Origin: Pedobacter sp. SYSU D00535
GTDB taxonomy: Bacteria > Bacteroidota > Bacteroidia > Sphingobacteriales > Sphingobacteriaceae
Reading direction: 5' to 3'
Assembly: GCF_017355855.1 (NCBI RefSeq)
Contig: NZ_JAFEWD010000011.1
Span: forward strand, 62,001 to 126,000
DNA: 64,000 nucleotides
The translations under genes were made by a program, and so were the position numbers. The notes beneath the pieces were generated by a model, which saw only the letters and a list, made by a program, of their open reading frames with translations, had not been told where the DNA came from and did not search any database. Below, in pieces: positions 1 through 64,000 of the stretch (position 1 is the stretch's first letter; every line of letters starts with the position of its first letter).

Positions 1-3000
1 TCGCAATCGCAAGCTATCACCGATAATGGTTAGTGGGAGACGGTTATCAATTTGATACAGCAGGTCAATGCCTTTTTCAGCGGCCTTCCCTGCAAACACA
101 TCCATTACATCTTCCACACACTGCCTGAGGTCGAAACTGCGCTGCTCAATCTCCATGTTGCCCGATTCAATCTTGGAGAAATCCAGGATATCGTTTATCA
201 CGCCCATGAGGGCATCGCCGGAGGTATTAATTACCTTCACATACTCTTCCTGCTCCTGATCGAGTTTGGTTTGGGCCAGCAAGGAGGCCATCCCGATCAC
301 TCCGTTCATGGGGGTCCTGATTTCATGGCTCATGGTAGCCAGGAATACGCTCTTTGCCTGATTCGCCTGCACCGCATCTTCTTTAGCCAGCTCCGCCTCC
401 TTACGTTTCTCATTAAGCTGGTTGTTCAGTACCTGCAGATGTTCGGACTGCGACTGCAGCTCTTCGGCTTGGGTCTGGAGTTCTTCCGCCTGGGTCTGAA
501 GCTCCTCCGTCTGCTGCTGTAACTCGTCGTTCAACTGCAACAGCTTCTTTGACTGCTCCTCTATTTCATGCGTCCGCTCCTGCACCTGCCGCTCAAGCAG
601 CTGCTGCTGCCGTTTATATCTGTTCACTCTATGTCTGTAGAAGCCAATGCACAGCGCAAGAATGCTTAGTAGGACTGCCCCCCTGAACCACCAGGTCATC
701 CAGAATGGAGGAAGGATTACGATCCGGAGAGAAGCACCGGCTTCGTTCCAAACCGCATCGTTGTTGGAAGCTTTCACCCTGAACACATACTCTCCGGGAT
801 TGAGATTGGTATAAGTAGCATTTCTCACTGCACCTACATAACTCCAATCTTTGTCAAATCCCTCCATCTTATAGGCATACTGATTTTTTTCAGAACCTGT
901 GAAATTGAGTGCGGCAAACTCAAATGAGAATACCGACTGATCGTAGGAAAGGACGATTTCCTTTGTTTCTGAGATTTCTGCTCTTAAGGGAGAGTTAGGG
1001 CTGCTATATAAAACGGGTTTGTTGAAAATCTGAAAGCCGGTAATATAAACGGGAGGGAGTACAGGGTTTACTCTGATCCTGTCCGGGAAAAAACTCACCA
1101 TCCCTTCGGCGCCACCAAAAAACATTTCGCCTTTGGAATTTTGAAAAAAGGCGCCTAACCGGAACTCGTTCTCACCGCCCGCAGTAGTTTCATAGATATT
1201 ACACTTTTTCGTTTCCGGGTTAAATCTTGCAAGCCCTTTACCGGAGCTTATCCAAAGCATTCCCCTGCTGTCTTCCAGGATGCCGAATAGGATGTCGCTG
1301 GGAAGTCCATCTTTTTCAGTAAACCGGCTAAAGGTTCGGTCGTGCGGGTTGAAAAGGTTCAATCCTCCTCCTCCTGTTGCTATCCAGATACGTCCTTTTT
1401 TATCCTCGTGGATACAGTGTATCAGGTTATTGCTTAAACTCTTATGATTATCCTTCTCGTTTAAAAAGATTTGGAACTTTTTGCTGCGGGCACCCAGATA
1501 AATCAATCCTTTCTGTGTCCCCGTCCAGGTGTTTCCTTTGGAGTCAATCCGGAACGCATAGACTTTATCGAGGTCTTTATTATTAGTTTTAGAGTGTACA
1601 AACTTCTTAGTACTCCGATTATAGTACAATATCCCTTTGGTGGTCCCAAACCAGAGATCACCTTTTTTATCTTTAAATATTGTGTTTACGGTAGCCGGCC
1701 TGCGGCTTTTCTCGAAATTATCGAAAGGATGATGGCTGAAGGTACGCGTACGTCTGTCATAAAAGTCGATACCACCTCTGAAATAAGCAAATACCAACGT
1801 ATCAGCTCCCAGATCGGTGATAGCATACATCTTATTGCTGGCTGGACTATTCTTACTATCACCACTCTTCACCACACTGTATCTATTGTTTCTTCGGTCA
1901 AGCTTATTAAGCTCTTCCCCCTCTGTCCCGAGCCACAAAACTCCCTGTGCATCCTCGAAAATACTTCTCACCAGGTTGCTGCTAAGTGAGTTGGATTCAA
2001 GTGGGTCATGACTGTATAAGTCAAATTTATTGGCATGCTTTGAAATGAAAAGTACGCCGCCTGAATGCGTTCCCAACCAGGTATTTCCAATTTTATCGGT
2101 ATAAATACTCCGGATCGTTTTGTCGCTAGGAGTAAGAGGATGAGACGTGAAGGTACTGGTTGCAGGATCGAAGATACAAAGTCCCCTGGTATCGGTACCC
2201 ATCCATATCCTTCCTTCCCGGTCGCAGTTGAATGATATAATATCATTATGTGAAAGAGAAGAGACGTCTCCTTTAATATGTCGGTAGTTCCTGAACCCTT
2301 TCGTTTGACTATCGTACACCGATATCCCTTCATCCCGTACAGCGGCCCAGATGTTCCCTTTTTTGTCTTTTATAAGCGTCTTAAGAAAATTTCCGCTGAT
2401 CGAGGCAGAATCATTGGGATCGTGACGGAAATAGGTGATGCGCCGGCTTTTCGGATCGAGGTTGATCAGTCCGTCACCTGCTTTAGCCAGCCAAAGTTCC
2501 CCGTTTATTCCCTCCTCGATCCTGGTAACTTCCTTATAGATGGCCCCGTTTATTCTTTTAGGTTGTTTTGTAAAATTTTGGAATGTCCCTCTTTCTGTGT
2601 AAAGGAACAAGCCCTTAGTGGTCCCCACCCATAGCTTTCCTTTGCTGTCCTGAAAGAGATCTCTTACGATCACATCTTCTCCAAACCTGTCAAAATGGGT
2701 AAAGGTAGCAGAGTTACGATTAAATCGATCGAGGCCCTTATTCGTCCCTATCCACAAGTTCCCCTGACGGTCCTCGAGAATATCGTTTACTTGATTATCA
2801 CTGATCGAAGTGCTATCGGAAGCCTCATTTTTAAATACGAGAAATTTATATCCGTCGTACCGGTTCAGCCCGTTCCTTGTACCAAACCACATAAAACCCT
2901 TACTATCCTGCAGCATACACTGCACGATATTCTGCGACAAGCCGTTCTTCGCGGATATCCTGTTGAAGCTTAAATCAGAAGGCTGTCCCCATACAAAAAA

Positions 3001-3066
3001 GGGTACCAGCAGAAGCAATTGAAAAATACGAACGAGAATGGTTCTCAGAATATCAGAAAATAGCAT
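1..3066 (-). CDS. Hybrid two-component sensor (Reg_prop/Y_Y_Y propeller histidine kinase), C-terminus outside window
   Basis: The minus-strand frame opens with ATG at 3066 and runs without a stop to base 1, so the gene is cut by the window edge. About 1020 residues are visible. An N-terminal signal segment ends near FFVWGQ. It is followed by many ligand-sensor propeller repeats (cores such as [10 protein letters not shown] and [10 protein letters not shown]), a Y_Y_Y domain (about 700-960), one membrane segment ([12 protein letters not shown]), a Gln/Glu-rich coiled coil with tandem ELQTQAE heptads (about 430-540), and HisKA with phosphoacceptor His in [11 protein letters not shown] near 330. 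The HATPase begins but is cut. Such proteins sense periplasmic ligands, often glycans. Receiver and AraC output domains usual for the family would lie left of base 1. Its kinase core closely resembles the one at 8241-11942, so the two are paralogous there. Confidence 0.92.
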
Positions 3067-3150
3067 TAAGTGTGACCTTAGGTAAATACCTATACGGCAG
3101 CCCTCGAAAAAGGTTACCCCCCCACAGATTCCTGTTCCCGTAACTCTTCC

Positions 3151-4107
3151 TTATATGGCGCCTGCTAGTTGGCCACGCTTCCTCAATCCCCTGGCTGACA
3201 GCATATTGCTTACCTCCCTGGCCATGAAAACGGAGGCCTCTATTTCCTCTTTCCGGATGGCCACGCTCTCAATATTAAAGCCAAAGGGAATATCGCGTTC
3301 GATACAAAAATCGGTCAGCACGGAGGCAATATTCAGACAAATCTCAACCGACTTCTCCAGCATCCGGTCTGATTTTTTAAGCTCTTCTTTCAGGCCTTCC
3401 GGCACGTGAATACCCAGCCATTCCATAAAGTGGAGGGTTTTTGCCGAGCCACAAGCTGCTAGGGTGAAAATAACGGTAGGGCTTTTTTGGTCCAGCCGGT
3501 GACAGCGAGCCTTCAGGTCTTCGATCACCTGCTTCGCGTAGTCGATATTGAAGATACATTGTGAAATGAAGTAGGATACGCCGCAGCTCATTTTATCGAG
3601 CATCCGCAGATCCTCGTCTTTAAGTACCTCATGCCTTTCAGGGATGGTAACGGCACCAATAACTGAGTTCTCCTGGTGCCTGCTCCATAGCTGGTAGGCT
3701 TGGGCCAGACTTGTTTTTACCTGGTAATCCGGTGCAGGAACGCCCACAAAAACAGGGTAGAACCGGTGCTGCTCCAGCTCTTCCAGCCAGGCAACCAGCT
3801 CCTCCTGGGTATATTTTCCGGCTGGGCGGTAAATGATTTTCGGGACCTCTAAGGCATTCAAATAGCGGGAAGCAAAGTGGAAAGGGTCATGCGCATTGAT
3901 AAATGGGAAGGGCCTTTCTTCTTTGGTCCGAGCCGATTCATCCTGCACGTCGTATACCACCAGGGCATCGATATCCAAAGCAGACAAACGGCCAATGGTT
4001 TTCTCAGCAATCTCTGCCAGACGCTCGGCGGAAGTCTCTGCCTTCGGAGGGGTAATGCCATAAAGGAGCAATCCTGACTCTCCGGATTTAATTTTTTCTG
4101 TAAACAT
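3151..4107 (-). CDS. Divergent methylenetetrahydrofolate reductase (MetF-like) protein
   Basis: 318 residues with a MetF-type TIM-barrel pattern: GITPPKAET near the N-terminus where MetF has its E-x-x-P-P motif, a VYDVQDESART segment, CGVSYFISQCIFN (equivalent to the substrate/FAD-binding FxTQ region) and WLGIHVPEGLKEEL near the end. It lacks the typical N-terminal FEFFPP signature, so it is a distant member. It lies 62 bp downstream of metE on the same strand, so it probably shares the metE transcript and its B12 riboswitch. The inferred job is supplying or handling methyl-tetrahydrofolate for MetE, but substrate and cofactor use are not shown by the sequence. ATG at 4107 is the natural start. 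Confidence 0.8.
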   Translation of the reverse strand: MFTEKIKSGESGLLLYGITPPKAETSAERLAEIAEKTIGRLSALDIDALVVYDVQDESARTKEERPFPFINAHDPFHFASRYLNALEVPKIIYRPAGKYTQEELVAWLEELEQHRFYPVFVGVPAPDYQVKTSLAQAYQLWSRHQENSVIGAVTIPERHEVLKDEDLRMLDKMSCGVSYFISQCIFNIDYAKQVIEDLKARCHRLDQKSPTVIFTLAACGSAKTLHFMEWLGIHVPEGLKEELKKSDRMLEKSVEICLNIASVLTDFCIERDIPFGFNIESVAIRKEEIEASVFMAREVSNMLSARGLRKRGQLAGAI

Positions 4108-4169
4108 GAATTAACGAACTCGTTTATAAAATCAGGAACCGCGGGAATAAGCCGCAGTTCCCGGTTAGT

Positions 4170-6470
4170 CTAAATTGATGGCCCTATTTCTTCCCGCGCC
4201 TGCCGCGCTGCAGTGATCATGTTCACCAGCGCTGCTTTTGTCTCCGGCCATTTACGTGTCTTCAGCCCGCAGTCGGGGTTTACCCATAAATGCCGTACAG
4301 GCAGTAAGCTAGCCGCCTTTTTTAAAAGAGACACCATCTCCTGAACGCCTGGTACCCGCGGTGAATGAATATCGTACACTCCGGGCCCGATCTCATTTGG
4401 ATATTTGAAATCTGCGAACGCTTCCAATAATTCCGTCTGCGATCTTGAGGTCTCAATCGTGATCACGTCGGCATCCATTGCTGCAATATGTTCGATGATA
4501 TCGTTAAACTCGCTGTAGCACATATGCGTGTGAATTTGCGTCTGATCCTGCACCGCACTGGCTGCGATCCTGAATGCCTGCACTGCCCAGTTCAGATAAG
4601 AGGCTTGCTTTGCTTTGCGTAAGGGCAAACCCTCGCGGATAGCCGCCTCATCGATTTGGATGATACCGATGCCTGCCTGTTCCAGTGCAGCCACTTCATC
4701 ACGGATGGCCAGTGCAATCTGCTGCGTAGTCTGCTCCCGCGGCTGGTCATCGCGCACAAAAGACCATTGCAGAATGGTTACCGGACCGGTGAGCATTCCT
4801 TTCATTGGCTTTTCAGTTTGTGCCGCTGCAAAGGTCGCCCAACCGACCGTCATATCCGCCGGCCTGCTTACGTCGCCATAAATTACCGGCGGTTTCACAC
4901 AGCGGCTTCCATAACTCTGCACCCAGCCATTTTTGGTAAAGAGGAAGCCATCCAGCTGTTCTCCGAAGTATTCGACCATGTCATTGCGTTCAAACTCGCC
5001 ATGGACCAGCACATCCAACCCAATCTCCTCCTGCCAGCGGATCGCCTCGATTGTGGCTTGTTCTATCGCGGCCTGGTATTCTTCTTCGCTGAGCTCCCCC
5101 TTTTTCAACCGGGCTCGCAGTCCCCGAATATCGTCTGTCTGCGGGAAAGAACCAATAGTGGTGGTTGGAAATAGCGGAAGTTGAAAGCGCTCGTGCTGCA
5201 GCTGCTGGCGCACAGAAAAAGTACTTTTCCGGCGTGTATCGGTTTCTGTAATGGCCGCTACCCGGTCCTTTACCTCCTGGCGATGCACTTTTTGAGAGGA
5301 CCGCCTGCTCTCGATTGCCCTTTTATTCGCCAGCAGCGGAGCCTCCTCTCCCGCCGCAATCTGCTTCAGGTCCCGGAGTTCCCACAATTTCTGCTTTGCG
5401 AAGGCCATCCAGTTTTTCACTTCCTCGTCGAGGCCGGTTTCAAGATCGAGATCAATGGGGCTATGCAGCAGGGAACAGGAAGGAGCAAGGAGCAGACGGT
5501 CCGTCCCCAGCTGACGGGCTGCCCGTTGGATAAGCTCCAGCGAGCGCTCGTAATCGTTCTTCCACACGTTGCGCCCGTCAACCAAGCCCAGAGAAAGGTG
5601 CAGGCGATCAGGGATCAGGGCGAGTACCTCATCCAGTTGTTCTGGAGCACGAACCAGATCGATATGCAGGGCCTGAACGGGCAGCGTAAGCGCCAGTTGT
5701 GTATTAGGTCCCAGTCCCTCAAAATAGGTCGCTACCAACAGTTTCTCCCCGTCGACCTCCTTCGCGATAGTCGTATAGGCATAGGTAAAGGCTTCCTGTT
5801 CTTTTGGAGACAAATCCAGCACAAGAGCCGGTTCATCCAGCTGGATCCAGACAGCACCCTGCTCTTTCAGTCGCTGGATAATTTTGACGTATACCGGAAC
5901 CAGCTTATTAATCAGATCGATGCGCTCAAAGCCAGGCTCCTTCTCTTTACCCAGCAACAGGTAGGTGACGGGGCCGGGCAGTACCGGCTTGGCTTTTTCT
6001 CCAAGGCGCGCTTTCGCCCGGTCAAATACAGCGAACAGCTGCTGGCTAAAAATGCTGAACTCCTGATCTGCCCGGAATTCGGGCACCAAATAGTGATAAT
6101 TGGTATCCAGCCATTTAGTCATTTCCATAGCGGTGATGTCGAGACCATCCTTTTGGTAGCCACGAGCCATGGCAAAGTAGAGGTTCCGCTCCTTGTCCGG
6201 AGTCAGGTTGGAGAGCAAGGGCGAGTAGCGTTCCGGTATCACTCCCAATAGCAGGCTGGTGTCCAGTACATGATCATAGAAGCTAAAGTCGTTGCAGGGA
6301 ATCAGGTCAACACCCGCGTCCAGCTGGGTTTGCCAGTTTTCTTCCTGGATGGCGATGGCCAGCTCATTCAATTCCTGATGGCCGATTTTGCCTGCCCAAA
6401 ATTGCTCTGAGGCTTTCTTTAGTTGTCGTTGGCTACCAATCCGCGGGTAGCCGAGGTTTTGCGTCAGCAT
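4170..6470 (-). CDS. metE: Cobalamin-independent methionine synthase MetE
   Basis: 766 residues, the normal MetE length. It transfers a methyl group from 5-methyltetrahydropteroyltri-glutamate to homocysteine without B12, in the cytosol. The N-terminal half begins with LGYPRIGSQRQLKKA. The C-terminal catalytic half carries zinc ligands in HTHMCYSEFND and in the final VNPDCGLKTRKW, plus VHGEFERNDMVEYFGE and TGPVTILQWSF. A cobalamin riboswitch sits upstream on the same strand, the classic arrangement in which B12 represses MetE when MetH can take over. The next gene downstream is a MetF-like protein. ATG at 6470 is used; the upstream leader is non-coding. Confidence 0.98.
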   Translation of the reverse strand: MLTQNLGYPRIGSQRQLKKASEQFWAGKIGHQELNELAIAIQEENWQTQLDAGVDLIPCNDFSFYDHVLDTSLLLGVIPERYSPLLSNLTPDKERNLYFAMARGYQKDGLDITAMEMTKWLDTNYHYLVPEFRADQEFSIFSQQLFAVFDRAKARLGEKAKPVLPGPVTYLLLGKEKEPGFERIDLINKLVPVYVKIIQRLKEQGAVWIQLDEPALVLDLSPKEQEAFTYAYTTIAKEVDGEKLLVATYFEGLGPNTQLALTLPVQALHIDLVRAPEQLDEVLALIPDRLHLSLGLVDGRNVWKNDYERSLELIQRAARQLGTDRLLLAPSCSLLHSPIDLDLETGLDEEVKNWMAFAKQKLWELRDLKQIAAGEEAPLLANKRAIESRRSSQKVHRQEVKDRVAAITETDTRRKSTFSVRQQLQHERFQLPLFPTTTIGSFPQTDDIRGLRARLKKGELSEEEYQAAIEQATIEAIRWQEEIGLDVLVHGEFERNDMVEYFGEQLDGFLFTKNGWVQSYGSRCVKPPVIYGDVSRPADMTVGWATFAAAQTEKPMKGMLTGPVTILQWSFVRDDQPREQTTQQIALAIRDEVAALEQAGIGIIQIDEAAIREGLPLRKAKQASYLNWAVQAFRIAASAVQDQTQIHTHMCYSEFNDIIEHIAAMDADVITIETSRSQTELLEAFADFKYPNEIGPGVYDIHSPRVPGVQEMVSLLKKAASLLPVRHLWVNPDCGLKTRKWPETKAALVNMITAARQAREEIGPSI

Positions 6471-6619
6471 TTCTCTTTAAAAATTTGGTGAAAAATTAGT
6501 TGCTAAAGCACTCGCTAAACTTTGAGGCCTCAGGGAACAAGGCACACGCTGGCCTTGGCAGACAAAATTCCCGCCAGGAGTCGGACCAGCCTGCTTTATT
6601 CCGCGAAAGCTTTTCCATT

Positions 6620-6810
6620 GAAAAAAGGCAGGTCTCCTGGCTCATAACAGTGCAGCCATCCTTCCCATCTGCCCGCGGGCAGACAGTGGATATTTGGCGA
6701 CTGACACCTGGTGGTTACTTACAGTTGCGCGACAGCCCGTGATTTTCACACGATTCCCTTTTCATCCCGATCTCTCAGGACACCTTCTCCTTGATGGAAG
6801 TATAGAAAGA
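6620..6810 (-). promoter_or_regulatory. Cobalamin (B12) riboswitch controlling metE
   Basis: Read on the minus strand, the leader contains the B12 box GCCAGGAGACCTGCC at 6627-6643. Upstream lie the conserved core strings GTGTGAAAATCACGGGCTGT and CGCAACTGTAAGTAACCACC (about 6705-6760). These are hallmark elements of AdoCbl aptamers. The aptamer is followed by about 150 nt of leader that could form the expression platform (GGCTGG near 6590 can pair with CCAGC near 6550) before the metE ATG at 6470. The exact aptamer ends are approximate. Repression of metE by B12 is the expected logic. Confidence 0.93.
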
Positions 6811-6849
6811 ACTCAATAAATAGCTCATTATGAAGAACTAATTACTTCG

Positions 6850-6857
6850 CAAAGTTA
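6850..6857 (-). promoter_or_regulatory. Bacteroidota -7 box for the metE leader
   Basis: On the minus strand the bases read TAACTTTG, a full match to TAnnTTTG, about 40 bp upstream of the riboswitch core. The -33 element is not convincing. Confidence 0.5.
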
Positions 6858-6913
6858 GAAAGAGAAACTTTAGATCTGATGAAAGCAAGAAAATCAGCAT
6901 AAAAAATCTAAAT

Positions 6914-6943
6914 CTTGAAAAATAGAAGTATTTTATACTTTTG
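6914..6943 (+). promoter_or_regulatory. Promoter of the Lrp-type regulator
   Basis: TTG at 6914-6916, a 19-bp spacer, and TACTTTTG at 6936-6943. This is a complete Bacteroidota -33/-7 pair about 37 bp before the ATG at 6981. It diverges from the metE promoter at 6850-6857, so both promoters lie within about 90 bp. Confidence 0.7.
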
Positions 6944-6980
6944 CCGAATATGATTTAAATACCTGAAAGAAATTTATTCT

Positions 6981-7442
6981 ATGGAAGCACCCGATACAAT
7001 TGACCTGGCCTTACTCAAATTACTGGGGGAGAATTCAAGCCTCACGATCAAAGAACTTGCCGCTAAGGTGAACCTCTCGCCTTCGCCTGTCTTTGAAAGA
7101 GTAAAACGATTAGAAGCAAACGGCTATATCAAAAAGTACATCGCTGTAATTGATGCAGAAAAACTAAATTATGGACTGATCGTATTTTGCAATATAAAGC
7201 TCAAACAACACGACAAGAAAATCGGCCACGAGTTTGTAAGCGACATCCTGCGCTTAAACGAAGTGGTAGAATGTTATAATATTTCCGGCGACTATGACTT
7301 TCTTCTCAAGGTGTATGCAAAGGACATGAAACACTATCAGGACTTCGTCTTCAACAAACTGGGGGCGGTGAGAAGTATCGGAAGTACCCATAGTACCTTT
7401 GTAATGTGTGAGAACAAAAATTCATACAACATTAATTTATAG
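6981..7442 (+). CDS. Lrp/AsnC family transcriptional regulator
   Basis: 153 residues, standard for the family. An N-terminal winged helix-turn-helix (about residues 5-50: LLKLLGENSSLTIKELAAKVNLSPS in pieces, then VFERVKRLEANGYI) is followed by a RAM/AsnC ligand-binding domain (about 65-145) with the SGDYDFLLKV strand typical of Lrp proteins. Members respond to amino acids and bind DNA as dimers or octamers. Its promoter faces that of metE, so control of metE or the MetF-like gene is plausible, but this is inference from position only. The start is ATG at 6981, behind a well-formed promoter. Confidence 0.93.
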   Translation: MEAPDTIDLALLKLLGENSSLTIKELAAKVNLSPSPVFERVKRLEANGYIKKYIAVIDAEKLNYGLIVFCNIKLKQHDKKIGHEFVSDILRLNEVVECYNISGDYDFLLKVYAKDMKHYQDFVFNKLGAVRSIGSTHSTFVMCENKNSYNINL

Positions 7443-7641
7443 GGGAACGGAACATCTTCTAACCCAATAGCCCTCTCTTTTCCTGTCTTCTATCGCTATT
7501 CCATCACGCCGAAGCCAGCTTTCCTAACTAATCGAAGCGGTGAAAATCCTCCCCTGAAAAATTCACCGATTTCTTCCGGCAGTTCACCGAGAAGCTTCTC
7601 CCTCCCACCTAATTGTCCTTCTTCAGCCTTCCGCCGCGCCC

Positions 7642-7649
7642 TACCTTTG
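7642..7649 (+). promoter_or_regulatory. Putative -7 box for the NTF2-like secreted protein
   Basis: TACCTTTG matches TAnnTTTG, 40 bp before the ATG at 7690. No good -33 TTG is found at the expected spacing. Confidence 0.45.
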
Positions 7650-7689
7650 ATTCATCAAAACGAAACAAAACATTTAAAAAATAAAAGAC

Positions 7690-8115
7690 ATGAAAACACT
7701 AACTACTATCGCCGCCGCATTTTTGATGATCATTTCTTTAAGCTCATTCGCTGCAGACAGGTCTTCTGAAAACAAATCCAGTATCGAATACGGAGTGAAG
7801 AAATATGTAAGAGCAATTACCATGGGAGAGACAGAAGGATTGGAAGATGTCTTGAGCCAATCGCTTACTTACCGGTTTGCCCGTGGCAATGAAGTGAAAA
7901 GCTTTGGAAAAGCGGATTTGATGAAGTTTATGAAAGAAGCTGGAAAAGCAGAACAAAACTGCTCCACTGCTTACCAGATATTAGAAAGCGAATCAGGTGA
8001 AAGCATTGTACTGATAGACCAGAAGTACGCAGACTTTACCAAACTGACCCGCCTTACCCTTCAGCAGGGAAAAGACGGCTGGGAAATTAGCAAAATTGCA
8101 AGCTGGTTTGAATAA
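7690..8115 (+). CDS. Small secreted NTF2-like (lumazine-binding-like) protein
   Basis: 141 residues. Residues 1-22 form a signal peptide (MKTLTTIAAAFLMIISLSSF, cleavage after SFAA). The mature part reads like a compact NTF2-like cone fold: an N-terminal helix with YVRAITMGETEGLEDVLS, a middle GKADLMKFMKEAG, and alternating strands ending in LTLQQGKDGWEISKIASWFE. The putative lumazine-binding family looks like this and usually has no assigned enzyme activity. It is probably periplasmic. It stands alone between its own putative promoter and a clear terminator at 8148-8180, so it is likely monocistronic. Function is unknown. Confidence 0.85.
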   Translation: MKTLTTIAAAFLMIISLSSFAADRSSENKSSIEYGVKKYVRAITMGETEGLEDVLSQSLTYRFARGNEVKSFGKADLMKFMKEAGKAEQNCSTAYQILESESGESIVLIDQKYADFTKLTRLTLQQGKDGWEISKIASWFE

Positions 8116-8147
8116 AACAACTGCTCTCCAAGCTAGGCCTAGATGAA

Positions 8148-8180
8148 GAGCCGGACTATTTGTCCGGCTCTTTTATTTTC
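8148..8180 (+). terminator. Rho-independent terminator of the NTF2-like gene
   Basis: Nine-base-pair stem GAGCCGGAC / GTCCGGCTC around a 5-base loop, followed by a T-rich run (TTTTATTTT). It lies 32 bp after the stop of the upstream plus-strand gene. Confidence 0.9.
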
Positions 8181-8240
8181 TCGTCCAACCATCTGGCTGT
8201 TTCTCTTAAAGGGGAAGTCCTGCTCCTACCGCATCCATTT

Positions 8241-11200
8241 TTAGTAAGACCCAATTTGCGACCTGCCCGCAGAGATTTGCAGCAGGATTGCCACAAAATC
8301 TTCTAGTTTAAATGGTTTCGAAAGATAGCCATCCATTCCAGCTTCGATGCAACTGTTTTTGTCTTCAGCAAATGCATTCGCTGTCATCGCTACGATTCTT
8401 GGCTGAGCTCCATTTTGCTCCCGAATTCTCCGTGTCGCTTCAAGCCCATCCATTTGCGGCATGAGCAGATCCATGAGGATCAGGTCGTATTGCGTCCCCT
8501 CAATCAACTCCAGTACTTCCAACCCGTTATTAGCGACACCTGGATGGTAACCCAATTTATTCAATACCCGTACCGCTAGCTTTTGATTGATCAGGTTATC
8601 TTCGGCTAGGAGGATGTTTAAAGGATTTCTGGCGGCAAAGGTTTGATCCAGCGTATAGTTCTCCGGCTCCAACTCCCGTATTGCAGCATCCTTCTTTTCT
8701 TCTACGACCTGTAACAGCAACTGGTACAGGGCACAGGGCTTTAGCGGCTTGCTTAGGTAAGCGTTCACAGCTTTTCCCAACTCTTCATCTAAAACTTCGC
8801 CTCCGCTGCTCATCAGGATAACCGGGCAATGATTAGAAATTTCTTTTAAACGGATGCAAGGCGACTCGGCCTTTTTCATCATTGAATGGTCGATAAGCAG
8901 CCAATGGAACTTGCTTTGATCTTTCAGCAAGTGAGCAGCAACTTCTAAGGAAGATGCAACGACGTTTTCTACCCCCCAGTGATTCAATTGGTATTGAATG
9001 GTGTTTAATCTCCCGGCTGCATCATCACAGATGAGTACCCTTTTTCCTTTTAGCGGACTGGTTGTGTCAAGCAGAATCCCCTTACTTTGCGCTAGTTTAG
9101 CAACAATATTAAACCGGAAGGAGGAGCCTCTACTGTATTCTGATTCGACCGAGATGTTTCCACCCATCAGGCCTACCAGTCGCTGGCTTATTACTAAGCC
9201 TAGCCCCGTCCCGCCATACTCCCTTGTGGTAGAGGAATCAACTTGAGAGAATGCTTTGAACAAGCGCTCTAGTTTATCTTTCGGAATACCGATACCGGTA
9301 TCCTGAACCTCGAAGGCCAAATGAACCCTATCGTCTTCCACTTGCCCGATGTTTACTTTTACAAATACTTCTCCTTTCCTGGTGAATTTAAGGGCGTTGT
9401 TCACTAGGTTGATCAACACCTGCCGTAACTTTAGCGGATCGCCCAACAGCATCTTTGGAATTCGATGATCTACCTGATAAAGCAGGTCAAGCCCCTGACT
9501 ATGCGCTTTGCCTGCAAGCAGATCCATTACCTCTTCAATACAGCGGCGAAGATCAAAATCTATCTGTTCGAGTTCCATCTCCCCGCTTTCGATTTTAGAG
9601 AAGTCAAGCACATCATTGATGATTGACAGCAAAGCCTCCGAGCTGGACCGAATAACCTCGGCGTATTCCTTCTGCTCGGTATCCAGCTTCGTTTGCTGCA
9701 ATAGGCTGGACATCCCGATCACTCCATTCATCGGCGTCCTGATCTCGTGGCTCATGGTTGCCAGAAAGACGCTTTTAGCCCGGGTTGCTCTTTCAGCTGC
9801 TTCCATGGCCTCTACAGCCTTTACTCTTGCACGGGATTCCTGCTCCTTTTGCTGCGTCAGTTCAGCGTTCAGCAGCTGCAAACTTTCAGACTGGGCATGC
9901 AGTTCTTCTGCCTGACCCTGCAATTGCTGGTTCATCTCGATCAGTGCCTCTGCTTGCTTCTGTATGGTTTCAACAAATCTCTTCTGCTGTGTCACATCTT
10001 TGGCGATGGAGTAGACCCCAAGAACCTGATCATCCACCACCACCGGGATGCGCTTGATGTCCAGATCCACCTGTTTTCCATTGGGTAGCCGCATCTGTCC
10101 CTCGAAATTATTTGGAGTACCAGCTACAGCTTCTGAGAAAGAGCGATGGGCCTTCTCACTAAACTCGGGCACCGAAAACTCCGATATGTGTCGGTTCAGC
10201 ACCGCTTCTTTCGGAACCCCATAAAGGCTGGTAACTGCCGGATTGATGTCTAGTATATTTCCCTTCGGGTCCTGAAAATATACCAAGTCCTGGTTATTCT
10301 CAAACAAGGTCTTGAACTGCTTCGTACTACGCTGGAGCAGCAAATTGCTGTGAACCCGCTCCGAAACATCTCTCGAGCTTAAAGCTATTGCAGCAATGGC
10401 TGGGTTCCCCAGGTGATTAGTAGCCACCGTCTCCATCCAGATGTAATTGCCCATCCCTGTCTTATAACGGAACAACGTCGTCTGAGCCTCCTTACTCTTT
10501 AAAACGACAGACCAAAGCGTTGTGACCTTTGAAATATCATCGGGGTGGATAAGCTCAAAAGCATTGCGGCCTAAAAGCTCCTCAACCTCATAACCGATTA
10601 CCCGCTTATTATTCCCACTGCTATAGATAAAGTTCCCCTCACTACTGAGTAGTGCAAAAACATCAGAACCCTGCTCTACCAAGGTCTTAAATAATTCCTC
10701 TTTCTTTTTAATTTCAGATCGGGTCTTGGTAACCTGCAGCAAGGCTTGATGCACGGCCAATTCCTTTTTTTTACTGTCGTTAATATCTTGGATGACACCC
10801 CGAATGGCACCAATATCGCCATTTTGGTCCTTCACTGCCTCTCCTTTCAACTGAATCCAGATTTTACGCTCCTTATAGGTGAACATCTGCACCTGCAACT
10901 CGAACGGCTCACCGGTTGCAGCGCATTTGTTGAAGTGGCTTAGTACCATGTCCCGGTATTCGGGGGCATAACTATTAATAGCGCTATTGAAACTAAGTCC
11001 CTCTGCGTCCAGTTCACGGATGGCTAGTGCTTCTTTAGTCCACGAGGTTTTGAGATCCGGAAGACTCACTTCCCAGCCTCCTACCCGCGCGAGCCGACCG
11101 GTTTCCCGTAAAAGGAACTCTGACATCTCCAGGTCCTTTCTTTTTTGTTCCAGGTCGCTTGAGATCTTTTTCCTGTTGTCGTCAATCCTGTTCAGCAGCC

Positions 11201-11942
11201 TCGCGTAATTAAAAAGCTGTACCGAGCTAATAAGTGTCACCGTTGCTACCATCAGGGTAATCCCGTCTTCTACGTGATACAATTCATACCTCTCTCCGTA
11301 GAGCCTCGCCATACCAACTGCAAGAGGAATGATCATTGCCGAAGGAAAAACTCTTCTTGCTAGCAGGCCGCCTAGGCTCCTACTGAACACCCCTTCTATA
11401 AAGCCTTCCCTCCGGCTCTGCCAAAGTAAAAAGTAGGATAGTAAGAGGAGTGCCAAACTAAAAACCAACGATGAGGTATTTTGAGGCAGGATCGAGATGG
11501 AGCGCAGGTGCAACAAAAAACCCTCCAAAGTTAGCAAGCTTAAGTAAAAGGAAAGCAGAAGTGCAGCTTGATAACATTTTACCGACCGGAAGAATGCCTG
11601 CGACAACAAGGCGCAGGAAATAACTATCAAATTTATCGGCAGTAGCAGACTGAGGTAATTGCTTTCGAAACGAAAAAAATCCGACGCTCTGACATTCATT
11701 TCGATAGAGCCACCCGACCAAGCCAGAGTTACAAGAAGAACTATCCAAAAGGGAATTATCTTGTTTAGAAACTTTAGCAAAGGCTTCAGCTTCTCCGTAT
11801 CAAAAACATAGGTACTCAGCATCGCAAAACAAAGCAGATATACCAGCTCAGCCGGCATAGTCCCGGGCCTAAGTACAGCAAGCACTGCAAGAACGAGTGC
11901 AAGGGCGGTAGATAAAAATTTTGAAATTGTAGGTAGTGTCAC
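8241..11942 (-). CDS. Membrane-anchored multi-PAS hybrid histidine kinase with two receiver domains
   Basis: 1233 residues. The first ~265 residues contain about eight hydrophobic membrane segments. Then come a short coiled coil, about four PAS modules (residues ~285-700, e.g. GRLARVGGWEV, FALLSSEGNFIYSSG, LVYFQDPKGNILDINPA), a Gln/Glu-rich coil, HisKA with [14 protein letters not shown], a HATPase (N-box LVNNALKF; DTGIGIPKDKLERLF; GGTGLGL), and two receivers. Receiver 1 keeps DD, LLIDHSM and the Lys of SKPL. Receiver 2 has AEDN, LILMDLLMPQMDG and SKPF. There is no DNA-binding output, so signalling must pass to another protein. Translation appears to begin at a GTG (11942); the first in-frame ATG is at residue 29, inside the membrane region. 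The kinase core resembles that at 1-3066. Confidence 0.93.
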   Translation of the reverse strand: MTLPTISKFLSTALALVLAVLAVLRPGTMPAELVYLLCFAMLSTYVFDTEKLKPLLKFLNKIIPFWIVLLVTLAWSGGSIEMNVRASDFFRFESNYLSLLLPINLIVISCALLSQAFFRSVKCYQAALLLSFYLSLLTLEGFLLHLRSISILPQNTSSLVFSLALLLLSYFLLWQSRREGFIEGVFSRSLGGLLARRVFPSAMIIPLAVGMARLYGERYELYHVEDGITLMVATVTLISSVQLFNYARLLNRIDDNRKKISSDLEQKRKDLEMSEFLLRETGRLARVGGWEVSLPDLKTSWTKEALAIRELDAEGLSFNSAINSYAPEYRDMVLSHFNKCAATGEPFELQVQMFTYKERKIWIQLKGEAVKDQNGDIGAIRGVIQDINDSKKKELAVHQALLQVTKTRSEIKKKEELFKTLVEQGSDVFALLSSEGNFIYSSGNNKRVIGYEVEELLGRNAFELIHPDDISKVTTLWSVVLKSKEAQTTLFRYKTGMGNYIWMETVATNHLGNPAIAAIALSSRDVSERVHSNLLLQRSTKQFKTLFENNQDLVYFQDPKGNILDINPAVTSLYGVPKEAVLNRHISEFSVPEFSEKAHRSFSEAVAGTPNNFEGQMRLPNGKQVDLDIKRIPVVVDDQVLGVYSIAKDVTQQKRFVETIQKQAEALIEMNQQLQGQAEELHAQSESLQLLNAELTQQKEQESRARVKAVEAMEAAERATRAKSVFLATMSHEIRTPMNGVIGMSSLLQQTKLDTEQKEYAEVIRSSSEALLSIINDVLDFSKIESGEMELEQIDFDLRRCIEEVMDLLAGKAHSQGLDLLYQVDHRIPKMLLGDPLKLRQVLINLVNNALKFTRKGEVFVKVNIGQVEDDRVHLAFEVQDTGIGIPKDKLERLFKAFSQVDSSTTREYGGTGLGLVISQRLVGLMGGNISVESEYSRGSSFRFNIVAKLAQSKGILLDTTSPLKGKRVLICDDAAGRLNTIQYQLNHWGVENVVASSLEVAAHLLKDQSKFHWLLIDHSMMKKAESPCIRLKEISNHCPVILMSSGGEVLDEELGKAVNAYLSKPLKPCALYQLLLQVVEEKKDAAIRELEPENYTLDQTFAARNPLNILLAEDNLINQKLAVRVLNKLGYHPGVANNGLEVLELIEGTQYDLILMDLLMPQMDGLEATRRIREQNGAQPRIVAMTANAFAEDKNSCIEAGMDGYLSKPFKLEDFVAILLQISAGRSQIGSY

Positions 11943-12904
11943 TTGTCCCCCGTTATATCTAATCTCACAAATAATTTTAGGCTACGAAAACCTGAACAGA
12001 ATGTTACAGTAAGACAGAGAAAAGAAGGTCTTAAAGCGGCTGGGGTTGAGCACAATTTAATTCAACTTCCTTCGGCAAACTCAGTGTTTATGTTTTCAAT
12101 TTATCTTGCCGCTGCAAATGATTAAAATACTAACCTTCGCGCATTCGGTGCAGATCCAGAAATGGCTAGCAACAGCTCCCTCAATGCCATTGATTTCAGG
12201 CAAGTCCAATTCAAATAACTTTTTGTCCTACTCTTGGGTAGGCCCCGGAAATACTTTTGCTCCATCAATTAATCTCAATAACATGCGAGCAAACGCTAAA
12301 ACAGGATTGTACTAGGTGTGATTTTCCTGTACACAGAGACGTCTGACCAATCGGTCGACACCATTACTGCTAAAGGTCTTACAAGCCGGGGTCATCTAAA
12401 CGCCTATTTTAACTCCTTCATTAGGCTAGTTGGTACTGCTTTCAATTACGAAAGCTCCAATGGTGATCTAGTTGACTATAAGAAGCGGATTCTGGCGCAA
12501 GCGCAAGTGTAACGTCCCCGGCTATTCTCACTCCAAGTTTCTCGATGGCATCAGAGTTATATATGATTATGAAAGGCGGAAAGTTAAAAGCTAATCCAAT
12601 AACCGGCAATGAGACAACCCTGACAGAATGCATGCGATAGAACTACCTATACTTGCCCGTTGTCATGTCGGAAAATTCATGCTAATGTCGACCACTCATA
12701 CTTGGGCCTCATTTTATGCTCGGGGTCAATCCGTTTATTTACAGCTCTATAATCTGTAGATCAGAGTTAGTACCAAGGGACTTACCTATTGCGGTTTATA
12801 AAATGATACTTGCGGCCAGGCTGATTCGAAAAGGTATAACTTCTACTCACTCAGTCAGCAGGAGTATTTGTCAGAAACTGATTAATTTTTGTGATATTAC
12901 AACC
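11943..12904. other. 962 bp without a supportable gene; possible decayed coding remnants
   Basis: Only short open frames are present, none with a recognisable start, promoter and protein family. One plus-strand stretch (about 12017-12110) translates to GLKAAGVEHNLIQLPSA, which vaguely resembles the C-terminal part of alpha/beta-hydrolase esterases but soon ends in a stop. Further fragments in shifting frames (12126-12315, 12318-12512, about 12485-12640) could be remains of a longer broken gene. I could not connect them to a family. Confidence 0.3.
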
Positions 12905-13768
12905 ATGAAGACTATCCCTGTCAGACAAATTCGAGCTTCCTTCATGGAAGAGGTTTCTCCTGAAAGGTTTAATATCCGCATGCTGGAGGAGGTTGTCGGC
13001 ACTAAAGACTTACTCCATCAGCTGCATAGACATGATTTTTACTTTGTTCTAGCGGTAAAAGAGGGAAGCGGCACTCATGAGATCGACTTTGCATCTTATC
13101 CGGTTCAAAGCAATTCACTTTTCTTTATTAAGCCCGGGCAAGTCCATCAGCTTGAGTTAAAAGCAGGTTGCAGCGGCTATCTGATGGAATTCAATAAAGA
13201 ATTTTATCATCCGATAAACAAGTCGAAAATCCAGCGCTTAAGAAAGGCCAGCAGCAATAACTTCTACCAGCTCAATAGCGACAACTTTGACCGACTGTGT
13301 TTGCTATTGAAGTATCTCTTCGACGAGTATACAGCCAGGCAGGAGAGTTATCAGGATAGTATCAAAGCAAACCTGGATATTTTGATGATAGAGCTTGTGC
13401 GACTGGAACGTGCGGCTGCAATATCATTAGGCGGAGCTTCACTTTACACGCAGGAGCGATTGGATGACTTTTTTGAGTTACTTGAAAAGAACATCACCGC
13501 TTATAAGCAAGTTTCTCAATACGCGGATCTGATGAACCTGTCCCCATTTCAACTAAATGAAATTACCAAGGCAACGGTAGGCAAGACTTCATCGGAGCTA
13601 ATAAACGAACATATTATTCTTGAGGCGAAACGGCATTTGCTGGCCACCCCCAACCAGGTTAAAGAAATAGCGGAGCTTTTGGGCTACGAAGATGTTTCCT
13701 ACTTTATCCGTTTCTTCAGGAAACACACGGGATACTCGCCGGAAGCCTACCGATTAAAATCGAGGTAA
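12905..13768 (+). CDS. AraC family transcriptional regulator
   Basis: 287 residues from the chosen ATG at 12905. The frame extends further upstream, but that stretch looks non-coding and MKTIPVRQI is a typical start for these Bacteroidota regulators. The N-terminal cupin-like sensing domain (about residues 10-120) includes HRHDFYFVLAVKEG and FFIKPGQVHQLEL. The C-terminal AraC DNA-binding domain (about 190-287) has two helix-turn-helices, with VKEIAELLGYEDVSYFIRFFRKHTGYSPEAYR as the second, in the family pattern. It is probably an activator responding to a small ligand. The next genes (SDR-like, small membrane protein, flavoprotein) run in the same direction from a separate putative promoter, so it may control them. 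Confidence 0.92.
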   Translation: MKTIPVRQIRASFMEEVSPERFNIRMLEEVVGTKDLLHQLHRHDFYFVLAVKEGSGTHEIDFASYPVQSNSLFFIKPGQVHQLELKAGCSGYLMEFNKEFYHPINKSKIQRLRKASSNNFYQLNSDNFDRLCLLLKYLFDEYTARQESYQDSIKANLDILMIELVRLERAAAISLGGASLYTQERLDDFFELLEKNITAYKQVSQYADLMNLSPFQLNEITKATVGKTSSELINEHIILEAKRHLLATPNQVKEIAELLGYEDVSYFIRFFRKHTGYSPEAYRLKSR

Positions 13769-13816
13769 ATCCTGTTTAACTGAGTATTTGTCCTATCCTT
13801 CGGTTCCTGCTGAAAA

Positions 13817-13824
13817 TACCTTTG
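13817..13824 (+). promoter_or_regulatory. Putative -7 box for the SDR-like gene cluster
   Basis: TACCTTTG matches TAnnTTTG, 30 bp before the ATG at 13855. The -33 element is weak, which would fit a promoter needing an activator such as the adjacent AraC protein. Confidence 0.45.
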
Positions 13825-13854
13825 TATCATACAAAAGGTTAATAAAATCGAAAG

Positions 13855-14451
13855 ATGAGAATTATAATCGTCGGTGCATCAGGCACGATGGGCAAGCACT
13901 TAAGCAGTGCCTTTGAGAAGGAACATGAAGTAATTAGAGCAAGTTCAAAGAGCGGCGATATTCAGGTAGATATCACGTCCACCAGTTCTATTGGGAGTAT
14001 GTATGAACGAGTCGGCGCTTTCGATGCGCTCATCTCCACAGCAGGCCCCACTTATGTTGGTCCATGGAAAACCCTAAATGACAAAGCCTTCAGAAAGGGT
14101 GTGGAGGGAAAAATGAAGGGGCAGATCAATTTGGTACTCATTGGTCAACACTATATCAATCCCAAAGGGTCATTTACCTTAATTTCAGGAGCTTTAACCT
14201 ACGAGCCTCAGTTGAACTTTGCCAATGCATCTGCGGCAAACGGAGCAATCGAAGGATTTGTAAAGGCCGCGGCGATTGAGCTTGAAAATGGCATTCGAAT
14301 CAACGCAGTAAGCCCTACGGTTATTGAAAGTTCCCCCCAATACTTTCCATTTTTTCCGGGTGATGTTCCTGTAACCATGCTGGAACTGGAATATGGCTTT
14401 CGAAAAAGCGTCTTTGGCGCTAATACCGGTCAGATTATAAAACTTTATTAA
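13855..14451 (+). CDS. SDR-fold protein lacking the YxxxK catalytic residues (Lin1944-like)
   Basis: 198 residues, short for a classical SDR. A glycine-rich nucleotide-binding motif opens the protein (IIVGASGTMGK, residues ~3-13), followed by the acidic beta-2 segment and an ALISTAGPT segment in place of NNAG. Where classical SDRs have YxxxK before the ALEGF helix, this protein reads FANASAANGAIEGF, so the catalytic Tyr and Lys are both replaced (Ala and Asn by my alignment). The Lin1944-like SDR subgroup is described as lacking the usual active site, and this fits. NAD(P) binding is likely; a dehydrogenase reaction is doubtful. The next gene starts 10 bp after its stop. Confidence 0.85.
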   Translation: MRIIIVGASGTMGKHLSSAFEKEHEVIRASSKSGDIQVDITSTSSIGSMYERVGAFDALISTAGPTYVGPWKTLNDKAFRKGVEGKMKGQINLVLIGQHYINPKGSFTLISGALTYEPQLNFANASAANGAIEGFVKAAAIELENGIRINAVSPTVIESSPQYFPFFPGDVPVTMLELEYGFRKSVFGANTGQIIKLY

Positions 14452-14461
14452 GATAAAACCC

Positions 14462-14689
14462 ATGATTTCAAAAATGAAACTGATTGCGTCCTTAAAGATT
14501 TGGATCGTGATCTATCCTTCCATCAACTTGTTTCATTATATTTTCGGGGAACAGCTATCCATTCTACCCCTCTATATAAGAACATTTTTATTAACCATTA
14601 CGCTTGTTCCCTGGATGGTTTTTGTAGGCTTACCCCTGGCCGATAATATCCTTCGTCTTCTTCAGCGAAAAAGCAACAGGAATAGATAA
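14462..14689 (+). CDS. Small integral membrane protein, function unknown
   Basis: 75 residues with about two hydrophobic spans (IWIVIYPSINLFHYIF and LLTITLVPWMVFVGLPLA) and a basic C-terminal tail (RKSNRNR). An alternative start is the ATG at 14474, giving MKLIASLKIW. It sits 10 bp after the SDR-like gene and 5 bp before the flavoprotein gene, so the three are almost certainly one transcript. No family recognised with confidence. Confidence 0.75.
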   Translation: MISKMKLIASLKIWIVIYPSINLFHYIFGEQLSILPLYIRTFLLTITLVPWMVFVGLPLADNILRLLQRKSNRNR

Positions 14690-14694
14690 AAACA

Positions 14695-15705
14695 ATGGAA
14701 ACTCTTAGCAGACGCAAGTTCATCAAACAGACGGCAGCTGGTTCGGCCGGGTTTATTTTTAGAATGCCAGACTTTACCTATTCAATTTATACTGAAATGA
14801 AAGACAGTGAACACTTTGACGTAATTATTATCGGAGGTAGCTACGCCGGCCTTGCAGCGGGAATGGCACTCGGGCGAGCATTAAAAAAAGTATTAATTAT
14901 TGACAATGGGAAGCCTTGCAACCGACAAACGCCTCATTCTCACAATTTCATTACTCAGGATGGAGAAACGCCTGGTAAAATCGCAGCACTTGGAAGGCAG
15001 CAGCTGGAAGCATACGATAGTGTTAAGTTTTTTGCAGGGTTGGCAACCAGCGGAAAAAAGAATATCAAGGGCTTCGAAATCGGCGTAGCATCAGGAGAAA
15101 CCTTCGCGGCAAAGAAATTGATATTTGCCACAGGCATTAAAGATTTGCTTCCGGACATAGAAGGACTAGCGGCATGTTGGGGCATTACGGCTATCCATTG
15201 CCCTTATTGCCATGGATATGAAGTAAAGAACGAAAAAACGGGCATTCTCGGAAATGGGGAACCTATTTTTGATTTCACCAGGCTTATTTTCAATTGGACA
15301 AAGGACTTAACTTTGTTCACTAACGGCACTTCAGCCCTTACCCGCGAGCAAACAAGTCAACTTGAAAAGCATGGGATCGAACTAATAGAAAAGGAAATTG
15401 AACGGCTGGTGCACGCCAACGGGCATCTGCAAAAAATCGTTTTCCGAGACGGCTCTGAAACACCCTTGAAAGCTGTCTACACACCTTCTCCATTTGAACA
15501 ACATTGTTCTATTCCCGAAGCATTGGGATGTGAACTAAGCGAGGAAGGCTATATCAAGGTTGACGCCTACCAGGAGACTACGGTAAAAGGTGTCTTTGCC
15601 TGTGGTGATAACTCGACCAGGATGCGCACCTTGGCAAATGCTGTAGCCACGGGCACCACGGCAGGAATGCTAGCAAGCAAAAAAATGATCCTGGAGGAGT
15701 TTTAA
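14695..15705 (+). CDS. Thioredoxin-reductase-like FAD/NAD(P) oxidoreductase with Tat-like leader
   Basis: 336 residues. The FAD-binding motif IIIGGSYAGLAAG is at about residues 44-56. A CPYC redox pair is at 169-172 (in HCPYCHGYEV), and the closing FAD motif VFACGD is near 300. This is the thioredoxin-reductase-like flavoprotein group in which CxxC could pass electrons to an unknown acceptor. Unusually, the protein begins with a twin-arginine-like motif SRRKFIK (residues 5-11) and a mildly hydrophobic AAGSAGFIF stretch, giving a ~35-residue extension before the flavoprotein domain. If the Met before KDSEHFDV is the true start, the extension would vanish. It is the last gene of the cluster begun by the SDR-like gene. 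Confidence 0.88.
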   Translation: METLSRRKFIKQTAAGSAGFIFRMPDFTYSIYTEMKDSEHFDVIIIGGSYAGLAAGMALGRALKKVLIIDNGKPCNRQTPHSHNFITQDGETPGKIAALGRQQLEAYDSVKFFAGLATSGKKNIKGFEIGVASGETFAAKKLIFATGIKDLLPDIEGLAACWGITAIHCPYCHGYEVKNEKTGILGNGEPIFDFTRLIFNWTKDLTLFTNGTSALTREQTSQLEKHGIELIEKEIERLVHANGHLQKIVFRDGSETPLKAVYTPSPFEQHCSIPEALGCELSEEGYIKVDAYQETTVKGVFACGDNSTRMRTLANAVATGTTAGMLASKKMILEEF

Positions 15706-15869
15706 CAGATCTACTTTCCTATGCAGGCGGAGACGATCCCACCCGCCCGGAATAGGAGCTTACAGGGCTGCTATTTACTATCAACTGGTGGCTTGGCTTT
15801 TAGACGATATGCCCGCCGGAGAATTGAGCCCCGTTTCCAAAACAGCATTACTTAGCTAATTCCTTGCAT

Positions 15870-16793
15870 TTACCAATAACAGGCTCTGTGATCTCTTCCC
15901 TTAACCGGCATTCTGAATTTCAGCATGATTTCATGTGATCCCTTTTGAGTTTTCGACATTTCCGTGGTAGAAAAGTCGTAGGAGTAACCAAACTGGATAT
16001 CCGGCGTGATAAAGACGGAAGCCAGGGCATCAAACGATTCGAACGACCGGTAAGAAGCCCCTATCCAAAACAGCTCCTTAATCAACAGGTTAGCATTCAG
16101 ATCAACCTGCATTGGAGATCCGTTCACGTACTTCACCAACACGTTCGGCTTGAACTTATAATCGTAGCTGAATTCAAAAAGAGAACCCGCCTGAAACATA
16201 TAATGTGGTTTCACCTTCGGAGAGGAAGCATCCTTAGAGAAGGACGTAAAATCCCTGGCAAGGAAATGAGGCGAGGAAATTCCGATATAAGCTTTTTCCG
16301 TAAAGTACATCACGCCCACGCCAAAGTTGCCGCGGAGACTGCTGGAATTATAGAACTGAGGATCGTTCATCGACTCGGGACTGATGTCGAAGTTCCGGGA
16401 GTAATCTGCCCGAAAACTGCTGAGCCCCCCATTCACTCCCAGAGACAGATAGGCGCCATCCGCCATCTCTACCCTTTGCGAGAAGGTGATGTATCCTCCT
16501 GTTTCCTGCAGCACCTCTCCTATCTGATCATTGATCAAAAGGGCTCCAATAAAACTATTTGACTCCTTGATGGGAGTATGGAAAGACATAGTCTGTGTTT
16601 GAGGAGCGCCCTTAAACCCCACCCACTGATGTCGTGATAGCACGGTCATCGTCATTGATTCATCTACAGCAGCGTAAGCAGGATTGATGGCCAGTGTGTT
16701 GAACATGTACTGTGTATACATGGCTTGCTGCTGGGCCTGTCCCAGCAAGACAGGCAACAGCAATAAAAACGTGGTGAAAATTCTTCTTATCAT
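15870..16793 (-). CDS. PorP/SprF family type IX secretion membrane protein
   Basis: 307 residues with a signal peptide ending at GQAQ, then QQAMYTQYMFNTLAINPAYA, the diagnostic opening of PorP/SprF proteins. Repeated amphipathic strands suggest an outer-membrane beta-barrel. In Flavobacterium, SprF is needed to secrete or display the gliding adhesin SprB, and type B T9SS cargo is commonly encoded beside a PorP/SprF paralogue. Here the gene starts 5 bp after the stop of the giant type B cargo gene on the same strand, so the two are almost surely co-transcribed and functional partners. Confidence 0.93.
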   Translation of the reverse strand: MIRRIFTTFLLLLPVLLGQAQQQAMYTQYMFNTLAINPAYAAVDESMTMTVLSRHQWVGFKGAPQTQTMSFHTPIKESNSFIGALLINDQIGEVLQETGGYITFSQRVEMADGAYLSLGVNGGLSSFRADYSRNFDISPESMNDPQFYNSSSLRGNFGVGVMYFTEKAYIGISSPHFLARDFTSFSKDASSPKVKPHYMFQAGSLFEFSYDYKFKPNVLVKYVNGSPMQVDLNANLLIKELFWIGASYRSFESFDALASVFITPDIQFGYSYDFSTTEMSKTQKGSHEIMLKFRMPVKGRDHRACYW

Positions 16794-16798
16794 AGTCG

Positions 16799-19700
16799 CT
16801 AGCGCTTAATAATCACGTATCCTTTATTCATTTTTGCAACGTTATCCACCTTAGTGCGGATGATATAGTAGTAAACTCCATCAGGCAAAGTAGATTCCTT
16901 GTTAGCAAGTAAGCCCGAATTAGCAACCCCGGTGAACACCTTGTCTTTATTATTATACCCCTTAATACGGAACACTTCATTACCCCAGCGGTTAAAGATG
17001 GTTACCTCATTGTCTGGGTATTTATCGATGTTATGGATCACGAAGCCTTCATTACCCCGTCCATCTCCGTTAGGTGAAGCATAAGGGTCTGGTGTGATGT
17101 GGTGATTCTCATCCGGCCCGAGTGGTCGTTCTGTAAGGAGCAGATCACCGATCGTTACCTCTGTTCCGCTTTCTATTTCCACAAAAGCGGATGGTGTAGC
17201 AGTAGCAATGTTGATCTCAGCTACTTCTTCAGTCTCCTCCAGGTAATCCTGAACCGTTTTTAAGGTTAGTTCCTGGTTGGTCGTTGTGTCTCCGGCCTTG
17301 ATCAGGAAGGAGTTGAAATCGCCACTTAACTTATAATCCGTATTCAACTCGGCATCACCCTTGTATTCCAGGTTGATGATTACATCCTGAAGCAGGGGCT
17401 CAGAAAGCACTGCCGTTACCTTTAACTCTTCCCCTTCTTTCAGGCTCACCAGCGTTGGCGTCAGCTTCACTTTCGTTTTCGGTTGAACGCCGATGGTAAC
17501 AAGGGCCTCGTCCGTAAGTTCTCCCGGGTCAGCGATCTGGTATTTGAACTCGTCGTAACCAGTAGGAATTCCGGCATTAGGAACATAGATGAATGAACCA
17601 TCTGCCTCGTTGAATGCTACCAATGTTCCTTTTGCAGGAGGAACGGTAACTTTGAATCTGATAGGGTCACCGTCCGGATCTGCATCATTTACGCCCACAT
17701 TCTCTCGCAATGTCCCCTCGTGCTGCACATAGAAGTGATCGTCCTCTGCTACCGGTGGGTCGCTGACTGGCGTTACGGTTACTGTAACATTCGCCTCATT
17801 TGACTCTAAACCGTTTAGATTTTTAACCGTGTAGCTAAACTGATGCGTACCGAAGTCATCTTTGGCTGGTGTATACGTTACGGTGCCGTCTCGGTTTACC
17901 TTCACCTGTCCTTTTGCTGGTTGAGCTTTGATAATTATACTGGTTGGATCGAGACCCGACACATCGCTATCGTTCGCCACCAGCGAGAAAGTTACCGGAG
18001 TATCCTCAGGCGTGGTAACAAAGTCGCTCTGCGCCGTAGGCAGCAGGTCATCGTCATGGATCACGCCTACGACAGAAGAAAACTCGAAACTCAGGGCCTC
18101 GCCGAACGGATTGGACAGGTTGCTGAAGTTGATCATATATTTCTCATCCCCTTCCACGAGGCGATCACCTTTGATCTGGATGGATATCTTTTGCTTTTCG
18201 CCTGCCCGTCCTGCAAAGGTCAGTTTGCCCGATTGAGCAAGGTAATCTTCACCTGCCTTCGCGGTTCCGTCGGCGGTAGCATAATCAAACAGGAACCCTT
18301 CGGCAGTTGCTAAAGGCAACGTCGCTGTGAATTCTGCTGTCACATATCCTGCGTTTCCTTCGGCAACAATCACCGGATTCGTAATTACGATTGGCGCGGC
18401 ATCGTTATCCTCAATGCGGAGTTCCTGTGGTGAATTTTCAACAAGTATTGCATTCGGCATGCTGCTCAGTACGATACCGGTAGTAATCTTCACTATCTCA
18501 GCCGGCTCAATGATGGCGTCGTCATTGATCACCAGATTTAGATTGACCTTGTTCAGCCCCGCCGGAATAGTTACAGAACCGGAAGTATTCACCAGGTAGT
18601 CGACCGAATTACCAAGGGCTGTTCCTGTCAGGTTGTATGGAATAACAATTGGCTTATCCGAATAAACGTTTGGAGATAAACTGAAGGTGAAGTGTCCGCC
18701 GGAGGCGCCTTCTTTCCCGTCGGTTTTGGTAATGGTAATTGTTCCATTGTCGTCGTTCAGGATGCGTCCCTTCGCCGGTGTTGCGCTGTAGGTTAAACGA
18801 TTGCCGAAATTATCTGACAGGTTTCTGAGGATCACGTTAAACTCTTCATCCGCTTCGATCTTATAATCGCCGTTCACCAGAATGGTCATGGTTTGCACCT
18901 CGCCTTCATTACCATCAAAATCAAGCGTGCCCGTTTTTGCTACATAATCATTATCGCTCAACCTGGCCGTACCATCCATGGTGGCGTAGCCGATGCTGAA
19001 CTTATTGCCTGTAGCGGCGCTGAGCGTTACGCTGAAGGTAGCCAGTGCCGGACCGCTATTGCCTTCCGTTACCACTACCGGTCCGCTGAGTTTTAATTCT
19101 GCTTTGTCGTTATCGCTGATGTTTAAAGACAGCGGCGAGTTGGCTACGACGATGTCTGCGTGCGTATTGTTCTCCACTAAACCGGTAGTAAGAACAACAG
19201 TTTCAAGTCCTTCGACAACCGCATCATCAATCACCGCTAAAGGAAGAACTACACTGTTTTCTCCAGGCGGAATGGTCACTGATGCAGTTGAAGCTATTCC
19301 GAAATCAACACCATCGCCCAGTGCAGTTCCGCCTAGCCCATAAGCAATGGTTGTCCAGTCGTCAGTGGAAACACCTGCCGGGAAGCTGAACTTGAAGCTC
19401 GCATCAGTTGCGCCCTCTGCTCCATGAACTCGGGAAATGATGATCCGGCTGTTATTGATCGTCTTATCATCATCCCGGATCAATCCTGTAGCCGGCACAT
19501 CCGGAAGCAGCAAGCGCCCGTCAAACTGGCGGGATAAGTTCCGCAGCTCCACGGTAAAGGTTTCGTCCCGTTCAATTTTCAAATCTCCTTTTACCGGTAC
19601 GATGATGTTGACAAAGTCACCCGCTTTTCCGGAGAAGGTCAAGGTACCTGATGCTGGCAGGTAATCATTGTCTGCAACAGTGGCTGAACCGTCGTTGGTA

Positions 19701-22700
19701 GTATAATCCACTGTGAAAGGATCTCCGGTAGCGTTATTAAGAGTCACTTTAAACACTGCGTTTATTGTTCCCCCATTACCTTCCGTTACTTCAACCGGCT
19801 GACTAATCGTCAAGGATGCCTCATCGTCATCTTCAATAATAAGCGAGTGCGGCGAGTTGGCAACCGTCAAGCCACTATAGTTCGTATTTGAGATAGCTCC
19901 CGTAGTAACGATAACGGTTTCTAAAGGCTCAAGGCCGGTATCATTTATCAGATCAATGGTAAGGACACCGTAGTTCTCTCCTGCCGGGATGATCACTGAT
20001 CCAACCTGTGGATTCGTATAGTCGATTCCGGCACCTTTGGCTGTCCCGCTCAGAGTATAATGGACAGTTGTCGAAGCATCGAGCGTTACCCCCGCTGGGA
20101 GGCTAAATGTAAAGCTTCCGTTCGCCGCACCTTCTGTTCCATTAGAGTGAGTAATGGTGATAGCCTTGTTACTGCCGTTATTGTCATCATCAAGAATAAT
20201 TCCGGTTGCGGACGTAGTGCCTAAAGTCAAAGCTCCGCCAAAGTCAGAAGATAGTCCGGTTAAACGAACCTGGTAGTTCTCATTTGACTCAATCTTCCTG
20301 TCGCCAATGATCACAATTTCGATCGGCTGCATCTCGCCTGCTTCACCCTGGAAATGGACCAGACCATTTACTACCGGCAGATAGTCGTTATCTGATGCCA
20401 GTGCGGTTCCATCTTCCGTTTGATAGTTGACGGAGAACCCTACTCCCGTTGCCCGGTTAAGGGTAACCTGGAAGACTGCTTTTGTAGATCCGTTGTGTCC
20501 TTCGGTAACTGTTACAGGTCCTGCAATAGACAAGGAAGCACCGTCATTGTCTGCTATGTTCAGCGTTTGAGGAGCATTGTCAACAGCGAGTCCAGTATAT
20601 TTATCATTGCTGATAAGCCCGGTGTTCACAGTCGCCGTTTCAGCTCCTTCTAGCAATGAATCATCGGTAATTACCAGAGGAAGGGTAACGTTATTCTCTC
20701 CAGGATTTATCGTTACTGTTCCCGTTGCCGGAATATCGTAGTCGATGCCGGCTGCGCTGGCAGTTCCACCCAGGTTGTAAGGGATAGATGTAGTGCCATC
20801 TGTACTTACTCCCGGAGGGAAACTGAATTTGATGCTTGCGTTTGCACCGCCTTCAGCGCCATTCACAGTCGTGATAGTTATTTTTCTATTAGCAGCGGTA
20901 TTATCATCGTCAATGATAGTACCGATCGCCGAAGAGCTGCTCAGTAGTAAGCTACTATTGAAATCCGTTGAAAGACCGCTTAATTCCAGCTTAAGGTTCT
21001 CATCGTCTTCAATTTTAAGATCGCCATTGACAGGCACGCTTATGGATATGCTCTCCGCTGCATCGCCTTTAAAGCTTACGGTTCCGCTTACCGGACTGTA
21101 ATCTCCGGCAGAAGCGCTCGCCGTCCCATCAGCGGTGGCGTAATTAATAGTAAACGGACCGGTGGCCTTATCCAGAGAAAGGTTAAAGTTGAGCGCACTG
21201 ATTCCGCTGTTGCCTTCAGTGACCGAAGATCCGGTGATGCTCAAGATCGCATTGTCATTATCCGTTATTTGGAGGGTCTGTGGAGAATTAGCTACCGTAG
21301 TGCCGTAAGGACTTGCAACAGTTCCTGTGCTTATTACTACTGTCTCAGTGCCTTCGATGGTCTGGTCATCCATCACGTCCAGTATTAACTGGACACTGTT
21401 CCCATTTGCAGGGATGGTGATCGATCCGATTGCCGGACTTGCTGTATAATCAGCCTTTGGCCCGCTGCTTGAAGCCGTACCGCCTAGTCCGTAGTGGATC
21501 ACGGTTTCTTTATCCGCAGTTACTCCGCCAGGTAAACTGAAGGTGAAAATTCCTGCTACAGGACCTGTTTCTGATCCGTTGGAAGAAGTGATCGTTACGT
21601 CTCCTGAATCGTCATTTGCAATAGTAGTTACTACCGGCGTAGTTTGAAGTACAGGGCGTTTAACTGCAGCACTGGTCAGGCTGCTCAACGAAACGCTAAA
21701 GGTTTCATCTGCTTCGATTACCCGGTCGCTATTGATCTGAACTGTAAAGCTTATCGCTTGGCCTGCTGTACCTGAAAAATGTAGCGAGCCGCTGCTGGCT
21801 GTATAGTCGTTGCCTGCTGTTGCCGATCCGTCGCTGGTTGCATAATCTACCGAGAAACCGCCGGCTACAGCCTGGTTCAGGGTAGCGGTGTAGGTAGCCA
21901 GTTGGGTACCGTTGTTGCCCTCGGTGATAGTTGCCGGACCAGTCAGGCTCACTACTGCCTGATCTTTGTCGATGATATTCAGGCTGTGTGGCGAGTTGGC
22001 TATCGTCACCGCATATGGACTGGTAATCAGATTCGTAGTGAGAACTACCGTTTCGATGTCTTCTACCGTTAGGTCTGCCAACACCGGAAGGGTCAGGGTA
22101 ACACTATTGGCGTTGGCCGGAATAGTTACATCTCCGCTGATAGCACCCGTATAATCCTCCCCACTTTTTGCCGTTCCCGACAAGGTATAGTTGATCTTCG
22201 TTTCCGTATCCAATGTTACCCCCGACGGGAAGCTGAACCTGAAGGTTCCTGCAACCGGACCCGCTTCCATACCATCAGTTGAGCTAATGGTGATTGTGGC
22301 GTTGTCATCGTTGGTGATGGTACCTGTGGCTGTAGCAGATGCTACCGGAATGGTTAAGCGGCCGTCAAAACTCTTGCTTAAGTTGCTTAACGTGATACTG
22401 AAATCCTCATTGATCTCTACTTTTCGATCTCCTTTTATGGCTATCACAATAGGTTGACTGCCCGCTGTTCCGTCAATATATAGCGTACCAGCTGCGGCGG
22501 TATAGTCATTATCGGCAACCGTAGCAGTTCCGTCGCTGGTTGCGTAGTTTACCGTAAAGGGCTCGGTGTCTTTATCAAGCGTAACTGTAAAGCTTAGCGT
22601 AGTTGTTCCGCTGTTGCCTTCCGCTACCGTAGCTCCGCTGACCCTCAAAGTTGCCTGATCATTATCTGCAATATCCAGGCTTTGCGGAGAATTGGCTACC

Positions 22701-25700
22701 GTGATCCCGTAAGGAGTTCCTACTGTACCCGTGGTCAACACGATTGTCTCGGTATCCTCTACTTTTGAATCATCAATCACCGGAAGTTCCAGCGTGAAGC
22801 TATTATCCCCGGCGGGGATAGTAATGGAGCTGGTACCTGCACCGATATAATCAGTGCCGGTCGCCGTTCCGCTTAAACTGAAATTGATGATAGTAGGTGC
22901 ATCTGCACTTACTCCTGAAGGGAAACTAAAGGTAAAGCTGGCCGGAACTGGACCTGTTTCTGAACCGCTCTCCGTACTGATCGAGATTGCGCCTGAGTCA
23001 TCATTTTTAATGGTAGTTACAACAGGAGTACTTTGAAGAGCCGGACGGTTACTAAAGGAACTGCTCAGGTTGCTCAGTACTACACTGAAGGTTTCATCCG
23101 CTTCAATTCTCCGGTCGCTGCGAATCAGCACATCAAAGGAGTGCGATTCTCCGGCTGTACCTGAGAACGTTACGCTTCTGCTTACCGGAGTATAGTCGCT
23201 CGTACTGCTTGCTGTTCCATCGGTGGTTGCATAATTAAATGTGAATGAACCAGTGGTTGCCTTATCCAGTGTGATGGTATACGTGGCGATTTGTGTACCA
23301 GTATCTCCTTCTGTGATAACAGCAGGACCTGTTAATGACACAGTTGCCTGATCGTTATCAGTGATCGTCAAACTTTGAGGAGAATTGGCGACGGTGATGG
23401 TATTATAAGGACTCGTGATCAAACCAGAGTTGAGCACAATGGTTTCGGTATCTTCTACCAGCGCGTCGTTAATCACAGGAATTGTCAGTACGGTGCTATT
23501 CTCATCTTTTCCAATGGTTACGCTTCCGCTGATGGCTCCTGTATAGTCGGCGCCGCTTTTGGCAGTCCCCGATAGGTTGTATTCGATTTGGATAGGCGTA
23601 TCTGTGGTGGTACCTGCAGGCAGACTGAAGGTAAAGGTACCTGGCGTTGGTCCCGTTTCAGATCCGTTGCCCGCACTTACAGTAATGATACCGGCATCGT
23701 CGTTAACGATGATACCCGTTGCTGGGGAACCACTAATCACGAGGCTATTGTTAAAATGGCTGGACAGCTTACTTAAGCTCATGCTGAAGAGCTCATCCCC
23801 CTCTATCTTTTTATCGCCATTAATGGCCACCGACAGGGTTTTGCTCTCTCCCGCCGTACCGTCGAAGTTGAGGGTACCACTAAGCGCCGAGTAGTCATTA
23901 TCCGAAACTTTCGCACTGCCATCGGTAGTTGTATAGTCTACGCTGAAGGAGTTAGTCGCCTTATCCAGGCTCACCGTAAAGTTGATCACCTTTGACCCGC
24001 TGTCGCCTTCCGTTACCGTTGCCCCGGTAAGACTCAAGGTAGCCTGATCGTTATCTGCGATGGTTAACGTTTGAGGAGAATTGGCTACGGTGATCCCGTA
24101 AGGACTACCGATATGGCCAGTCGTCAGAATCACTGACTCGGTGCCTTCCACAATGCTGTCATCGATCACGCCGAGGCTCAGTTGCGCAGAATTAACATTT
24201 GGCGGTATGGTTACCGACAAAGTTCCGGCACCAGTATAATCAGCAGCTGTAGCTGTACCGGTCAGTCCGAACTGAATAGTAGTTGCAGCATCCGAACTTA
24301 CTCCAGCAGGGAAGCTGAACGTGAAAGTTCCGGCTACCGGGCCAGTTTCCGAACCATTGGAAGAACTGATGTTGATTGCTCCGCTATCGTCGTTTACAAT
24401 ACTTGTTACCACCGGCACGTTCAGAATTACAGGTTTATTACTGAACGCACTGATCAGATTACTTAAGCTGACGCTAAAGTTTTCATCGATCTCTATCTTC
24501 TTGTCGCCGTTTATTTGAACGGTGAACGTTTCTGTCTCTCCTGCCGTACCTTCAAACTCCAGCGTGCCGCTGCTGAGCTCATAATCGTCATCCGCTACAG
24601 TAGCAGTCCCGTTTGAGGTAGTATAGTCTACCTTGAAACTACCGGCTGTCGCCTGGTTTAATGTAACCGTATAGGTCACCAGCTGCGAGCCATTCTCACC
24701 TTCGGTAATAACGGCGGGACCAGTAAGACTTACTACTGCCTGGTCTTTGTCAATGATATTCAGACGTTGAGGAGAATTGCTGATAGTTACCGGATGCGAG
24801 CTGCTGATAATTCCTGTAGTCAGAATGACCGTTTCTGTATCTTCTGCAAGAAGATCTGCCAGTACCGGAAGTGTTAATGTAGTACTGCTGGCATCCTTAG
24901 GAATCGTTACGCTTCCGCTGATGACACCGGTATAATCCTTGGCACTTTCTGCCGTACCCGACAGGCTATAGTTGATGATGATCGGCGCGTCTGTTGTTAC
25001 TCCCGCCGGAAGGCTGAAGGTGAAGGTACCAGGTACTGGCCCGGCTTCCATACCATCTGTAGAAGTGATTGTCACTACTGCCAGATCATCGTTGGTAATA
25101 GTTCCCGTTGCAGTAGCAGCGGCAATGTTTAAGCGGCCATCGAAGGACGTGCTCAAACCGCTGAGCGTCATAGTCAGCGTTTCATCTCCTTCCACTTTGC
25201 GATCACCGGTCACAGCTACCGTCACGGTCTTGCTTTCGCCAGCAAGTCCGCTAAAGTTTATAGGTCCGCTGGCTGCACTGTAATCGTTATTCGCGGTAGT
25301 GGCGGTGCCATCTGCCGTAGCATAATTTAAGCTAAACGGACCTGTGGCTCTATCCAAGGTCACCGTAAAGTTCAGGAGGGTAGTTCCGCTGTTTCCTTCA
25401 GTTACTGTTGCCCCGCTGATGCTTAACGATGCATTATCGTTATCTGCGATCTCCAGGCTTTGCGTCGGGTTTGCTACAGTGATCCCGTAAGGATTGCTTA
25501 CGTTTCCTGTCGTCAGAACTACAGTTTCTACTCCTTCCGTAATCAGATCATCTATCACCGGAAGGTCTAAAGTAACGCTGGTCTCTCCGGCCAGAATGGT
25601 AGCGGAAGTAATGCCGGCACCCGTATAATCCGGGCTCTTGGCAGTACCGCTTAAACCGAAGTGAACGGTGATGTCAGCATCAGCAGTAACGCCTGACGGC

Positions 25701-28700
25701 AAGCTAAAGGTAAAACTGGCAGGTACAGGACCGGTTTCAGAACCGTTGGCGGCGGCAATAGTGATTGCTCCCGAATCGTCGTTTTGAATAGTTGTTACTA
25801 CCGGAGCAATCTGAATTGCAGGAGGGTTGCTCAGGGAGCTTACCAAATTGGTCAGGGAAACGCTGAAATTCTCATGAGCCTCGATTTTCTTATCACTATT
25901 GACAAGAATCGTGAAGCTCTGCGGTTCTCCAGCTTTTCCTGCAAAATTCAGCTGACCACTGCTGCTCACGTAGTCATTGTCGGCTGCTTTTGCTGTTCCA
26001 TCGGCAGTAGCATAATTTACCGAGAAGCCGCCTTGAGTAGCCTTATCAAGCACTGCTGTGTAGGTGACTAGTTGAGTGCCGTTATTCCCCTCGGTGACAG
26101 TCGGAGGACCGCTCAACGTCACAGTGGCCTGGTCGTTATCGGCAATAGTTAAACTTTGAGGAGAATTATCGACGGTCAGGGCGTACGGAGCAGTGATAAT
26201 GCCCGTACTTAAAATGATCGTTTCTGTATTTTCTACAATATTATCGTCGGTTACAGGAAGTGTTAGTGTGACGCTGCTTTCATCTTTAGGAATGGTAACG
26301 CTTCCGCTGATAGCTCCGGTATAATCCTTACCGCTTTCGGCTGTTCCGGACAAGGTGTATTCGATGGTCGCCGCAGCATCCATGGTCACTCCGCCAGCCA
26401 GGCTGAATGTGAAAGTACCTGGAGCAGGACCTGTTTCGGATCCGTTTGCAGGAGTGATGGCAATTAGCCCAACATCATCGTTGCTGATGATTCCGGTAGC
26501 AGGCGAACCGTCGATCACCAGTGCGTTATTGTAGTTGTTAGACAGGTTCCGCAGCGTCAGGTTGAAGTCTTCATTCGCTTCGATCTTTTTATCGCCGTTA
26601 AGGCTTACCTGTATAATCCTTGTTTCACCGGCATCTCCCTCGAAGCTTAGGGTTCCGCTTCTGGCGATGTAGTCATTATCGGAAACTTTTGCTGACCCAT
26701 CTGAGGTCAGATAGTCGACAGTAAATTTCCCTTCCGTTTTCTGGTTAAGGGTCACTGTAAAGTTAAGCACCTTGTTTCCTGCATCGCCTTCCGTTTTCGT
26801 TTCACCAACTATCCGCAGGGTAGCCTCGTCATTGTCTGTGATATCGAAGCTATAGGGCGAATTGCTTACTGCTAGCGCGTAAGGACTGGTAACACCGCTG
26901 ACAGTAAGAACGACTGTCTCTTTCCCTTCGAGAATTGCATCGTCGATCACCGGTAAGGTTAGCGATACGCTGTTGGCCCCGGCAGGGATGGTTACAGAAT
27001 TAGTCAGAGGCGCGGTATAATCAAGGGCTGTAGCAGTTCCACTCAGGCCGAAGTCAATCTTGGTCGCCGCATCAGCAGTAACGCCGACGGGAAGACTGAA
27101 GGTGAAAGTTCCAGAAACGGCTCCTGCTTCTGAGCCATTGGTCGACGAAATGGTGATGGCACCAGAATCGTCGTTCGTAATTTTTGTTACTACGGGAGTG
27201 GTTTGAAACGCGGGACGCTTAGTTACGGAGCTGAGCAGGTTATTGAGCACTACGCTGAAGTTCTCGTCGGCTTCTATTTTCCGATCGCTGTTAATGACAA
27301 GGGTGAATGTCTGGGTTTCGCCGGCACTTGTTCCGGTAAACGTCAACTTGCCGGTACTGCTTTCATAATCATTATCTGCATCGGTAGCGCTGCCATCTAT
27401 GGTATCATAATCTACTGTGAATCCGCCCTGAACAGCTTTATCAACTGTTGCTGTGTAGGTAACGTTTTTTGTTCCGTTGTCGCCTTCTGTCACCACTGCC
27501 GGGCCTGTCAGGCTCACCATTGCCAGATCATTATCAATAATAGAAAGCGTCTGCGGCGAGTTAGCGGCAGTTACCGTATAGGGGCTATTAATGTTTCCGG
27601 TGGTGAGTGTGATAGTTTCGGTATCTTCTACTACTGCATCATCCGTCACATCCAGACTCAACACCACACGGTTGTCACCTGCAGGGATGGTAACGCTTCC
27701 GCTGATGGCGGCCGGGTAATCCTCTCCGCTTTTCGCTGTTCCTGACAAGACATATTCGATCACGGTTGGAGCATTTACACTTACCCCAGACGGGAAGCTG
27801 AAAGTGAACGTTCCCGGTATGGCACCGGCTTCTGCTCCGTCTGTAGAAGTGATCGTGATCGTCGCACCATCATCATTCCTTATTTCTCCTGTGGCAACAC
27901 TGCCCGCAACGGGGATACTCAAACGGTTGCCGAAGTTGCTGCTTAAGTTGCTTAGCGCGATACTAAAATCTTCATCCGTTTCTACTTTTTTATCACCATT
28001 AATGGAGACTACTATGGTATGGCTCAGGACGTTTTCGTCAAAAGTCAAGGTTCCGCTTTTTGCCACATAATCGTTATCTGCAAGGGTAGCCGAACCGTCG
28101 CTGGTCGCATAATTTACGGTAAATGGAGCCCCCAAATTTCTATCGACGGTCACAGTGAAGCTTAGGGTGGTAATTCCGTTGTCACCCTCATTTACCGTGG
28201 CTCCGCTGATGGCCAGTGTAGCATGATCGTTATCTGTAATATTTAGGGTTTGCGGAGAGTTCGCTACGGCGATGCCATACGGACTATCTACCGCTCCTGT
28301 TGTCAAAATAACTGTTTCGGTATTTTCTAATAGATCATCGTCCGCTACCAGAAGAGTTAGCGTAACACTATTGTCTCCTGCGGGGATGGTAACGGTGCTG
28401 GTGCCTGCTCCTGTATAATCGGTACTGCCAGCTGTTCCTGTCAATCCCAGATGAATCACCGTCTCTTTATCCGCAGTTATTCCTCCAGGAAGACTGAAGG
28501 TGAAGGTTCCCGCTACCGAACCTGCTTCTGATCCGTTGGAAGAAGTGATCGTTACTTCTCCTGAATCATCATTTGCAATAGTAGTTACTACCGGCGTAGT
28601 TTGAAACACCGGACGTTTCGCAGCGGCACTGGTCAGGCCTGTGAGCGAAACGCTGAACGTTTCATCCGCTTCGATTACCCGGTCGCCGTTGATCTGAACT

Positions 28701-31700
28701 GTAAATTCTATTTTTTCACCGGCATCACCTGAAAAATGAAGCGAGCCGCTGCTGGCTGCATAGTCACTGCCGGCTGTTGCCGATCCGTCTGTAGTTGTAT
28801 AATTTACCGAAAAGCCCCCGGCTACAGCCTGGTTCAGGGTAGCTGTGTACGTAGCCAGTCTGGGCCCGGTATCACCTTCAGTGATGGTCACCGGACCAGT
28901 CAGGCTCACTACTGCCTGATCTTTGTCAATGATATTCAGGCTATGCGGCGAGTTGGCTATCGCAACCGGATACGGACTGCTGACGCCGTCGATGGTCAAA
29001 ATCACTGTTTCGATATCTTCTACCATCAGGTCTGCCAACACCGGAAGGCTCAGGGTAACACTGCTGGTATTGGCCGGAATAGTTACGCTTCCGCTGATAG
29101 CACCCGTATAATCCTCCCCGCTTTTTGCTATCCCCGACAAGGTATAATTGATCTTTGTTTCCGCATCCAGCGTTACCCCCGGTAAGCTGAACGTGAAGGT
29201 TCCTGCAACCGGACCCGCTTCCATACCATCTGCCGAGCTAATAGTGATTGTGGCGTTGTCGTCGTTGGTGATGGTACTTGTGGCTGTAGCAGATGCTACC
29301 GGAATGGTTAAGCGGCCGTCAAAACTCTTGCTTAAGTTACTTAACGTGATACTGAAGTTCTCGTCGATCTCTACTTTCCGATCTCCTCTTACTTCTATTA
29401 CAATGGGTTGACTGCCGGCCGTTCCGTTAAAGTACAGGGTTCCGCTTTTAGCGGTGTAGTCGTTGTCTGCTACTGTGGCAGTTCCGTCGCTGGTTGCGTA
29501 GTTCACGGTGAAGGGCTCCGTGTCTTTATCCAGCGTAACCATAAAGCTTAGGACCGTTGTTCCGCTGTTGCCTTCAGCTACGGTAGCTCCGCTGACCCTT
29601 ACCGTAGCTTGGTCGTTATCTGCAATCTCCAGCGTTTGCGGAGAATTATCCACCGTTATCCCGTAAGGAGTTCCTACCGTACCCGTGGTCAGTACGATTG
29701 TTTCGGTATCTTCCACCCTTGAATCATCAATCACCGGAAGTTCCAGTGTGAAGCTATTATCCCCGGCAGGAATAGTAATGGAGCTGGCACCTGCACCGGT
29801 ATAATCAGCGCCGGTTGCCGTTCCGCTTAGTCCGAAATTGATAACCGTAGGTGCATCTGCACTTACTCCTTCAGGGAAACTAAAGGTAAAGCTTCCGGAA
29901 ACAGGACCGGTTTCTGATCCGTGAGATGGAGTGACGGTAATTTTTACATTGGCCGGGGTCAAATCATCGTCGACAATAGTACCAGTAGCCACCGAATTGC
30001 TAAAACTCAACCGTCCACCAAAGTTATCGGAGAGGTCAAATATTTTGAACTTCAGGGTTTCGGTCAATTCGATCATCTGATCGCCCCGCACCTGCACGGA
30101 AACGTCGAAGGATTGTCCGGGCATTCCGGAAAAATTCAGAATATCCGTCTTAGGAATATAGTCGTTACCAGCAGCTGTAGCAGTCTCATCCTCGGTGGTG
30201 TATTTTACTGAGAAGCTTCTGCCGGTAGCCTTGGCAAGAGTCACCCTGAAAGTCAACGTAGAGAAGCCAGAATTTCCCTCTGTAACCGTTGCATTCGCCA
30301 CAGAAAGGGTTGTGTAATCATCGTTGTCAGATATCTCAAGTGTTTGCGGAGAATTACTTACGACGATCCCCGGCAAATCACTGTTGTTTACACCCGTTAC
30401 GGTTAACCTCACTGTCTCAATATTCTCAATGATATCGTCCTCGGCTACCAGCAAGGATAGGGTAGCGCTATTTTGTCCGGCGGGAATGGTTATAGACGTA
30501 GCTGAAGGTGAAGCAGTATAGTCCGTTCCACCGCCACTTGCAGTTCCGTCCAGGTTAAAAGAGATAACGGTAGGGGTACTGGCAGCAACTCCCGGAGGAA
30601 AACTAAATGTAAAGCTACCGTTTTGCATTCCCTCAACACCGTCGATTTTACTTATCGAGATGGTTCTGTTAGCAACTGTATTATCATTATCAGTAATATC
30701 CGCCGATACGGCGCCTACCGGCTCTAATGCGATGGAAGAAGTAGTGCTGCTGGATGCAGTGATCAGATCAATAGTGATAGTTTCTGTGGGTTCGATGATT
30801 GAATCATCGAGCACTGTAGCATCCAGCGTTACAGAATTCGTATTTGCCGGGATGATAATAGTGGTGTTGTCGGGAAGCGTAAAGTCAGTGCCATTAGTTG
30901 CTGTTCCGCCGACTATATAATTGACCGTTGTAAGTGCTGAGTTTGTTATCCCCGCAGGATAGTTAAGTGTAAACTGCGCTTTTGTTCCGGGTTCTGCACC
31001 GTGACTGGTTCTTGTAAGAGTAATCCTGGTGTTTGCCGGAGTATTGTCGTCGTCCACAATGTCAGCGCTTACTCCGTCTGTAGGATCCACTGTCAGACCC
31101 GGGACGCTAATAGGGTTTGTGGCAGTTGTCAGAGTGAGGATAATTGTTTCCGTCGCCTCAATTAATTTATCATCAGAGATAGCTGGAGAAATAGCCACGG
31201 AATTTGCTCCCGCCGGAATGATTACAGAAGTGCCTAGTGCAGCGTAGTCTGTTCCATTAATGGCAGTACCAGAGATTAAATAGTTGACCGTCGTAGCCGC
31301 GGCACTCGTCACCCCTGCCGGATAGCTTACTGAAAACTGAACGTTCGTCCCGGGTTCTGCACCGTCCGAAACTTTGGTTAACGTTATAATGCTATTTCCG
31401 GCGATATTATCATTGTCGCGAATGTCAGCAGTTACTGTTGTTAAAGGATTTACTGCTAGTACTGATATCGAGTTGGTGGCTGAGGACAGTCCCAGGCTTA
31501 CTGTTTCTGTAGCTTCAATCACATGATCATCTACAACAAGAATATTAATATCGGCCGAGTTGGAGTTAGCAGGAATAATTACCTCGCCTGTCAAGCTTGT
31601 ATAATCTGTTCCGTTAGTAGCTGAACCTCCAATCACGTAAGTAACTCTGGTAGGTACCGAGCTCACATAACCAGCGGGAAAGCTTACCTTAAAACGGCCG

Positions 31701-34700
31701 TTTACCAGCCCTTCTTCCGCGTCCGAGTCTTTTGTGATGGTAACAACGTTGTTTGCCGCGATATTGTCGTTGTCCGTAATATCGATACTCTCGGGCGAAG
31801 AGATTACATTTAAGGAAACGCTTCCGCTACTGGCAGAAGTAAGGGTAAGAACCACTGTTTCCGGCGCTTCAATTACGTGATCATCCGTAACTATCACATC
31901 GATAAACGCGGAGTTAGCATTTGCAGGGATCGTAACCGAGCCTGAAAGAGTTGTATAATCTGAGCCGTTTATTGCGGTGCCCGCGATCGAATAGTTTACA
32001 GTGGTTGGTGTCGATCGAACAATGCCCGCAGGGTAGCTTACTCTGAAACGTCCATTTGTAGAAGGCTCGCCACCATCGAATTCTCTGCTTAAAGTGATCG
32101 TATTATTCGCAACGGTGTTGTCATTGTCCAGGATATTAAGTGAGAATGGGGAGTTTGCAACCCCTATTCCGTAATATTTTGAATTGCTGATAGTCCCAGT
32201 GGTAACGGTCAATTCTTCAGAGCCCTCGATGATCAAATCATCAGTGACAGCACGAGAAAGAGTAGCGCTGTTTGCGTTTGGCGCGATGGTCACTGTTCCG
32301 GTAGTAGCTCCCGCATAGTCAACTCCGTTACCCACTGCGAGGCCACTCAAATTGTAGTTTATGGTGGTTGTTCCATCCGTTGATACTCCCGTAGGAAAAC
32401 TAAAAATAAACTGCGCGTCTGCTCCGCCTTCTTCTCCATCCACTTTAGTGATGGTGATCGTTTTGTTGGCAGCGTTATTATCGTCGTCAAAGATTGAGAT
32501 CGTAGCGGGAGAACCGCTGATCTTCAACAAGCCGCCAAAAGTAGTTGATGGATTATCAATTACAATTTTAAAGGCTTCGTTCCCTTCGATCTTAAAATCA
32601 CCATTTACAGCGATTTGAATATCATGGTACTGGCCCGGATTATTAGCCAGGAAAGTCAATGTCCCGGATTTAGCAACGTAGTCGTTATCGGCCACTGTTG
32701 CAATGTCGTCTTGTGTAAAATAGTCAATGGTAAAATCGCTGCTGGTTGAGATATCCAGCGACACCCGGAATGTCACATAGCTTGGCCCCGAATTTCCCTC
32801 TATTACCTGCGCTGGTCCGCTGAGTAAGACAGCGTTATCGTCATCAAAAATACTTAAGGTATGAGGGGTATTTGCAACGTTGATACCGCTGTAAGGCGTG
32901 GTAATGGTGCCGGTGCTGATCTCTATTGTTTCTGTTCCTTCCAGAATAACATCATTGATCACCGGAAGGGTAACGGTAAAACTATTGGTAAGCGCTGGTA
33001 TGATAACGGTGCCTGTAGTGGCTCCCGTGTAATCCGTACCACCGCCAGTCGCGGTACCGCCCAAAGTATATTGAATTTCCGTGTCTTGATCGGCTGTAAT
33101 TCCGGTAGGGAAACCAATCGTAAACGAAGCACCGGGGGCTACACCTTCTGCTCCGTCACTTGAAGTAATTACAAGTGCCCTGTTGACAGGAATATTGTCA
33201 TCGTCGACGATAGTTCCTGTTGCGGTGGCAGTTGTAATGACGCCGCCAGTGCTCGGATTTGCAATAGTAATGGTGAATGTTTCATCCGCCTCGATAATCT
33301 GATCTGTTCGGATGGGAATGAAAAACGTTTTGCTTGCTTGCCCGGCGGGGATTGTCACAGAACCTGATAGCGAACCGGCAAAGTCCGTAACGTTTGTAGA
33401 AACGTGTGTAAGGGCATAATCAACGGTAATATCGCAACTAACATTGGCGGGAGAAGCCGTCACTGTGAAAGCCATATTGTGACTTCCTCCGGATCCTTCG
33501 GCTGCTGAAACGTTGGCAATGCTTAGATTGCTGAGGGAAACAGGAGTCGAATCATTTTGGATATTATTACAACCCGCCACACCTGCATCGCACTCTACCT
33601 GAGGGTCAGAAGGAATGTCAGCATCCGGATTGGTAGCATCAGGGTCGTAGACATCTGCAGGCCTCATGATACTTGCCTTCACATCTATTGCGTTCGAAGG
33701 CGGCAAAGCAGAAACAGTCCCGGTAACGGTGAAGGTCAGCACCGAGGCGTTGCTCATATTTAAAGAAGCATTGTACTGGTTGCCTATCAGCGTACTGGAA
33801 ACGACACTCGCCGATCCGGATGTCAGAACCGGGGTAACTACCACACCTGTTAACTGGGCAGGGAACGTGAAATTGAATTTGGCATCGCTTACTCCGCTGG
33901 GGCCATTATTTCTGACCGAAACGGTGTAGGTCTGCTGCTGTCCGATACACAGTCCGACGGTCTTACTCTTAATAATGGGCAGCACTTCCAGATTGGCCCT
34001 TAAAAAGTCGATCTGAACGGAAGGAGCAATTGGCGTACTGAATACGTAAGTCCAGGTATCAAGTCCTTTTTCGTTCCCGAAACTACCAGAGCCATATCCC
34101 GTGGAGCCCCATTTATGACCGTTTGTTGCGCTGCTGACTCCGTTTACGGAAGTGTTTCGCGGGCTTGATGGATTAGAGTTGGATGATATATCCGAGTCAT
34201 CCCAGTAAACCGTCTGATCTCCGGCCCCGACTCCATTTGTTCGGGTAATAATTATCCCTGTGGGGTTATTTTCTACGTCTAACAGCGGGAAATGCACTTC
34301 TCCTGCCCGAAGTATAATCTGCATAGTAGAGCTGTTGAAGGAGCCTAACACCGGATTTCCGGCTCCATCGAGCCCGTCCCAGAAAACAGTATTGCTGCCA
34401 ACCACTGCAGGATTGGTAATGATCCTGTCAACTGCATCTGTAAAATCACCGTCCTTATTTGCGTCAATTTTTATACTATAATTACCTGTCTGATTCGCGT
34501 CGAAGATAAAATTACCGCCCATACTACTATGAGCACCAGCTTGATTGGATGTTCCTTCTTTACCTGCGAAGGAAAAATTAGTCAATTCCGGACTCACCGG
34601 GTTAGTCTTTAACCAGGTAGTTGTTGCTGTACCAAGAGTTGCTGCCAGACCATCCGTGGTCCGGGCGGGTGCAGAAGCCGGAAGATCGGCAGCTGGCGTA

Positions 34701-35584
34701 TTGAAGAACAACTTGTGGGTAACATCAGCAGCAGTGTCCTCGGCTAAAGGAGCATGTATCGCGACTATAGAGGTGCCGTCCTGACTTGAATAGCTCGGGT
34801 TGGCGCCATTTTTAAATCCTTTATTATTAGAGAAAAAAGCGAAAGCATTCCCGGCAAGGCCATTTGCATTTACTTCATAAATATAACCATCGTTTGTAAG
34901 CACATTAAGCTTCCCCGTAAATCTCGCATCAAATTCACCAAGTGAGCCCTGGAGTAAATTCATGTAAGCCCTCCCCGGGATAAACGCAGTACCTGCTGTA
35001 TTACGAACAGAAACATCGAAAGCAGCTATGTAAGGAGAATTATTGGGCTGATCCCAAGCATTGGCACTCAGTCTGTCGCCGGGTGTATTTGTACTATTAT
35101 TCGTACCATTGCTACCTACAAAAAAAACGGACCAGACTCCCACCTCGGAGGCCTTCGCTGTAACAGTGTAGGGCGTGTAGCCTCCTGCATTCGGCAGAGG
35201 TCCTGCCATTTCCTGCGCCCTGGTGTCAATGCGACCAACGGTGGTCGAATTCCCCGACTTATAGGTGGTTCCGTCGGGAGAGACTAAAACAATAGTGCCA
35301 TCGCCCAAGCCCTGAACGCTGGAACCCACATTGATCGTTTCGCCAGCCTGAACATACACTCGTACCAGCCCCTGACCTACCCAAGGCAATGAGACGGTCG
35401 TTCTGGTTGAACTGTACAGATATACACGGTGCCCTCCATTAGGGTTGAGTTCTTTACTCCCTTCTGCGAAAGCAAGCGAACAACTGAGGATTCCCAGTAA
35501 AAAAAGAAGTGAATTTTTTTTTAAGGGAAAGGTGGCAACGGAACGATATATAGGAAGCAGATAGTTGAGTAATCGTCTCGACAT
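16799..35584 (-). CDS. Giant Calx-beta repeat surface protein with T9SS type B sorting domain (SprB-like adhesin candidate)
   Basis: 6261 residues, uninterrupted. Residues 1-40 form a signal peptide (cleavage SLAFA|EG). About 540-670 holds a DUF11/Ig-like segment (CIGQQQTYTVSVRNNGPSG). From ~684 to ~5845 I count 44 tandem Calx-beta-type units averaging 117 residues. Most end in DDDN, NDDS or DNDQA acidic turns, likely Ca2+ sites. Two cadherin-like repeats follow (~5846-6035), then one more Calx-beta-like unit. A gliding-motility-associated C-terminal domain begins near 6165 (SPNGDGRGNEGF, FNRWGNEVF, DGVYYYII). I see Cys only in the first ~750 residues. The tail directs export by T9SS. Size, tail and adjacent PorP/SprF gene resemble SprB. 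Adhesion or gliding is inferred; the ligand is unknown. Confidence 0.93.
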   Translation of the reverse strand: MSRRLLNYLLPIYRSVATFPLKKNSLLFLLGILSCSLAFAEGSKELNPNGGHRVYLYSSTRTTVSLPWVGQGLVRVYVQAGETINVGSSVQGLGDGTIVLVSPDGTTYKSGNSTTVGRIDTRAQEMAGPLPNAGGYTPYTVTAKASEVGVWSVFFVGSNGTNNSTNTPGDRLSANAWDQPNNSPYIAAFDVSVRNTAGTAFIPGRAYMNLLQGSLGEFDARFTGKLNVLTNDGYIYEVNANGLAGNAFAFFSNNKGFKNGANPSYSSQDGTSIVAIHAPLAEDTAADVTHKLFFNTPAADLPASAPARTTDGLAATLGTATTTWLKTNPVSPELTNFSFAGKEGTSNQAGAHSSMGGNFIFDANQTGNYSIKIDANKDGDFTDAVDRIITNPAVVGSNTVFWDGLDGAGNPVLGSFNSSTMQIILRAGEVHFPLLDVENNPTGIIITRTNGVGAGDQTVYWDDSDISSNSNPSSPRNTSVNGVSSATNGHKWGSTGYGSGSFGNEKGLDTWTYVFSTPIAPSVQIDFLRANLEVLPIIKSKTVGLCIGQQQTYTVSVRNNGPSGVSDAKFNFTFPAQLTGVVVTPVLTSGSASVVSSTLIGNQYNASLNMSNASVLTFTVTGTVSALPPSNAIDVKASIMRPADVYDPDATNPDADIPSDPQVECDAGVAGCNNIQNDSTPVSLSNLSIANVSAAEGSGGSHNMAFTVTASPANVSCDITVDYALTHVSTNVTDFAGSLSGSVTIPAGQASKTFFIPIRTDQIIEADETFTITIANPSTGGVITTATATGTIVDDDNIPVNRALVITSSDGAEGVAPGASFTIGFPTGITADQDTEIQYTLGGTATGGGTDYTGATTGTVIIPALTNSFTVTLPVINDVILEGTETIEISTGTITTPYSGINVANTPHTLSIFDDDNAVLLSGPAQVIEGNSGPSYVTFRVSLDISTSSDFTIDYFTQDDIATVADNDYVAKSGTLTFLANNPGQYHDIQIAVNGDFKIEGNEAFKIVIDNPSTTFGGLLKISGSPATISIFDDDNNAANKTITITKVDGEEGGADAQFIFSFPTGVSTDGTTTINYNLSGLAVGNGVDYAGATTGTVTIAPNANSATLSRAVTDDLIIEGSEELTVTTGTISNSKYYGIGVANSPFSLNILDNDNTVANNTITLSREFDGGEPSTNGRFRVSYPAGIVRSTPTTVNYSIAGTAINGSDYTTLSGSVTIPANANSAFIDVIVTDDHVIEAPETVVLTLTSASSGSVSLNVISSPESIDITDNDNIAANNVVTITKDSDAEEGLVNGRFKVSFPAGYVSSVPTRVTYVIGGSATNGTDYTSLTGEVIIPANSNSADINILVVDDHVIEATETVSLGLSSATNSISVLAVNPLTTVTADIRDNDNIAGNSIITLTKVSDGAEPGTNVQFSVSYPAGVTSAAATTVNYLISGTAINGTDYAALGTSVIIPAGANSVAISPAISDDKLIEATETIILTLTTATNPISVPGLTVDPTDGVSADIVDDDNTPANTRITLTRTSHGAEPGTKAQFTLNYPAGITNSALTTVNYIVGGTATNGTDFTLPDNTTIIIPANTNSVTLDATVLDDSIIEPTETITIDLITASSSTTSSIALEPVGAVSADITDNDNTVANRTISISKIDGVEGMQNGSFTFSFPPGVAASTPTVISFNLDGTASGGGTDYTASPSATSITIPAGQNSATLSLLVAEDDIIENIETVRLTVTGVNNSDLPGIVVSNSPQTLEISDNDDYTTLSVANATVTEGNSGFSTLTFRVTLAKATGRSFSVKYTTEDETATAAGNDYIPKTDILNFSGMPGQSFDVSVQVRGDQMIELTETLKFKIFDLSDNFGGRLSFSNSVATGTIVDDDLTPANVKITVTPSHGSETGPVSGSFTFSFPEGVSADAPTVINFGLSGTATGADYTGAGASSITIPAGDNSFTLELPVIDDSRVEDTETIVLTTGTVGTPYGITVDNSPQTLEIADNDQATVRVSGATVAEGNSGTTVLSFMVTLDKDTEPFTVNYATSDGTATVADNDYTAKSGTLYFNGTAGSQPIVIEVRGDRKVEIDENFSITLSNLSKSFDGRLTIPVASATATSTITNDDNATITISSADGMEAGPVAGTFTFSLPGVTLDAETKINYTLSGIAKSGEDYTGAISGSVTIPANTSSVTLSLPVLADLMVEDIETVILTIDGVSSPYPVAIANSPHSLNIIDKDQAVVSLTGPVTITEGDTGPRLATYTATLNQAVAGGFSVNYTTTDGSATAGSDYAASSGSLHFSGDAGEKIEFTVQINGDRVIEADETFSVSLTGLTSAAAKRPVFQTTPVVTTIANDDSGEVTITSSNGSEAGSVAGTFTFSLPGGITADKETVIHLGLTGTAGSTDYTGAGTSTVTIPAGDNSVTLTLLVADDDLLENTETVILTTGAVDSPYGIAVANSPQTLNITDNDHATLAISGATVNEGDNGITTLSFTVTVDRNLGAPFTVNYATSDGSATLADNDYVAKSGTLTFDENVLSHTIVVSINGDKKVETDEDFSIALSNLSSNFGNRLSIPVAGSVATGEIRNDDGATITITSTDGAEAGAIPGTFTFSFPSGVSVNAPTVIEYVLSGTAKSGEDYPAAISGSVTIPAGDNRVVLSLDVTDDAVVEDTETITLTTGNINSPYTVTAANSPQTLSIIDNDLAMVSLTGPAVVTEGDNGTKNVTYTATVDKAVQGGFTVDYDTIDGSATDADNDYESSTGKLTFTGTSAGETQTFTLVINSDRKIEADENFSVVLNNLLSSVTKRPAFQTTPVVTKITNDDSGAITISSTNGSEAGAVSGTFTFSLPVGVTADAATKIDFGLSGTATALDYTAPLTNSVTIPAGANSVSLTLPVIDDAILEGKETVVLTVSGVTSPYALAVSNSPYSFDITDNDEATLRIVGETKTEGDAGNKVLNFTVTLNQKTEGKFTVDYLTSDGSAKVSDNDYIARSGTLSFEGDAGETRIIQVSLNGDKKIEANEDFNLTLRNLSNNYNNALVIDGSPATGIISNDDVGLIAITPANGSETGPAPGTFTFSLAGGVTMDAAATIEYTLSGTAESGKDYTGAISGSVTIPKDESSVTLTLPVTDDNIVENTETIILSTGIITAPYALTVDNSPQSLTIADNDQATVTLSGPPTVTEGNNGTQLVTYTAVLDKATQGGFSVNYATADGTAKAADNDYVSSSGQLNFAGKAGEPQSFTILVNSDKKIEAHENFSVSLTNLVSSLSNPPAIQIAPVVTTIQNDDSGAITIAAANGSETGPVPASFTFSLPSGVTADADITVHFGLSGTAKSPDYTGAGITSATILAGETSVTLDLPVIDDLITEGVETVVLTTGNVSNPYGITVANPTQSLEIADNDNASLSISGATVTEGNSGTTLLNFTVTLDRATGPFSLNYATADGTATTANNDYSAASGPINFSGLAGESKTVTVAVTGDRKVEGDETLTMTLSGLSTSFDGRLNIAAATATGTITNDDLAVVTITSTDGMEAGPVPGTFTFSLPAGVTTDAPIIINYSLSGTAESAKDYTGVISGSVTIPKDASSTTLTLPVLADLLAEDTETVILTTGIISSSHPVTISNSPQRLNIIDKDQAVVSLTGPAVITEGENGSQLVTYTVTLNQATAGSFKVDYTTSNGTATVADDDYELSSGTLEFEGTAGETETFTVQINGDKKIEIDENFSVSLSNLISAFSNKPVILNVPVVTSIVNDDSGAINISSSNGSETGPVAGTFTFSFPAGVSSDAATTIQFGLTGTATAADYTGAGTLSVTIPPNVNSAQLSLGVIDDSIVEGTESVILTTGHIGSPYGITVANSPQTLTIADNDQATLSLTGATVTEGDSGSKVINFTVSLDKATNSFSVDYTTTDGSAKVSDNDYSALSGTLNFDGTAGESKTLSVAINGDKKIEGDELFSMSLSKLSSHFNNSLVISGSPATGIIVNDDAGIITVSAGNGSETGPTPGTFTFSLPAGTTTDTPIQIEYNLSGTAKSGADYTGAISGSVTIGKDENSTVLTIPVINDALVEDTETIVLNSGLITSPYNTITVANSPQSLTITDNDQATVSLTGPAVITEGDTGTQIATYTITLDKATTGSFTFNYATTDGTASSTSDYTPVSRSVTFSGTAGESHSFDVLIRSDRRIEADETFSVVLSNLSSSFSNRPALQSTPVVTTIKNDDSGAISISTESGSETGPVPASFTFSFPSGVSADAPTIINFSLSGTATGTDYIGAGTSSITIPAGDNSFTLELPVIDDSKVEDTETIVLTTGTVGTPYGITVANSPQSLDIADNDQATLRVSGATVAEGNSGTTTLSFTVTLDKDTEPFTVNYATSDGTATVADNDYTAAAGTLYIDGTAGSQPIVIAIKGDRKVEINEDFSITLSNLSKSFDGRLTIPVASATATGTITNDDNATITISSTDGMEAGPVAGTFRFSFPSGVTLDTETKINYTLSGTAKSGEDYTGAISGDVTIPANANSVTLTLPVLADLTVEDIETVVLTTNLITSPYAVTIANSPHSLNIIDKDQAVVSLTGPATITEGNNGTQLATYTATLNQAVAGGFSVDYATSDGSATAGNDYTASSGSLHFSGTAGQAISFTVQINSDRVIEADETFSVSLSSLTSAAVKRPVLQTTPVVTTIANDDSGDVTITSSNGSETGPVAGIFTFSLPGGVTADKETVIHYGLGGTASSSGPKADYTASPAIGSITIPANGNSVQLILDVMDDQTIEGTETVVISTGTVASPYGTTVANSPQTLQITDNDNAILSITGSSVTEGNSGISALNFNLSLDKATGPFTINYATADGTASASAGDYSPVSGTVSFKGDAAESISISVPVNGDLKIEDDENLKLELSGLSTDFNSSLLLSSSSAIGTIIDDDNTAANRKITITTVNGAEGGANASIKFSFPPGVSTDGTTSIPYNLGGTASAAGIDYDIPATGTVTINPGENNVTLPLVITDDSLLEGAETATVNTGLISNDKYTGLAVDNAPQTLNIADNDGASLSIAGPVTVTEGHNGSTKAVFQVTLNRATGVGFSVNYQTEDGTALASDNDYLPVVNGLVHFQGEAGEMQPIEIVIIGDRKIESNENYQVRLTGLSSDFGGALTLGTTSATGIILDDDNNGSNKAITITHSNGTEGAANGSFTFSLPAGVTLDASTTVHYTLSGTAKGAGIDYTNPQVGSVIIPAGENYGVLTIDLINDTGLEPLETVIVTTGAISNTNYSGLTVANSPHSLIIEDDDEASLTISQPVEVTEGNGGTINAVFKVTLNNATGDPFTVDYTTNDGSATVADNDYLPASGTLTFSGKAGDFVNIIVPVKGDLKIERDETFTVELRNLSRQFDGRLLLPDVPATGLIRDDDKTINNSRIIISRVHGAEGATDASFKFSFPAGVSTDDWTTIAYGLGGTALGDGVDFGIASTASVTIPPGENSVVLPLAVIDDAVVEGLETVVLTTGLVENNTHADIVVANSPLSLNISDNDKAELKLSGPVVVTEGNSGPALATFSVTLSAATGNKFSIGYATMDGTARLSDNDYVAKTGTLDFDGNEGEVQTMTILVNGDYKIEADEEFNVILRNLSDNFGNRLTYSATPAKGRILNDDNGTITITKTDGKEGASGGHFTFSLSPNVYSDKPIVIPYNLTGTALGNSVDYLVNTSGSVTIPAGLNKVNLNLVINDDAIIEPAEIVKITTGIVLSSMPNAILVENSPQELRIEDNDAAPIVITNPVIVAEGNAGYVTAEFTATLPLATAEGFLFDYATADGTAKAGEDYLAQSGKLTFAGRAGEKQKISIQIKGDRLVEGDEKYMINFSNLSNPFGEALSFEFSSVVGVIHDDDLLPTAQSDFVTTPEDTPVTFSLVANDSDVSGLDPTSIIIKAQPAKGQVKVNRDGTVTYTPAKDDFGTHQFSYTVKNLNGLESNEANVTVTVTPVSDPPVAEDDHFYVQHEGTLRENVGVNDADPDGDPIRFKVTVPPAKGTLVAFNEADGSFIYVPNAGIPTGYDEFKYQIADPGELTDEALVTIGVQPKTKVKLTPTLVSLKEGEELKVTAVLSEPLLQDVIINLEYKGDAELNTDYKLSGDFNSFLIKAGDTTTNQELTLKTVQDYLEETEEVAEINIATATPSAFVEIESGTEVTIGDLLLTERPLGPDENHHITPDPYASPNGDGRGNEGFVIHNIDKYPDNEVTIFNRWGNEVFRIKGYNNKDKVFTGVANSGLLANKESTLPDGVYYYIIRTKVDNVAKMNKGYVIIKR
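21500..22990 (-). repeat. Long internal duplication, copy 1
   Basis: About 1.49 kb covering roughly units 31-35, very similar in DNA to 28457-29947. A matched anchor (CTTTGTC followed by TGATATTCAGGCT) is at 21964 here and 28921 there, an offset of 6957 bp = 2319 codons. The encoded segments share long identical stretches such as NYATSDGTATVADNDYTA. Confidence 0.75.
28457..29947 (-). repeat. Long internal duplication, copy 2
   Basis: Partner of 21500-22990, covering roughly units 11-15. One in-frame difference is visible near 29180: this copy lacks a codon in the FSFPSGVTL stretch, reading FSLPGVTL. Beyond the ends, similarity falls to the ordinary unit-to-unit level. Confidence 0.75.
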
Positions 35585-35795
35585 AGTTGCCTTTTACGAA
35601 AGCGTGTCTATATCGTTACGAAAATTCCTCAGCTGCCAGAATTACAACCCCAAACTGTAGAATAATATACCCAAAAACTTGCTTCTAATCGACCAAAATG
35701 AAATTTCTCCGTGGCGAAAGACTGCGCAGTTTTGATTAAAAAAAGGATGGCTACGGTTTTAAAAATTCAGTCAAGCACCCTCGTTAGGAATAAAC

Positions 35796-35825
35796 AAAAA
35801 AAGGCTGCGATCAATAATCGCAGCC
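35796..35825 (-). terminator. Terminator after the tRNA array
   Basis: Minus-strand stem GGCTGCGA / TCGCAGCC with a 7-base loop, followed by seven T residues. It lies 16 bp past the last tRNA-Glu. Confidence 0.88.
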
Positions 35826-35840
35826 TCTAGTGATAACTTG

Positions 35841-35912
35841 TAGTCCATAGGGGAATCGAACCCCTGTTTCCAGAATGAAAATCTGGCGTCCTAACCCCTA
35901 GACGAATGGACC
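35841..35912 (-). tRNA. tRNA-Glu (TTC)
   Basis: 72 nt cloverleaf. The anticodon arm is CCAGA-TTTTCAT-TCTGG with anticodon TTC, and the T-loop is TTCGATT. The acceptor is GGTCCAT/ATGGACT, so it differs from the other two Glu copies (GGCCCGT) by compensatory acceptor changes. Confidence 0.96.
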
Positions 35913-35926
35913 TTTTTAAGGTTTAG

Positions 35927-35998
35927 TAGCCCGTAGGGGAATCGAACCCCTGTTTCCAGAATGAAAATCTGGCGTCCTAACCCCTAGACGAACGGGCC
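35927..35998 (-). tRNA. tRNA-Glu (TTC)
   Basis: 72 nt, anticodon TTC, acceptor GGCCCGT/ACGGGCT. Identical to the copy at 36196-36267 and part of the duplicated fMet-Glu unit. Confidence 0.96.
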
Positions 35999-36024
35999 AA
36001 AAAAAGAAGTGCTCTCACACTTCT
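35999..36024 (-). terminator. Terminator-like hairpin between tRNA-fMet and tRNA-Glu (copy 1)
   Basis: Minus-strand stem AGAAGTG / CACTTCT with a six-base loop, followed by a T-run that abuts the first base of tRNA-Glu. It could be a weak terminator or a processing signal; downstream tRNA-Glu genes show no promoter of their own here. Confidence 0.55.
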
Positions 36025-36028
36025 CAGG

Positions 36029-36101
<73 letters not shown>

Positions 36102-36125
36102 CTCTCTATTTTAAAGCTGATGTCT

Positions 36126-36133
36126 CAAAAATA
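36126..36133 (-). promoter_or_regulatory. Putative -7 box for the second fMet-Glu-Glu set
   Basis: Minus strand TATTTTTG matches TAnnTTTG, 24 bp upstream of tRNA-fMet at 36101. It lies between a terminator and the tRNA, so this set may have its own promoter. The -33 element is weak. Confidence 0.45.
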
Positions 36134-36157
36134 CTTCTAAACTCAACTAAAAAATTT

Positions 36158-36189
36158 CATAAAAAAAGCGGAGTCTTCTCATCCGCTTT
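36158..36189 (-). terminator. Terminator after the first fMet-Glu pair
   Basis: Minus-strand stem AAAGCGGA / TCCGCTTT with a 9-base loop and a following T-run, 7 bp past tRNA-Glu at 36196. Confidence 0.82.
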
Positions 36190-36195
36190 GATCTG

Positions 36196-36267
36196 TAGCC
36201 CGTAGGGGAATCGAACCCCTGTTTCCAGAATGAAAATCTGGCGTCCTAACCCCTAGACGAACGGGCC
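36196..36267 (-). tRNA. tRNA-Glu (TTC)
   Basis: 72 nt, anticodon TTC, acceptor GGCCCGT/ACGGGCT; the same sequence as the copy at 35927-35998. Confidence 0.96.
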
Positions 36268-36270
36268 AAC

Positions 36271-36294
36271 AAAAAGAAGTGCTTTCACACTTCT
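36271..36294 (-). terminator. Terminator-like hairpin between tRNA-fMet and tRNA-Glu (copy 2)
   Basis: Same AGAAGTG / CACTTCT stem as at 35999-36024 with a slightly changed loop and a shorter, interrupted T-run. Confidence 0.5.
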
Positions 36295-36298
36295 CAGG

Positions 36299-36371
<73 letters not shown>

Positions 36372-36420
36372 CTTTCGACAATTCTCTGAAGGTTTTCTTG
36401 TTGAATACTTACCTCCCGAA

Positions 36421-36459
36421 TTGGACTGCAAAGATATATTTCGTTTCTTTGCAGTCCAA
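36421..36459. repeat. Perfect 14-bp inverted repeat between era and the tRNA array
   Basis: Arms TTGGACTGCAAAGA (36421-36434) and TCTTTGCAGTCCAA (36446-36459) flank 11 bases. On the minus strand it holds both the -33 and -7 elements of the tRNA promoter. On the plus strand it is a hairpin followed by ATATTTTTTT, 21 bp before the era ATG, and looks like a terminator or attenuator. Confidence 0.85.
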
Positions 36460-36460
36460 A
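36429..36460 (-). promoter_or_regulatory. Promoter of the tRNA array
   Basis: Minus strand: TTTG (36457-36460), a 20-bp spacer, then TATCTTTG (36429-36436). A full Bacteroidota promoter about 57 bp upstream of the first tRNA-fMet. Confidence 0.7.
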
Positions 36461-36480
36461 TATTTTTTTAAAAAAATTCC

Positions 36481-37359
36481 ATGTCGCATAAAGCCGGATT
36501 TGTGAGTATTGTTGGCAAGCCAAACGCTGGTAAATCAACCTTAATGAATGCCCTCGTAGGTGAGAAAATGTCTATCATCACCCCCAAAGCCCAGACTACC
36601 CGTCACCGCATTTTGGGTATCGTGAATGAAGAAGACTACCAGATTGTGTTTTCGGATACTCCCGGAGTTATCAAGCCCAATTATGCTTTGCAGGAAAGTA
36701 TGATGGGAGCAGTGAACGATTCTTTGGTGGATGCAGACGTTATTTTGCTGGTGACCGACATCAACGAAAGACACGACGAATACGATGTGATAGAAAAACT
36801 TAAAAGCACACTGTCTCCGGTAGCTGTCATCATCAACAAAATAGACAAGTCGACTCAGGAAGCAGTAGAAGCAAAAATTGCCTTCTGGAAAGAAGCATTG
36901 AATCCGAAAGCGGTTTTCGCCATTTCGGCCTTGAAGGAATATAACACGAGGGCAGTAATGGAATTCATCCTCGAAAACCTGCCCGAGCATCCTGCTTACT
37001 ATGAGAAAGATACGCTGACCGACAGGAACGAGCGCTTCTTTGTTTCCGAGATTATTCGGGAAAAGATTTTCAAACTGTACGAAAAAGAGATCCCCTACAG
37101 TACGGAAGTAATCATTACCTCTTTTAAGGAAATGGATAATATCAACCGCATTAGTGCCGAGATCATTGTGGAACGGGATTCTCAAAAAAATATCCTGATC
37201 GGCAAATCAGGTGAGATGATGAAAAAAGTAGGGACTTACGCACGGAAAGACATAGAAGAATTTCTTCAGAAAAAAATATTCCTGGAGTTATTTGTTAAAG
37301 TAATACCCGACTGGAGAAGTAAAAAGAATTACCTGAAGCGGTTCGGGTACGAAGATTAG
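36481..37359 (+). CDS. era: GTPase Era
   Basis: 292 residues. G1 GKPNAGKST (about 12-20), G2/switch with TTRHRILG, G3 DTPG, G4 NKID. A C-terminal KH domain (about 205-290) contains ILIGKSGEMMKKVG. Era binds the 3' end of 16S rRNA and helps mature the 30S subunit. The next gene on the strand is der, another ribosome GTPase, about 145 bp on. The leader is unusual: a perfect hairpin with a T-run lies directly before the start. Confidence 0.97.
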   Translation: MSHKAGFVSIVGKPNAGKSTLMNALVGEKMSIITPKAQTTRHRILGIVNEEDYQIVFSDTPGVIKPNYALQESMMGAVNDSLVDADVILLVTDINERHDEYDVIEKLKSTLSPVAVIINKIDKSTQEAVEAKIAFWKEALNPKAVFAISALKEYNTRAVMEFILENLPEHPAYYEKDTLTDRNERFFVSEIIREKIFKLYEKEIPYSTEVIITSFKEMDNINRISAEIIVERDSQKNILIGKSGEMMKKVGTYARKDIEEFLQKKIFLELFVKVIPDWRSKKNYLKRFGYED

Positions 37360-37504
37360 ATAAAGATGATACTATTTCAGAAGTACGATTTTTGCATCGT
37401 ACACGCTGAAAGAACATCGAAAGCAAGCTGGGCTAGCATCCAGAACAATAAATTAAAAGGCTTGCGGGTAATTGGAATCCGTTGGCTTAAATCTTAAATT
37501 AAAC

Positions 37505-38806
37505 ATGAGTAACATAGTAGCAATAGTAGGCCGACCAAACGTAGGAAAATCCACTTTATATAACCGGCTAACAGAATCGCGCAAAGCGATAGTAGACGAT
37601 TATAGCGGGGTAACCAGAGACAGGCACTATGGAGTGGCAGAGTGGATCGGAAAAACATTTACTGTAATTGATACAGGAGGCTACGTGGCCCATTCGGAGG
37701 ACGTATTTGAAGCAGCTATACGGGAGCAGGTACTCATCGCCATAGAAGAAGCTACGGTCATTTTATTTATGGTAGATGTTACTACCGGCCCCACTGACCT
37801 GGATGATAGCATAGCCGACATTCTGAGAAGAAGCAATAAACCGGTTTTTGTGGTAGCAAACAAAGTAGACAACAACCAGCTGGTTAACGAACTGGCCATT
37901 TTCTATAGCTTCGGATTGGGCGACATCTATGGGATTTCCTCGATGACCGGCTCAGGAACGGGAGAACTCCTGGACGAAGTAGTAAAGCATTTTAAAGAAG
38001 CTGATCCTGAGGAATCTAAACTTCCTAAATACACTATCGTGGGCCGACCAAATGTTGGAAAATCATCGTTGATTAATGCCCTGATCGGAACGGATAGGAA
38101 TATTGTTACTCCTATTGCAGGCACTACCCGCGATTCCATCCATATTCACTACAATCAATTTGGCCATGAATTCATGCTGATCGACACGGCAGGATTGAGA
38201 AAGAAGACGAAGGTGAAAGAGAACATCGAATTCTACTCAGTAATGCGTACCATCAAAGCACTGGAAGAAGCAGATGTCGTGATTCTGATGGTCGACGCAG
38301 TAGAGGGATTAGAGTCACAGGACATCAATATCTTCCACCTGGCTGAGAAAAATAAAAAAGGCGTGGTGATCCTGGTGAATAAGTGGGACCTGATCGAGAA
38401 GAACCACAAAACCAGCAAAGCTTTCGAAGATACGATTAGAGACAAGATTGCTCCTTTTTCTGATGTGCCAATCATCTTCACCTCGGTTGTTGAAAAACAG
38501 CGGATCTTCAAGGCGGTAGAGGCCGCTTCAAAGGTATATGAAAACAAGCTCAAGAAAATCCCTACCTCTAAGTTGAACGATGTGATGCTTCCAATTATCG
38601 AAAGCTATCCTCCGCCGTCACTGAAGGGCAAGTACGTCAAGATCAAATACATCACCCAGATCAATGGTTCCTCGCCGATGTTCGCCTTCTTTTGCAACCT
38701 ACCCCAGTACGTCAAAGAGCCGTACAAGCGTTTCCTGGAAAATAAACTGAGAGAACATTTTGACTTCAATGGTGTTCCTATTCAAATATATTTCAGGCAG
38801 AAATAA
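37505..38806 (+). CDS. der: GTPase Der (EngA), two tandem G domains
   Basis: 433 residues from ATG at 37505 ([17 protein letters not shown]). An upstream in-frame TTG would add 11 residues but is unlikely. G domain 1 has [13 protein letters not shown] and NKVD. G domain 2 repeats [13 protein letters not shown] and NKWD. A KH-like domain closes the protein (about 350-433, with [14 protein letters not shown]). Der acts in 50S ribosome assembly. It follows era on the same strand and precedes a small lipoprotein gene by 7 bp. Confidence 0.97.
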
Positions 38807-38813
38807 GACGAAT

Positions 38814-39056
38814 ATGAAGAAGAAAATAGCTTATATGGTTTCCGCTGTTGCAATTGTTCTAGCCTCTTGCAACCCCAACTTCAGCGGAAATTCTGAAACC
38901 GATGACAAGGACTCTATAGACGCGGCGAAAGCGGCCGATTCACTTATCCAAAGCGAGCTGCAGGCAGATACTTCAGCAAATTCCGATCAGACGCAGTCAG
39001 ACGAGCCCCTATCAGAGAAAACTGATAGCATGAACGTGTCAGGAGAAGGACAATAA
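38814..39056 (+). CDS. Small lipoprotein, acidic, function unknown
   Basis: 80 residues from ATG at 38814. The signal peptide ends in a lipobox VLASC (Cys about residue 19), so the protein should be lipid-anchored. The mature part is short, acidic and rich in Asp, Ser and Glu (ETDDKDSIDAAKAADS, QTQSDEPLSEKTDS) with no obvious fold, perhaps disordered. It starts 7 bp after der and probably rides on that transcript. A longer in-frame start inside der is not needed. Confidence 0.8.
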   Translation: MKKKIAYMVSAVAIVLASCNPNFSGNSETDDKDSIDAAKAADSLIQSELQADTSANSDQTQSDEPLSEKTDSMNVSGEGQ

Positions 39057-39067
39057 TGCCCTAAATA

Positions 39068-40675
39068 TCAAGGTTGCTTGAGAATTTCCAGCGACCTTGA
39101 TATCACTTTATCATTCACATGACGAGTGCGGTAATACGCCTCTTCCCCAAAGTAATACCTGGCTAACAAAGCTTTCAAACGGGCCGCAATAGCGGGTCGG
39201 GCTGTCTGGGCCAGCTTTTGATCCACCTGTACTCCCCTTAAGCGGGCAGCAGTCAGTAGTTGGCTAAACAATTCATCATCCAACTTAAATTCCCGGATGA
39301 GTTCTCCTAAAGATGCAGGGGCTGAATATTTCTTTACCAGACTACTGTAAGTGAAAGCAGCCATCACCCCTTTCGAGTACAATGCATAGTAGAAATCGTT
39401 GTACCCGGTAGAATCTAGTGCAACATAAATATCAGGGGTAATTCCTCCGCCGCCATAAATGGCTTTGCCGGACGTTGTTTTGAAGCTTTTGTGCCTATCA
39501 TTTACACTGTCGACGTGCTTTCCGTTAAGCTCTCCGCTTTTATACCGCTCAGCAAGCTCCGCGTAATACTTATCTGAGCCTGACTTATAAGGCTTCTGAA
39601 TAGACCGGCCTGAAGGAGTATAATATCTTGCCACTGTCAGGTTTAGGGCCGAGCCGTCACCAAAGTTAAACTGCTCCTGAACGAGCCCCTTTCCAAAGGA
39701 GCGCCTTCCTATAACTGTACCACGGTCAAGGTCCTGAACAGCTCCTGCTAAAATCTCGCTGGCTGAAGCAGAATTTTCATCGATTAGGATCACTAATTTA
39801 CCCTGTTCGAATTCACCCTCGGCAGTAGCATAATAGTCGGTGCGGGGCTCGTGTTCTCCCTGAGTATACACAATTAGCTTATCATCGGGAAGGAAATGGT
39901 CTGCCAAAGCAGTCGCCGCATTCAGATAGCCGCCGCCATTTCCTCTGAGATCGAGGATCAGGCTAGTTATTCCCTTTTCTTTTAAGCGCTTCAGGGCTTC
40001 CTCAAAATCATCTTCCGTCCGGGCACCAAACTTGCTTATTTTGATATAACCCACTTTTTCCGCTACCACATAAGCAATGTCAATACTGCTAACTGTAATT
40101 CTATCTCTCTTCACCAGTAAGCGCTTCTCTTCAGCCAATCGCTTAACCCGCAGCTCTACGGATGTCCCACGCTGACCCTTGATCAATCTGGAAACCCGCT
40201 CGGCAGAATTGTTGGGGCCAACCACTGTTTTACCATCAACGGCCAACAGGAAATCCCCGGGCTTCACCCCGCCTCTGGCTGCCGGACCTTTATCAACTAC
40301 TGCCGTGATCAGGATGGTATCACCTACAGTCTGATATTCAACCCCAATGCCTGTGTACTTACCATCGAGGTTATCAGAAAAGTTCCTTGCTTCTAAAGGG
40401 GGAAGGTAGGCGGAATGTGGATCGAGCTTTTTCAATATCTGATTGATAGCCATATCCTGCAAAGTGTCCTTTTTTACGGGGTCAACGTAGTTCTCTTCTA
40501 TAATATTTAGTACACGATCTACTTTTTCTGCACGGCTGTTCAGAAAAGGAATGAAGGTTCCGTTTTTCCTGTTCTCGTTTTCCCTCTGAAATCTTGGCCC
40601 CAGAAACATACCCAGTACCATGGTACCGGCATAAAAAGAAGCGATTAGAAGATTCTTTTTGGTAGATGATCGCAT
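39068..40675 (-). CDS. S41 family C-terminal processing peptidase (CtpA/Prc type)
   Basis: 535 residues. An N-terminal membrane anchor (LLIASFYAGTMVLGMFLG) is followed by a PDZ domain (about 80-165, with GKYTGIGVEYQ and GGVKPGDFLLAVDGKTV) and the S41 protease domain. The likely nucleophile Ser lies in NSASASEILAGA, with a following Lys in RRSFGKGLVQ. It is a periplasmic, membrane-tethered protease that trims or degrades envelope proteins from their C-termini. It converges on the lipoprotein gene; a hairpin (ATATCAAGGT arms, 39065-39103) spans its 3' end. The symbol is left open because several paralogues are usual in Bacteroidota. Confidence 0.93.
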   Translation of the reverse strand: MRSSTKKNLLIASFYAGTMVLGMFLGPRFQRENENRKNGTFIPFLNSRAEKVDRVLNIIEENYVDPVKKDTLQDMAINQILKKLDPHSAYLPPLEARNFSDNLDGKYTGIGVEYQTVGDTILITAVVDKGPAARGGVKPGDFLLAVDGKTVVGPNNSAERVSRLIKGQRGTSVELRVKRLAEEKRLLVKRDRITVSSIDIAYVVAEKVGYIKISKFGARTEDDFEEALKRLKEKGITSLILDLRGNGGGYLNAATALADHFLPDDKLIVYTQGEHEPRTDYYATAEGEFEQGKLVILIDENSASASEILAGAVQDLDRGTVIGRRSFGKGLVQEQFNFGDGSALNLTVARYYTPSGRSIQKPYKSGSDKYYAELAERYKSGELNGKHVDSVNDRHKSFKTTSGKAIYGGGGITPDIYVALDSTGYNDFYYALYSKGVMAAFTYSSLVKKYSAPASLGELIREFKLDDELFSQLLTAARLRGVQVDQKLAQTARPAIAARLKALLARYYFGEEAYYRTRHVNDKVISRSLEILKQP

Positions 40676-40851
40676 TTACAATTCAGGCATCTAATGTAAT
40701 TCAGTAACAAGCAAAATTCGTTCATTAAATGTCAATCAGAGGCTTCTTACTGCAGAATGTTTATAAAATTCACCAATGTGGATAAGTTCAGTTTTACCCC
40801 CTTGTCACCATCCTGCTTTCAGCTTAAAAAACTATTTCGGACCTTTACTTT

Positions 40852-41667
40852 ATGAAAAGAACGACGGAACAGGACTCACTATATAACAACCTTGAAAAAA
40901 TGTCGGTGTCGGAACTACTGCAGGGCATTAACAATGAAGATAAGACGGTTCCATCGGCAGTTGAAAAGGCAATTCCACAAATAGAACAATTAGTGAACGA
41001 GGTGACCCGGAAAATGAAAACAGGAGGCCGTCTGTTTTATATTGGTGCCGGCACCAGCGGTCGCCTAGGTATTGTAGACGCTTCAGAGTGCCCGCCGACT
41101 TACGGTGTGCCTCATGACTGGGTGATAGGAATCATAGCAGGCGGAGATGGCGCCATTAGAAAAGCGGTAGAGTTTGCGGAAGATGATCAGGAGCAAGCCT
41201 GGAAAGACTTGCAACAATACAATATTAATGAAAAAGACGTTCTGGTAGGAATAGCAGCCTCAGGAAGCACTCCTTACGTTATCGGGGGAATCAAAAAAGC
41301 AAATGAGGCGGGCGTGACTACAGGTTGCGTCGTTTGTAACGCAGGCAGTCCCCTTGCTTCGGTAGCTCAGTATCCCGTGGAAGTGGTAGTAGGCCCTGAG
41401 TTCGTCACCGGATCCACACGAATGAAAGCTGGTACCGCACAAAAACTGGTCTTAAACATGATCAGCACGAGTGTCATGATCCAGCTGGGGAGAGTGAAGG
41501 GCAACAAAATGTTCGACATGCAGCTAACGAACCACAAATTGGTGAGCCGGGCGGTGAACATGGTGATGGAAGCAACCGGAGCAGACGAACAAACGGCACA
41601 AAAACTGCTTGACCAGTACGGGAACGTGAGGGAAGCTGTTGACAATGCGCCGAAAAAAGATTATTAA
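40852..41667 (+). CDS. murQ: N-acetylmuramic acid 6-phosphate etherase MurQ
   Basis: 271 residues, a SIS-fold lyase that splits the D-lactyl ether of MurNAc-6-phosphate to GlcNAc-6-phosphate in peptidoglycan recycling. Visible hallmarks are YIGAGTSGRLGIVDASECPPT (in parts; Glu of DASECPP is the expected catalytic acid), GIAASGSTPYV and GSTRMKAGTAQK. It is slightly short of the ~300 residues common in Proteobacteria. The next gene, a conserved hypothetical, follows in about 36 bp. A BadF-type kinase at 62963 might feed the same pathway, but from far away. Confidence 0.96.
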   Translation: MKRTTEQDSLYNNLEKMSVSELLQGINNEDKTVPSAVEKAIPQIEQLVNEVTRKMKTGGRLFYIGAGTSGRLGIVDASECPPTYGVPHDWVIGIIAGGDGAIRKAVEFAEDDQEQAWKDLQQYNINEKDVLVGIAASGSTPYVIGGIKKANEAGVTTGCVVCNAGSPLASVAQYPVEVVVGPEFVTGSTRMKAGTAQKLVLNMISTSVMIQLGRVKGNKMFDMQLTNHKLVSRAVNMVMEATGADEQTAQKLLDQYGNVREAVDNAPKKDY

Positions 41668-41703
41668 ATTAAAAACGCTTCCTTCCGGGAGATGGAGGGC
41701 TTT

Positions 41704-42270
41704 ATGCACGATATAGAACCATATTACAGATGGCGGGACGATTATGTGGCGGCAGAAGATGAGAGATCGCCATTTTATCAGACCGAATACAGCGAGTTCG
41801 AGTTTGACAAGCAGGTTTACAATTATTACATCCATCCCCAGTGGGATTACTTTGGATCGCAAACGCTGTATATAAAAATCCTCTTTGTGGATTATGATAG
41901 AAGCTATGCGATCATTGAATTCATCGGCGAGTGGAACGATACGATTTACAACGACATCATGATGTTGAAAAGGGAAATTCTGGAACTGATGATGCACGAG
42001 GGCATTAACAAATTTATCCTGATAGGTGAAAATGTGCTGAACTTCCATTCTTCTGATGACTCCTATTACGAAGAATGGTTCCAGGATGTAGAAGAGGGCT
42101 GGATTGCAGGGGTGAACTTCCGTGAGCACGTGATAGAAGAGTTTAAGAGAAGTAATATAGACTATTATATCAATTTCGGCGGACAGCTGGACGAGATGAT
42201 TTGGAGAAACCTGAAACCAGTTCAGTTTTTTAAAAAAGTGGAAGAGCAACTCATAAAACGATTGTACTAA
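41704..42270 (+). CDS. Conserved hypothetical protein
   Basis: 188 residues from ATG at 41704 (MHDIEPYYRWRDDY). An ATG four codons upstream at 41692 is also possible, but GGAGGGC sits at the right distance to be a ribosome-binding site for the inner one. The protein is acidic and aromatic-rich (YNYYIHPQWDYFG, SSDDSYYEEWFQDVEEGW), without signal peptide or membrane segments, so probably cytosolic. I recognise it as conserved near murQ in related genomes only by impression, and know no function. It follows murQ closely and may be co-transcribed. Confidence 0.8.
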   Translation: MHDIEPYYRWRDDYVAAEDERSPFYQTEYSEFEFDKQVYNYYIHPQWDYFGSQTLYIKILFVDYDRSYAIIEFIGEWNDTIYNDIMMLKREILELMMHEGINKFILIGENVLNFHSSDDSYYEEWFQDVEEGWIAGVNFREHVIEEFKRSNIDYYINFGGQLDEMIWRNLKPVQFFKKVEEQLIKRLY

Positions 42271-42319
42271 CCCTCTGCTGATCGTAATGGGGCATCTTTC
42301 GTCGGAAGCCCCTTCCCTA

Positions 42320-42351
42320 TTTGCAAAATACCTGATTTTGTTGCATTTTTG
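42320..42351 (+). promoter_or_regulatory. Promoter upstream of the SAM riboswitch
   Basis: TTTG (42320-42323), a 20-bp spacer, then CATTTTTG (42344-42351), one base off TAnnTTTG. Transcription would start at about the first base of the riboswitch P1 stem. Confidence 0.55.
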
Positions 42352-42353
42352 TA

Positions 42354-42465
42354 TCGCTTATTCAGAAAGACGGAGGGAATAGACCCTGCGAAGTCTTAGC
42401 AACCTGTGCTAACAAGGTGCTAAATTCTATCCGAGTCCGTACTTAGGATGAGGGAAGATAAGTGA
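42354..42465 (+). promoter_or_regulatory. SAM-I (S-box) riboswitch controlling metH
   Basis: P1 is closed by CTTAT (42357-42361) with ATAAG (42458-42462), extended by flanking pairs. Conserved S-box elements lie inside: CAGAAAGACGGAGGGA, CCCTGCGAAGTCTTAGCAACC and AAGGTGCTAAATTC. A downstream hairpin AAAATCC/GGATTTT (42471-42487) could be part of the expression platform, followed by about 100 nt of leader. High SAM is expected to switch metH off. Confidence 0.93.
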
Positions 42466-42588
42466 AAGTCAAAATCCGAAGGATTTTCGAAGATAAGCAT
42501 GGTATAAGTTGTTGAAGCGAATCGACCGAACCTAATATCGTTCCGGCCGTAAGCAACTTCACAACCTGCCAATTACTCAACTACACAA

Positions 42589-45500
42589 ATGAACATTAGA
42601 GAAGAACTTGAGAAGCGTATCCTGGTGATCGATGGTGCGATGGGAACAATGATCCAGCGCTATCAGCTGACGGAAGAAGATTTCCGCGGAGAACGTTTTA
42701 AAAACCACCCCTGTGATCTGAAAGGAAACAATGACCTTTTGAATATCACCCGACCAGACGTAATCAAAGCCATTCATGCCGAATATTTAGAGGCCGGAGC
42801 AGACATCATCGAGACCAATACTTTTAGTACGCAGAGTATCTCGATGGCAGATTATCAAATGGAGGATCTTGCTTACGAGATGAGCTATGAGGGAGCTCGT
42901 ATTGCCAAGGAAGTAGCGCTTGAATTTACAGCAAAAAACCCGTCAAAACCGAGGTTCGTCGCGGGTGCTATTGGCCCGACCACCAAAATGGCTTCGATGT
43001 CTCCGGATGTAAATGATCCGGGTTATCGGGCAGTGACATTTGATGAGTTAACCGAAGCTTTTTACGATCAGGTACGCGGACTGATAGACGGGGGGGCAGA
43101 TGTTCTTCTGTTTGAAACAATAACGGATACACTGATCACAAAAGCCGGCATCTTTGCCGTAAAGCGCTACGAGGAGGAAATTGGAAGGAAGATCGAAATT
43201 ATGATCTCTGGTACCATCACCGACAATAGTGGCCGTACGCTTTCCGGACAAACTGTGGAAGCTTTCCTCAACTCTCTAACGCATGCCAACATTCTAAGCA
43301 TCGGCTTGAACTGTGCTTTGGGAGCGAAAGACATGCGACCTCATATTGAGGAACTATCGAAAAAAGCTCCCTGCTACATTTCCGCCTACCCAAATGCTGG
43401 CTTACCTAACGAGTTCGGACAGTACGACGAGGTTCCGCACGAGACGGCCCATCTGGTGGAAGATTTCATCGCCAACGGCTTTGTAAATATCGTGGGCGGA
43501 TGCTGCGGAACTACTCCCGAGCACATTGGTTGTATTGCCGAGAAAGCAGCAAAATATCCACCACGGAAAGTTCCAACAGTAGAGCCGTACCTACGACTGA
43601 GCGGGTTGGAACCAGTTACGATCACACCTGAAAGTATTTTTGTGAATATTGGCGAGCGAACCAATATCACTGGTTCTCCAAAATTCTCCAAGCTCATTTT
43701 AGGTGGAGATTTTGAAGGGGCATTGGCTGTAGCACGCCAGCAAGTGGAAGGTGGAGCGCAGATCATTGACGTGAACATGGACGAGGGGATGCTCGACTCT
43801 GAGGCAGCCATGACGAAGTTCTTGAATCTCATTGCTTCTGAACCTGACATTGCCAAACTCCCGATCATGGTCGACTCTTCTAAGTGGAGTGTCATTGAGG
43901 TCGGATTGAAGTGCCTGCAAGGGAAAGGGATCGTGAACTCGATATCCCTAAAAGAAGGCGAGGAAAAGTTTAAAGAAAGCGCCCGTAAGATATTGACCTA
44001 TGGGGCAGCTGTAGTCGTGATGGCCTTTGATGAACAAGGTCAGGCCGACAACTACGAACGACGGGTAGAGATCTGTAAGCGCTCATACGATATCCTGGTG
44101 AATGAAGTAGGCTTCCCTCCCCAGGACATCATTTTCGACCCGAATATCTTAACGGTTGCGACGGGATTGGAGGAGCACAATAACTATGCAGTCGATTTCA
44201 TCAACGCGACCCGCTGGATCAAAGAAAACCTCCCTTATGCTAAGGTAAGTGGTGGAGTTTCCAATATTTCCTTCTCCTTCCGGGGAAACAATGTTGTTCG
44301 GGAAGCGATGCACTCGGCGTTCCTGTACCACGCGATTAAGGCGGGTCTGGATATGGGAATCGTTAATGCGGGAATGCTGGAAGTTTACGAAGAGATACCG
44401 AAGGAGCTGCTTGAGCGCGTGGAGGACGTTCTGTTGAACCGACGTCAGGATGCCACTGAACGACTTGTGGAATTTGCTGAGACGGTAAAATCTAAAGGTA
44501 AAGAAGCTGTAAGAGACGAAGAATGGAGAAAAGGAAGCGTGGAAGAACGGCTTTCCCACTCTTTGGTAAAGGGTATTATCGAATACCTCGATGCCGATGT
44601 AGAAGAGGCCAGACAAAAATACGATAAGCCGCTGCAGGTAATTGAAGGTCCCCTGATGGACGGAATGAACGTGGTAGGCGACTTATTCGGAGCCGGAAAA
44701 ATGTTTCTTCCGCAGGTCGTAAAGTCGGCTCGTGTGATGAAAAAAGCGGTGGCCTATCTCTTACCATTCATCGAAGAGGAAAAATTAAAGAATCCCGGTG
44801 ACGGAGGCTCCAGCTCGGCTGGAAAGGTGTTGATGGCAACCGTAAAAGGTGACGTGCACGATATCGGGAAGAACATTGTAGGGGTTGTGCTCGCTTGTAA
44901 CAACTTTGAAGTGATCGACATGGGAGTGATGGTACCTGCCCAGGACATCATCAAGAGAGCCAAGGAAGAAAACGTGGACATCATCGGCTTAAGCGGACTC
45001 ATTACTCCTTCCCTGGATGAAATGGTGCACTTTGCCAAAGAAATGGAGCGGGAAGGCTTTACCATCCCTTTGTTGATCGGAGGAGCAACTACATCCCGTA
45101 TCCATGCCGCTGTAAAAATTGATCCTAGTTACTCAGGACCGGTTATTCACGTTTTGGACGCATCCAGAAGCGTTACCGTTTGCAGTAGCCTGATGAATGG
45201 AGAATTCCGGGATGGATATATTAAGAACATTAAGGAAGAATATCATAAAGCCCGGGAAGTGCATTTGAACAAGCGCTCCGACAAGCGATTCAAGAGCATA
45301 GAGGAAGCCCGAGAAAGCAAGTATAAGATCAACCTTAACGGATCAATTGCGCCTGCTCCGACCTTTACGGGTACAAAAGTATTTGAAGACTATCCTTTGG
45401 AGGAACTGGTTCCATATATCGACTGGACTCCTTTCTTCCACACCTGGGAGCTACGCGGAAGTTATCCGAGGATCTTTGAAGACAAGGTAGTTGGGGATGA

Positions 45501-46302
45501 AGCTAAAAAGTTGTTTGATGATGCCCAGAAACTTTTAAAAAGAATAGTGAACGAGAAGCTGCTAAAAGCGAAAGCGGTAATTGGTTTCTGGCCAGCGAAT
45601 TCGGTTGGAGATGATATAATACTGGAATTAAGAGATCCTCAGGATCATCTGAACAATCTGAATCCTGAACTTACAAACCCGCAGTATGAGGTTGTAAAGA
45701 TTCATACCCTACGGCAGCAGGCTGAAAAAGTAGCGGGAGAACCCTACTACGCACTTTCAGACTTTATCGCACCAAAAGACAGCGGGATAAGAGATTACTT
45801 TGGCGGATTTGCTGTAACAGCCGGTATTGGCTGCGATGAGCTGGTAGCAGAATTCGAAAAGGGGCACGACGATTACAATAGCATTATGGCGAAGGCCCTG
45901 GCTGATCGTCTGGCAGAAGCTTTTGCCGAGAAAATGCACGAACTGGTGCGCAAGGAGTATTGGGGCTATGCCAAAGAAGAAGGTTTGTCTAACGAAGAGC
46001 TGATCAAGGAGAAATACCAGGGTATTCGCCCGGCACCAGGTTACCCTGCCTGCCCGGATCACACCGAAAAACGAACCCTTTTTGATTTGTTGAAAGCCGA
46101 AGAAAGCGTAGGAATCCATCTGACGGAGAGCTTTGCGATGTATCCCGCAGCCTCGGTAAGCGGTTTCTACTTTGCTCATCCGGAATCCCGTTACTTTGGC
46201 TTGGGTAAGATACAGAAAGACCAGGTAGAAGATTACGCAAAGCGGAAGAATATGCCGTTGGAAGAAGTAGAAAGATGGTTAAGCCCTAATTTGGGGTATT
46301 AA
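42589..46302 (+). CDS. metH: Cobalamin-dependent methionine synthase MetH
   Basis: 1237 residues, full length with all four modules: homocysteine/zinc domain (1-~330, Cys pair in [10 protein letters not shown] at ~303), pterin-binding domain (~345-620, [14 protein letters not shown]), cobalamin domain (~650-890, B12-ligand His in [11 protein letters not shown] at ~755) and SAM-dependent reactivation domain (~910-1237, [14 protein letters not shown]). It methylates homocysteine using methyl-THF and B12. A SAM-I riboswitch precedes it. The genome window thus carries both isozymes (metE at 4170-6470), each under its own RNA switch. No metF follows directly. Confidence 0.98.
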
Positions 46303-46312
46303 AAAAGCTAGC

Positions 46313-46347
46313 ACCGATGGCTAAAATGAACGATTTTGGCCATCGGT
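46313..46347 (+). terminator. Terminator-like hairpin after metH
   Basis: Stem ACCGATGGC / GCCATCGGT extended by AAAAT/ATTTT around a 5-base loop, 10 bp past the metH stop. No T-run follows, so it may be a factor-dependent end or a 3' stabiliser. Confidence 0.55.
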
Positions 46348-46366
46348 AACTTATTGCAGAATTATT

Positions 46367-46954
46367 CTACATCGAATTATACCGAATCACATAGGCTCGC
46401 AATTCCTCAAAACTAATCTTCTTTTCTTCCTGAAATTTCCGTAACAGCTCCGGATTGTCGGCTATTAATTCTTCAAATTTTTTCCGGCTTGCTTCCGTCC
46501 CATTGTCCCTCATACCAATCCATTTTCGGTCAAACTTCCAGGCCCGGTCGTCCCCCTTTTGCAGGTATAAATTTCTCTTATAGTGCCATGAGTTCGTTAT
46601 TCCCATAGCCGTCATTACGCTGCCGCTTGTTGTGTATTCTTCCATCACAAGATTGATCTTTCCCATTTCCAAAACCTGTTTAAACCTTGGATCGACAAAA
46701 GCAGGATCCAGCACCGGCATCAGCACACTTAAATAACGTTCATCTTTTTTTCTGTCATAATAAAGCCGAATGTCCGTGGAACTGAATTTTACCCAGCCGG
46801 AGTCCGTCATAAACTTAATTTTAGTAGTACTTATTCGTTTAATTTCACCGCTTAAAGTATCGCCTTTAACAGTTACAAGATAGTCCGTCACTTGCGCACT
46901 AACCTGCGTAAAGCAAGCTGCAAGGACAACCAGAAAGAACAGGATTCGCTTCAT
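46367..46954 (-). CDS. Secreted hypothetical protein
   Basis: 195 residues. The signal peptide MKRILFFLVVLAACFTQVSA is followed by QVTDYLVTVKGDTLSGEIKRIS, a GDTLxG opening often seen in Bacteroidota periplasmic or outer-membrane-associated proteins of unknown role. The rest (DSGWVKFSSTDIRLYYDRKK, then a Trp/Lys-rich part and a helical C-terminus) matches nothing I can name. An alternative would be lipid anchoring (AAC), but the signal continues to VSAQ. It converges with metH and is followed by its own leader region toward tRNA-Thr. Function unknown. Confidence 0.82.
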   Translation of the reverse strand: MKRILFFLVVLAACFTQVSAQVTDYLVTVKGDTLSGEIKRISTTKIKFMTDSGWVKFSSTDIRLYYDRKKDERYLSVLMPVLDPAFVDPRFKQVLEMGKINLVMEEYTTSGSVMTAMGITNSWHYKRNLYLQKGDDRAWKFDRKWIGMRDNGTEASRKKFEELIADNPELLRKFQEEKKISFEELRAYVIRYNSM

Positions 46955-46990
46955 GATAAGGTCATTATGATCTACCCAAGTTAAACAATC

Positions 46991-47035
46991 TGAAATAAAA
47001 ATAAAAAAGCCGGTCTAATTTCTTAAACCGGCTTT
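46991..47035 (-). terminator. Terminator after tRNA-Thr
   Basis: Minus-strand stem AAAGCCGGT / ACCGGCTTT with a 12-base loop and a TTTTTTATTTTT tail, 11 bp past the tRNA. Confidence 0.88.
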
Positions 47036-47045
47036 CTTTCATCTG

Positions 47046-47118
<73 letters not shown>

Positions 47119-47213
47119 TGATGTGGCTGCAAAAGTAAAAAACTTTTGTAATTCTGCTAAATCAAATTTCACTTTCTATGCTAACTTAATCTATTTCAGC
47201 TAGAAAAAGTTAG

Positions 47214-47825
47214 CTACAGGAGTTTCCGTCCCTGTAATTCCTCCCTAAGTTGCTCAGGGTTTTTGAAATGAATGCTATCGATGCCCAGCTTTCGTCCGGC
47301 CTCTACATTTCTAAAATTATCATCGATAAAAACAGCTTCTGCTGGAGACACGCTGTATCTGTCGAGCAATAACTGATAGAATTCAGGATGTGGCTTTCTC
47401 ATTCTCTCTGTTCCTGACACCACCACTCCATCAAACCAATTCAAGAACTCGAACTTGCTCTGAGCGATAGGATAAGTTTCTGCCGCCCAATTGGTAAGCG
47501 CGTAGATTTTGAAACGGCCTGAGTCCTTTAATTCTTTAAATATTTTGACTGTCCCCTGGATGGGGCCATTGAGCATCTCCTCCCATCTGCCGTAGTAGGC
47601 ACGGATATTTTCCTCATGATCCGGAAACTCTTTCACAAGAAGCTCCGTCCCTTCTGCCAAACTCCTTCCGCCATCCTGCTCCTCGTTCCATGCATTCGTA
47701 CAAATATTTTCGATGAAGAACCGCATCTCTTCCTCGTTGCTGAAAATGCTCTTGTATAAATGGAAAGGGTGCCAATCAATAAGTACTGCTCCCAGGTCAA
47801 ATATTATGGTTGTCGTCATTGTCAT
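47214..47825 (-). CDS. HAD superfamily phosphatase (YihX-like), coupled to thrC
   Basis: 203 residues. HAD motif I is FDLGAVLIDW (nucleophile Asp; a Gly replaces the second Asp, as in many YihX-like HADs). Motif II is ALTNWA, and motifs III/IV are RKPHPEFY and VFIDDNFRNV. A helical cap lies between. Such enzymes dephosphorylate small phosphorylated metabolites in the cytosol. Its ATG overlaps the thrC stop codon by one base (TAATG), so it is translationally coupled as the last gene of the threonine operon. A threonine-linked role is possible but not shown. Confidence 0.9.
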   Translation of the reverse strand: MTMTTTIIFDLGAVLIDWHPFHLYKSIFSNEEEMRFFIENICTNAWNEEQDGGRSLAEGTELLVKEFPDHEENIRAYYGRWEEMLNGPIQGTVKIFKELKDSGRFKIYALTNWAAETYPIAQSKFEFLNWFDGVVVSGTERMRKPHPEFYQLLLDRYSVSPAEAVFIDDNFRNVEAGRKLGIDSIHFKNPEQLREELQGRKLL

Positions 47826-49132
47826 TAAGTATTCAACAGGTAGTTTTTAAACTCCTCAAAGTCCGGCTTAAGTTCCACTGCCTGCTTAGGGCGACCTTCC
47901 AATTCCTTCACTTGTTCCGGAATTTCTACTGCGGCTGCCATCTGTCCTTCGTACACGTCAGGGAACTTACATGGATGTGCCGTCGACAGGAAAATACCTG
48001 TGCTTTCCTGATCACCCGTTTGTTTCCGGTAATCTTCTACAGCAAGCCAGGCAATCGCTGTGTGCGGACATACAATATACTTATATTGATCATACACCTG
48101 TTGCACCGCTTCCCGCGTCTGTTCGTCGGTGTAGCTTTCAGCAGTTACCACCTCTTTCACCTGTTGCAACTCGTTTTTGAACAATGTCATTATCCGAACC
48201 CAATTGCTCGGGTTGCCTACGTCCATCGCATTGGACAAAGTAGCCACCGATGGCTTTGGTTCGTATGTCCCCGATCTGAAAAAGGCAGGAACAGTATCAT
48301 TCGCATTGGTAGCGGCGATAAACTGCTTTACTGGCAACCCCATCTTCCATGCAAGCAGGCCGGCACCTATATTCCCGAAGTTTCCGCTAGGTACAGAGAA
48401 AATTACATCTGCCTTTCCTTCCCTTTTCAACTGGGCATAGGCATTGAAATAGTAGAAAGTCTGCGGGATCAGTCGGGAGATATTGATGGAGTTGGCAGAA
48501 GTAAGTCGGAATTTCGCATTCAACTCCGGATCCACAAAGGCCTGCTTCACCAGCGCCTGGCAATCGTCAAAGGTACCGTCAATTTCAACTGCCCGGATAT
48601 TTTGCCCGTTCGTAGTTAACTGCAGCTCCTGTATTGGACTCACCTTCCCTTTAGGGTAAAGGATGGTCACCTGGGTATTTGGAACACCTAAAAAGCCTAA
48701 TGCTACAGCGCCCCCGGTATCGCCGGAAGTTGCTACCAGTACATTCAGTGTCTTTTCACCTTCCTTCAAAAAATACCCCATAATCCGGCTCATAAAACGA
48801 GCGCCGAAATCTTTAAAAGCAAGAGAAGGTCCGTGGAAGAGCTCGAGCACATAGGTTTTCTCATCGAGCTTTACTGCAGGAGCAGGGAAGTTGATCGCCT
48901 CTTCTATGATCGCTTTCAGATCCTCATCAGGCATGGCATCCTGTAAAAGGCTTTTTGCAACCTTATAGGCAATCTCCTGCATTGAGAATTTGCCAATATT
49001 TTCAACGAAATCGGCATCCAGTTGAGGAATATGATGAGGCATGTACAAGCCTTTATCCTGTGGCATGCTGTTAAACACCGCCTCTTTAAACTCAACTGAT
49101 AACTCGGGATTATTGGTACTATATAGTCTCAC
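47825..49132 (-). CDS. thrC: Threonine synthase
   Basis: 435 residues, a PLP enzyme converting O-phosphohomoserine to threonine. The PLP Lys lies in HGPSLAFKDFGARFM (about residue 108). TSGDTGGAVALGF binds the phosphate, and NSINISRLIPQTFYYF is the family's long-type signature. It lies 37 bp after thrB and overlaps the HAD gene by one base. It is the final step of the operon begun by the leader peptide at 52698-52775. Confidence 0.98.
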   Translation of the reverse strand: MRLYSTNNPELSVEFKEAVFNSMPQDKGLYMPHHIPQLDADFVENIGKFSMQEIAYKVAKSLLQDAMPDEDLKAIIEEAINFPAPAVKLDEKTYVLELFHGPSLAFKDFGARFMSRIMGYFLKEGEKTLNVLVATSGDTGGAVALGFLGVPNTQVTILYPKGKVSPIQELQLTTNGQNIRAVEIDGTFDDCQALVKQAFVDPELNAKFRLTSANSINISRLIPQTFYYFNAYAQLKREGKADVIFSVPSGNFGNIGAGLLAWKMGLPVKQFIAATNANDTVPAFFRSGTYEPKPSVATLSNAMDVGNPSNWVRIMTLFKNELQQVKEVVTAESYTDEQTREAVQQVYDQYKYIVCPHTAIAWLAVEDYRKQTGDQESTGIFLSTAHPCKFPDVYEGQMAAAVEIPEQVKELEGRPKQAVELKPDFEEFKNYLLNT

Positions 49133-49169
49133 TGAAGTACGATTTTAATATTATGAATACGATTTCGGT

Positions 49170-50105
49170 CTAATCAAGAATAATGGGACCGTTGGCATTT
49201 ACTTTAGATACGTAGCCATAGCTACCAATACTTAGAGTAGAAAGATGTTTTTGGATAGCAGCCGTAATCTTTTCAGCAGTTTCTTTATCTCTTGTAAAGG
49301 AAAACACAGAAGGCCCGGAACCGGAGATTCCGAAACTTAAGGCGCCGAGGCCCATTGCGATCTCCCGCATCTTCTGAAAGTCGGGTATTAAGATAGACCG
49401 GACAGGCTCGACCAGAACGTCGATCATACTCCGCCCAATAAGGTCCATATCTTTCATAAACAATCCGCTTACCAGTCCCGCCACATTACCCCACTGAGTT
49501 ACAGCATCTTTCAACAGTACTTTACTCCGGATCATTTGCCGGGCATCTCTTGTTGGTACATCTACCTCCGGAAACACAATGGCGGTGTGTAATTCCTCCG
49601 GGTAGGGAAGTTTTATAACATCCAAAGGACTGTAACTGCGGACAAGAATAAAGCCACCTAAAAGAGCTGGGGCTACGTTATCGGCATGACCAAATCCGCA
49701 GGCAAGCTCCTCCCCCTTCATTGCAAAGGGTAGCAGATCTTCCTGCTTCAGCGGATTGTCAAGCAAAGAGTTGATGGCAAACAAACCAGCCACGGTACTT
49801 GCTGAACTGGAGCCCAGACCGCTGCCAATGGGCATTTTCTTATGAAGTTCAATTTCTACTCCAACATCCGTCCTGCCAATCTCCTGCAGAAACATCTGCA
49901 CGCAGGCACTAGCAGTGTTTCGCGATGCATCCATAGGCAGTCTGCCGTTGTCTCCGGTAATTTTAGTAATCACCACCCCCGGCTCCGCCTTTCTGCGCAT
50001 AATTACTTCATCGCCGGGAGCCTCAACGGCCAGGCCCAACACATCGAACCCGCAAACTACATTTGCCACAGTAGCGGGAGCAAAAACTTTGATCGAATCT
50101 CTCAT
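49170..50105 (-). CDS. thrB: Homoserine kinase
   Basis: 311 residues, a GHMP kinase phosphorylating homoserine. The opening KVFAPATVANVVCGFDVLG and the ATP-binding PIGSGLGSSSAST motif (about residues 91-103) are diagnostic, and the C-terminal GISGSGPSVFSF closes the active site. It sits 69 bp after thrA and 37 bp before thrC, in one operon. Confidence 0.98.
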   Translation of the reverse strand: MRDSIKVFAPATVANVVCGFDVLGLAVEAPGDEVIMRRKAEPGVVITKITGDNGRLPMDASRNTASACVQMFLQEIGRTDVGVEIELHKKMPIGSGLGSSSASTVAGLFAINSLLDNPLKQEDLLPFAMKGEELACGFGHADNVAPALLGGFILVRSYSPLDVIKLPYPEELHTAIVFPEVDVPTRDARQMIRSKVLLKDAVTQWGNVAGLVSGLFMKDMDLIGRSMIDVLVEPVRSILIPDFQKMREIAMGLGALSFGISGSGPSVFSFTRDKETAEKITAAIQKHLSTLSIGSYGYVSKVNANGPIILD

Positions 50106-50174
50106 ATTTCAAGTCGGCCGCCTTATTCAGACAGCCGAATTTACGCTTTTTTATTTCCTTCCGGGGATGGGGAC

Positions 50175-52625
50175 CTACCTTGCACCCACATTTACGATGT
50201 CTGCAAACACTCCTGCTGCAGTAACTTCAGCACCCGCTCCAGGACCTTTCACTACCAATGGCCGCTCCTTGTAACGATCGGTAGTGAACGAAATAATATT
50301 ATCACTTCCAGAAAGCATATAGAACGGATGATTCTCATCCACCATCTCCAGCGCTATCGAAACATTTCCATTCTCCAGCTTACCAATGTACCGCAGCACT
50401 TTTCCGCTGCTCATGGCTTCGTTCTTCAACTTTTCGAAGAAGTCGTTATTCACCTGCAGTTCTTTATAGAAGTCATCAACAGAAGTCGCGTCCAGGCAAG
50501 ACTGAGGAAGCATGCTTTGGATATTAACATCCTCTGCCTCCAAAGGATAACCGGCGTCACGAGCGAGAATAAGCATCTTCCGCATGAAGTCGGTACCGCG
50601 TAAATCGTCTCTAGGGTCGGGTTCCGTATATCCTTTTTCCTGGGCCATCTTCACAATATCATGGAAAGTGACATCACCTTTAAAATCATTGAAGATGAAA
50701 GAAATAGTGCCCGAAAGGATTGCCTCGATCCGGATAACACGGTCGCCGCTCATCATCAGATCTTTAAGCGTTCGGATGATCGGAAGACCAGCTCCTACGT
50801 TCGTTTCATAGTAAAAATCCACCCCATGTTGGTGGGCCAGATCTTTAAAGGTTTTGTACTGCTCGTAAGAGGAGGAATTCCCGATCTTATTGCAGGTAAC
50901 CACAGAAACGGTTGAATTGAGTACTTCTGCATAACGGGCAATTGGCGCCGGACTAGCGGTGTTATCCACGAATACGGCGTTCGGAAGGTTCATTTCCCGC
51001 ATCCTTGCTACAAAGGCATCCAGGTCTGCTGGTTCTCCGGATGTGTTTAGGGTTTCTTCCCAGTTTTGCAAAGACAAGCCGCCTTCGTTAAAGATCATTT
51101 TGCGACTGTTGCTGATACCAATGATATTCAGCACAATTCCGTTTTGTTGTTTCAGGAAGTCGCGGTGTTCCTCTATCTGGCGGAACATGGTCTTCCCAAT
51201 ATTTCCTGTTCCCAGGCAAAAGATATTCAAGGTCTTTTTAAGATCCGTATAAAAGGCGTCATGAACTGCATTCAGGCCTTTAGCCAGATCGTATTGAGAA
51301 ATAATTACCGAGATGTTGTACTCAGAGGAGCCCTGCGCTATCGCTCTTACGTTCACGCCGTTCCTGCCCAGCGCATGGAATAGCGTTCCGGCAATTCCTG
51401 GCGTCTCCTTCATATTCTCTCCCACAATGGCCAATACTGACAGCCCTTCTTCTATCTCCGGCCGTTCAATCTTCTTAGCCTCCAGCTCTAATTCAAATTC
51501 ATGCTCTATCAGCTGTTTTGCCTTGATGGCATCAGCAGGGTTAACAGCAAAGGTAATGCTGTGCTCAGAAGAGGATTGTGTTATTAAGACCACGTTGATC
51601 TGCTCGCGGGCCAGCAATGAAAACAGGCGACCACTAAAACCGGCCTTGCCCACCATGCCGCTTCCCTGCAGGTTAATTACGCTGATTTCGTTGATCGAAG
51701 AGATCCCTTTCACACTGTGCTCCGACCTTTTGCTTTCATGACTGATGAAAGTTCCAGGGAAATCAGGCTGGAAAGTATTACGGATTACAATCGGGATCTT
51801 CTTCATGAAGGCCGGGATCATCGTTGGCGGATAAATCACCTTGGCCCCAAAATAGGAAAGCTCCATCGCCTCTGTATACGAGAGCTCCTTCAGCGGGAAG
51901 GCCTTCTTCACCATCCGCGGATCGGCAGTCATCATTCCGTTTACGTCCGTCCATATTTCCATAGCGCTACAATTTAATGCAGCACCCACAATGGCAGCGG
52001 TATAATCGCTTCCTCCCCGACCTAAAGTGGTAATTTTTCCATCATCAGTACTTCCAATGAAACCTGTAATGAAGATTAGCTTTCCTTTATTTTCTTCGTA
52101 GAAACCACGAATCAAGATATCCGTAATCTCTGTCTGAACCTTTGCATTTCCGTAATTCGTATCGGTTTTAATGAGCTCCGCTGCATCGCCAAACACTGCA
52201 TCTCCTAAATACTGGTCAGCAATTTTACTCACCATAAAGGTCGAACAGCGCTCACCAAAGCTCAGCACTAAATCCCGCGTACGGGGAGTTAATTCTCTGA
52301 GGCTTGAAATGCCTTGCAGCAGGTCCTCCAGCTGGTTAAAAAAGATCTTAAGCTTGGTAAAAACCGGATTTTGACGGGGTACATCAAGCAATGCTTTTAC
52401 CACATCGAAATGTCTGCTCTCCAATTCCGTTAGATAGGATGAAAAATCTTCGCCTGCTGCAGCTTTATCCGCCATTGATACAAGCAAATTCGTAACACCT
52501 CCCATTGCAGACAACACTACAACCGGGTTTCCACTTTCAGATTTTTCCTTTTGAAGGATTTCCATCAGCGTTCTGATACTTTCTACTGTACCCACCGATG
52601 TTCCACCAAATTTTAAGACTTTCAT
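50175..52625 (-). CDS. thrA: Bifunctional aspartokinase / homoserine dehydrogenase
   Basis: 816 residues, normal for fused ThrA. Aspartokinase (1-~295) opens with KFGGTSVGTVESI and holds TTLGRGGSDYTAA. Two ACT regulatory domains (~310-460) carry allosteric control, usually by threonine. Homoserine dehydrogenase (~465-816) has FCLGTGNIGKTM as the NAD(P) motif and NVGAGLPIIRTL further on. It catalyses the first and third steps from aspartate. It is the first structural gene behind an attenuator, so transcription is likely also controlled by Thr-tRNA supply. Confidence 0.98.
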   Translation of the reverse strand: MKVLKFGGTSVGTVESIRTLMEILQKEKSESGNPVVVLSAMGGVTNLLVSMADKAAAGEDFSSYLTELESRHFDVVKALLDVPRQNPVFTKLKIFFNQLEDLLQGISSLRELTPRTRDLVLSFGERCSTFMVSKIADQYLGDAVFGDAAELIKTDTNYGNAKVQTEITDILIRGFYEENKGKLIFITGFIGSTDDGKITTLGRGGSDYTAAIVGAALNCSAMEIWTDVNGMMTADPRMVKKAFPLKELSYTEAMELSYFGAKVIYPPTMIPAFMKKIPIVIRNTFQPDFPGTFISHESKRSEHSVKGISSINEISVINLQGSGMVGKAGFSGRLFSLLAREQINVVLITQSSSEHSITFAVNPADAIKAKQLIEHEFELELEAKKIERPEIEEGLSVLAIVGENMKETPGIAGTLFHALGRNGVNVRAIAQGSSEYNISVIISQYDLAKGLNAVHDAFYTDLKKTLNIFCLGTGNIGKTMFRQIEEHRDFLKQQNGIVLNIIGISNSRKMIFNEGGLSLQNWEETLNTSGEPADLDAFVARMREMNLPNAVFVDNTASPAPIARYAEVLNSTVSVVTCNKIGNSSSYEQYKTFKDLAHQHGVDFYYETNVGAGLPIIRTLKDLMMSGDRVIRIEAILSGTISFIFNDFKGDVTFHDIVKMAQEKGYTEPDPRDDLRGTDFMRKMLILARDAGYPLEAEDVNIQSMLPQSCLDATSVDDFYKELQVNNDFFEKLKNEAMSSGKVLRYIGKLENGNVSIALEMVDENHPFYMLSGSDNIISFTTDRYKERPLVVKGPGAGAEVTAAGVFADIVNVGAR

Positions 52626-52635
52626 TAGCTAAATT

Positions 52636-52676
52636 TTAAACAAAAGCGCCTTCCCCTTGTGGGAGGAAGGCGCTTT
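52636..52676 (-). terminator. Attenuator terminator of the thr operon
   Basis: Minus-strand stem AAAGCGCCTTCC / GGAAGGCGCTTT (12 bp, perfect) with a 10-base loop, then TGTTTAAAATTT. It lies between the leader peptide stop (52698) and the thrA ATG (52625). Its 5' arm plus loop (plus-strand 52661-52669) is exactly complementary over 9 bases to leader-coding bases 52714-52722, giving a competing antiterminator. Confidence 0.88.
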
Positions 52677-52697
52677 ATGGTTTCTTTTATTTTTTGT

Positions 52698-52775
52698 TTA
52701 CACCATGTACGTACTTCCTCCCTGACCCTGTGTGCCGGTAGTAAGCGTCGTAATGATATAAGTGAACTTCTTCAT
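52698..52775 (-). CDS. thrL: Threonine-rich leader peptide of the thr operon
   Basis: 25 residues, starting MKKFTYIITTLTTGTQ and ending STYMV. Seven of 25 residues are Thr (positions 5, 9, 10, 12, 13, 15, 22), with Ile at 7-8. It precedes a perfect terminator hairpin and thrA. In the classic attenuation model, lack of Thr-tRNA stalls the ribosome around codons 9-15. That frees codons 17-21 (bases GGGAGGAAG) to pair with the terminator's 5' arm and allows thrABC transcription. When Thr is plentiful the ribosome reads on, the terminator forms and transcription stops. The symbol is given by analogy to E. coli thrL; the sequences are not homologous. Confidence 0.88.
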   Translation of the reverse strand: MKKFTYIITTLTTGTQGQGGSTYMV

Positions 52776-52790
52776 TTTCTTAATTCGGAC

Positions 52791-52823
52791 GTAAAGTAAG
52801 CAGTAAATTTTAAAAATCGCAAA
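52791..52823 (-). promoter_or_regulatory. Candidate promoter for the thr leader
   Basis: Minus strand: TTTG (52820-52823), 21 bp, then TACTTTAC (52791-52798), a partial match to TAnnTTTG, 16 bp before the leader ATG. Weak but in the right place. Confidence 0.35.
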
Positions 52824-53046
52824 AAAAATTACCTTTTGTATTAATGATTTTAGAAAAAGAGCGCCTGTATTTCAAAGCACCTCCAGTCCCGCTGTCCGCT
52901 ATAGTTTTTGCCCCCAGCCCCTCGGCCACCCCGGCAAAAAGCTGCCGCTTCCATCGGGTTTAACATACAACGTCGACTCTTCGATTCTCCTAATGCTGAC
53001 CGGTTTCGAAACCCTGTCAGCGTTAAATTGTTAACTTTACCAACTC

Positions 53047-53967
53047 ATGCAAGGACTAGTAATAAAATCAACCGGAAGCTGGTATCAGGTGGAGACAGAG
53101 AATGGTAAGATCATCGACTGCCGGATCAAGGGTAAGTTTCGTACCAAGGATATTAAAACGACTAATCCAGTAGCGGTAGGCGACGAGGTAGAAATTGAAC
53201 TGGAACCTGAACTAAGCACGGGAGTAATTACTAAGCTTAAAGACCGGAAAAATTACATCATCCGCAAGTCCGTTAACCTCTCCAAGCAGGCGCAGATCAT
53301 TGCGGCCAACCTGGACCAGGCCTTCCTGATTGTTACTCTTGCCTCCCCACGTACCTCACTCGGTTTTATAGACCGCTTTTTGGTCACTGCTGAAGCTTAC
53401 GACATTCCGGCCAGCATTATCTTTAACAAACTGGATCTGTTCAGCGACGAGGGCCTCGAAATTCTCGCCGACTACAGGGACATCTACGAGCGACTCGGCT
53501 ATCCTTGTTACCAGGTGTCGGCGAAAGATGGTACTAATCTGGAAGAGATCAAAGACTTGCTGAAAGACAAAACGACATTGGTCACCGGCCACTCCGGTGT
53601 GGGAAAATCGACCCTAATCAATCAGTTGATCCCGGATGTGGAGCTAAAAACTGGCGAAATTTCCGAATGGAGTGACAAAGGGCAGCACACTACTACTTTC
53701 GCCGAAATGCACAAGCTACCCCAGGGTGGCTACCTTATTGATACCCCCGGCATCAGGGAACTAGGCATTATCGATATCGAGAAACAGGAGCTCTCCCACT
53801 TCTTCCCCGAAATGCGCGAGTTACTGAACCAATGCAAGTATCATAACTGCCGGCACATTAACGAGCCGGGATGCGCAGTATTAGCAGCACTTGAAGAAGG
53901 AGAAATCGATGAATCCCGTTATGACAGCTATTTGAGCATCTATCACGGCAATGACACCAGATCTTAA
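53047..53967 (+). CDS. rsgA: Ribosome small-subunit-dependent GTPase RsgA
   Basis: 306 residues. An N-terminal OB fold (1-~70) is followed by a circularly permuted GTPase in which G4 (NKLDLF) precedes G1 (GHSGVGKSTLIN) and G3 (DTPGIREL). A C-terminal zinc-binding part has CKYHNCRHINEPGC. It helps late 30S maturation. It starts the rsgA-dtd-mazG run; the next ATG is 14 bp after its stop. The 247 bp before it (52800-53046) hold only the thr promoter region and no other gene. Confidence 0.97.
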   Translation: MQGLVIKSTGSWYQVETENGKIIDCRIKGKFRTKDIKTTNPVAVGDEVEIELEPELSTGVITKLKDRKNYIIRKSVNLSKQAQIIAANLDQAFLIVTLASPRTSLGFIDRFLVTAEAYDIPASIIFNKLDLFSDEGLEILADYRDIYERLGYPCYQVSAKDGTNLEEIKDLLKDKTTLVTGHSGVGKSTLINQLIPDVELKTGEISEWSDKGQHTTTFAEMHKLPQGGYLIDTPGIRELGIIDIEKQELSHFFPEMRELLNQCKYHNCRHINEPGCAVLAALEEGEIDESRYDSYLSIYHGNDTRS

Positions 53968-53981
53968 ATGACCCATTTTTT

Positions 53982-54434
53982 ATGCGTGCAGTAATCCAAC
54001 GAGTTACCGAAGCGTCGTGCACGGTTGACAACCAAGTTACAGGAGAAATACAACAAGGCCTCCTGGTTCTACTAGGCATCGAGGACGCAGACACAGAAGA
54101 AGACCTGATTTGGCTGGCTCAGAAAATAGTAAACATGAGGATCTTCAGCGATGAAAACGGACTGATGAACAAATCATTGATGGAGGTTGATGGAAAAGTT
54201 CTTCTGATCTCACAGTTTACACTCTTTGCTGCAACGAAGAAAGGCAATCGTCCCGGCTTTACCCGAGCCGCTAAACCTGATAAAGCTATTCCCCTCTACG
54301 AGAGAATGGCAAAAGAACTTGAGACGCATACCGGCAAAAAAACGGAGACCGGCATCTTTGGCGCAGACATGAAAATAAGGTTGCTGAACGATGGACCGGT
54401 TACGATTGTAATGGATACGAAGAATAAGGAATGA
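53982..54434 (+). CDS. dtd: D-aminoacyl-tRNA deacylase
   Basis: 150 residues, standard Dtd length. It opens MRAVIQRVTEASCTV and has the active-site motif SQFTLFA (about 78-84) and the C-terminal NDGPVT motif (Gly-Pro gate). It removes D-amino acids (and glycine from tRNA-Ala) from mischarged tRNAs as chiral proofreading. It lies 14 bp downstream of rsgA and so likely shares its transcript. Confidence 0.97.
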   Translation: MRAVIQRVTEASCTVDNQVTGEIQQGLLVLLGIEDADTEEDLIWLAQKIVNMRIFSDENGLMNKSLMEVDGKVLLISQFTLFAATKKGNRPGFTRAAKPDKAIPLYERMAKELETHTGKKTETGIFGADMKIRLLNDGPVTIVMDTKNKE

Positions 54435-54574
54435 CAGGCATAGTCGAAATTGAAGAGAACAAGTTGAAAATACGAATATTCAACTCGTATCCTTCTGTAG
54501 TTCGTCTCTCTCATATTTAGCTAATTCAATCCCCGCTACGTAAATTCGCCAATTCGAATAACTCGCAAACTACA

Positions 54575-54901
54575 ATGACCATTTCAGAAGCACAATCCCT
54601 AGTCGATAACTGGATCAAAACAACCGGCGTTCGCTATTTTAACGAGCTAACCAATACTGCCATCTTGATGGAAGAGGTGGGCGAAGTAGCGCGGATTATG
54701 TCCAGAAAGTATGGAGAACAGTCCTTTAAAGAATCAGACAAAAAAGTAGATTTGGGAGATGAAATGGCAGACGTTCTCTTCGTATTGATCTGTCTTGCAA
54801 ATCAAACTGGCATCGACTTAACCACTGCCCTGGAGAAGAACCTCGAAAAGAAAAGCATCCGCGATGCAGAACGGCACAAGAACAATGAAAAGCTGAAATA
54901 G
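54575..54901 (+). CDS. MazG-like nucleotide pyrophosphohydrolase
   Basis: 108 residues, a single MazG domain. The metal-binding pattern is visible as EEVGE (about 30-34) and DEMAD (about 68-72), matching EExxE...ExxD-type sites with Asp for Glu at the start of the second. It would hydrolyse nucleoside triphosphates to monophosphates and PPi, probably as house-cleaning. The gap to dtd is 140 bp, so it may have its own promoter. Confidence 0.92.
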   Translation: MTISEAQSLVDNWIKTTGVRYFNELTNTAILMEEVGEVARIMSRKYGEQSFKESDKKVDLGDEMADVLFVLICLANQTGIDLTTALEKNLEKKSIRDAERHKNNEKLK

Positions 54902-54930
54902 CAGGCGAACTATCCCAGCTCTCGTATATT

Positions 54931-55665
54931 TTACTTCAGCTTCACCAGGCGTTCTCCCTCTAATATCGGGATAGCCGTAGTAATATCAACATTCAAACAA
55001 AAAGCGATATCTTCCTCTATCCCCAACTTTTTCAACCGATCGCTATGAGAGGTTTTAGCAAGATAAGCGCCCAGGTTCTCCTTAGCAAGCAGATACAAAT
55101 CCTCTGCAGCAATTGCAGAATCATCTAGCTTGTACACGTCGCTCTTTAGCTGGTGCGTCACCGCTCCGGCGAATACAGAATCTTCGAGGTTAAACTTGTT
55201 TTTCCAGCCGGCGCATACCAGGAGAATATTTTCGTTCTGATCCCGAAGCCAATTACAAAGAGCAGTAAGATTCAAAAATGATCCCACAACAATGCTCTTT
55301 GCTTTACGCGATAGGTGAAGAGCGTGCGTTCCGTTAGTAGTAGTGAGCACTACCGTTTTTCCTGCCACTTTTTCAGGGGTATAAGAAAAGGGCGAATTTC
55401 CAAAGTCGAAACCTTCTACCACTTCCCCGTTCCGTTCGGCCGCAATCAAGTATCCCTTCTCTCCGTAGGCAATACATTCTTCCACCTGCGATACGGGGAT
55501 GATCGCTTCCGCTCCATTTTCTATCCCATAACAAATAGATGAAGTTGCTCTGAAAATATCAATAACGACAACTATGCTATTTTCAATGTCATATAAGGGA
55601 AGCAGAGCCGGAGTTAGCGCTACCTCAATTTTTTTTCTTTCGGATGTTAACTGTACTACTTTCAA
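54931..55665 (-). CDS. comB: ComB family 2-phosphosulfolactate phosphatase
   Basis: 244 residues, the usual ComB length. Typical segments are VVVIDIFRATSSI, VVLTTTNGTHAL, CAGWKNKFNLEDSVFAG and LGIEEDIAFCLNVD. ComB was defined in methanogen coenzyme M synthesis, removing phosphate from 2-phosphosulfolactate, but the family is widespread in bacteria that do not make coenzyme M. Its start is 3 bp after the gcvT stop, so the two genes are in one operon. The real bacterial substrate is uncertain here. Confidence 0.92.
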   Translation of the reverse strand: MKVVQLTSERKKIEVALTPALLPLYDIENSIVVVIDIFRATSSICYGIENGAEAIIPVSQVEECIAYGEKGYLIAAERNGEVVEGFDFGNSPFSYTPEKVAGKTVVLTTTNGTHALHLSRKAKSIVVGSFLNLTALCNWLRDQNENILLVCAGWKNKFNLEDSVFAGAVTHQLKSDVYKLDDSAIAAEDLYLLAKENLGAYLAKTSHSDRLKKLGIEEDIAFCLNVDITTAIPILEGERLVKLK

Positions 55666-55668
55666 ATC

Positions 55669-56751
55669 TTAAGCTTTATAAAAAGGAAGTTTCACTACCT
55701 GAGCCTTAACTGCAGCGTTTCTAATGTTGATAAAAATTTCCGTCCCTTCGACTGCTAATCCGCTTTCCACATACCCCATACCAATAGCCTTCTGCAGAGA
55801 AGGAGATTGCGTTCCTGAGGTTACTACCCCAATCTTTCCACCTTCACCGTTTACAATATCGTAACCATGACGCGGAATTCCCCGTTCAACCATTTCAAAT
55901 CCGACCAACTTCCGGTTCAAACCCGCTGCTTTCTGCGCCGCCAGCTGCTCCGCGTTAACAAAATCTTTCGTAAACTTCGTAATCCAACCTAAACCGGCCT
56001 CTAATGGAGAAGTGGTATCATCAATATCGTTTCCATATAAGCAAAACCCCATCTCCAAACGGAGCGTATCCCTTGCACCCAGGCCTATTGGTTTAATCCC
56101 GTAGGGCTCACCTGCTTTGAAAATGGCATCCCAAACTTGCTCTGATTGCTCCGCATCAAAATAAAGCTCAAAGCCTCCAGCCCCTGTATAACCGGTAGCT
56201 GAAATAAGAACATTGTCAATCCCGGCGAATTTTCCCTTCCGGAAAGTATAATATTCCATCGAACTAAGATCAACGTCCGTAAGGCTTTGCAGTGCCGCCG
56301 CAGCTTTCGGCCCCTGAACCGCCAAGAGTGAAGTACGCGCTGAAATATCTTTCATCTCCACCCCAAAAGAATTGAACTTCGATATCCAATCCCAATCCTT
56401 TTGAATGTTGGAGGCATTGACTACCAGCATATACGTGGTAGTATCAATACGATATACAAGCAGATCGTCTACGATTCCGCCGGTTTCATTCGGCAGACAA
56501 GAGTACTGCACTTTGCCATCTACTAGTTTCGCTGCATCATTCGAGGTAACCTTCTGAATCAGATCAAGTGCTTTTTCACCCTTAAGGATAAATTCACCCA
56601 TGTGACTGACATCAAAAACACCTACTGCGGAGCGCACGGTCTGATGCTCTGCATTAATTCCTTCATATTGAATCGGCATGTTGAATCCGGCAAAAGGCAC
56701 CATTTTAGCACCTAAAGAAATATGCTTTTCGGTTAATGCAGTATTTTTCAT
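55669..56751 (-). CDS. gcvT: Glycine cleavage system aminomethyltransferase (T protein)
   Basis: 360 residues from ATG at 56751 ([20 protein letters not shown]). A TTG one codon earlier is not needed. The family pattern is clear: [11 protein letters not shown], the folate-site [11 protein letters not shown], and [16 protein letters not shown]. It transfers the aminomethyl carbon from the H protein to tetrahydrofolate, releasing ammonia. It follows rnhB by 45 bp and precedes comB by 3 bp. No gcvH or gcvP is in the window. Confidence 0.97.
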
Positions 56752-56796
56752 CAATGAATTTTTTGGATTTTGCCAAAAGTACGGAAAAAAGCGAAA

Positions 56797-57432
56797 TCAG
56801 ACAGCCATGGCTGAATCGAGATCTTCCTCCACCTGAGCAAAAAGGTCCAGCTGCGGATCGGTTACCCTGAAGGTCTTCCGGTGAAAGGGAGAGAAACCTA
56901 GTTTAATAACTGCCTCCCGGTGTTTAATAGTAGGATAGCCTTTGTTGCTCGCCCAGTCGTACTCCGGGTGCAGACTGGCGATATTATGCATGTAATCGTC
57001 TCGATAGGTCTTTGCAAGGATAGAAGCGGCGGCTATTGAATAATATTTTCCATCACCTTTAACGATGCAGGCGTGCGGCAATTCTCCGTACTTCTTGAAG
57101 CGGTTACCATCAACAATTACGAAGCCAGGCTTAATGCTTAACTGGTCAAGAGCACGATGCATCGCCAGAAATGAAGCGTTAAGGATATTAATTCTGTCAA
57201 TCTCCTGATGATCCACCTGGGCAACCGCAAAAGCGAGCGCCTTCTTCTCAATCAATTTGCGTAGCTTGTAACGATCCTCCTCCTTCAACTGCTTTGAATC
57301 AGTAAGCAATTTATGTTTGAAGTTTTTGGGAAGTATAACGGCAGCAGCGAAAACAGGTCCTGCCAGGCATCCTCTGCCAGCCTCATCACACCCAGCTTCA
57401 ACAAACTCGTCCTGGTAAAAAGGAGAAAGCAT
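56797..57432 (-). CDS. rnhB: Ribonuclease HII
   Basis: 211 residues. The type 2 RNase H motif CDEAGRGCLAGPVFA (Asp-Glu pair at about 15-16) and the later VIVDGN and SIAAASILAKTYRDD carry the active-site acids. It removes RNA from RNA-DNA hybrids and single ribonucleotides. First gene of an rnhB-gcvT-comB string, 94 bp after the SpoIIE-type phosphatase gene. Confidence 0.97.
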   Translation of the reverse strand: MLSPFYQDEFVEAGCDEAGRGCLAGPVFAAAVILPKNFKHKLLTDSKQLKEEDRYKLRKLIEKKALAFAVAQVDHQEIDRINILNASFLAMHRALDQLSIKPGFVIVDGNRFKKYGELPHACIVKGDGKYYSIAAASILAKTYRDDYMHNIASLHPEYDWASNKGYPTIKHREAVIKLGFSPFHRKTFRVTDPQLDLFAQVEEDLDSAMAV

Positions 57433-57526
57433 TGTACAAACAGATTTACAAGTTGAAGCTTACCTCAGCTTCACTTTTCTCAAAATTAATGGTTTAGATC
57501 AGAATTAAGAAAGGAGATTTTACACA

Positions 57527-58774
57527 CTAATGCACCTTCAGTGTTAGTAAGGTGATATCGTCGGAGTTCATTTTCGCCTTATAGTGGCTCTGGATATCTG
57601 CCAAGATGTTTTTATTGATTTCCTGCGCACAAAGAGGTTTATGCAGCTTCAGATAGTGCACCAATTCATCCTCCAAAATGAACACTTCTTCGTCGGGACT
57701 TTCAATAAGACCATCCGTATAGTTAAAAACAAGGGAATCTTTCTTCAGTACCAGCTTACCGGTATTCACAAAGGGAAGTTCGTCAAAGATACCCAACATT
57801 GTAGTACCTTCCTTCAGGTATCTTACATCACCGCCAGAAATTAAAATAGGTGAATTATGCCCAGCATTTACAAATTCCATTTCCCTGGTAAGCTCGTTAT
57901 ATCTTCCCAGGAACAAAGTAATAAAACGTTCTCCTTTAGTATTTGAGGTAACCAGGTCATTCAGCTTACGAATAATCTTATCAAGATTATGTTCAACAGA
58001 GGCCCACGCCCTTAAACTTGCCTGAAGGTTAGCCATTAGCAAGGCCGCGGAGACACCCTTTCCTGAAACATCCGCAATGCACCATAAAAACTCATTTTTA
58101 TCGAGCCGGATAAAGTCAAAATAATCGCCTCCAATGTTTTGGTGGGGAAGGTAAGTAGCAGCCACTTCAAACGTGTCGCTCTGCGGTAGCTTAAGCGGAA
58201 CAAGCATACTTTGCACCTCGCTGGCCAGCTCCATATCTCGCTGCATCCGTTCCCGCTGCACCCGTTCTTTAAAAAGTTTCTTATTCTCCAGCGCTACGAT
58301 GATAATATTGATCAGCGTTTGTATAAAATTAAGCTCATGACTCAAAAGTTCGGGTCGTGTATGAAAATCACCAATCAGCACAAAAGCAAGGGTATTGCTT
58401 TTATGGCGTACCGGCACAAAGTAATCATACTTGTTTAGCAGCTCATCGACGTGGCTATTGAGAGAAGTAATGGTTTTGATGGAAACGAGATGCGGACAGG
58501 CTTGCAGCAGTGATTTTACATTCTCATTATCCCCGCCATATTTAGAAGCACAGTAAAATTGATCGCCCTCTTTTACTAGCAGCCGCATTTTACCCACATT
58601 AAGGTTAACGCGAAGCACCACTTCGAGCATCTCAAACAGCACTGAGGAAGCGCTATTTTTGTTGATGGCCAATGTCACCTCTAGCAAGGCATTCAACTCC
58701 GCCTGTCGCTTCAGCAACAGCTGAATGAGATCATTTTCATCAGGCTCCTTATGTCCGCTTTTGATTGGTTCCAA
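57527..58774 (-). CDS. GAF-domain PP2C/SpoIIE-type serine phosphatase
   Basis: 415 residues. A GAF-like sensing domain fills about 28-170, a short helix follows, then a SpoIIE/PP2C-like phosphatase (about 200-414). Metal-binding segments are visible: GGDYFDFIRLD, CIADVSGKGVSAALLMANLQ, FVNAGHNSP and FNYTDGLIES. RsbU-like proteins of this type dephosphorylate anti-sigma antagonists or other partners in stress signalling. No sigma factor or antagonist gene lies beside it, so the target is unknown. It appears cytosolic. Confidence 0.93.
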   Translation of the reverse strand: MEPIKSGHKEPDENDLIQLLLKRQAELNALLEVTLAINKNSASSVLFEMLEVVLRVNLNVGKMRLLVKEGDQFYCASKYGGDNENVKSLLQACPHLVSIKTITSLNSHVDELLNKYDYFVPVRHKSNTLAFVLIGDFHTRPELLSHELNFIQTLINIIIVALENKKLFKERVQRERMQRDMELASEVQSMLVPLKLPQSDTFEVAATYLPHQNIGGDYFDFIRLDKNEFLWCIADVSGKGVSAALLMANLQASLRAWASVEHNLDKIIRKLNDLVTSNTKGERFITLFLGRYNELTREMEFVNAGHNSPILISGGDVRYLKEGTTMLGIFDELPFVNTGKLVLKKDSLVFNYTDGLIESPDEEVFILEDELVHYLKLHKPLCAQEINKNILADIQSHYKAKMNSDDITLLTLKVH

Positions 58775-58880
58775 ACTGCTGTTTAAGCTCTAAAAATAAC
58801 AATTATACATTTAAAAATACCGGCGCCCCGTTATCATTAACAAATTTAGAAACCTTCCAGATACTTTTTTTTAAAATATC

Positions 58881-60011
58881 TCATCTTACCAACCTTTCTT
58901 TCCAGACATATTTACCTGAGTTACCGGCAACGCCGATGTAAATGATATAAAGAATATGAAGCAGTGTTAATACCGGGAGGATTGCAATCAGGCCGCTCCT
59001 TCTCGCAAATCTCGTCAGTGGAACCAAAAAAATTAGTTCAACTGTAGCCTTTAGCAAAAGCACCAGTCCTGCCAGTAACAGAAATTGTGGATTAAAAAAG
59101 CCTAGAATCACATTAGCAAAAATCATCACATTGAAAGCCCAGATTGCGACGCCCAGAACAACGATTTTCTTGTCCTTATATCTGGTACTTTTTGAGGCCC
59201 AGCGCTTACGCTGACGAATGAACTCCTTCAAAGTGGATTTTGCATAGGTATAAACAACAGCGTCTTCTGACTTGCAAAAGCCAATACTATTGGGATAAGC
59301 TGATGCTACCTTATGCAAAAACAGCTCATCGTCTCCGGATGCCAGGTCATCGATTCCCTTAAATCCTTTTAGCTCGAAAAAAACATCTCTTCGATAAGCT
59401 AGATTAGCGCCATTACAGGTAGAGGGCATTTTATTTCCTATGGAAGAAGCTCCCAAACCGATCAGGTATAAAAATTCAAGGGTTTGCAGGCGTTCAAAAA
59501 GGCTCTTCTCTTTAAAATACAGTACCGGTGAAGATATCAGTTTGCTGTCGGTCGCTTCATAAAAACCGACAATCGTTCGCAGCCACTTATTACCCATCCT
59601 GCAGTCCGCGTCGGTAGTGATTACCAGTTCACCTGTGGCTTTATTTATAGCCTCGGTAATTGCCTTTTTTTTGTATGAATTGAGCGCCTGATTCTCGTTC
59701 AGTCGGATCAACTGTGCGCCTTGACCCGCGTAAGATGCTACGACCTCCGCGGTCTTGTCAGTCGAATGGTCGTCAACGATGATCAGCTCAAGCAAGTGCT
59801 TTGGGTAATCTTGCTTAAGAATGTCTTCGATCGTCTCGGCGATGATAGCTTCTTCGTTTCGGGCGGCAATAAGCACACTAACTTTTGTGTGAGGATTTGC
59901 TGGAAATCCAGCTACAGGGGAAATTCGTTTCCACCCCCTTCTGAAAAACAGGACCACCACCACATATACCAACGCGAGCAGAATGGTAAAAACGCTAACT
60001 ATTACTACCAA
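58881..60011 (-). CDS. Family 2 glycosyltransferase, membrane-bound
   Basis: 376 residues. One N-terminal membrane helix (1-~24) is followed by a GT-A domain with VSVLIAARNEEAII, IVDDHSTDKT, the metal-binding TTDADCR and the acceptor-site RQRKRW motif (QxxRW type), then about three C-terminal membrane helices. It is processive-type GT2 architecture (hyaluronan/cellulose-synthase-like), adding sugars to a lipid or polysaccharide at the inner membrane. It overlaps the upstream membrane-protein gene by 17 bp, so the two are translationally linked. Substrate unknown. Confidence 0.93.
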   Translation of the reverse strand: MVVIVSVFTILLALVYVVVVLFFRRGWKRISPVAGFPANPHTKVSVLIAARNEEAIIAETIEDILKQDYPKHLLELIIVDDHSTDKTAEVVASYAGQGAQLIRLNENQALNSYKKKAITEAINKATGELVITTDADCRMGNKWLRTIVGFYEATDSKLISSPVLYFKEKSLFERLQTLEFLYLIGLGASSIGNKMPSTCNGANLAYRRDVFFELKGFKGIDDLASGDDELFLHKVASAYPNSIGFCKSEDAVVYTYAKSTLKEFIRQRKRWASKSTRYKDKKIVVLGVAIWAFNVMIFANVILGFFNPQFLLLAGLVLLLKATVELIFLVPLTRFARRSGLIAILPVLTLLHILYIIYIGVAGNSGKYVWKERLVR

Positions 60012-60966
60012 AGAAATTTAGTTTAAAGACGAAAACAGAGCCTAAAATAGCAGGAATGATGAGATTTACCAACCAAATACAGGCGGTTGCAGCCATGATA
60101 GCCAATTCCTGATCAGTGATAAATCCAAAAAAGTAAGTGGCAGTGAGTGTTCGAACCCCAACATCCAGAAAGTCGAGGGAAGGCAGGGCGGATTGGATAA
60201 AAAACAAAATAAACACCATCATGCTCATTTCGAACAGATGCATTTCAGGAATTAACATACTGATGATAAGGCAGTACTGCGAGGTAAAAACAGCAAACCT
60301 GGCGAGACAATAGGCAAATACCACGGTCAAGTCTCTGGTACTATATCGTGCTAGCAATCCAAAAAACCGCTTAAACTTCCTTAGGAATTTCACTCTGACG
60401 AGGAGCCTACCGATAAGTTCGATATTGAAATAAAAAACGAAGAAAAAAGCACAAAAGAACAGTACTAAAACTGCCAGCGCATAATCCAACAGAATGTTTA
60501 GCTCAAGAAAGCGGATGACGAACCATAAGATTGCACAGGCACCCAGCATATTGGTAATCACCATTTGACCTACTGCACCAACGCTCATTGCCACCACTCC
60601 CAAAATCCGTCTACGGGGCGACAAGAAAAATACCCTCCCCCCGTACTCCCCAATTCTGTTAGGAGTAAAAACAGCAAGGGTAAGTCCGCAGAACACTGAC
60701 TCTATCGACTTCCAAACAGATATACCTTCGACTTTCTTGATCAGGAACTTCCACTTCAACGCTTCCAGAAACCAGTTCAACAGCATCAATACAAGCACCA
60801 ACCCCAAAGTCAGGTAGACTTGAGCAAGTGACAATGCCGATACCAACTGGCGAAAATTAGAGAGGTTCGCATTGTTGTTAAGCTTGGAATAAATAAAGAC
60901 GGCAGCAAAAACAAGTATTGCCACTTTGAAAAAAAGGTTTAGAAGTTTTTTATCCGCTTTTACCAA
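59995..60966 (-). CDS. Lysylphosphatidylglycerol synthase transmembrane-region family protein (UPF0104)
   Basis: 323 residues with about eight hydrophobic spans, matching the flippase-like TM domain of MprF/YbhN proteins without the aminoacyl-transfer domain. Recognisable segments are GLTLAVFTPNRIGEYGGRVFFL and SALPSLDFLDVGVRTLTATYFF. It may move a lipid or lipid-linked sugar across the inner membrane. It overlaps the GT2 gene downstream by 17 bp, so both probably act on the same glycolipid. It diverges from ruvC, with 83 bp between the chosen starts. Confidence 0.9.
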   Translation of the reverse strand: MVKADKKLLNLFFKVAILVFAAVFIYSKLNNNANLSNFRQLVSALSLAQVYLTLGLVLVLMLLNWFLEALKWKFLIKKVEGISVWKSIESVFCGLTLAVFTPNRIGEYGGRVFFLSPRRRILGVVAMSVGAVGQMVITNMLGACAILWFVIRFLELNILLDYALAVLVLFFCAFFFVFYFNIELIGRLLVRVKFLRKFKRFFGLLARYSTRDLTVVFAYCLARFAVFTSQYCLIISMLIPEMHLFEMSMMVFILFFIQSALPSLDFLDVGVRTLTATYFFGFITDQELAIMAATACIWLVNLIIPAILGSVFVFKLNFFGSNS

Positions 60967-61049
60967 CTCTGACTGTTTGCTGCAATTTTACAAACAATTT
61001 TATGAATAGCCGGAGATGGCCTCAGCGAATATTCGTATTATTGTTTAAG

Positions 61050-61631
61050 ATGCAGAAAGAAAAGGCGACCGAGCGGGTTATTTTAGGAATAGATCCAGGA
61101 ACAGCGGTGATGGGGTATGGACTGGTTAAAGAGGTAAAGCGACAGTCTGAACTCATCAGCATGGGGATTGTAAAACTAGAGCACCTAGACGACCACCCCT
61201 TGAAGCTGAAGCGTATTTTCGAAAAAACAGTCGCCTTGATAGACGAATACCAGCCTGACTGCCTGGCCATAGAAGCCCCTTTTTACGGCAAAAACATCCA
61301 GGTGATGCTCAAGCTTGGACGAGCACAGGGGGTGGCAATGGCAGCCGCACTATCGAGGGGCCTGCCTATTTTTGAATATTCCCCACGAAAGATCAAACAA
61401 TCTATTACAGGAAACGGCAATGCGACAAAGGAGCAGGTAGCTGCGATGCTTCAAACTTTGTTGAAATTTAAGGAAACGCCTCAGTTTCTTGACGCCACAG
61501 ACGGCTTAGCCGTTGCCATGTGCCATTCTTTTCAACAGCTAAGCACAGGAGGCACTAGCAAAAAAAATTATTCGGGTTGGGAATCTTTTATTAAAGACAA
61601 CCAAAAAAGAGTTGTATCGGCGGATAAATAG
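61050..61631 (+). CDS. ruvC: Crossover junction endonuclease RuvC
   Basis: 193 residues from ATG at 61050 (MQKEKATERVILGIDPGT). An ATG at 61002 in the same frame would add a basic, unconserved stretch and is less likely. Catalytic acids are in GIDPGTA, EAPFYGKN and DATDGLAVAMCH. It cuts Holliday junctions with RuvAB. It converges on the hit gene, with a shared hairpin between the stops. Confidence 0.96.
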   Translation: MQKEKATERVILGIDPGTAVMGYGLVKEVKRQSELISMGIVKLEHLDDHPLKLKRIFEKTVALIDEYQPDCLAIEAPFYGKNIQVMLKLGRAQGVAMAAALSRGLPIFEYSPRKIKQSITGNGNATKEQVAAMLQTLLKFKETPQFLDATDGLAVAMCHSFQQLSTGGTSKKNYSGWESFIKDNQKRVVSADK

Positions 61632-61633
61632 AA

Positions 61634-61661
61634 AAGAGCTAAGGCCTAAGCCAAAGCTCTT
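61634..61661. terminator. Hairpin between converging ruvC and hit genes
   Basis: Nested stems AAGAGCT / AGCTCTT and GGC / GCC. It overlaps the hit stop codon. T-richness after the stem is slight (CTGATTTTG), so termination is weakly supported. Confidence 0.4.
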
Positions 61662-62041
61662 CTGATTTTGTCTGCAGTTTGCTGCAGTTCCTCCTTGGTA
61701 GGATTAAGTTTTTTCCGCGAGAAATTAATATCATCCATACGATTCATGGGTATCAGATGGATGTGTACATGTGGCACCTCCAATCCAATTACGGCTACCC
61801 CCACGCGGACACAAGGTATAGCAGCCTTTAAACCTATGGCAATTTTTTTAGCGAAAGCCTGCAGCCCCAGATAAGTTTCATCCTCCAAATCAAAAATATA
61901 ATCAACCTCCTGCTTGGGAATCACCAAAACATGCCCCTCAACAAGTGGATTAATATCGAGAAAAGCAAGGAACTGTTCATCCTCTGCCACTTTATAAGCT
62001 GGTATTTCTCCCGCAACTATTTTTGAGAAGATCGAAGCCAT
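61646..62041 (-). CDS. HIT family nucleotide-binding protein
   Basis: 131 residues. The HxHxHxx motif appears as PHVHIHLIP (about residues 94-102), with FLDINPLVEGHVLVIPK before it. HINT-type HIT proteins hydrolyse AMP-lysine-like or AMP-amidate bonds. It starts 2 bp after the greA stop, in a greA-hit operon common in Bacteroidota. Confidence 0.95.
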   Translation of the reverse strand: MASIFSKIVAGEIPAYKVAEDEQFLAFLDINPLVEGHVLVIPKQEVDYIFDLEDETYLGLQAFAKKIAIGLKAAIPCVRVGVAVIGLEVPHVHIHLIPMNRMDDINFSRKKLNPTKEELQQTADKIRRALA

Positions 62042-62043
62042 TG

Positions 62044-62517
62044 CTATCTGCTTATTTCCAAAATTTCAAATTCCATTTTTCCTGCCGGCACCGCTATTTC
62101 CGCTTTGTCGCCTACTGATTTCCCTAGCAAGCCCTGCGCAATAGGGGATTTAACCGAGATTTTACCCGATTTAAGATCTGCTTCTGTTTCTGAAACCAGC
62201 TGGTAGGTCATGGTAGCACCGTTCTTTACATTTTTGATTTTCACGATTGAAAGTGCTAGCACTTTGGAGGTATCCAGCTTAGATTCATCAATCAACCGGG
62301 CACTTGCCAAGGTCTCTTCCAGCTTAGCAATTTTTGCTTCGTGCAGGCCCTGAGCTTCTTTTGCGGCATCATATTCAGCATTTTCTGAAAGATCGCCTTT
62401 GTCTCTTGCCTCAGCTATAGCTCTTGCAATTTGTGTACGTCCTTCTGTCTTTAGGAAGTGTAATTCTTCCTTAAGTCTTTCCAATCCTTCTTTAGTATAA
62501 TAAGTTACCTCTGCCAT
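62044..62517 (-). CDS. greA: Transcription elongation factor GreA
   Basis: 157 residues. The N-terminal coiled coil (about 1-75) carries the acidic tip DKGDLSENAEYDAAKE that reaches the RNA polymerase active centre. The C-terminal FKBP-like domain has SPIAQGLLGKSVGDKAEI. It rescues backtracked polymerase by stimulating RNA cleavage. It is followed by hit within 2 bp. Its leader contains a hairpin with a T-rich tail right after the promoter, hinting at attenuation. Confidence 0.97.
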   Translation of the reverse strand: MAEVTYYTKEGLERLKEELHFLKTEGRTQIARAIAEARDKGDLSENAEYDAAKEAQGLHEAKIAKLEETLASARLIDESKLDTSKVLALSIVKIKNVKNGATMTYQLVSETEADLKSGKISVKSPIAQGLLGKSVGDKAEIAVPAGKMEFEILEISR

Positions 62518-62534
62518 TGCGTCCCTTTTTGTTC

Positions 62535-62588
62535 AACTAGTATAAAAAACAAACAAGACTACACCTGCCTTCGCTGATATAGTCTTGT
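62535..62588 (-). promoter_or_regulatory. Hairpin with T-rich tail in the greA leader (possible attenuator)
   Basis: Minus strand: perfect 9-bp stem ACAAGACTA / TAGTCTTGT with an 18-base loop, then TTGTTTTTTATAC. It starts about 12 bp after the promoter -7 box and lies 36 bp before the greA ATG. Confidence 0.5.
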
Positions 62589-62599
62589 CCTGAGTGGTA

Positions 62600-62631
62600 C
62601 GAAGATATATTTACTGAATAAGAAAAGCAAA
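62600..62631 (-). promoter_or_regulatory. Promoter of greA-hit
   Basis: Minus strand: TTTG (62628-62631), a 20-bp spacer, TATCTTCG (62600-62607), one base off the TAnnTTTG consensus. Confidence 0.6.
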
Positions 62632-62747
62632 TTTTAGGGTAGGTTCGCTCAGTTAAAAGGCTTAACTTTTATATAACCTTTCCAAAAAGTCCACGTAATA
62701 AGGGCATCAGGCTCTACTACGGAAAGCCTGATAGTTGATAATTAGAA

Positions 62748-62966
62748 ATGAAGGCTCTCGAAAAACACAAACTTTTACGCATTACCTTTCTGTTCCTGCT
62801 CTGCTTTCTTTTTTCGATTGCAAGCTACAGCCAAGACTGCAGTGAATACGAGCTTATACCTGGGTGCGAGGGGGACATAGATGCTCCTCTTGATGCTGGA
62901 ACAAGCATTTTACTTACCCTTGGCGCCATCTACGGTGCTAAAAAAATCAGAGACAGCAGAAATTAA
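62748..62966 (+). CDS. Small exported protein with PID-CTERM-like C-terminal sorting signal
   Basis: 72 residues. A signal peptide (to about residue 29, SIASYSQ) is followed by a short Cys-containing region (DCSEYELIPGCEGD). The C-terminal tripartite tail has APLDAG, a hydrophobic TSILLTLGAIYGA and a basic KKIRDSRN. This resembles the PID-CTERM sorting signal of Bacteroidota (P-I/L-D, membrane span, Lys-rich end). Between signal and tail there are only ~15 residues, so it may be a minimal substrate or a carrier peptide. The last 4 bases overlap the converging kinase gene. Confidence 0.7.
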   Translation: MKALEKHKLLRITFLFLLCFLFSIASYSQDCSEYELIPGCEGDIDAPLDAGTSILLTLGAIYGAKKIRDSRN

Positions 62967-63817
62967 ACTGCTTCATTTTGCCGGATAATAAATTCCGCGA
63001 TATCTCTTACAGGCTGCCTCAACACTTTTCCCAGCTTCAGTTTATTCTTTAGACACACTGTTTCCAACACATCTTTAAAAAAATAGGCAACTGACCCTAC
63101 AAAGTGACATGGGTACGATTGATAATATGAATAGGGAGCCAGGTTGGTATCGACGAAGGCCTGGAAAGCTTCATCCAATAACTCCTCAACAAAAGGATTG
63201 CCCCTATTGCTACTCAGGAACTGTGAAAATGAAGACAGGTACAGATTGGGCAGCTGACGTTGATAGACGTTAGTAATAATCAGGTCTTTAGTAAGCGAAT
63301 ACTCCGCTTGAAACTTACGCTTTAGCGCTCCAGGCATTCTGCCATACAAAAAAGAAGTAAGCAGTCTTTTACCAAGATCGCTTCCCGACCCTTCATCTCC
63401 TAGTATAAATCCCAGGCCATGGGTGCTCGCACTGACTTCGGCACCGTCGTAGAAAGCGACGCTTGAGGAGGTTCCCAGCACACAGGTAAATCCCTTACTG
63501 TCTCCACAGGTGGCGTATACAGAACCCAGTGTATCTGTTTCAACATTGATGAAGGCGTTTTTCAGCACTGTCGACAAGGCATTAGAAACAATCTCTCGCT
63601 TATCGGGACTGGTACAGCCCTCCCCAAAAAAATGCACCTCGTCTATTTTATCGAGGTTATTTTTAATCTCAGTTTTCTGGGCAATAATTTTTGCTATTTC
63701 TTTCTCGGAGACGAAAAATGGGTTTATCCCCTTGGTTGTAAACTCAATCGGATCTGCGTTTACTGAAGTTATTATCCAATCTGTTTTTGATGAACCGCTA
63801 TCGGCTACTAAAATCAT
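62963..63817 (-). CDS. BadF/BadG-type N-acetylglucosamine kinase-like protein
   Basis: 284 residues of the ASKHA fold: phosphate-1 loop ADSGSSKTDW (5-14), LGTSSSVAFYDG, and GLGFILGDEGSGSDLGKRLL (typical of GlcNAc kinase-like members). It likely phosphorylates an amino sugar such as GlcNAc or MurNAc with ATP in the cytosol, perhaps in wall recycling along with murQ at 40852, though the two genes are far apart. Its ATG overlaps the stop of a receiver-domain gene (ATGA), so it is co-translated with that gene. Confidence 0.9.
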   Translation of the reverse strand: MILVADSGSSKTDWIITSVNADPIEFTTKGINPFFVSEKEIAKIIAQKTEIKNNLDKIDEVHFFGEGCTSPDKREIVSNALSTVLKNAFINVETDTLGSVYATCGDSKGFTCVLGTSSSVAFYDGAEVSASTHGLGFILGDEGSGSDLGKRLLTSFLYGRMPGALKRKFQAEYSLTKDLIITNVYQRQLPNLYLSSFSQFLSSNRGNPFVEELLDEAFQAFVDTNLAPYSYYQSYPCHFVGSVAYFFKDVLETVCLKNKLKLGKVLRQPVRDIAEFIIRQNEAV

Positions 63818-64000
63818 TCTTTTATTTCTTCCAGCACTTTGCTTGTTAATGGCTTCCCTATGAATTTAGTCACTAAATTGTTCCCCTGGATTTTCTTTAA
63901 ATCGTTCGGATCAAGAGACGAAGAGAGTACGTATATTTTAACACCCGACCCTTCGGCGCCCCTTAAATGATTAAGTTCTTGTAAGAGCTCAAAACCGCTC
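63814..64000 (-). CDS. Response regulator receiver domain protein (C-terminal part; 5' end outside window)
   Basis: 62 codons (61 residues and the TGA stop) are visible on the minus strand. They read SGFELLQEL, then IYVLSSSLDPNDLKK, and end near FIGKPLTSKVLEEIKE. This matches the last third of a REC domain: helix after the phospho-Asp loop, the beta-4 Ser, and the conserved Lys of KPL. It stops right after the last REC helix, so it is probably a stand-alone receiver. The TGA overlaps the kinase ATG. The phospho-Asp is beyond base 64000. Confidence 0.85.
   Translation of the reverse strand, partial: SGFELLQELNHLRGAEGSGVKIYVLSSSLDPNDLKKIQGNNLVTKFIGKPLTSKVLEEIKE

Follow-up and report, generated by a model that had tools for sequence, protein, structure and literature searches.

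What is the giant Calx-beta protein that Pedobacter sp. SYSU D00535 encodes next to a gene of the PorP/SprF family, and is it moved along the cell surface or held in place? Type B adhesins are of both kinds: the gliding machinery moves some, others are fixed, and the two have been told apart by imaging protein by protein (PMC12618676, in part). The window analysed here, a 64-kb stretch of the genome, had been interpreted in an earlier note as carrying an SprB-like surface system. The features on which the present analysis rests are the following.

16799..35584, minus strand: gene of the 6261-aa Calx-beta megaprotein, an unbroken ORF with a collinear orthologue
35465..35584, minus strand: N-terminal 40 aa, probable signal peptide, judged by eye
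33539..35464, minus strand: N-terminal head, aa 41-682, beta-rich, with DUF11 near its end and no confident fold match
18047..33538, minus strand: 44 Calx-beta units, aa 683-5846, of two unit types that mostly alternate
28565..29962, minus strand: units 11-14, aa 1875-2340, resembling units 31-34
21608..22996, minus strand: units 31-34, aa 4197-4659, the counterpart of units 11-14
17144..18040, minus strand: stalk, aa 5849-6147, made up of a pair of Big_9/cadherin-like domains and one degenerate Calx-like domain
16802..17143, minus strand: type B T9SS tail, aa 6148-6261 (CHU_C)
15870..16793, minus strand: PorP/SprF-family carrier, 307 aa, modelled as a 14-stranded outer-membrane barrel
15879..15881, minus strand: codon of Cys305, the third residue from the carrier C-terminus

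The ORFs and Pfam profiles bear out the earlier description of an unbroken gene of 6261 residues with about 44 Calx-beta units and two cadherin-like repeats. Calx-beta (PF03160) scored 485.8 bits in one half of the protein and 560.5 in the other (cut-off 27), and the same scan returned two Big_9/Cadherin stretches and, at E 0.001, no SprB repeats (PF13573) in either half. The type B tail assigned in the earlier note is supported by CHU_C (PF13585, 69 bits, cut-off 27) but stays below the NCBIfam type B cut-off of 35 bits (TIGR04131; 24.3 bits when the protein was scanned and 30.9 when the genome was searched), which is a calibration and not the definition of a type B substrate. At the other end, a hydrophobic stretch terminates, by eye, at AFA-EGSKEL, and E18 and G19 of the aligned N-terminal piece are invariant in 10 of 10 aligned sequences, our own included. 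The ORF upstream of the megaprotein gene was named by eye as an Era-like GTPase gene.

Repeat arrays are difficult to assemble, and units 11-14 and 31-34 are 79-89% alike, which would favour an assembly or annotation artefact, with repeats collapsed or expanded and a frame open by chance. For the frame this is ruled out by Paradesertivirga mongoliensis, because its 6280-aa orthologue, 73% identical, is collinear over 44 of 44 units, and no gap in the alignment reaches 20 aa. Seven further long orthologous frames, one of which ends at a contig edge, also count against an artefact, and we give it next to no credence.

The units measure 113-121 aa each, and a model built from the 44 of them recovers 45 stretches, of which the final one is a degenerate unit beyond the cadherin-like domains. 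Neighbouring units (lag 1) have a mean identity of 0.28, which rises to 0.47 for lag 2 and 0.50 for lag 4. By loose motifs, a first-turn E and a D-Y (or S-Y, D-F) site are present in all 44 units and an E..E pair in 42, and all 44 units end in DND, NDD, DDD or DKD. We take these conserved acidic motifs to be the Ca2+ positions of Calx-beta domains, and stiffening of the rod by Ca2+ is plausible on the strength of the motifs. With the degenerate unit counted, complete orthologues range from 25 units (Arcticibacter) to 53 (Desertivirga xinjiangensis), compared with 45 here; in the type strain of Pedobacter glucosidilyticus the orthologue has 38 units, and the carrier there belongs to the clade of our own.

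Units 11-14 and 31-34, which lie 20 units apart, share a within-species identity of 0.79-0.89 in our genome and of 0.92-1.00 in P. mongoliensis, as high as or higher than their likeness to orthologues (0.64-0.79; one tie). The pattern is one of concerted evolution within a single register. In D. arenae the units most like each other are spaced by 12, and in D. xinjiangensis by 8, 12, 16 or 20. The 53-unit Calx megaprotein of the latter (L143-L144, 7188 aa) has no directly adjoining carrier, and a cysteine-type carrier of this species (L046) is located on a different contig.

The carrier gene lies 5 bp downstream of the megaprotein gene on the same strand, as had been described, and its family is confirmed by both profiles (PF11751, 257.8 bits, cut-off 22.3; TIGR03519, 257.9 bits, cut-off 90.55). 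Structure prediction yields a 14-strand barrel (pLDDT 85.7), with Cys305 modelled within a 12-residue tail following strand 14. T9SS complexes were 2 of the 5 best PDB matches in the fold search, and chain F of the matched T9SS complex structure is presumably PorV; the carrier matched none of the PDB sequences up to E 1. Between our genome and P. mongoliensis, the carriers are 84% and the giants 73% identical. The pair is much more distant from D. arenae and D. xinjiangensis, which belong to the family Sphingobacteriaceae and are given as the same genus as our organism: the carrier identities are 60% and 48%. For another carrier of our genome, L114, the identities are 60% with D. arenae and 56% with P. 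mongoliensis. Horizontal transfer of the megaprotein pair is possible.

The T9SS genes on which the earlier interpretation depended are present in the genome (4.89 Mb, 99.9% complete). GldK (598 bits), GldL (235), GldM (373), GldN (182), PorV (470), SprA (2663) and GldB (273) all exceed their cut-offs, and GldJ, at 429 bits, is just under its cut-off of 458.2. A DUF6089 protein (87.4 bits) is probably PorG, as judged by eye from its neighbour genes. That no other gliding gene is found in the window holds for the eight neighbouring ORFs and for the genome searches with GldM, GldJ, SprA, PorG and GldB, which gave no match within the 64 kb.

In the genome there are 13 matches to PorP/SprF and 14 to the type B tail, 11 of the latter above the cut-off, and all 13 PorP/SprF genes come after a tail gene, with gaps of 1-439 bp. 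Since the megaprotein pair is one of 13 such pairs, the pairing alone proves little, and adjacency was rejected as proof of an SprB system. The earlier interpretation is partly supported. There is good support for an SprB-like type B adhesin of the T9SS that has an SprF-like carrier to itself, and export and anchoring of the megaprotein by this carrier are very likely; strictly, the megaprotein is not SprB, as it has no SprB repeats, and the carrier, with one tail cysteine, is not SprF.

Whether such an adhesin would move may be legible in the last residues of its carrier. In Flavobacterium SprF, cysteines of the tail connect the adhesin with the moving track; they are required for movement and not for export (Liu et al. 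2025, PMC12635249, in part). A PorE neighbour, on the other hand, has been connected with static type B pairs (Gorasia 2022, PMC9143113; Paillat 2025, PMC12618676; both in part). Our carrier has one Cys at position -3 instead of Cys-X-Cys, and no PorE-like (OmpA-type) ORF was found on its strand within 4 kb downstream. The earlier note had left the choice between a mobile and a static adhesin open; because of the tail cysteine and the missing PorE gene, a mobile megaprotein is favoured.

Across the 13 carriers of the genome, 4 have a tail cysteine without PorE, 3 have PorE without the cysteine and 6 have neither; three other carriers thus also have a tail cysteine, so that the megaprotein pair is not the sole candidate. 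The PorE neighbours of the three pairs contain an OmpA domain and PD40, plus TPR or carboxypeptidase-regulatory-like hits, some of these matches being weak, a layout that we take to be that of P. gingivalis PorE (PG1058). The six carriers with neither mark follow type B tail genes and are near-identical in their own tails (LSKL or LSKLKK); L118, L119 and L120, on contigs C16 and C1, are among them, and the one partner scanned has YDG and MBG domains. One PorE-type pair includes an SprB-repeat protein (L115, at the end of contig C11, cut by the contig end). SprB repeats were therefore rejected as a mark of mobility: they do not mark mobile adhesins, since they also occur on a PorE-type pair of this very genome.

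We scored a cysteine in the last 12 aa of the carrier against a PorE-like OmpA gene downstream. Among 93 carriers, comprising loci picked by similarity to our pair plus those of our own genome, none had both, 28 had the cysteine without PorE, 34 PorE without the cysteine and 31 neither. In an unselected survey covering 78 of 90 non-own hits from 10 genomes, the corresponding counts were 4, 31, 21 and 22, with 3 of the 21 PorE cases being OmpA-domain fusions. A tail cysteine and a neighbouring PorE gene thus seldom occur together (Fisher p 2e-7 for the 93 carriers and 5e-4 for the survey, values from which relatedness is not removed). On a tree of 164 carriers the cysteine needs at least 10 changes, and a tree-aware independent-pair test of cysteine against PorE on these 164 rows, with 5 pairs on starred branches, was not significant. 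Three PorP/SprF barrels of survey genome G054 (L213, L214 and L251) are fused to an OmpA domain and have no Cys in their last 12 residues; the fused domain is possibly a built-in wall anchor. The open-access literature searched yielded no statement of the cysteine/PorE rule or of an exchange of adhesin bodies, no paper on Calx-beta together with SprB, and no phenotype for the organism studied here.

The cysteine itself is concentrated in the tail and conserved. Among the 164 carriers, the share of cysteine is 3.5% in the last 12 residues vs 0.13% in the remainder after residue 30, and Cys at -3 is found in 25 of 25 members of our carrier's clade. These 25 cysteine-tailed carriers had been picked by their tails, yet in the 164-row tree, computed after removal of the last 15 residues, they group together with support 100 and to the exclusion of all other rows; in a smaller tree, the cysteine-tailed clade was separated with 100/100 support from six PorE-type carriers. 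The likely partner is equally in place: Cys316 of our GldK aligns with PorK Cys356, and the probable PorG of the genome has a single tail Cys. PorK Cys356 is the residue that links PorG in P. gingivalis, and its match in F. johnsoniae, GldK Cys343, links SprF (PMC12635249, in part).

In relatives the base of the megaprotein is retained and its body changes. Among the genomes of 17 relatives, 9 gave a match to the head (aa 1-680), a weak one in one case, and the last 114 aa gave exactly one strong match in each of the 11 relatives searched with the tail, which included all 8 head-less genomes (58-70% identity, at least 132 bits; next best match 62.5 bits). Seven tail proteins from head-less genomes, three complete and four running off a contig end, all carry SprB repeats over the cut-off and no Calx units; in the protein of the eighth genome (L028, 1322 aa) there is a single SprB stretch together with one weak Calx-like hit. 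The seven are homologous to the megaprotein over their last 413-450 residues at 45-48% identity, and thus the stalk, too, is present in SprB-repeat proteins of relatives. In five of them the homology begins at aa 5849, with the last Calx unit ending at 5846, and in L278 and L279 the alignment extends 18 and 37 residues further.

More distant loci, L044 and L045, have SprB repeats on the gene adjoining a cysteine-type carrier, and at L043 the partner, 669 aa long, has only the tail; on the carrier tree, body type changes at least 3 times. The tail class occurs in 18 of 81 family genomes, as a single copy in 16. Two genomes have two copies: in P. mongoliensis one copy has a Calx body and the other Ig_7, and in P. 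puniceum one has a Calx body and the other is an SprB-repeat frame of 2221 aa. Conservation of the tail class goes with that of the carrier. The Calx-beta rod is an alternative body on a base of stalk, tail and carrier that is used with SprB-repeat bodies in other Sphingobacteriaceae. This suggests that the adhesive body can be swapped in gliding bacteria while the motor-attached part is retained. The SprB-body gene L276 and the Calx-body genes L136 and L137 have a Fasciclin gene upstream, and our own gene does not.

Set beside known systems, the pair resembles SprB-SprF of F. johnsoniae in joining a giant repetitive type B substrate to a PorP/SprF carrier, in having no PorE gene beside it (PMC9143113, in part), in the Cys of the carrier's C-terminal tail (PMC12635249, in part) and in the GldJ-GldK-GldN genes of the genome. 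It differs in having a Calx-beta array for SprB repeats and one Cys for Cys-X-Cys, and its movement is a prediction. The SprB-repeat proteins of Pedobacter psychrophilus, P. arcticus and five others (L276-L282) share the tail class and have a same-clade carrier in the genome, but their body is of SprB repeats, the head was not found and the carrier gene is on another contig in 7 of 7. PG1035-PorP-PorE of Porphyromonas gingivalis and Fjoh_3952-3951-3950 of F. johnsoniae likewise hold a type B substrate by a PorP-family barrel; unlike our pair, they have a PorE wall anchor and belong to the static class (PMC9143113, PMC12618676, both in part). The Na+/Ca2+ exchangers (3us9, 8sgi, 3rb7) share the Calx-beta fold family and acidic motifs, whereas here dozens of tandem copies form a rod in a secreted bacterial protein. 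The kind of system is known; its body here is a new one, and its carrier has a single tail cysteine.

We regard it as reasonably probable that the megaprotein is a mobile, track-coupled Calx-beta T9SS adhesin on an SprB-type base, coupled by a disulfide between Cys305 and GldK and serving gliding. A Ca2+-stiffened Calx-beta rod with an N-terminal head would be held at its C-terminus by its own PorP/SprF-type barrel, after export through SprA with this carrier, with the tail as the anchor. Carrier Cys305 would form a disulfide with Cys316 of GldK in the gliding track, the adhesin would then be pulled along the cell surface, and adhesion would be provided by the head. One strain of a species with an orthologous pair, Pedobacter glucosidilyticus DD6b, has been described as gliding (PMC4642753); the same paper states that for the type strain gliding had not been reported.

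An adhesin that is not moved along the track is the less likely outcome, but one with points in its favour. Not all type B pairs move (PMC12618676, in part), and 63 of 81 family genomes are without this tail class, which is thus not generally needed for gliding. A single cysteine was, moreover, insufficient for agar gliding in F. johnsoniae: the one-cysteine SprF (C324A) gave no gliding on agar, while linked molecules still moved (PMC12635249, in part). Against immobility stand the lack of a PorE gene beside the pair in a genome where three other pairs have one, the invariance of the tail cysteine in 25 of 25 clade members, and the SprB-repeat bodies that relatives place on the same base. That the protein is not mainly an adhesin, its Calx-beta rod being a Ca2+-dependent surface coat, a spacer or a receptor on the same export base, seems quite improbable to us. 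The length and regularity of the array would suit such a role, as would a head whose model (pLDDT 68.8) has no confident fold match, the hits listed in the fold search being mostly Ig-like and loose, with TM up to 0.16 of the query. The head is nevertheless conserved in nine orthologous stretches aligned with our own, its place at the tip of the rod would be the layout of an adhesin, and Calx-beta and SprB-repeat bodies replace one another on one base.

For mobile adhesins such as the one favoured here, a wider proposal can be offered, which we hold tentatively and at somewhat less than even confidence. The gliding adhesins of Bacteroidota would be modular, with a constant base coupling to the track through the tail cysteine and bodies of SprB, Calx-beta or Ig_7 type, and throughout the phylum the last dozen residues of the carrier would state its destination, a Cys for the track and a PorE neighbour or fused OmpA domain for the wall. 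This modular-base reading and the cysteine/PorE rule are of specialist interest. If the carrier tail predicts the fate of its adhesin, many unstudied adhesins of Bacteroidota could be sorted from sequence, and the exchange of bodies, if true, would mean that motility is independent of the SprB repeat as such.
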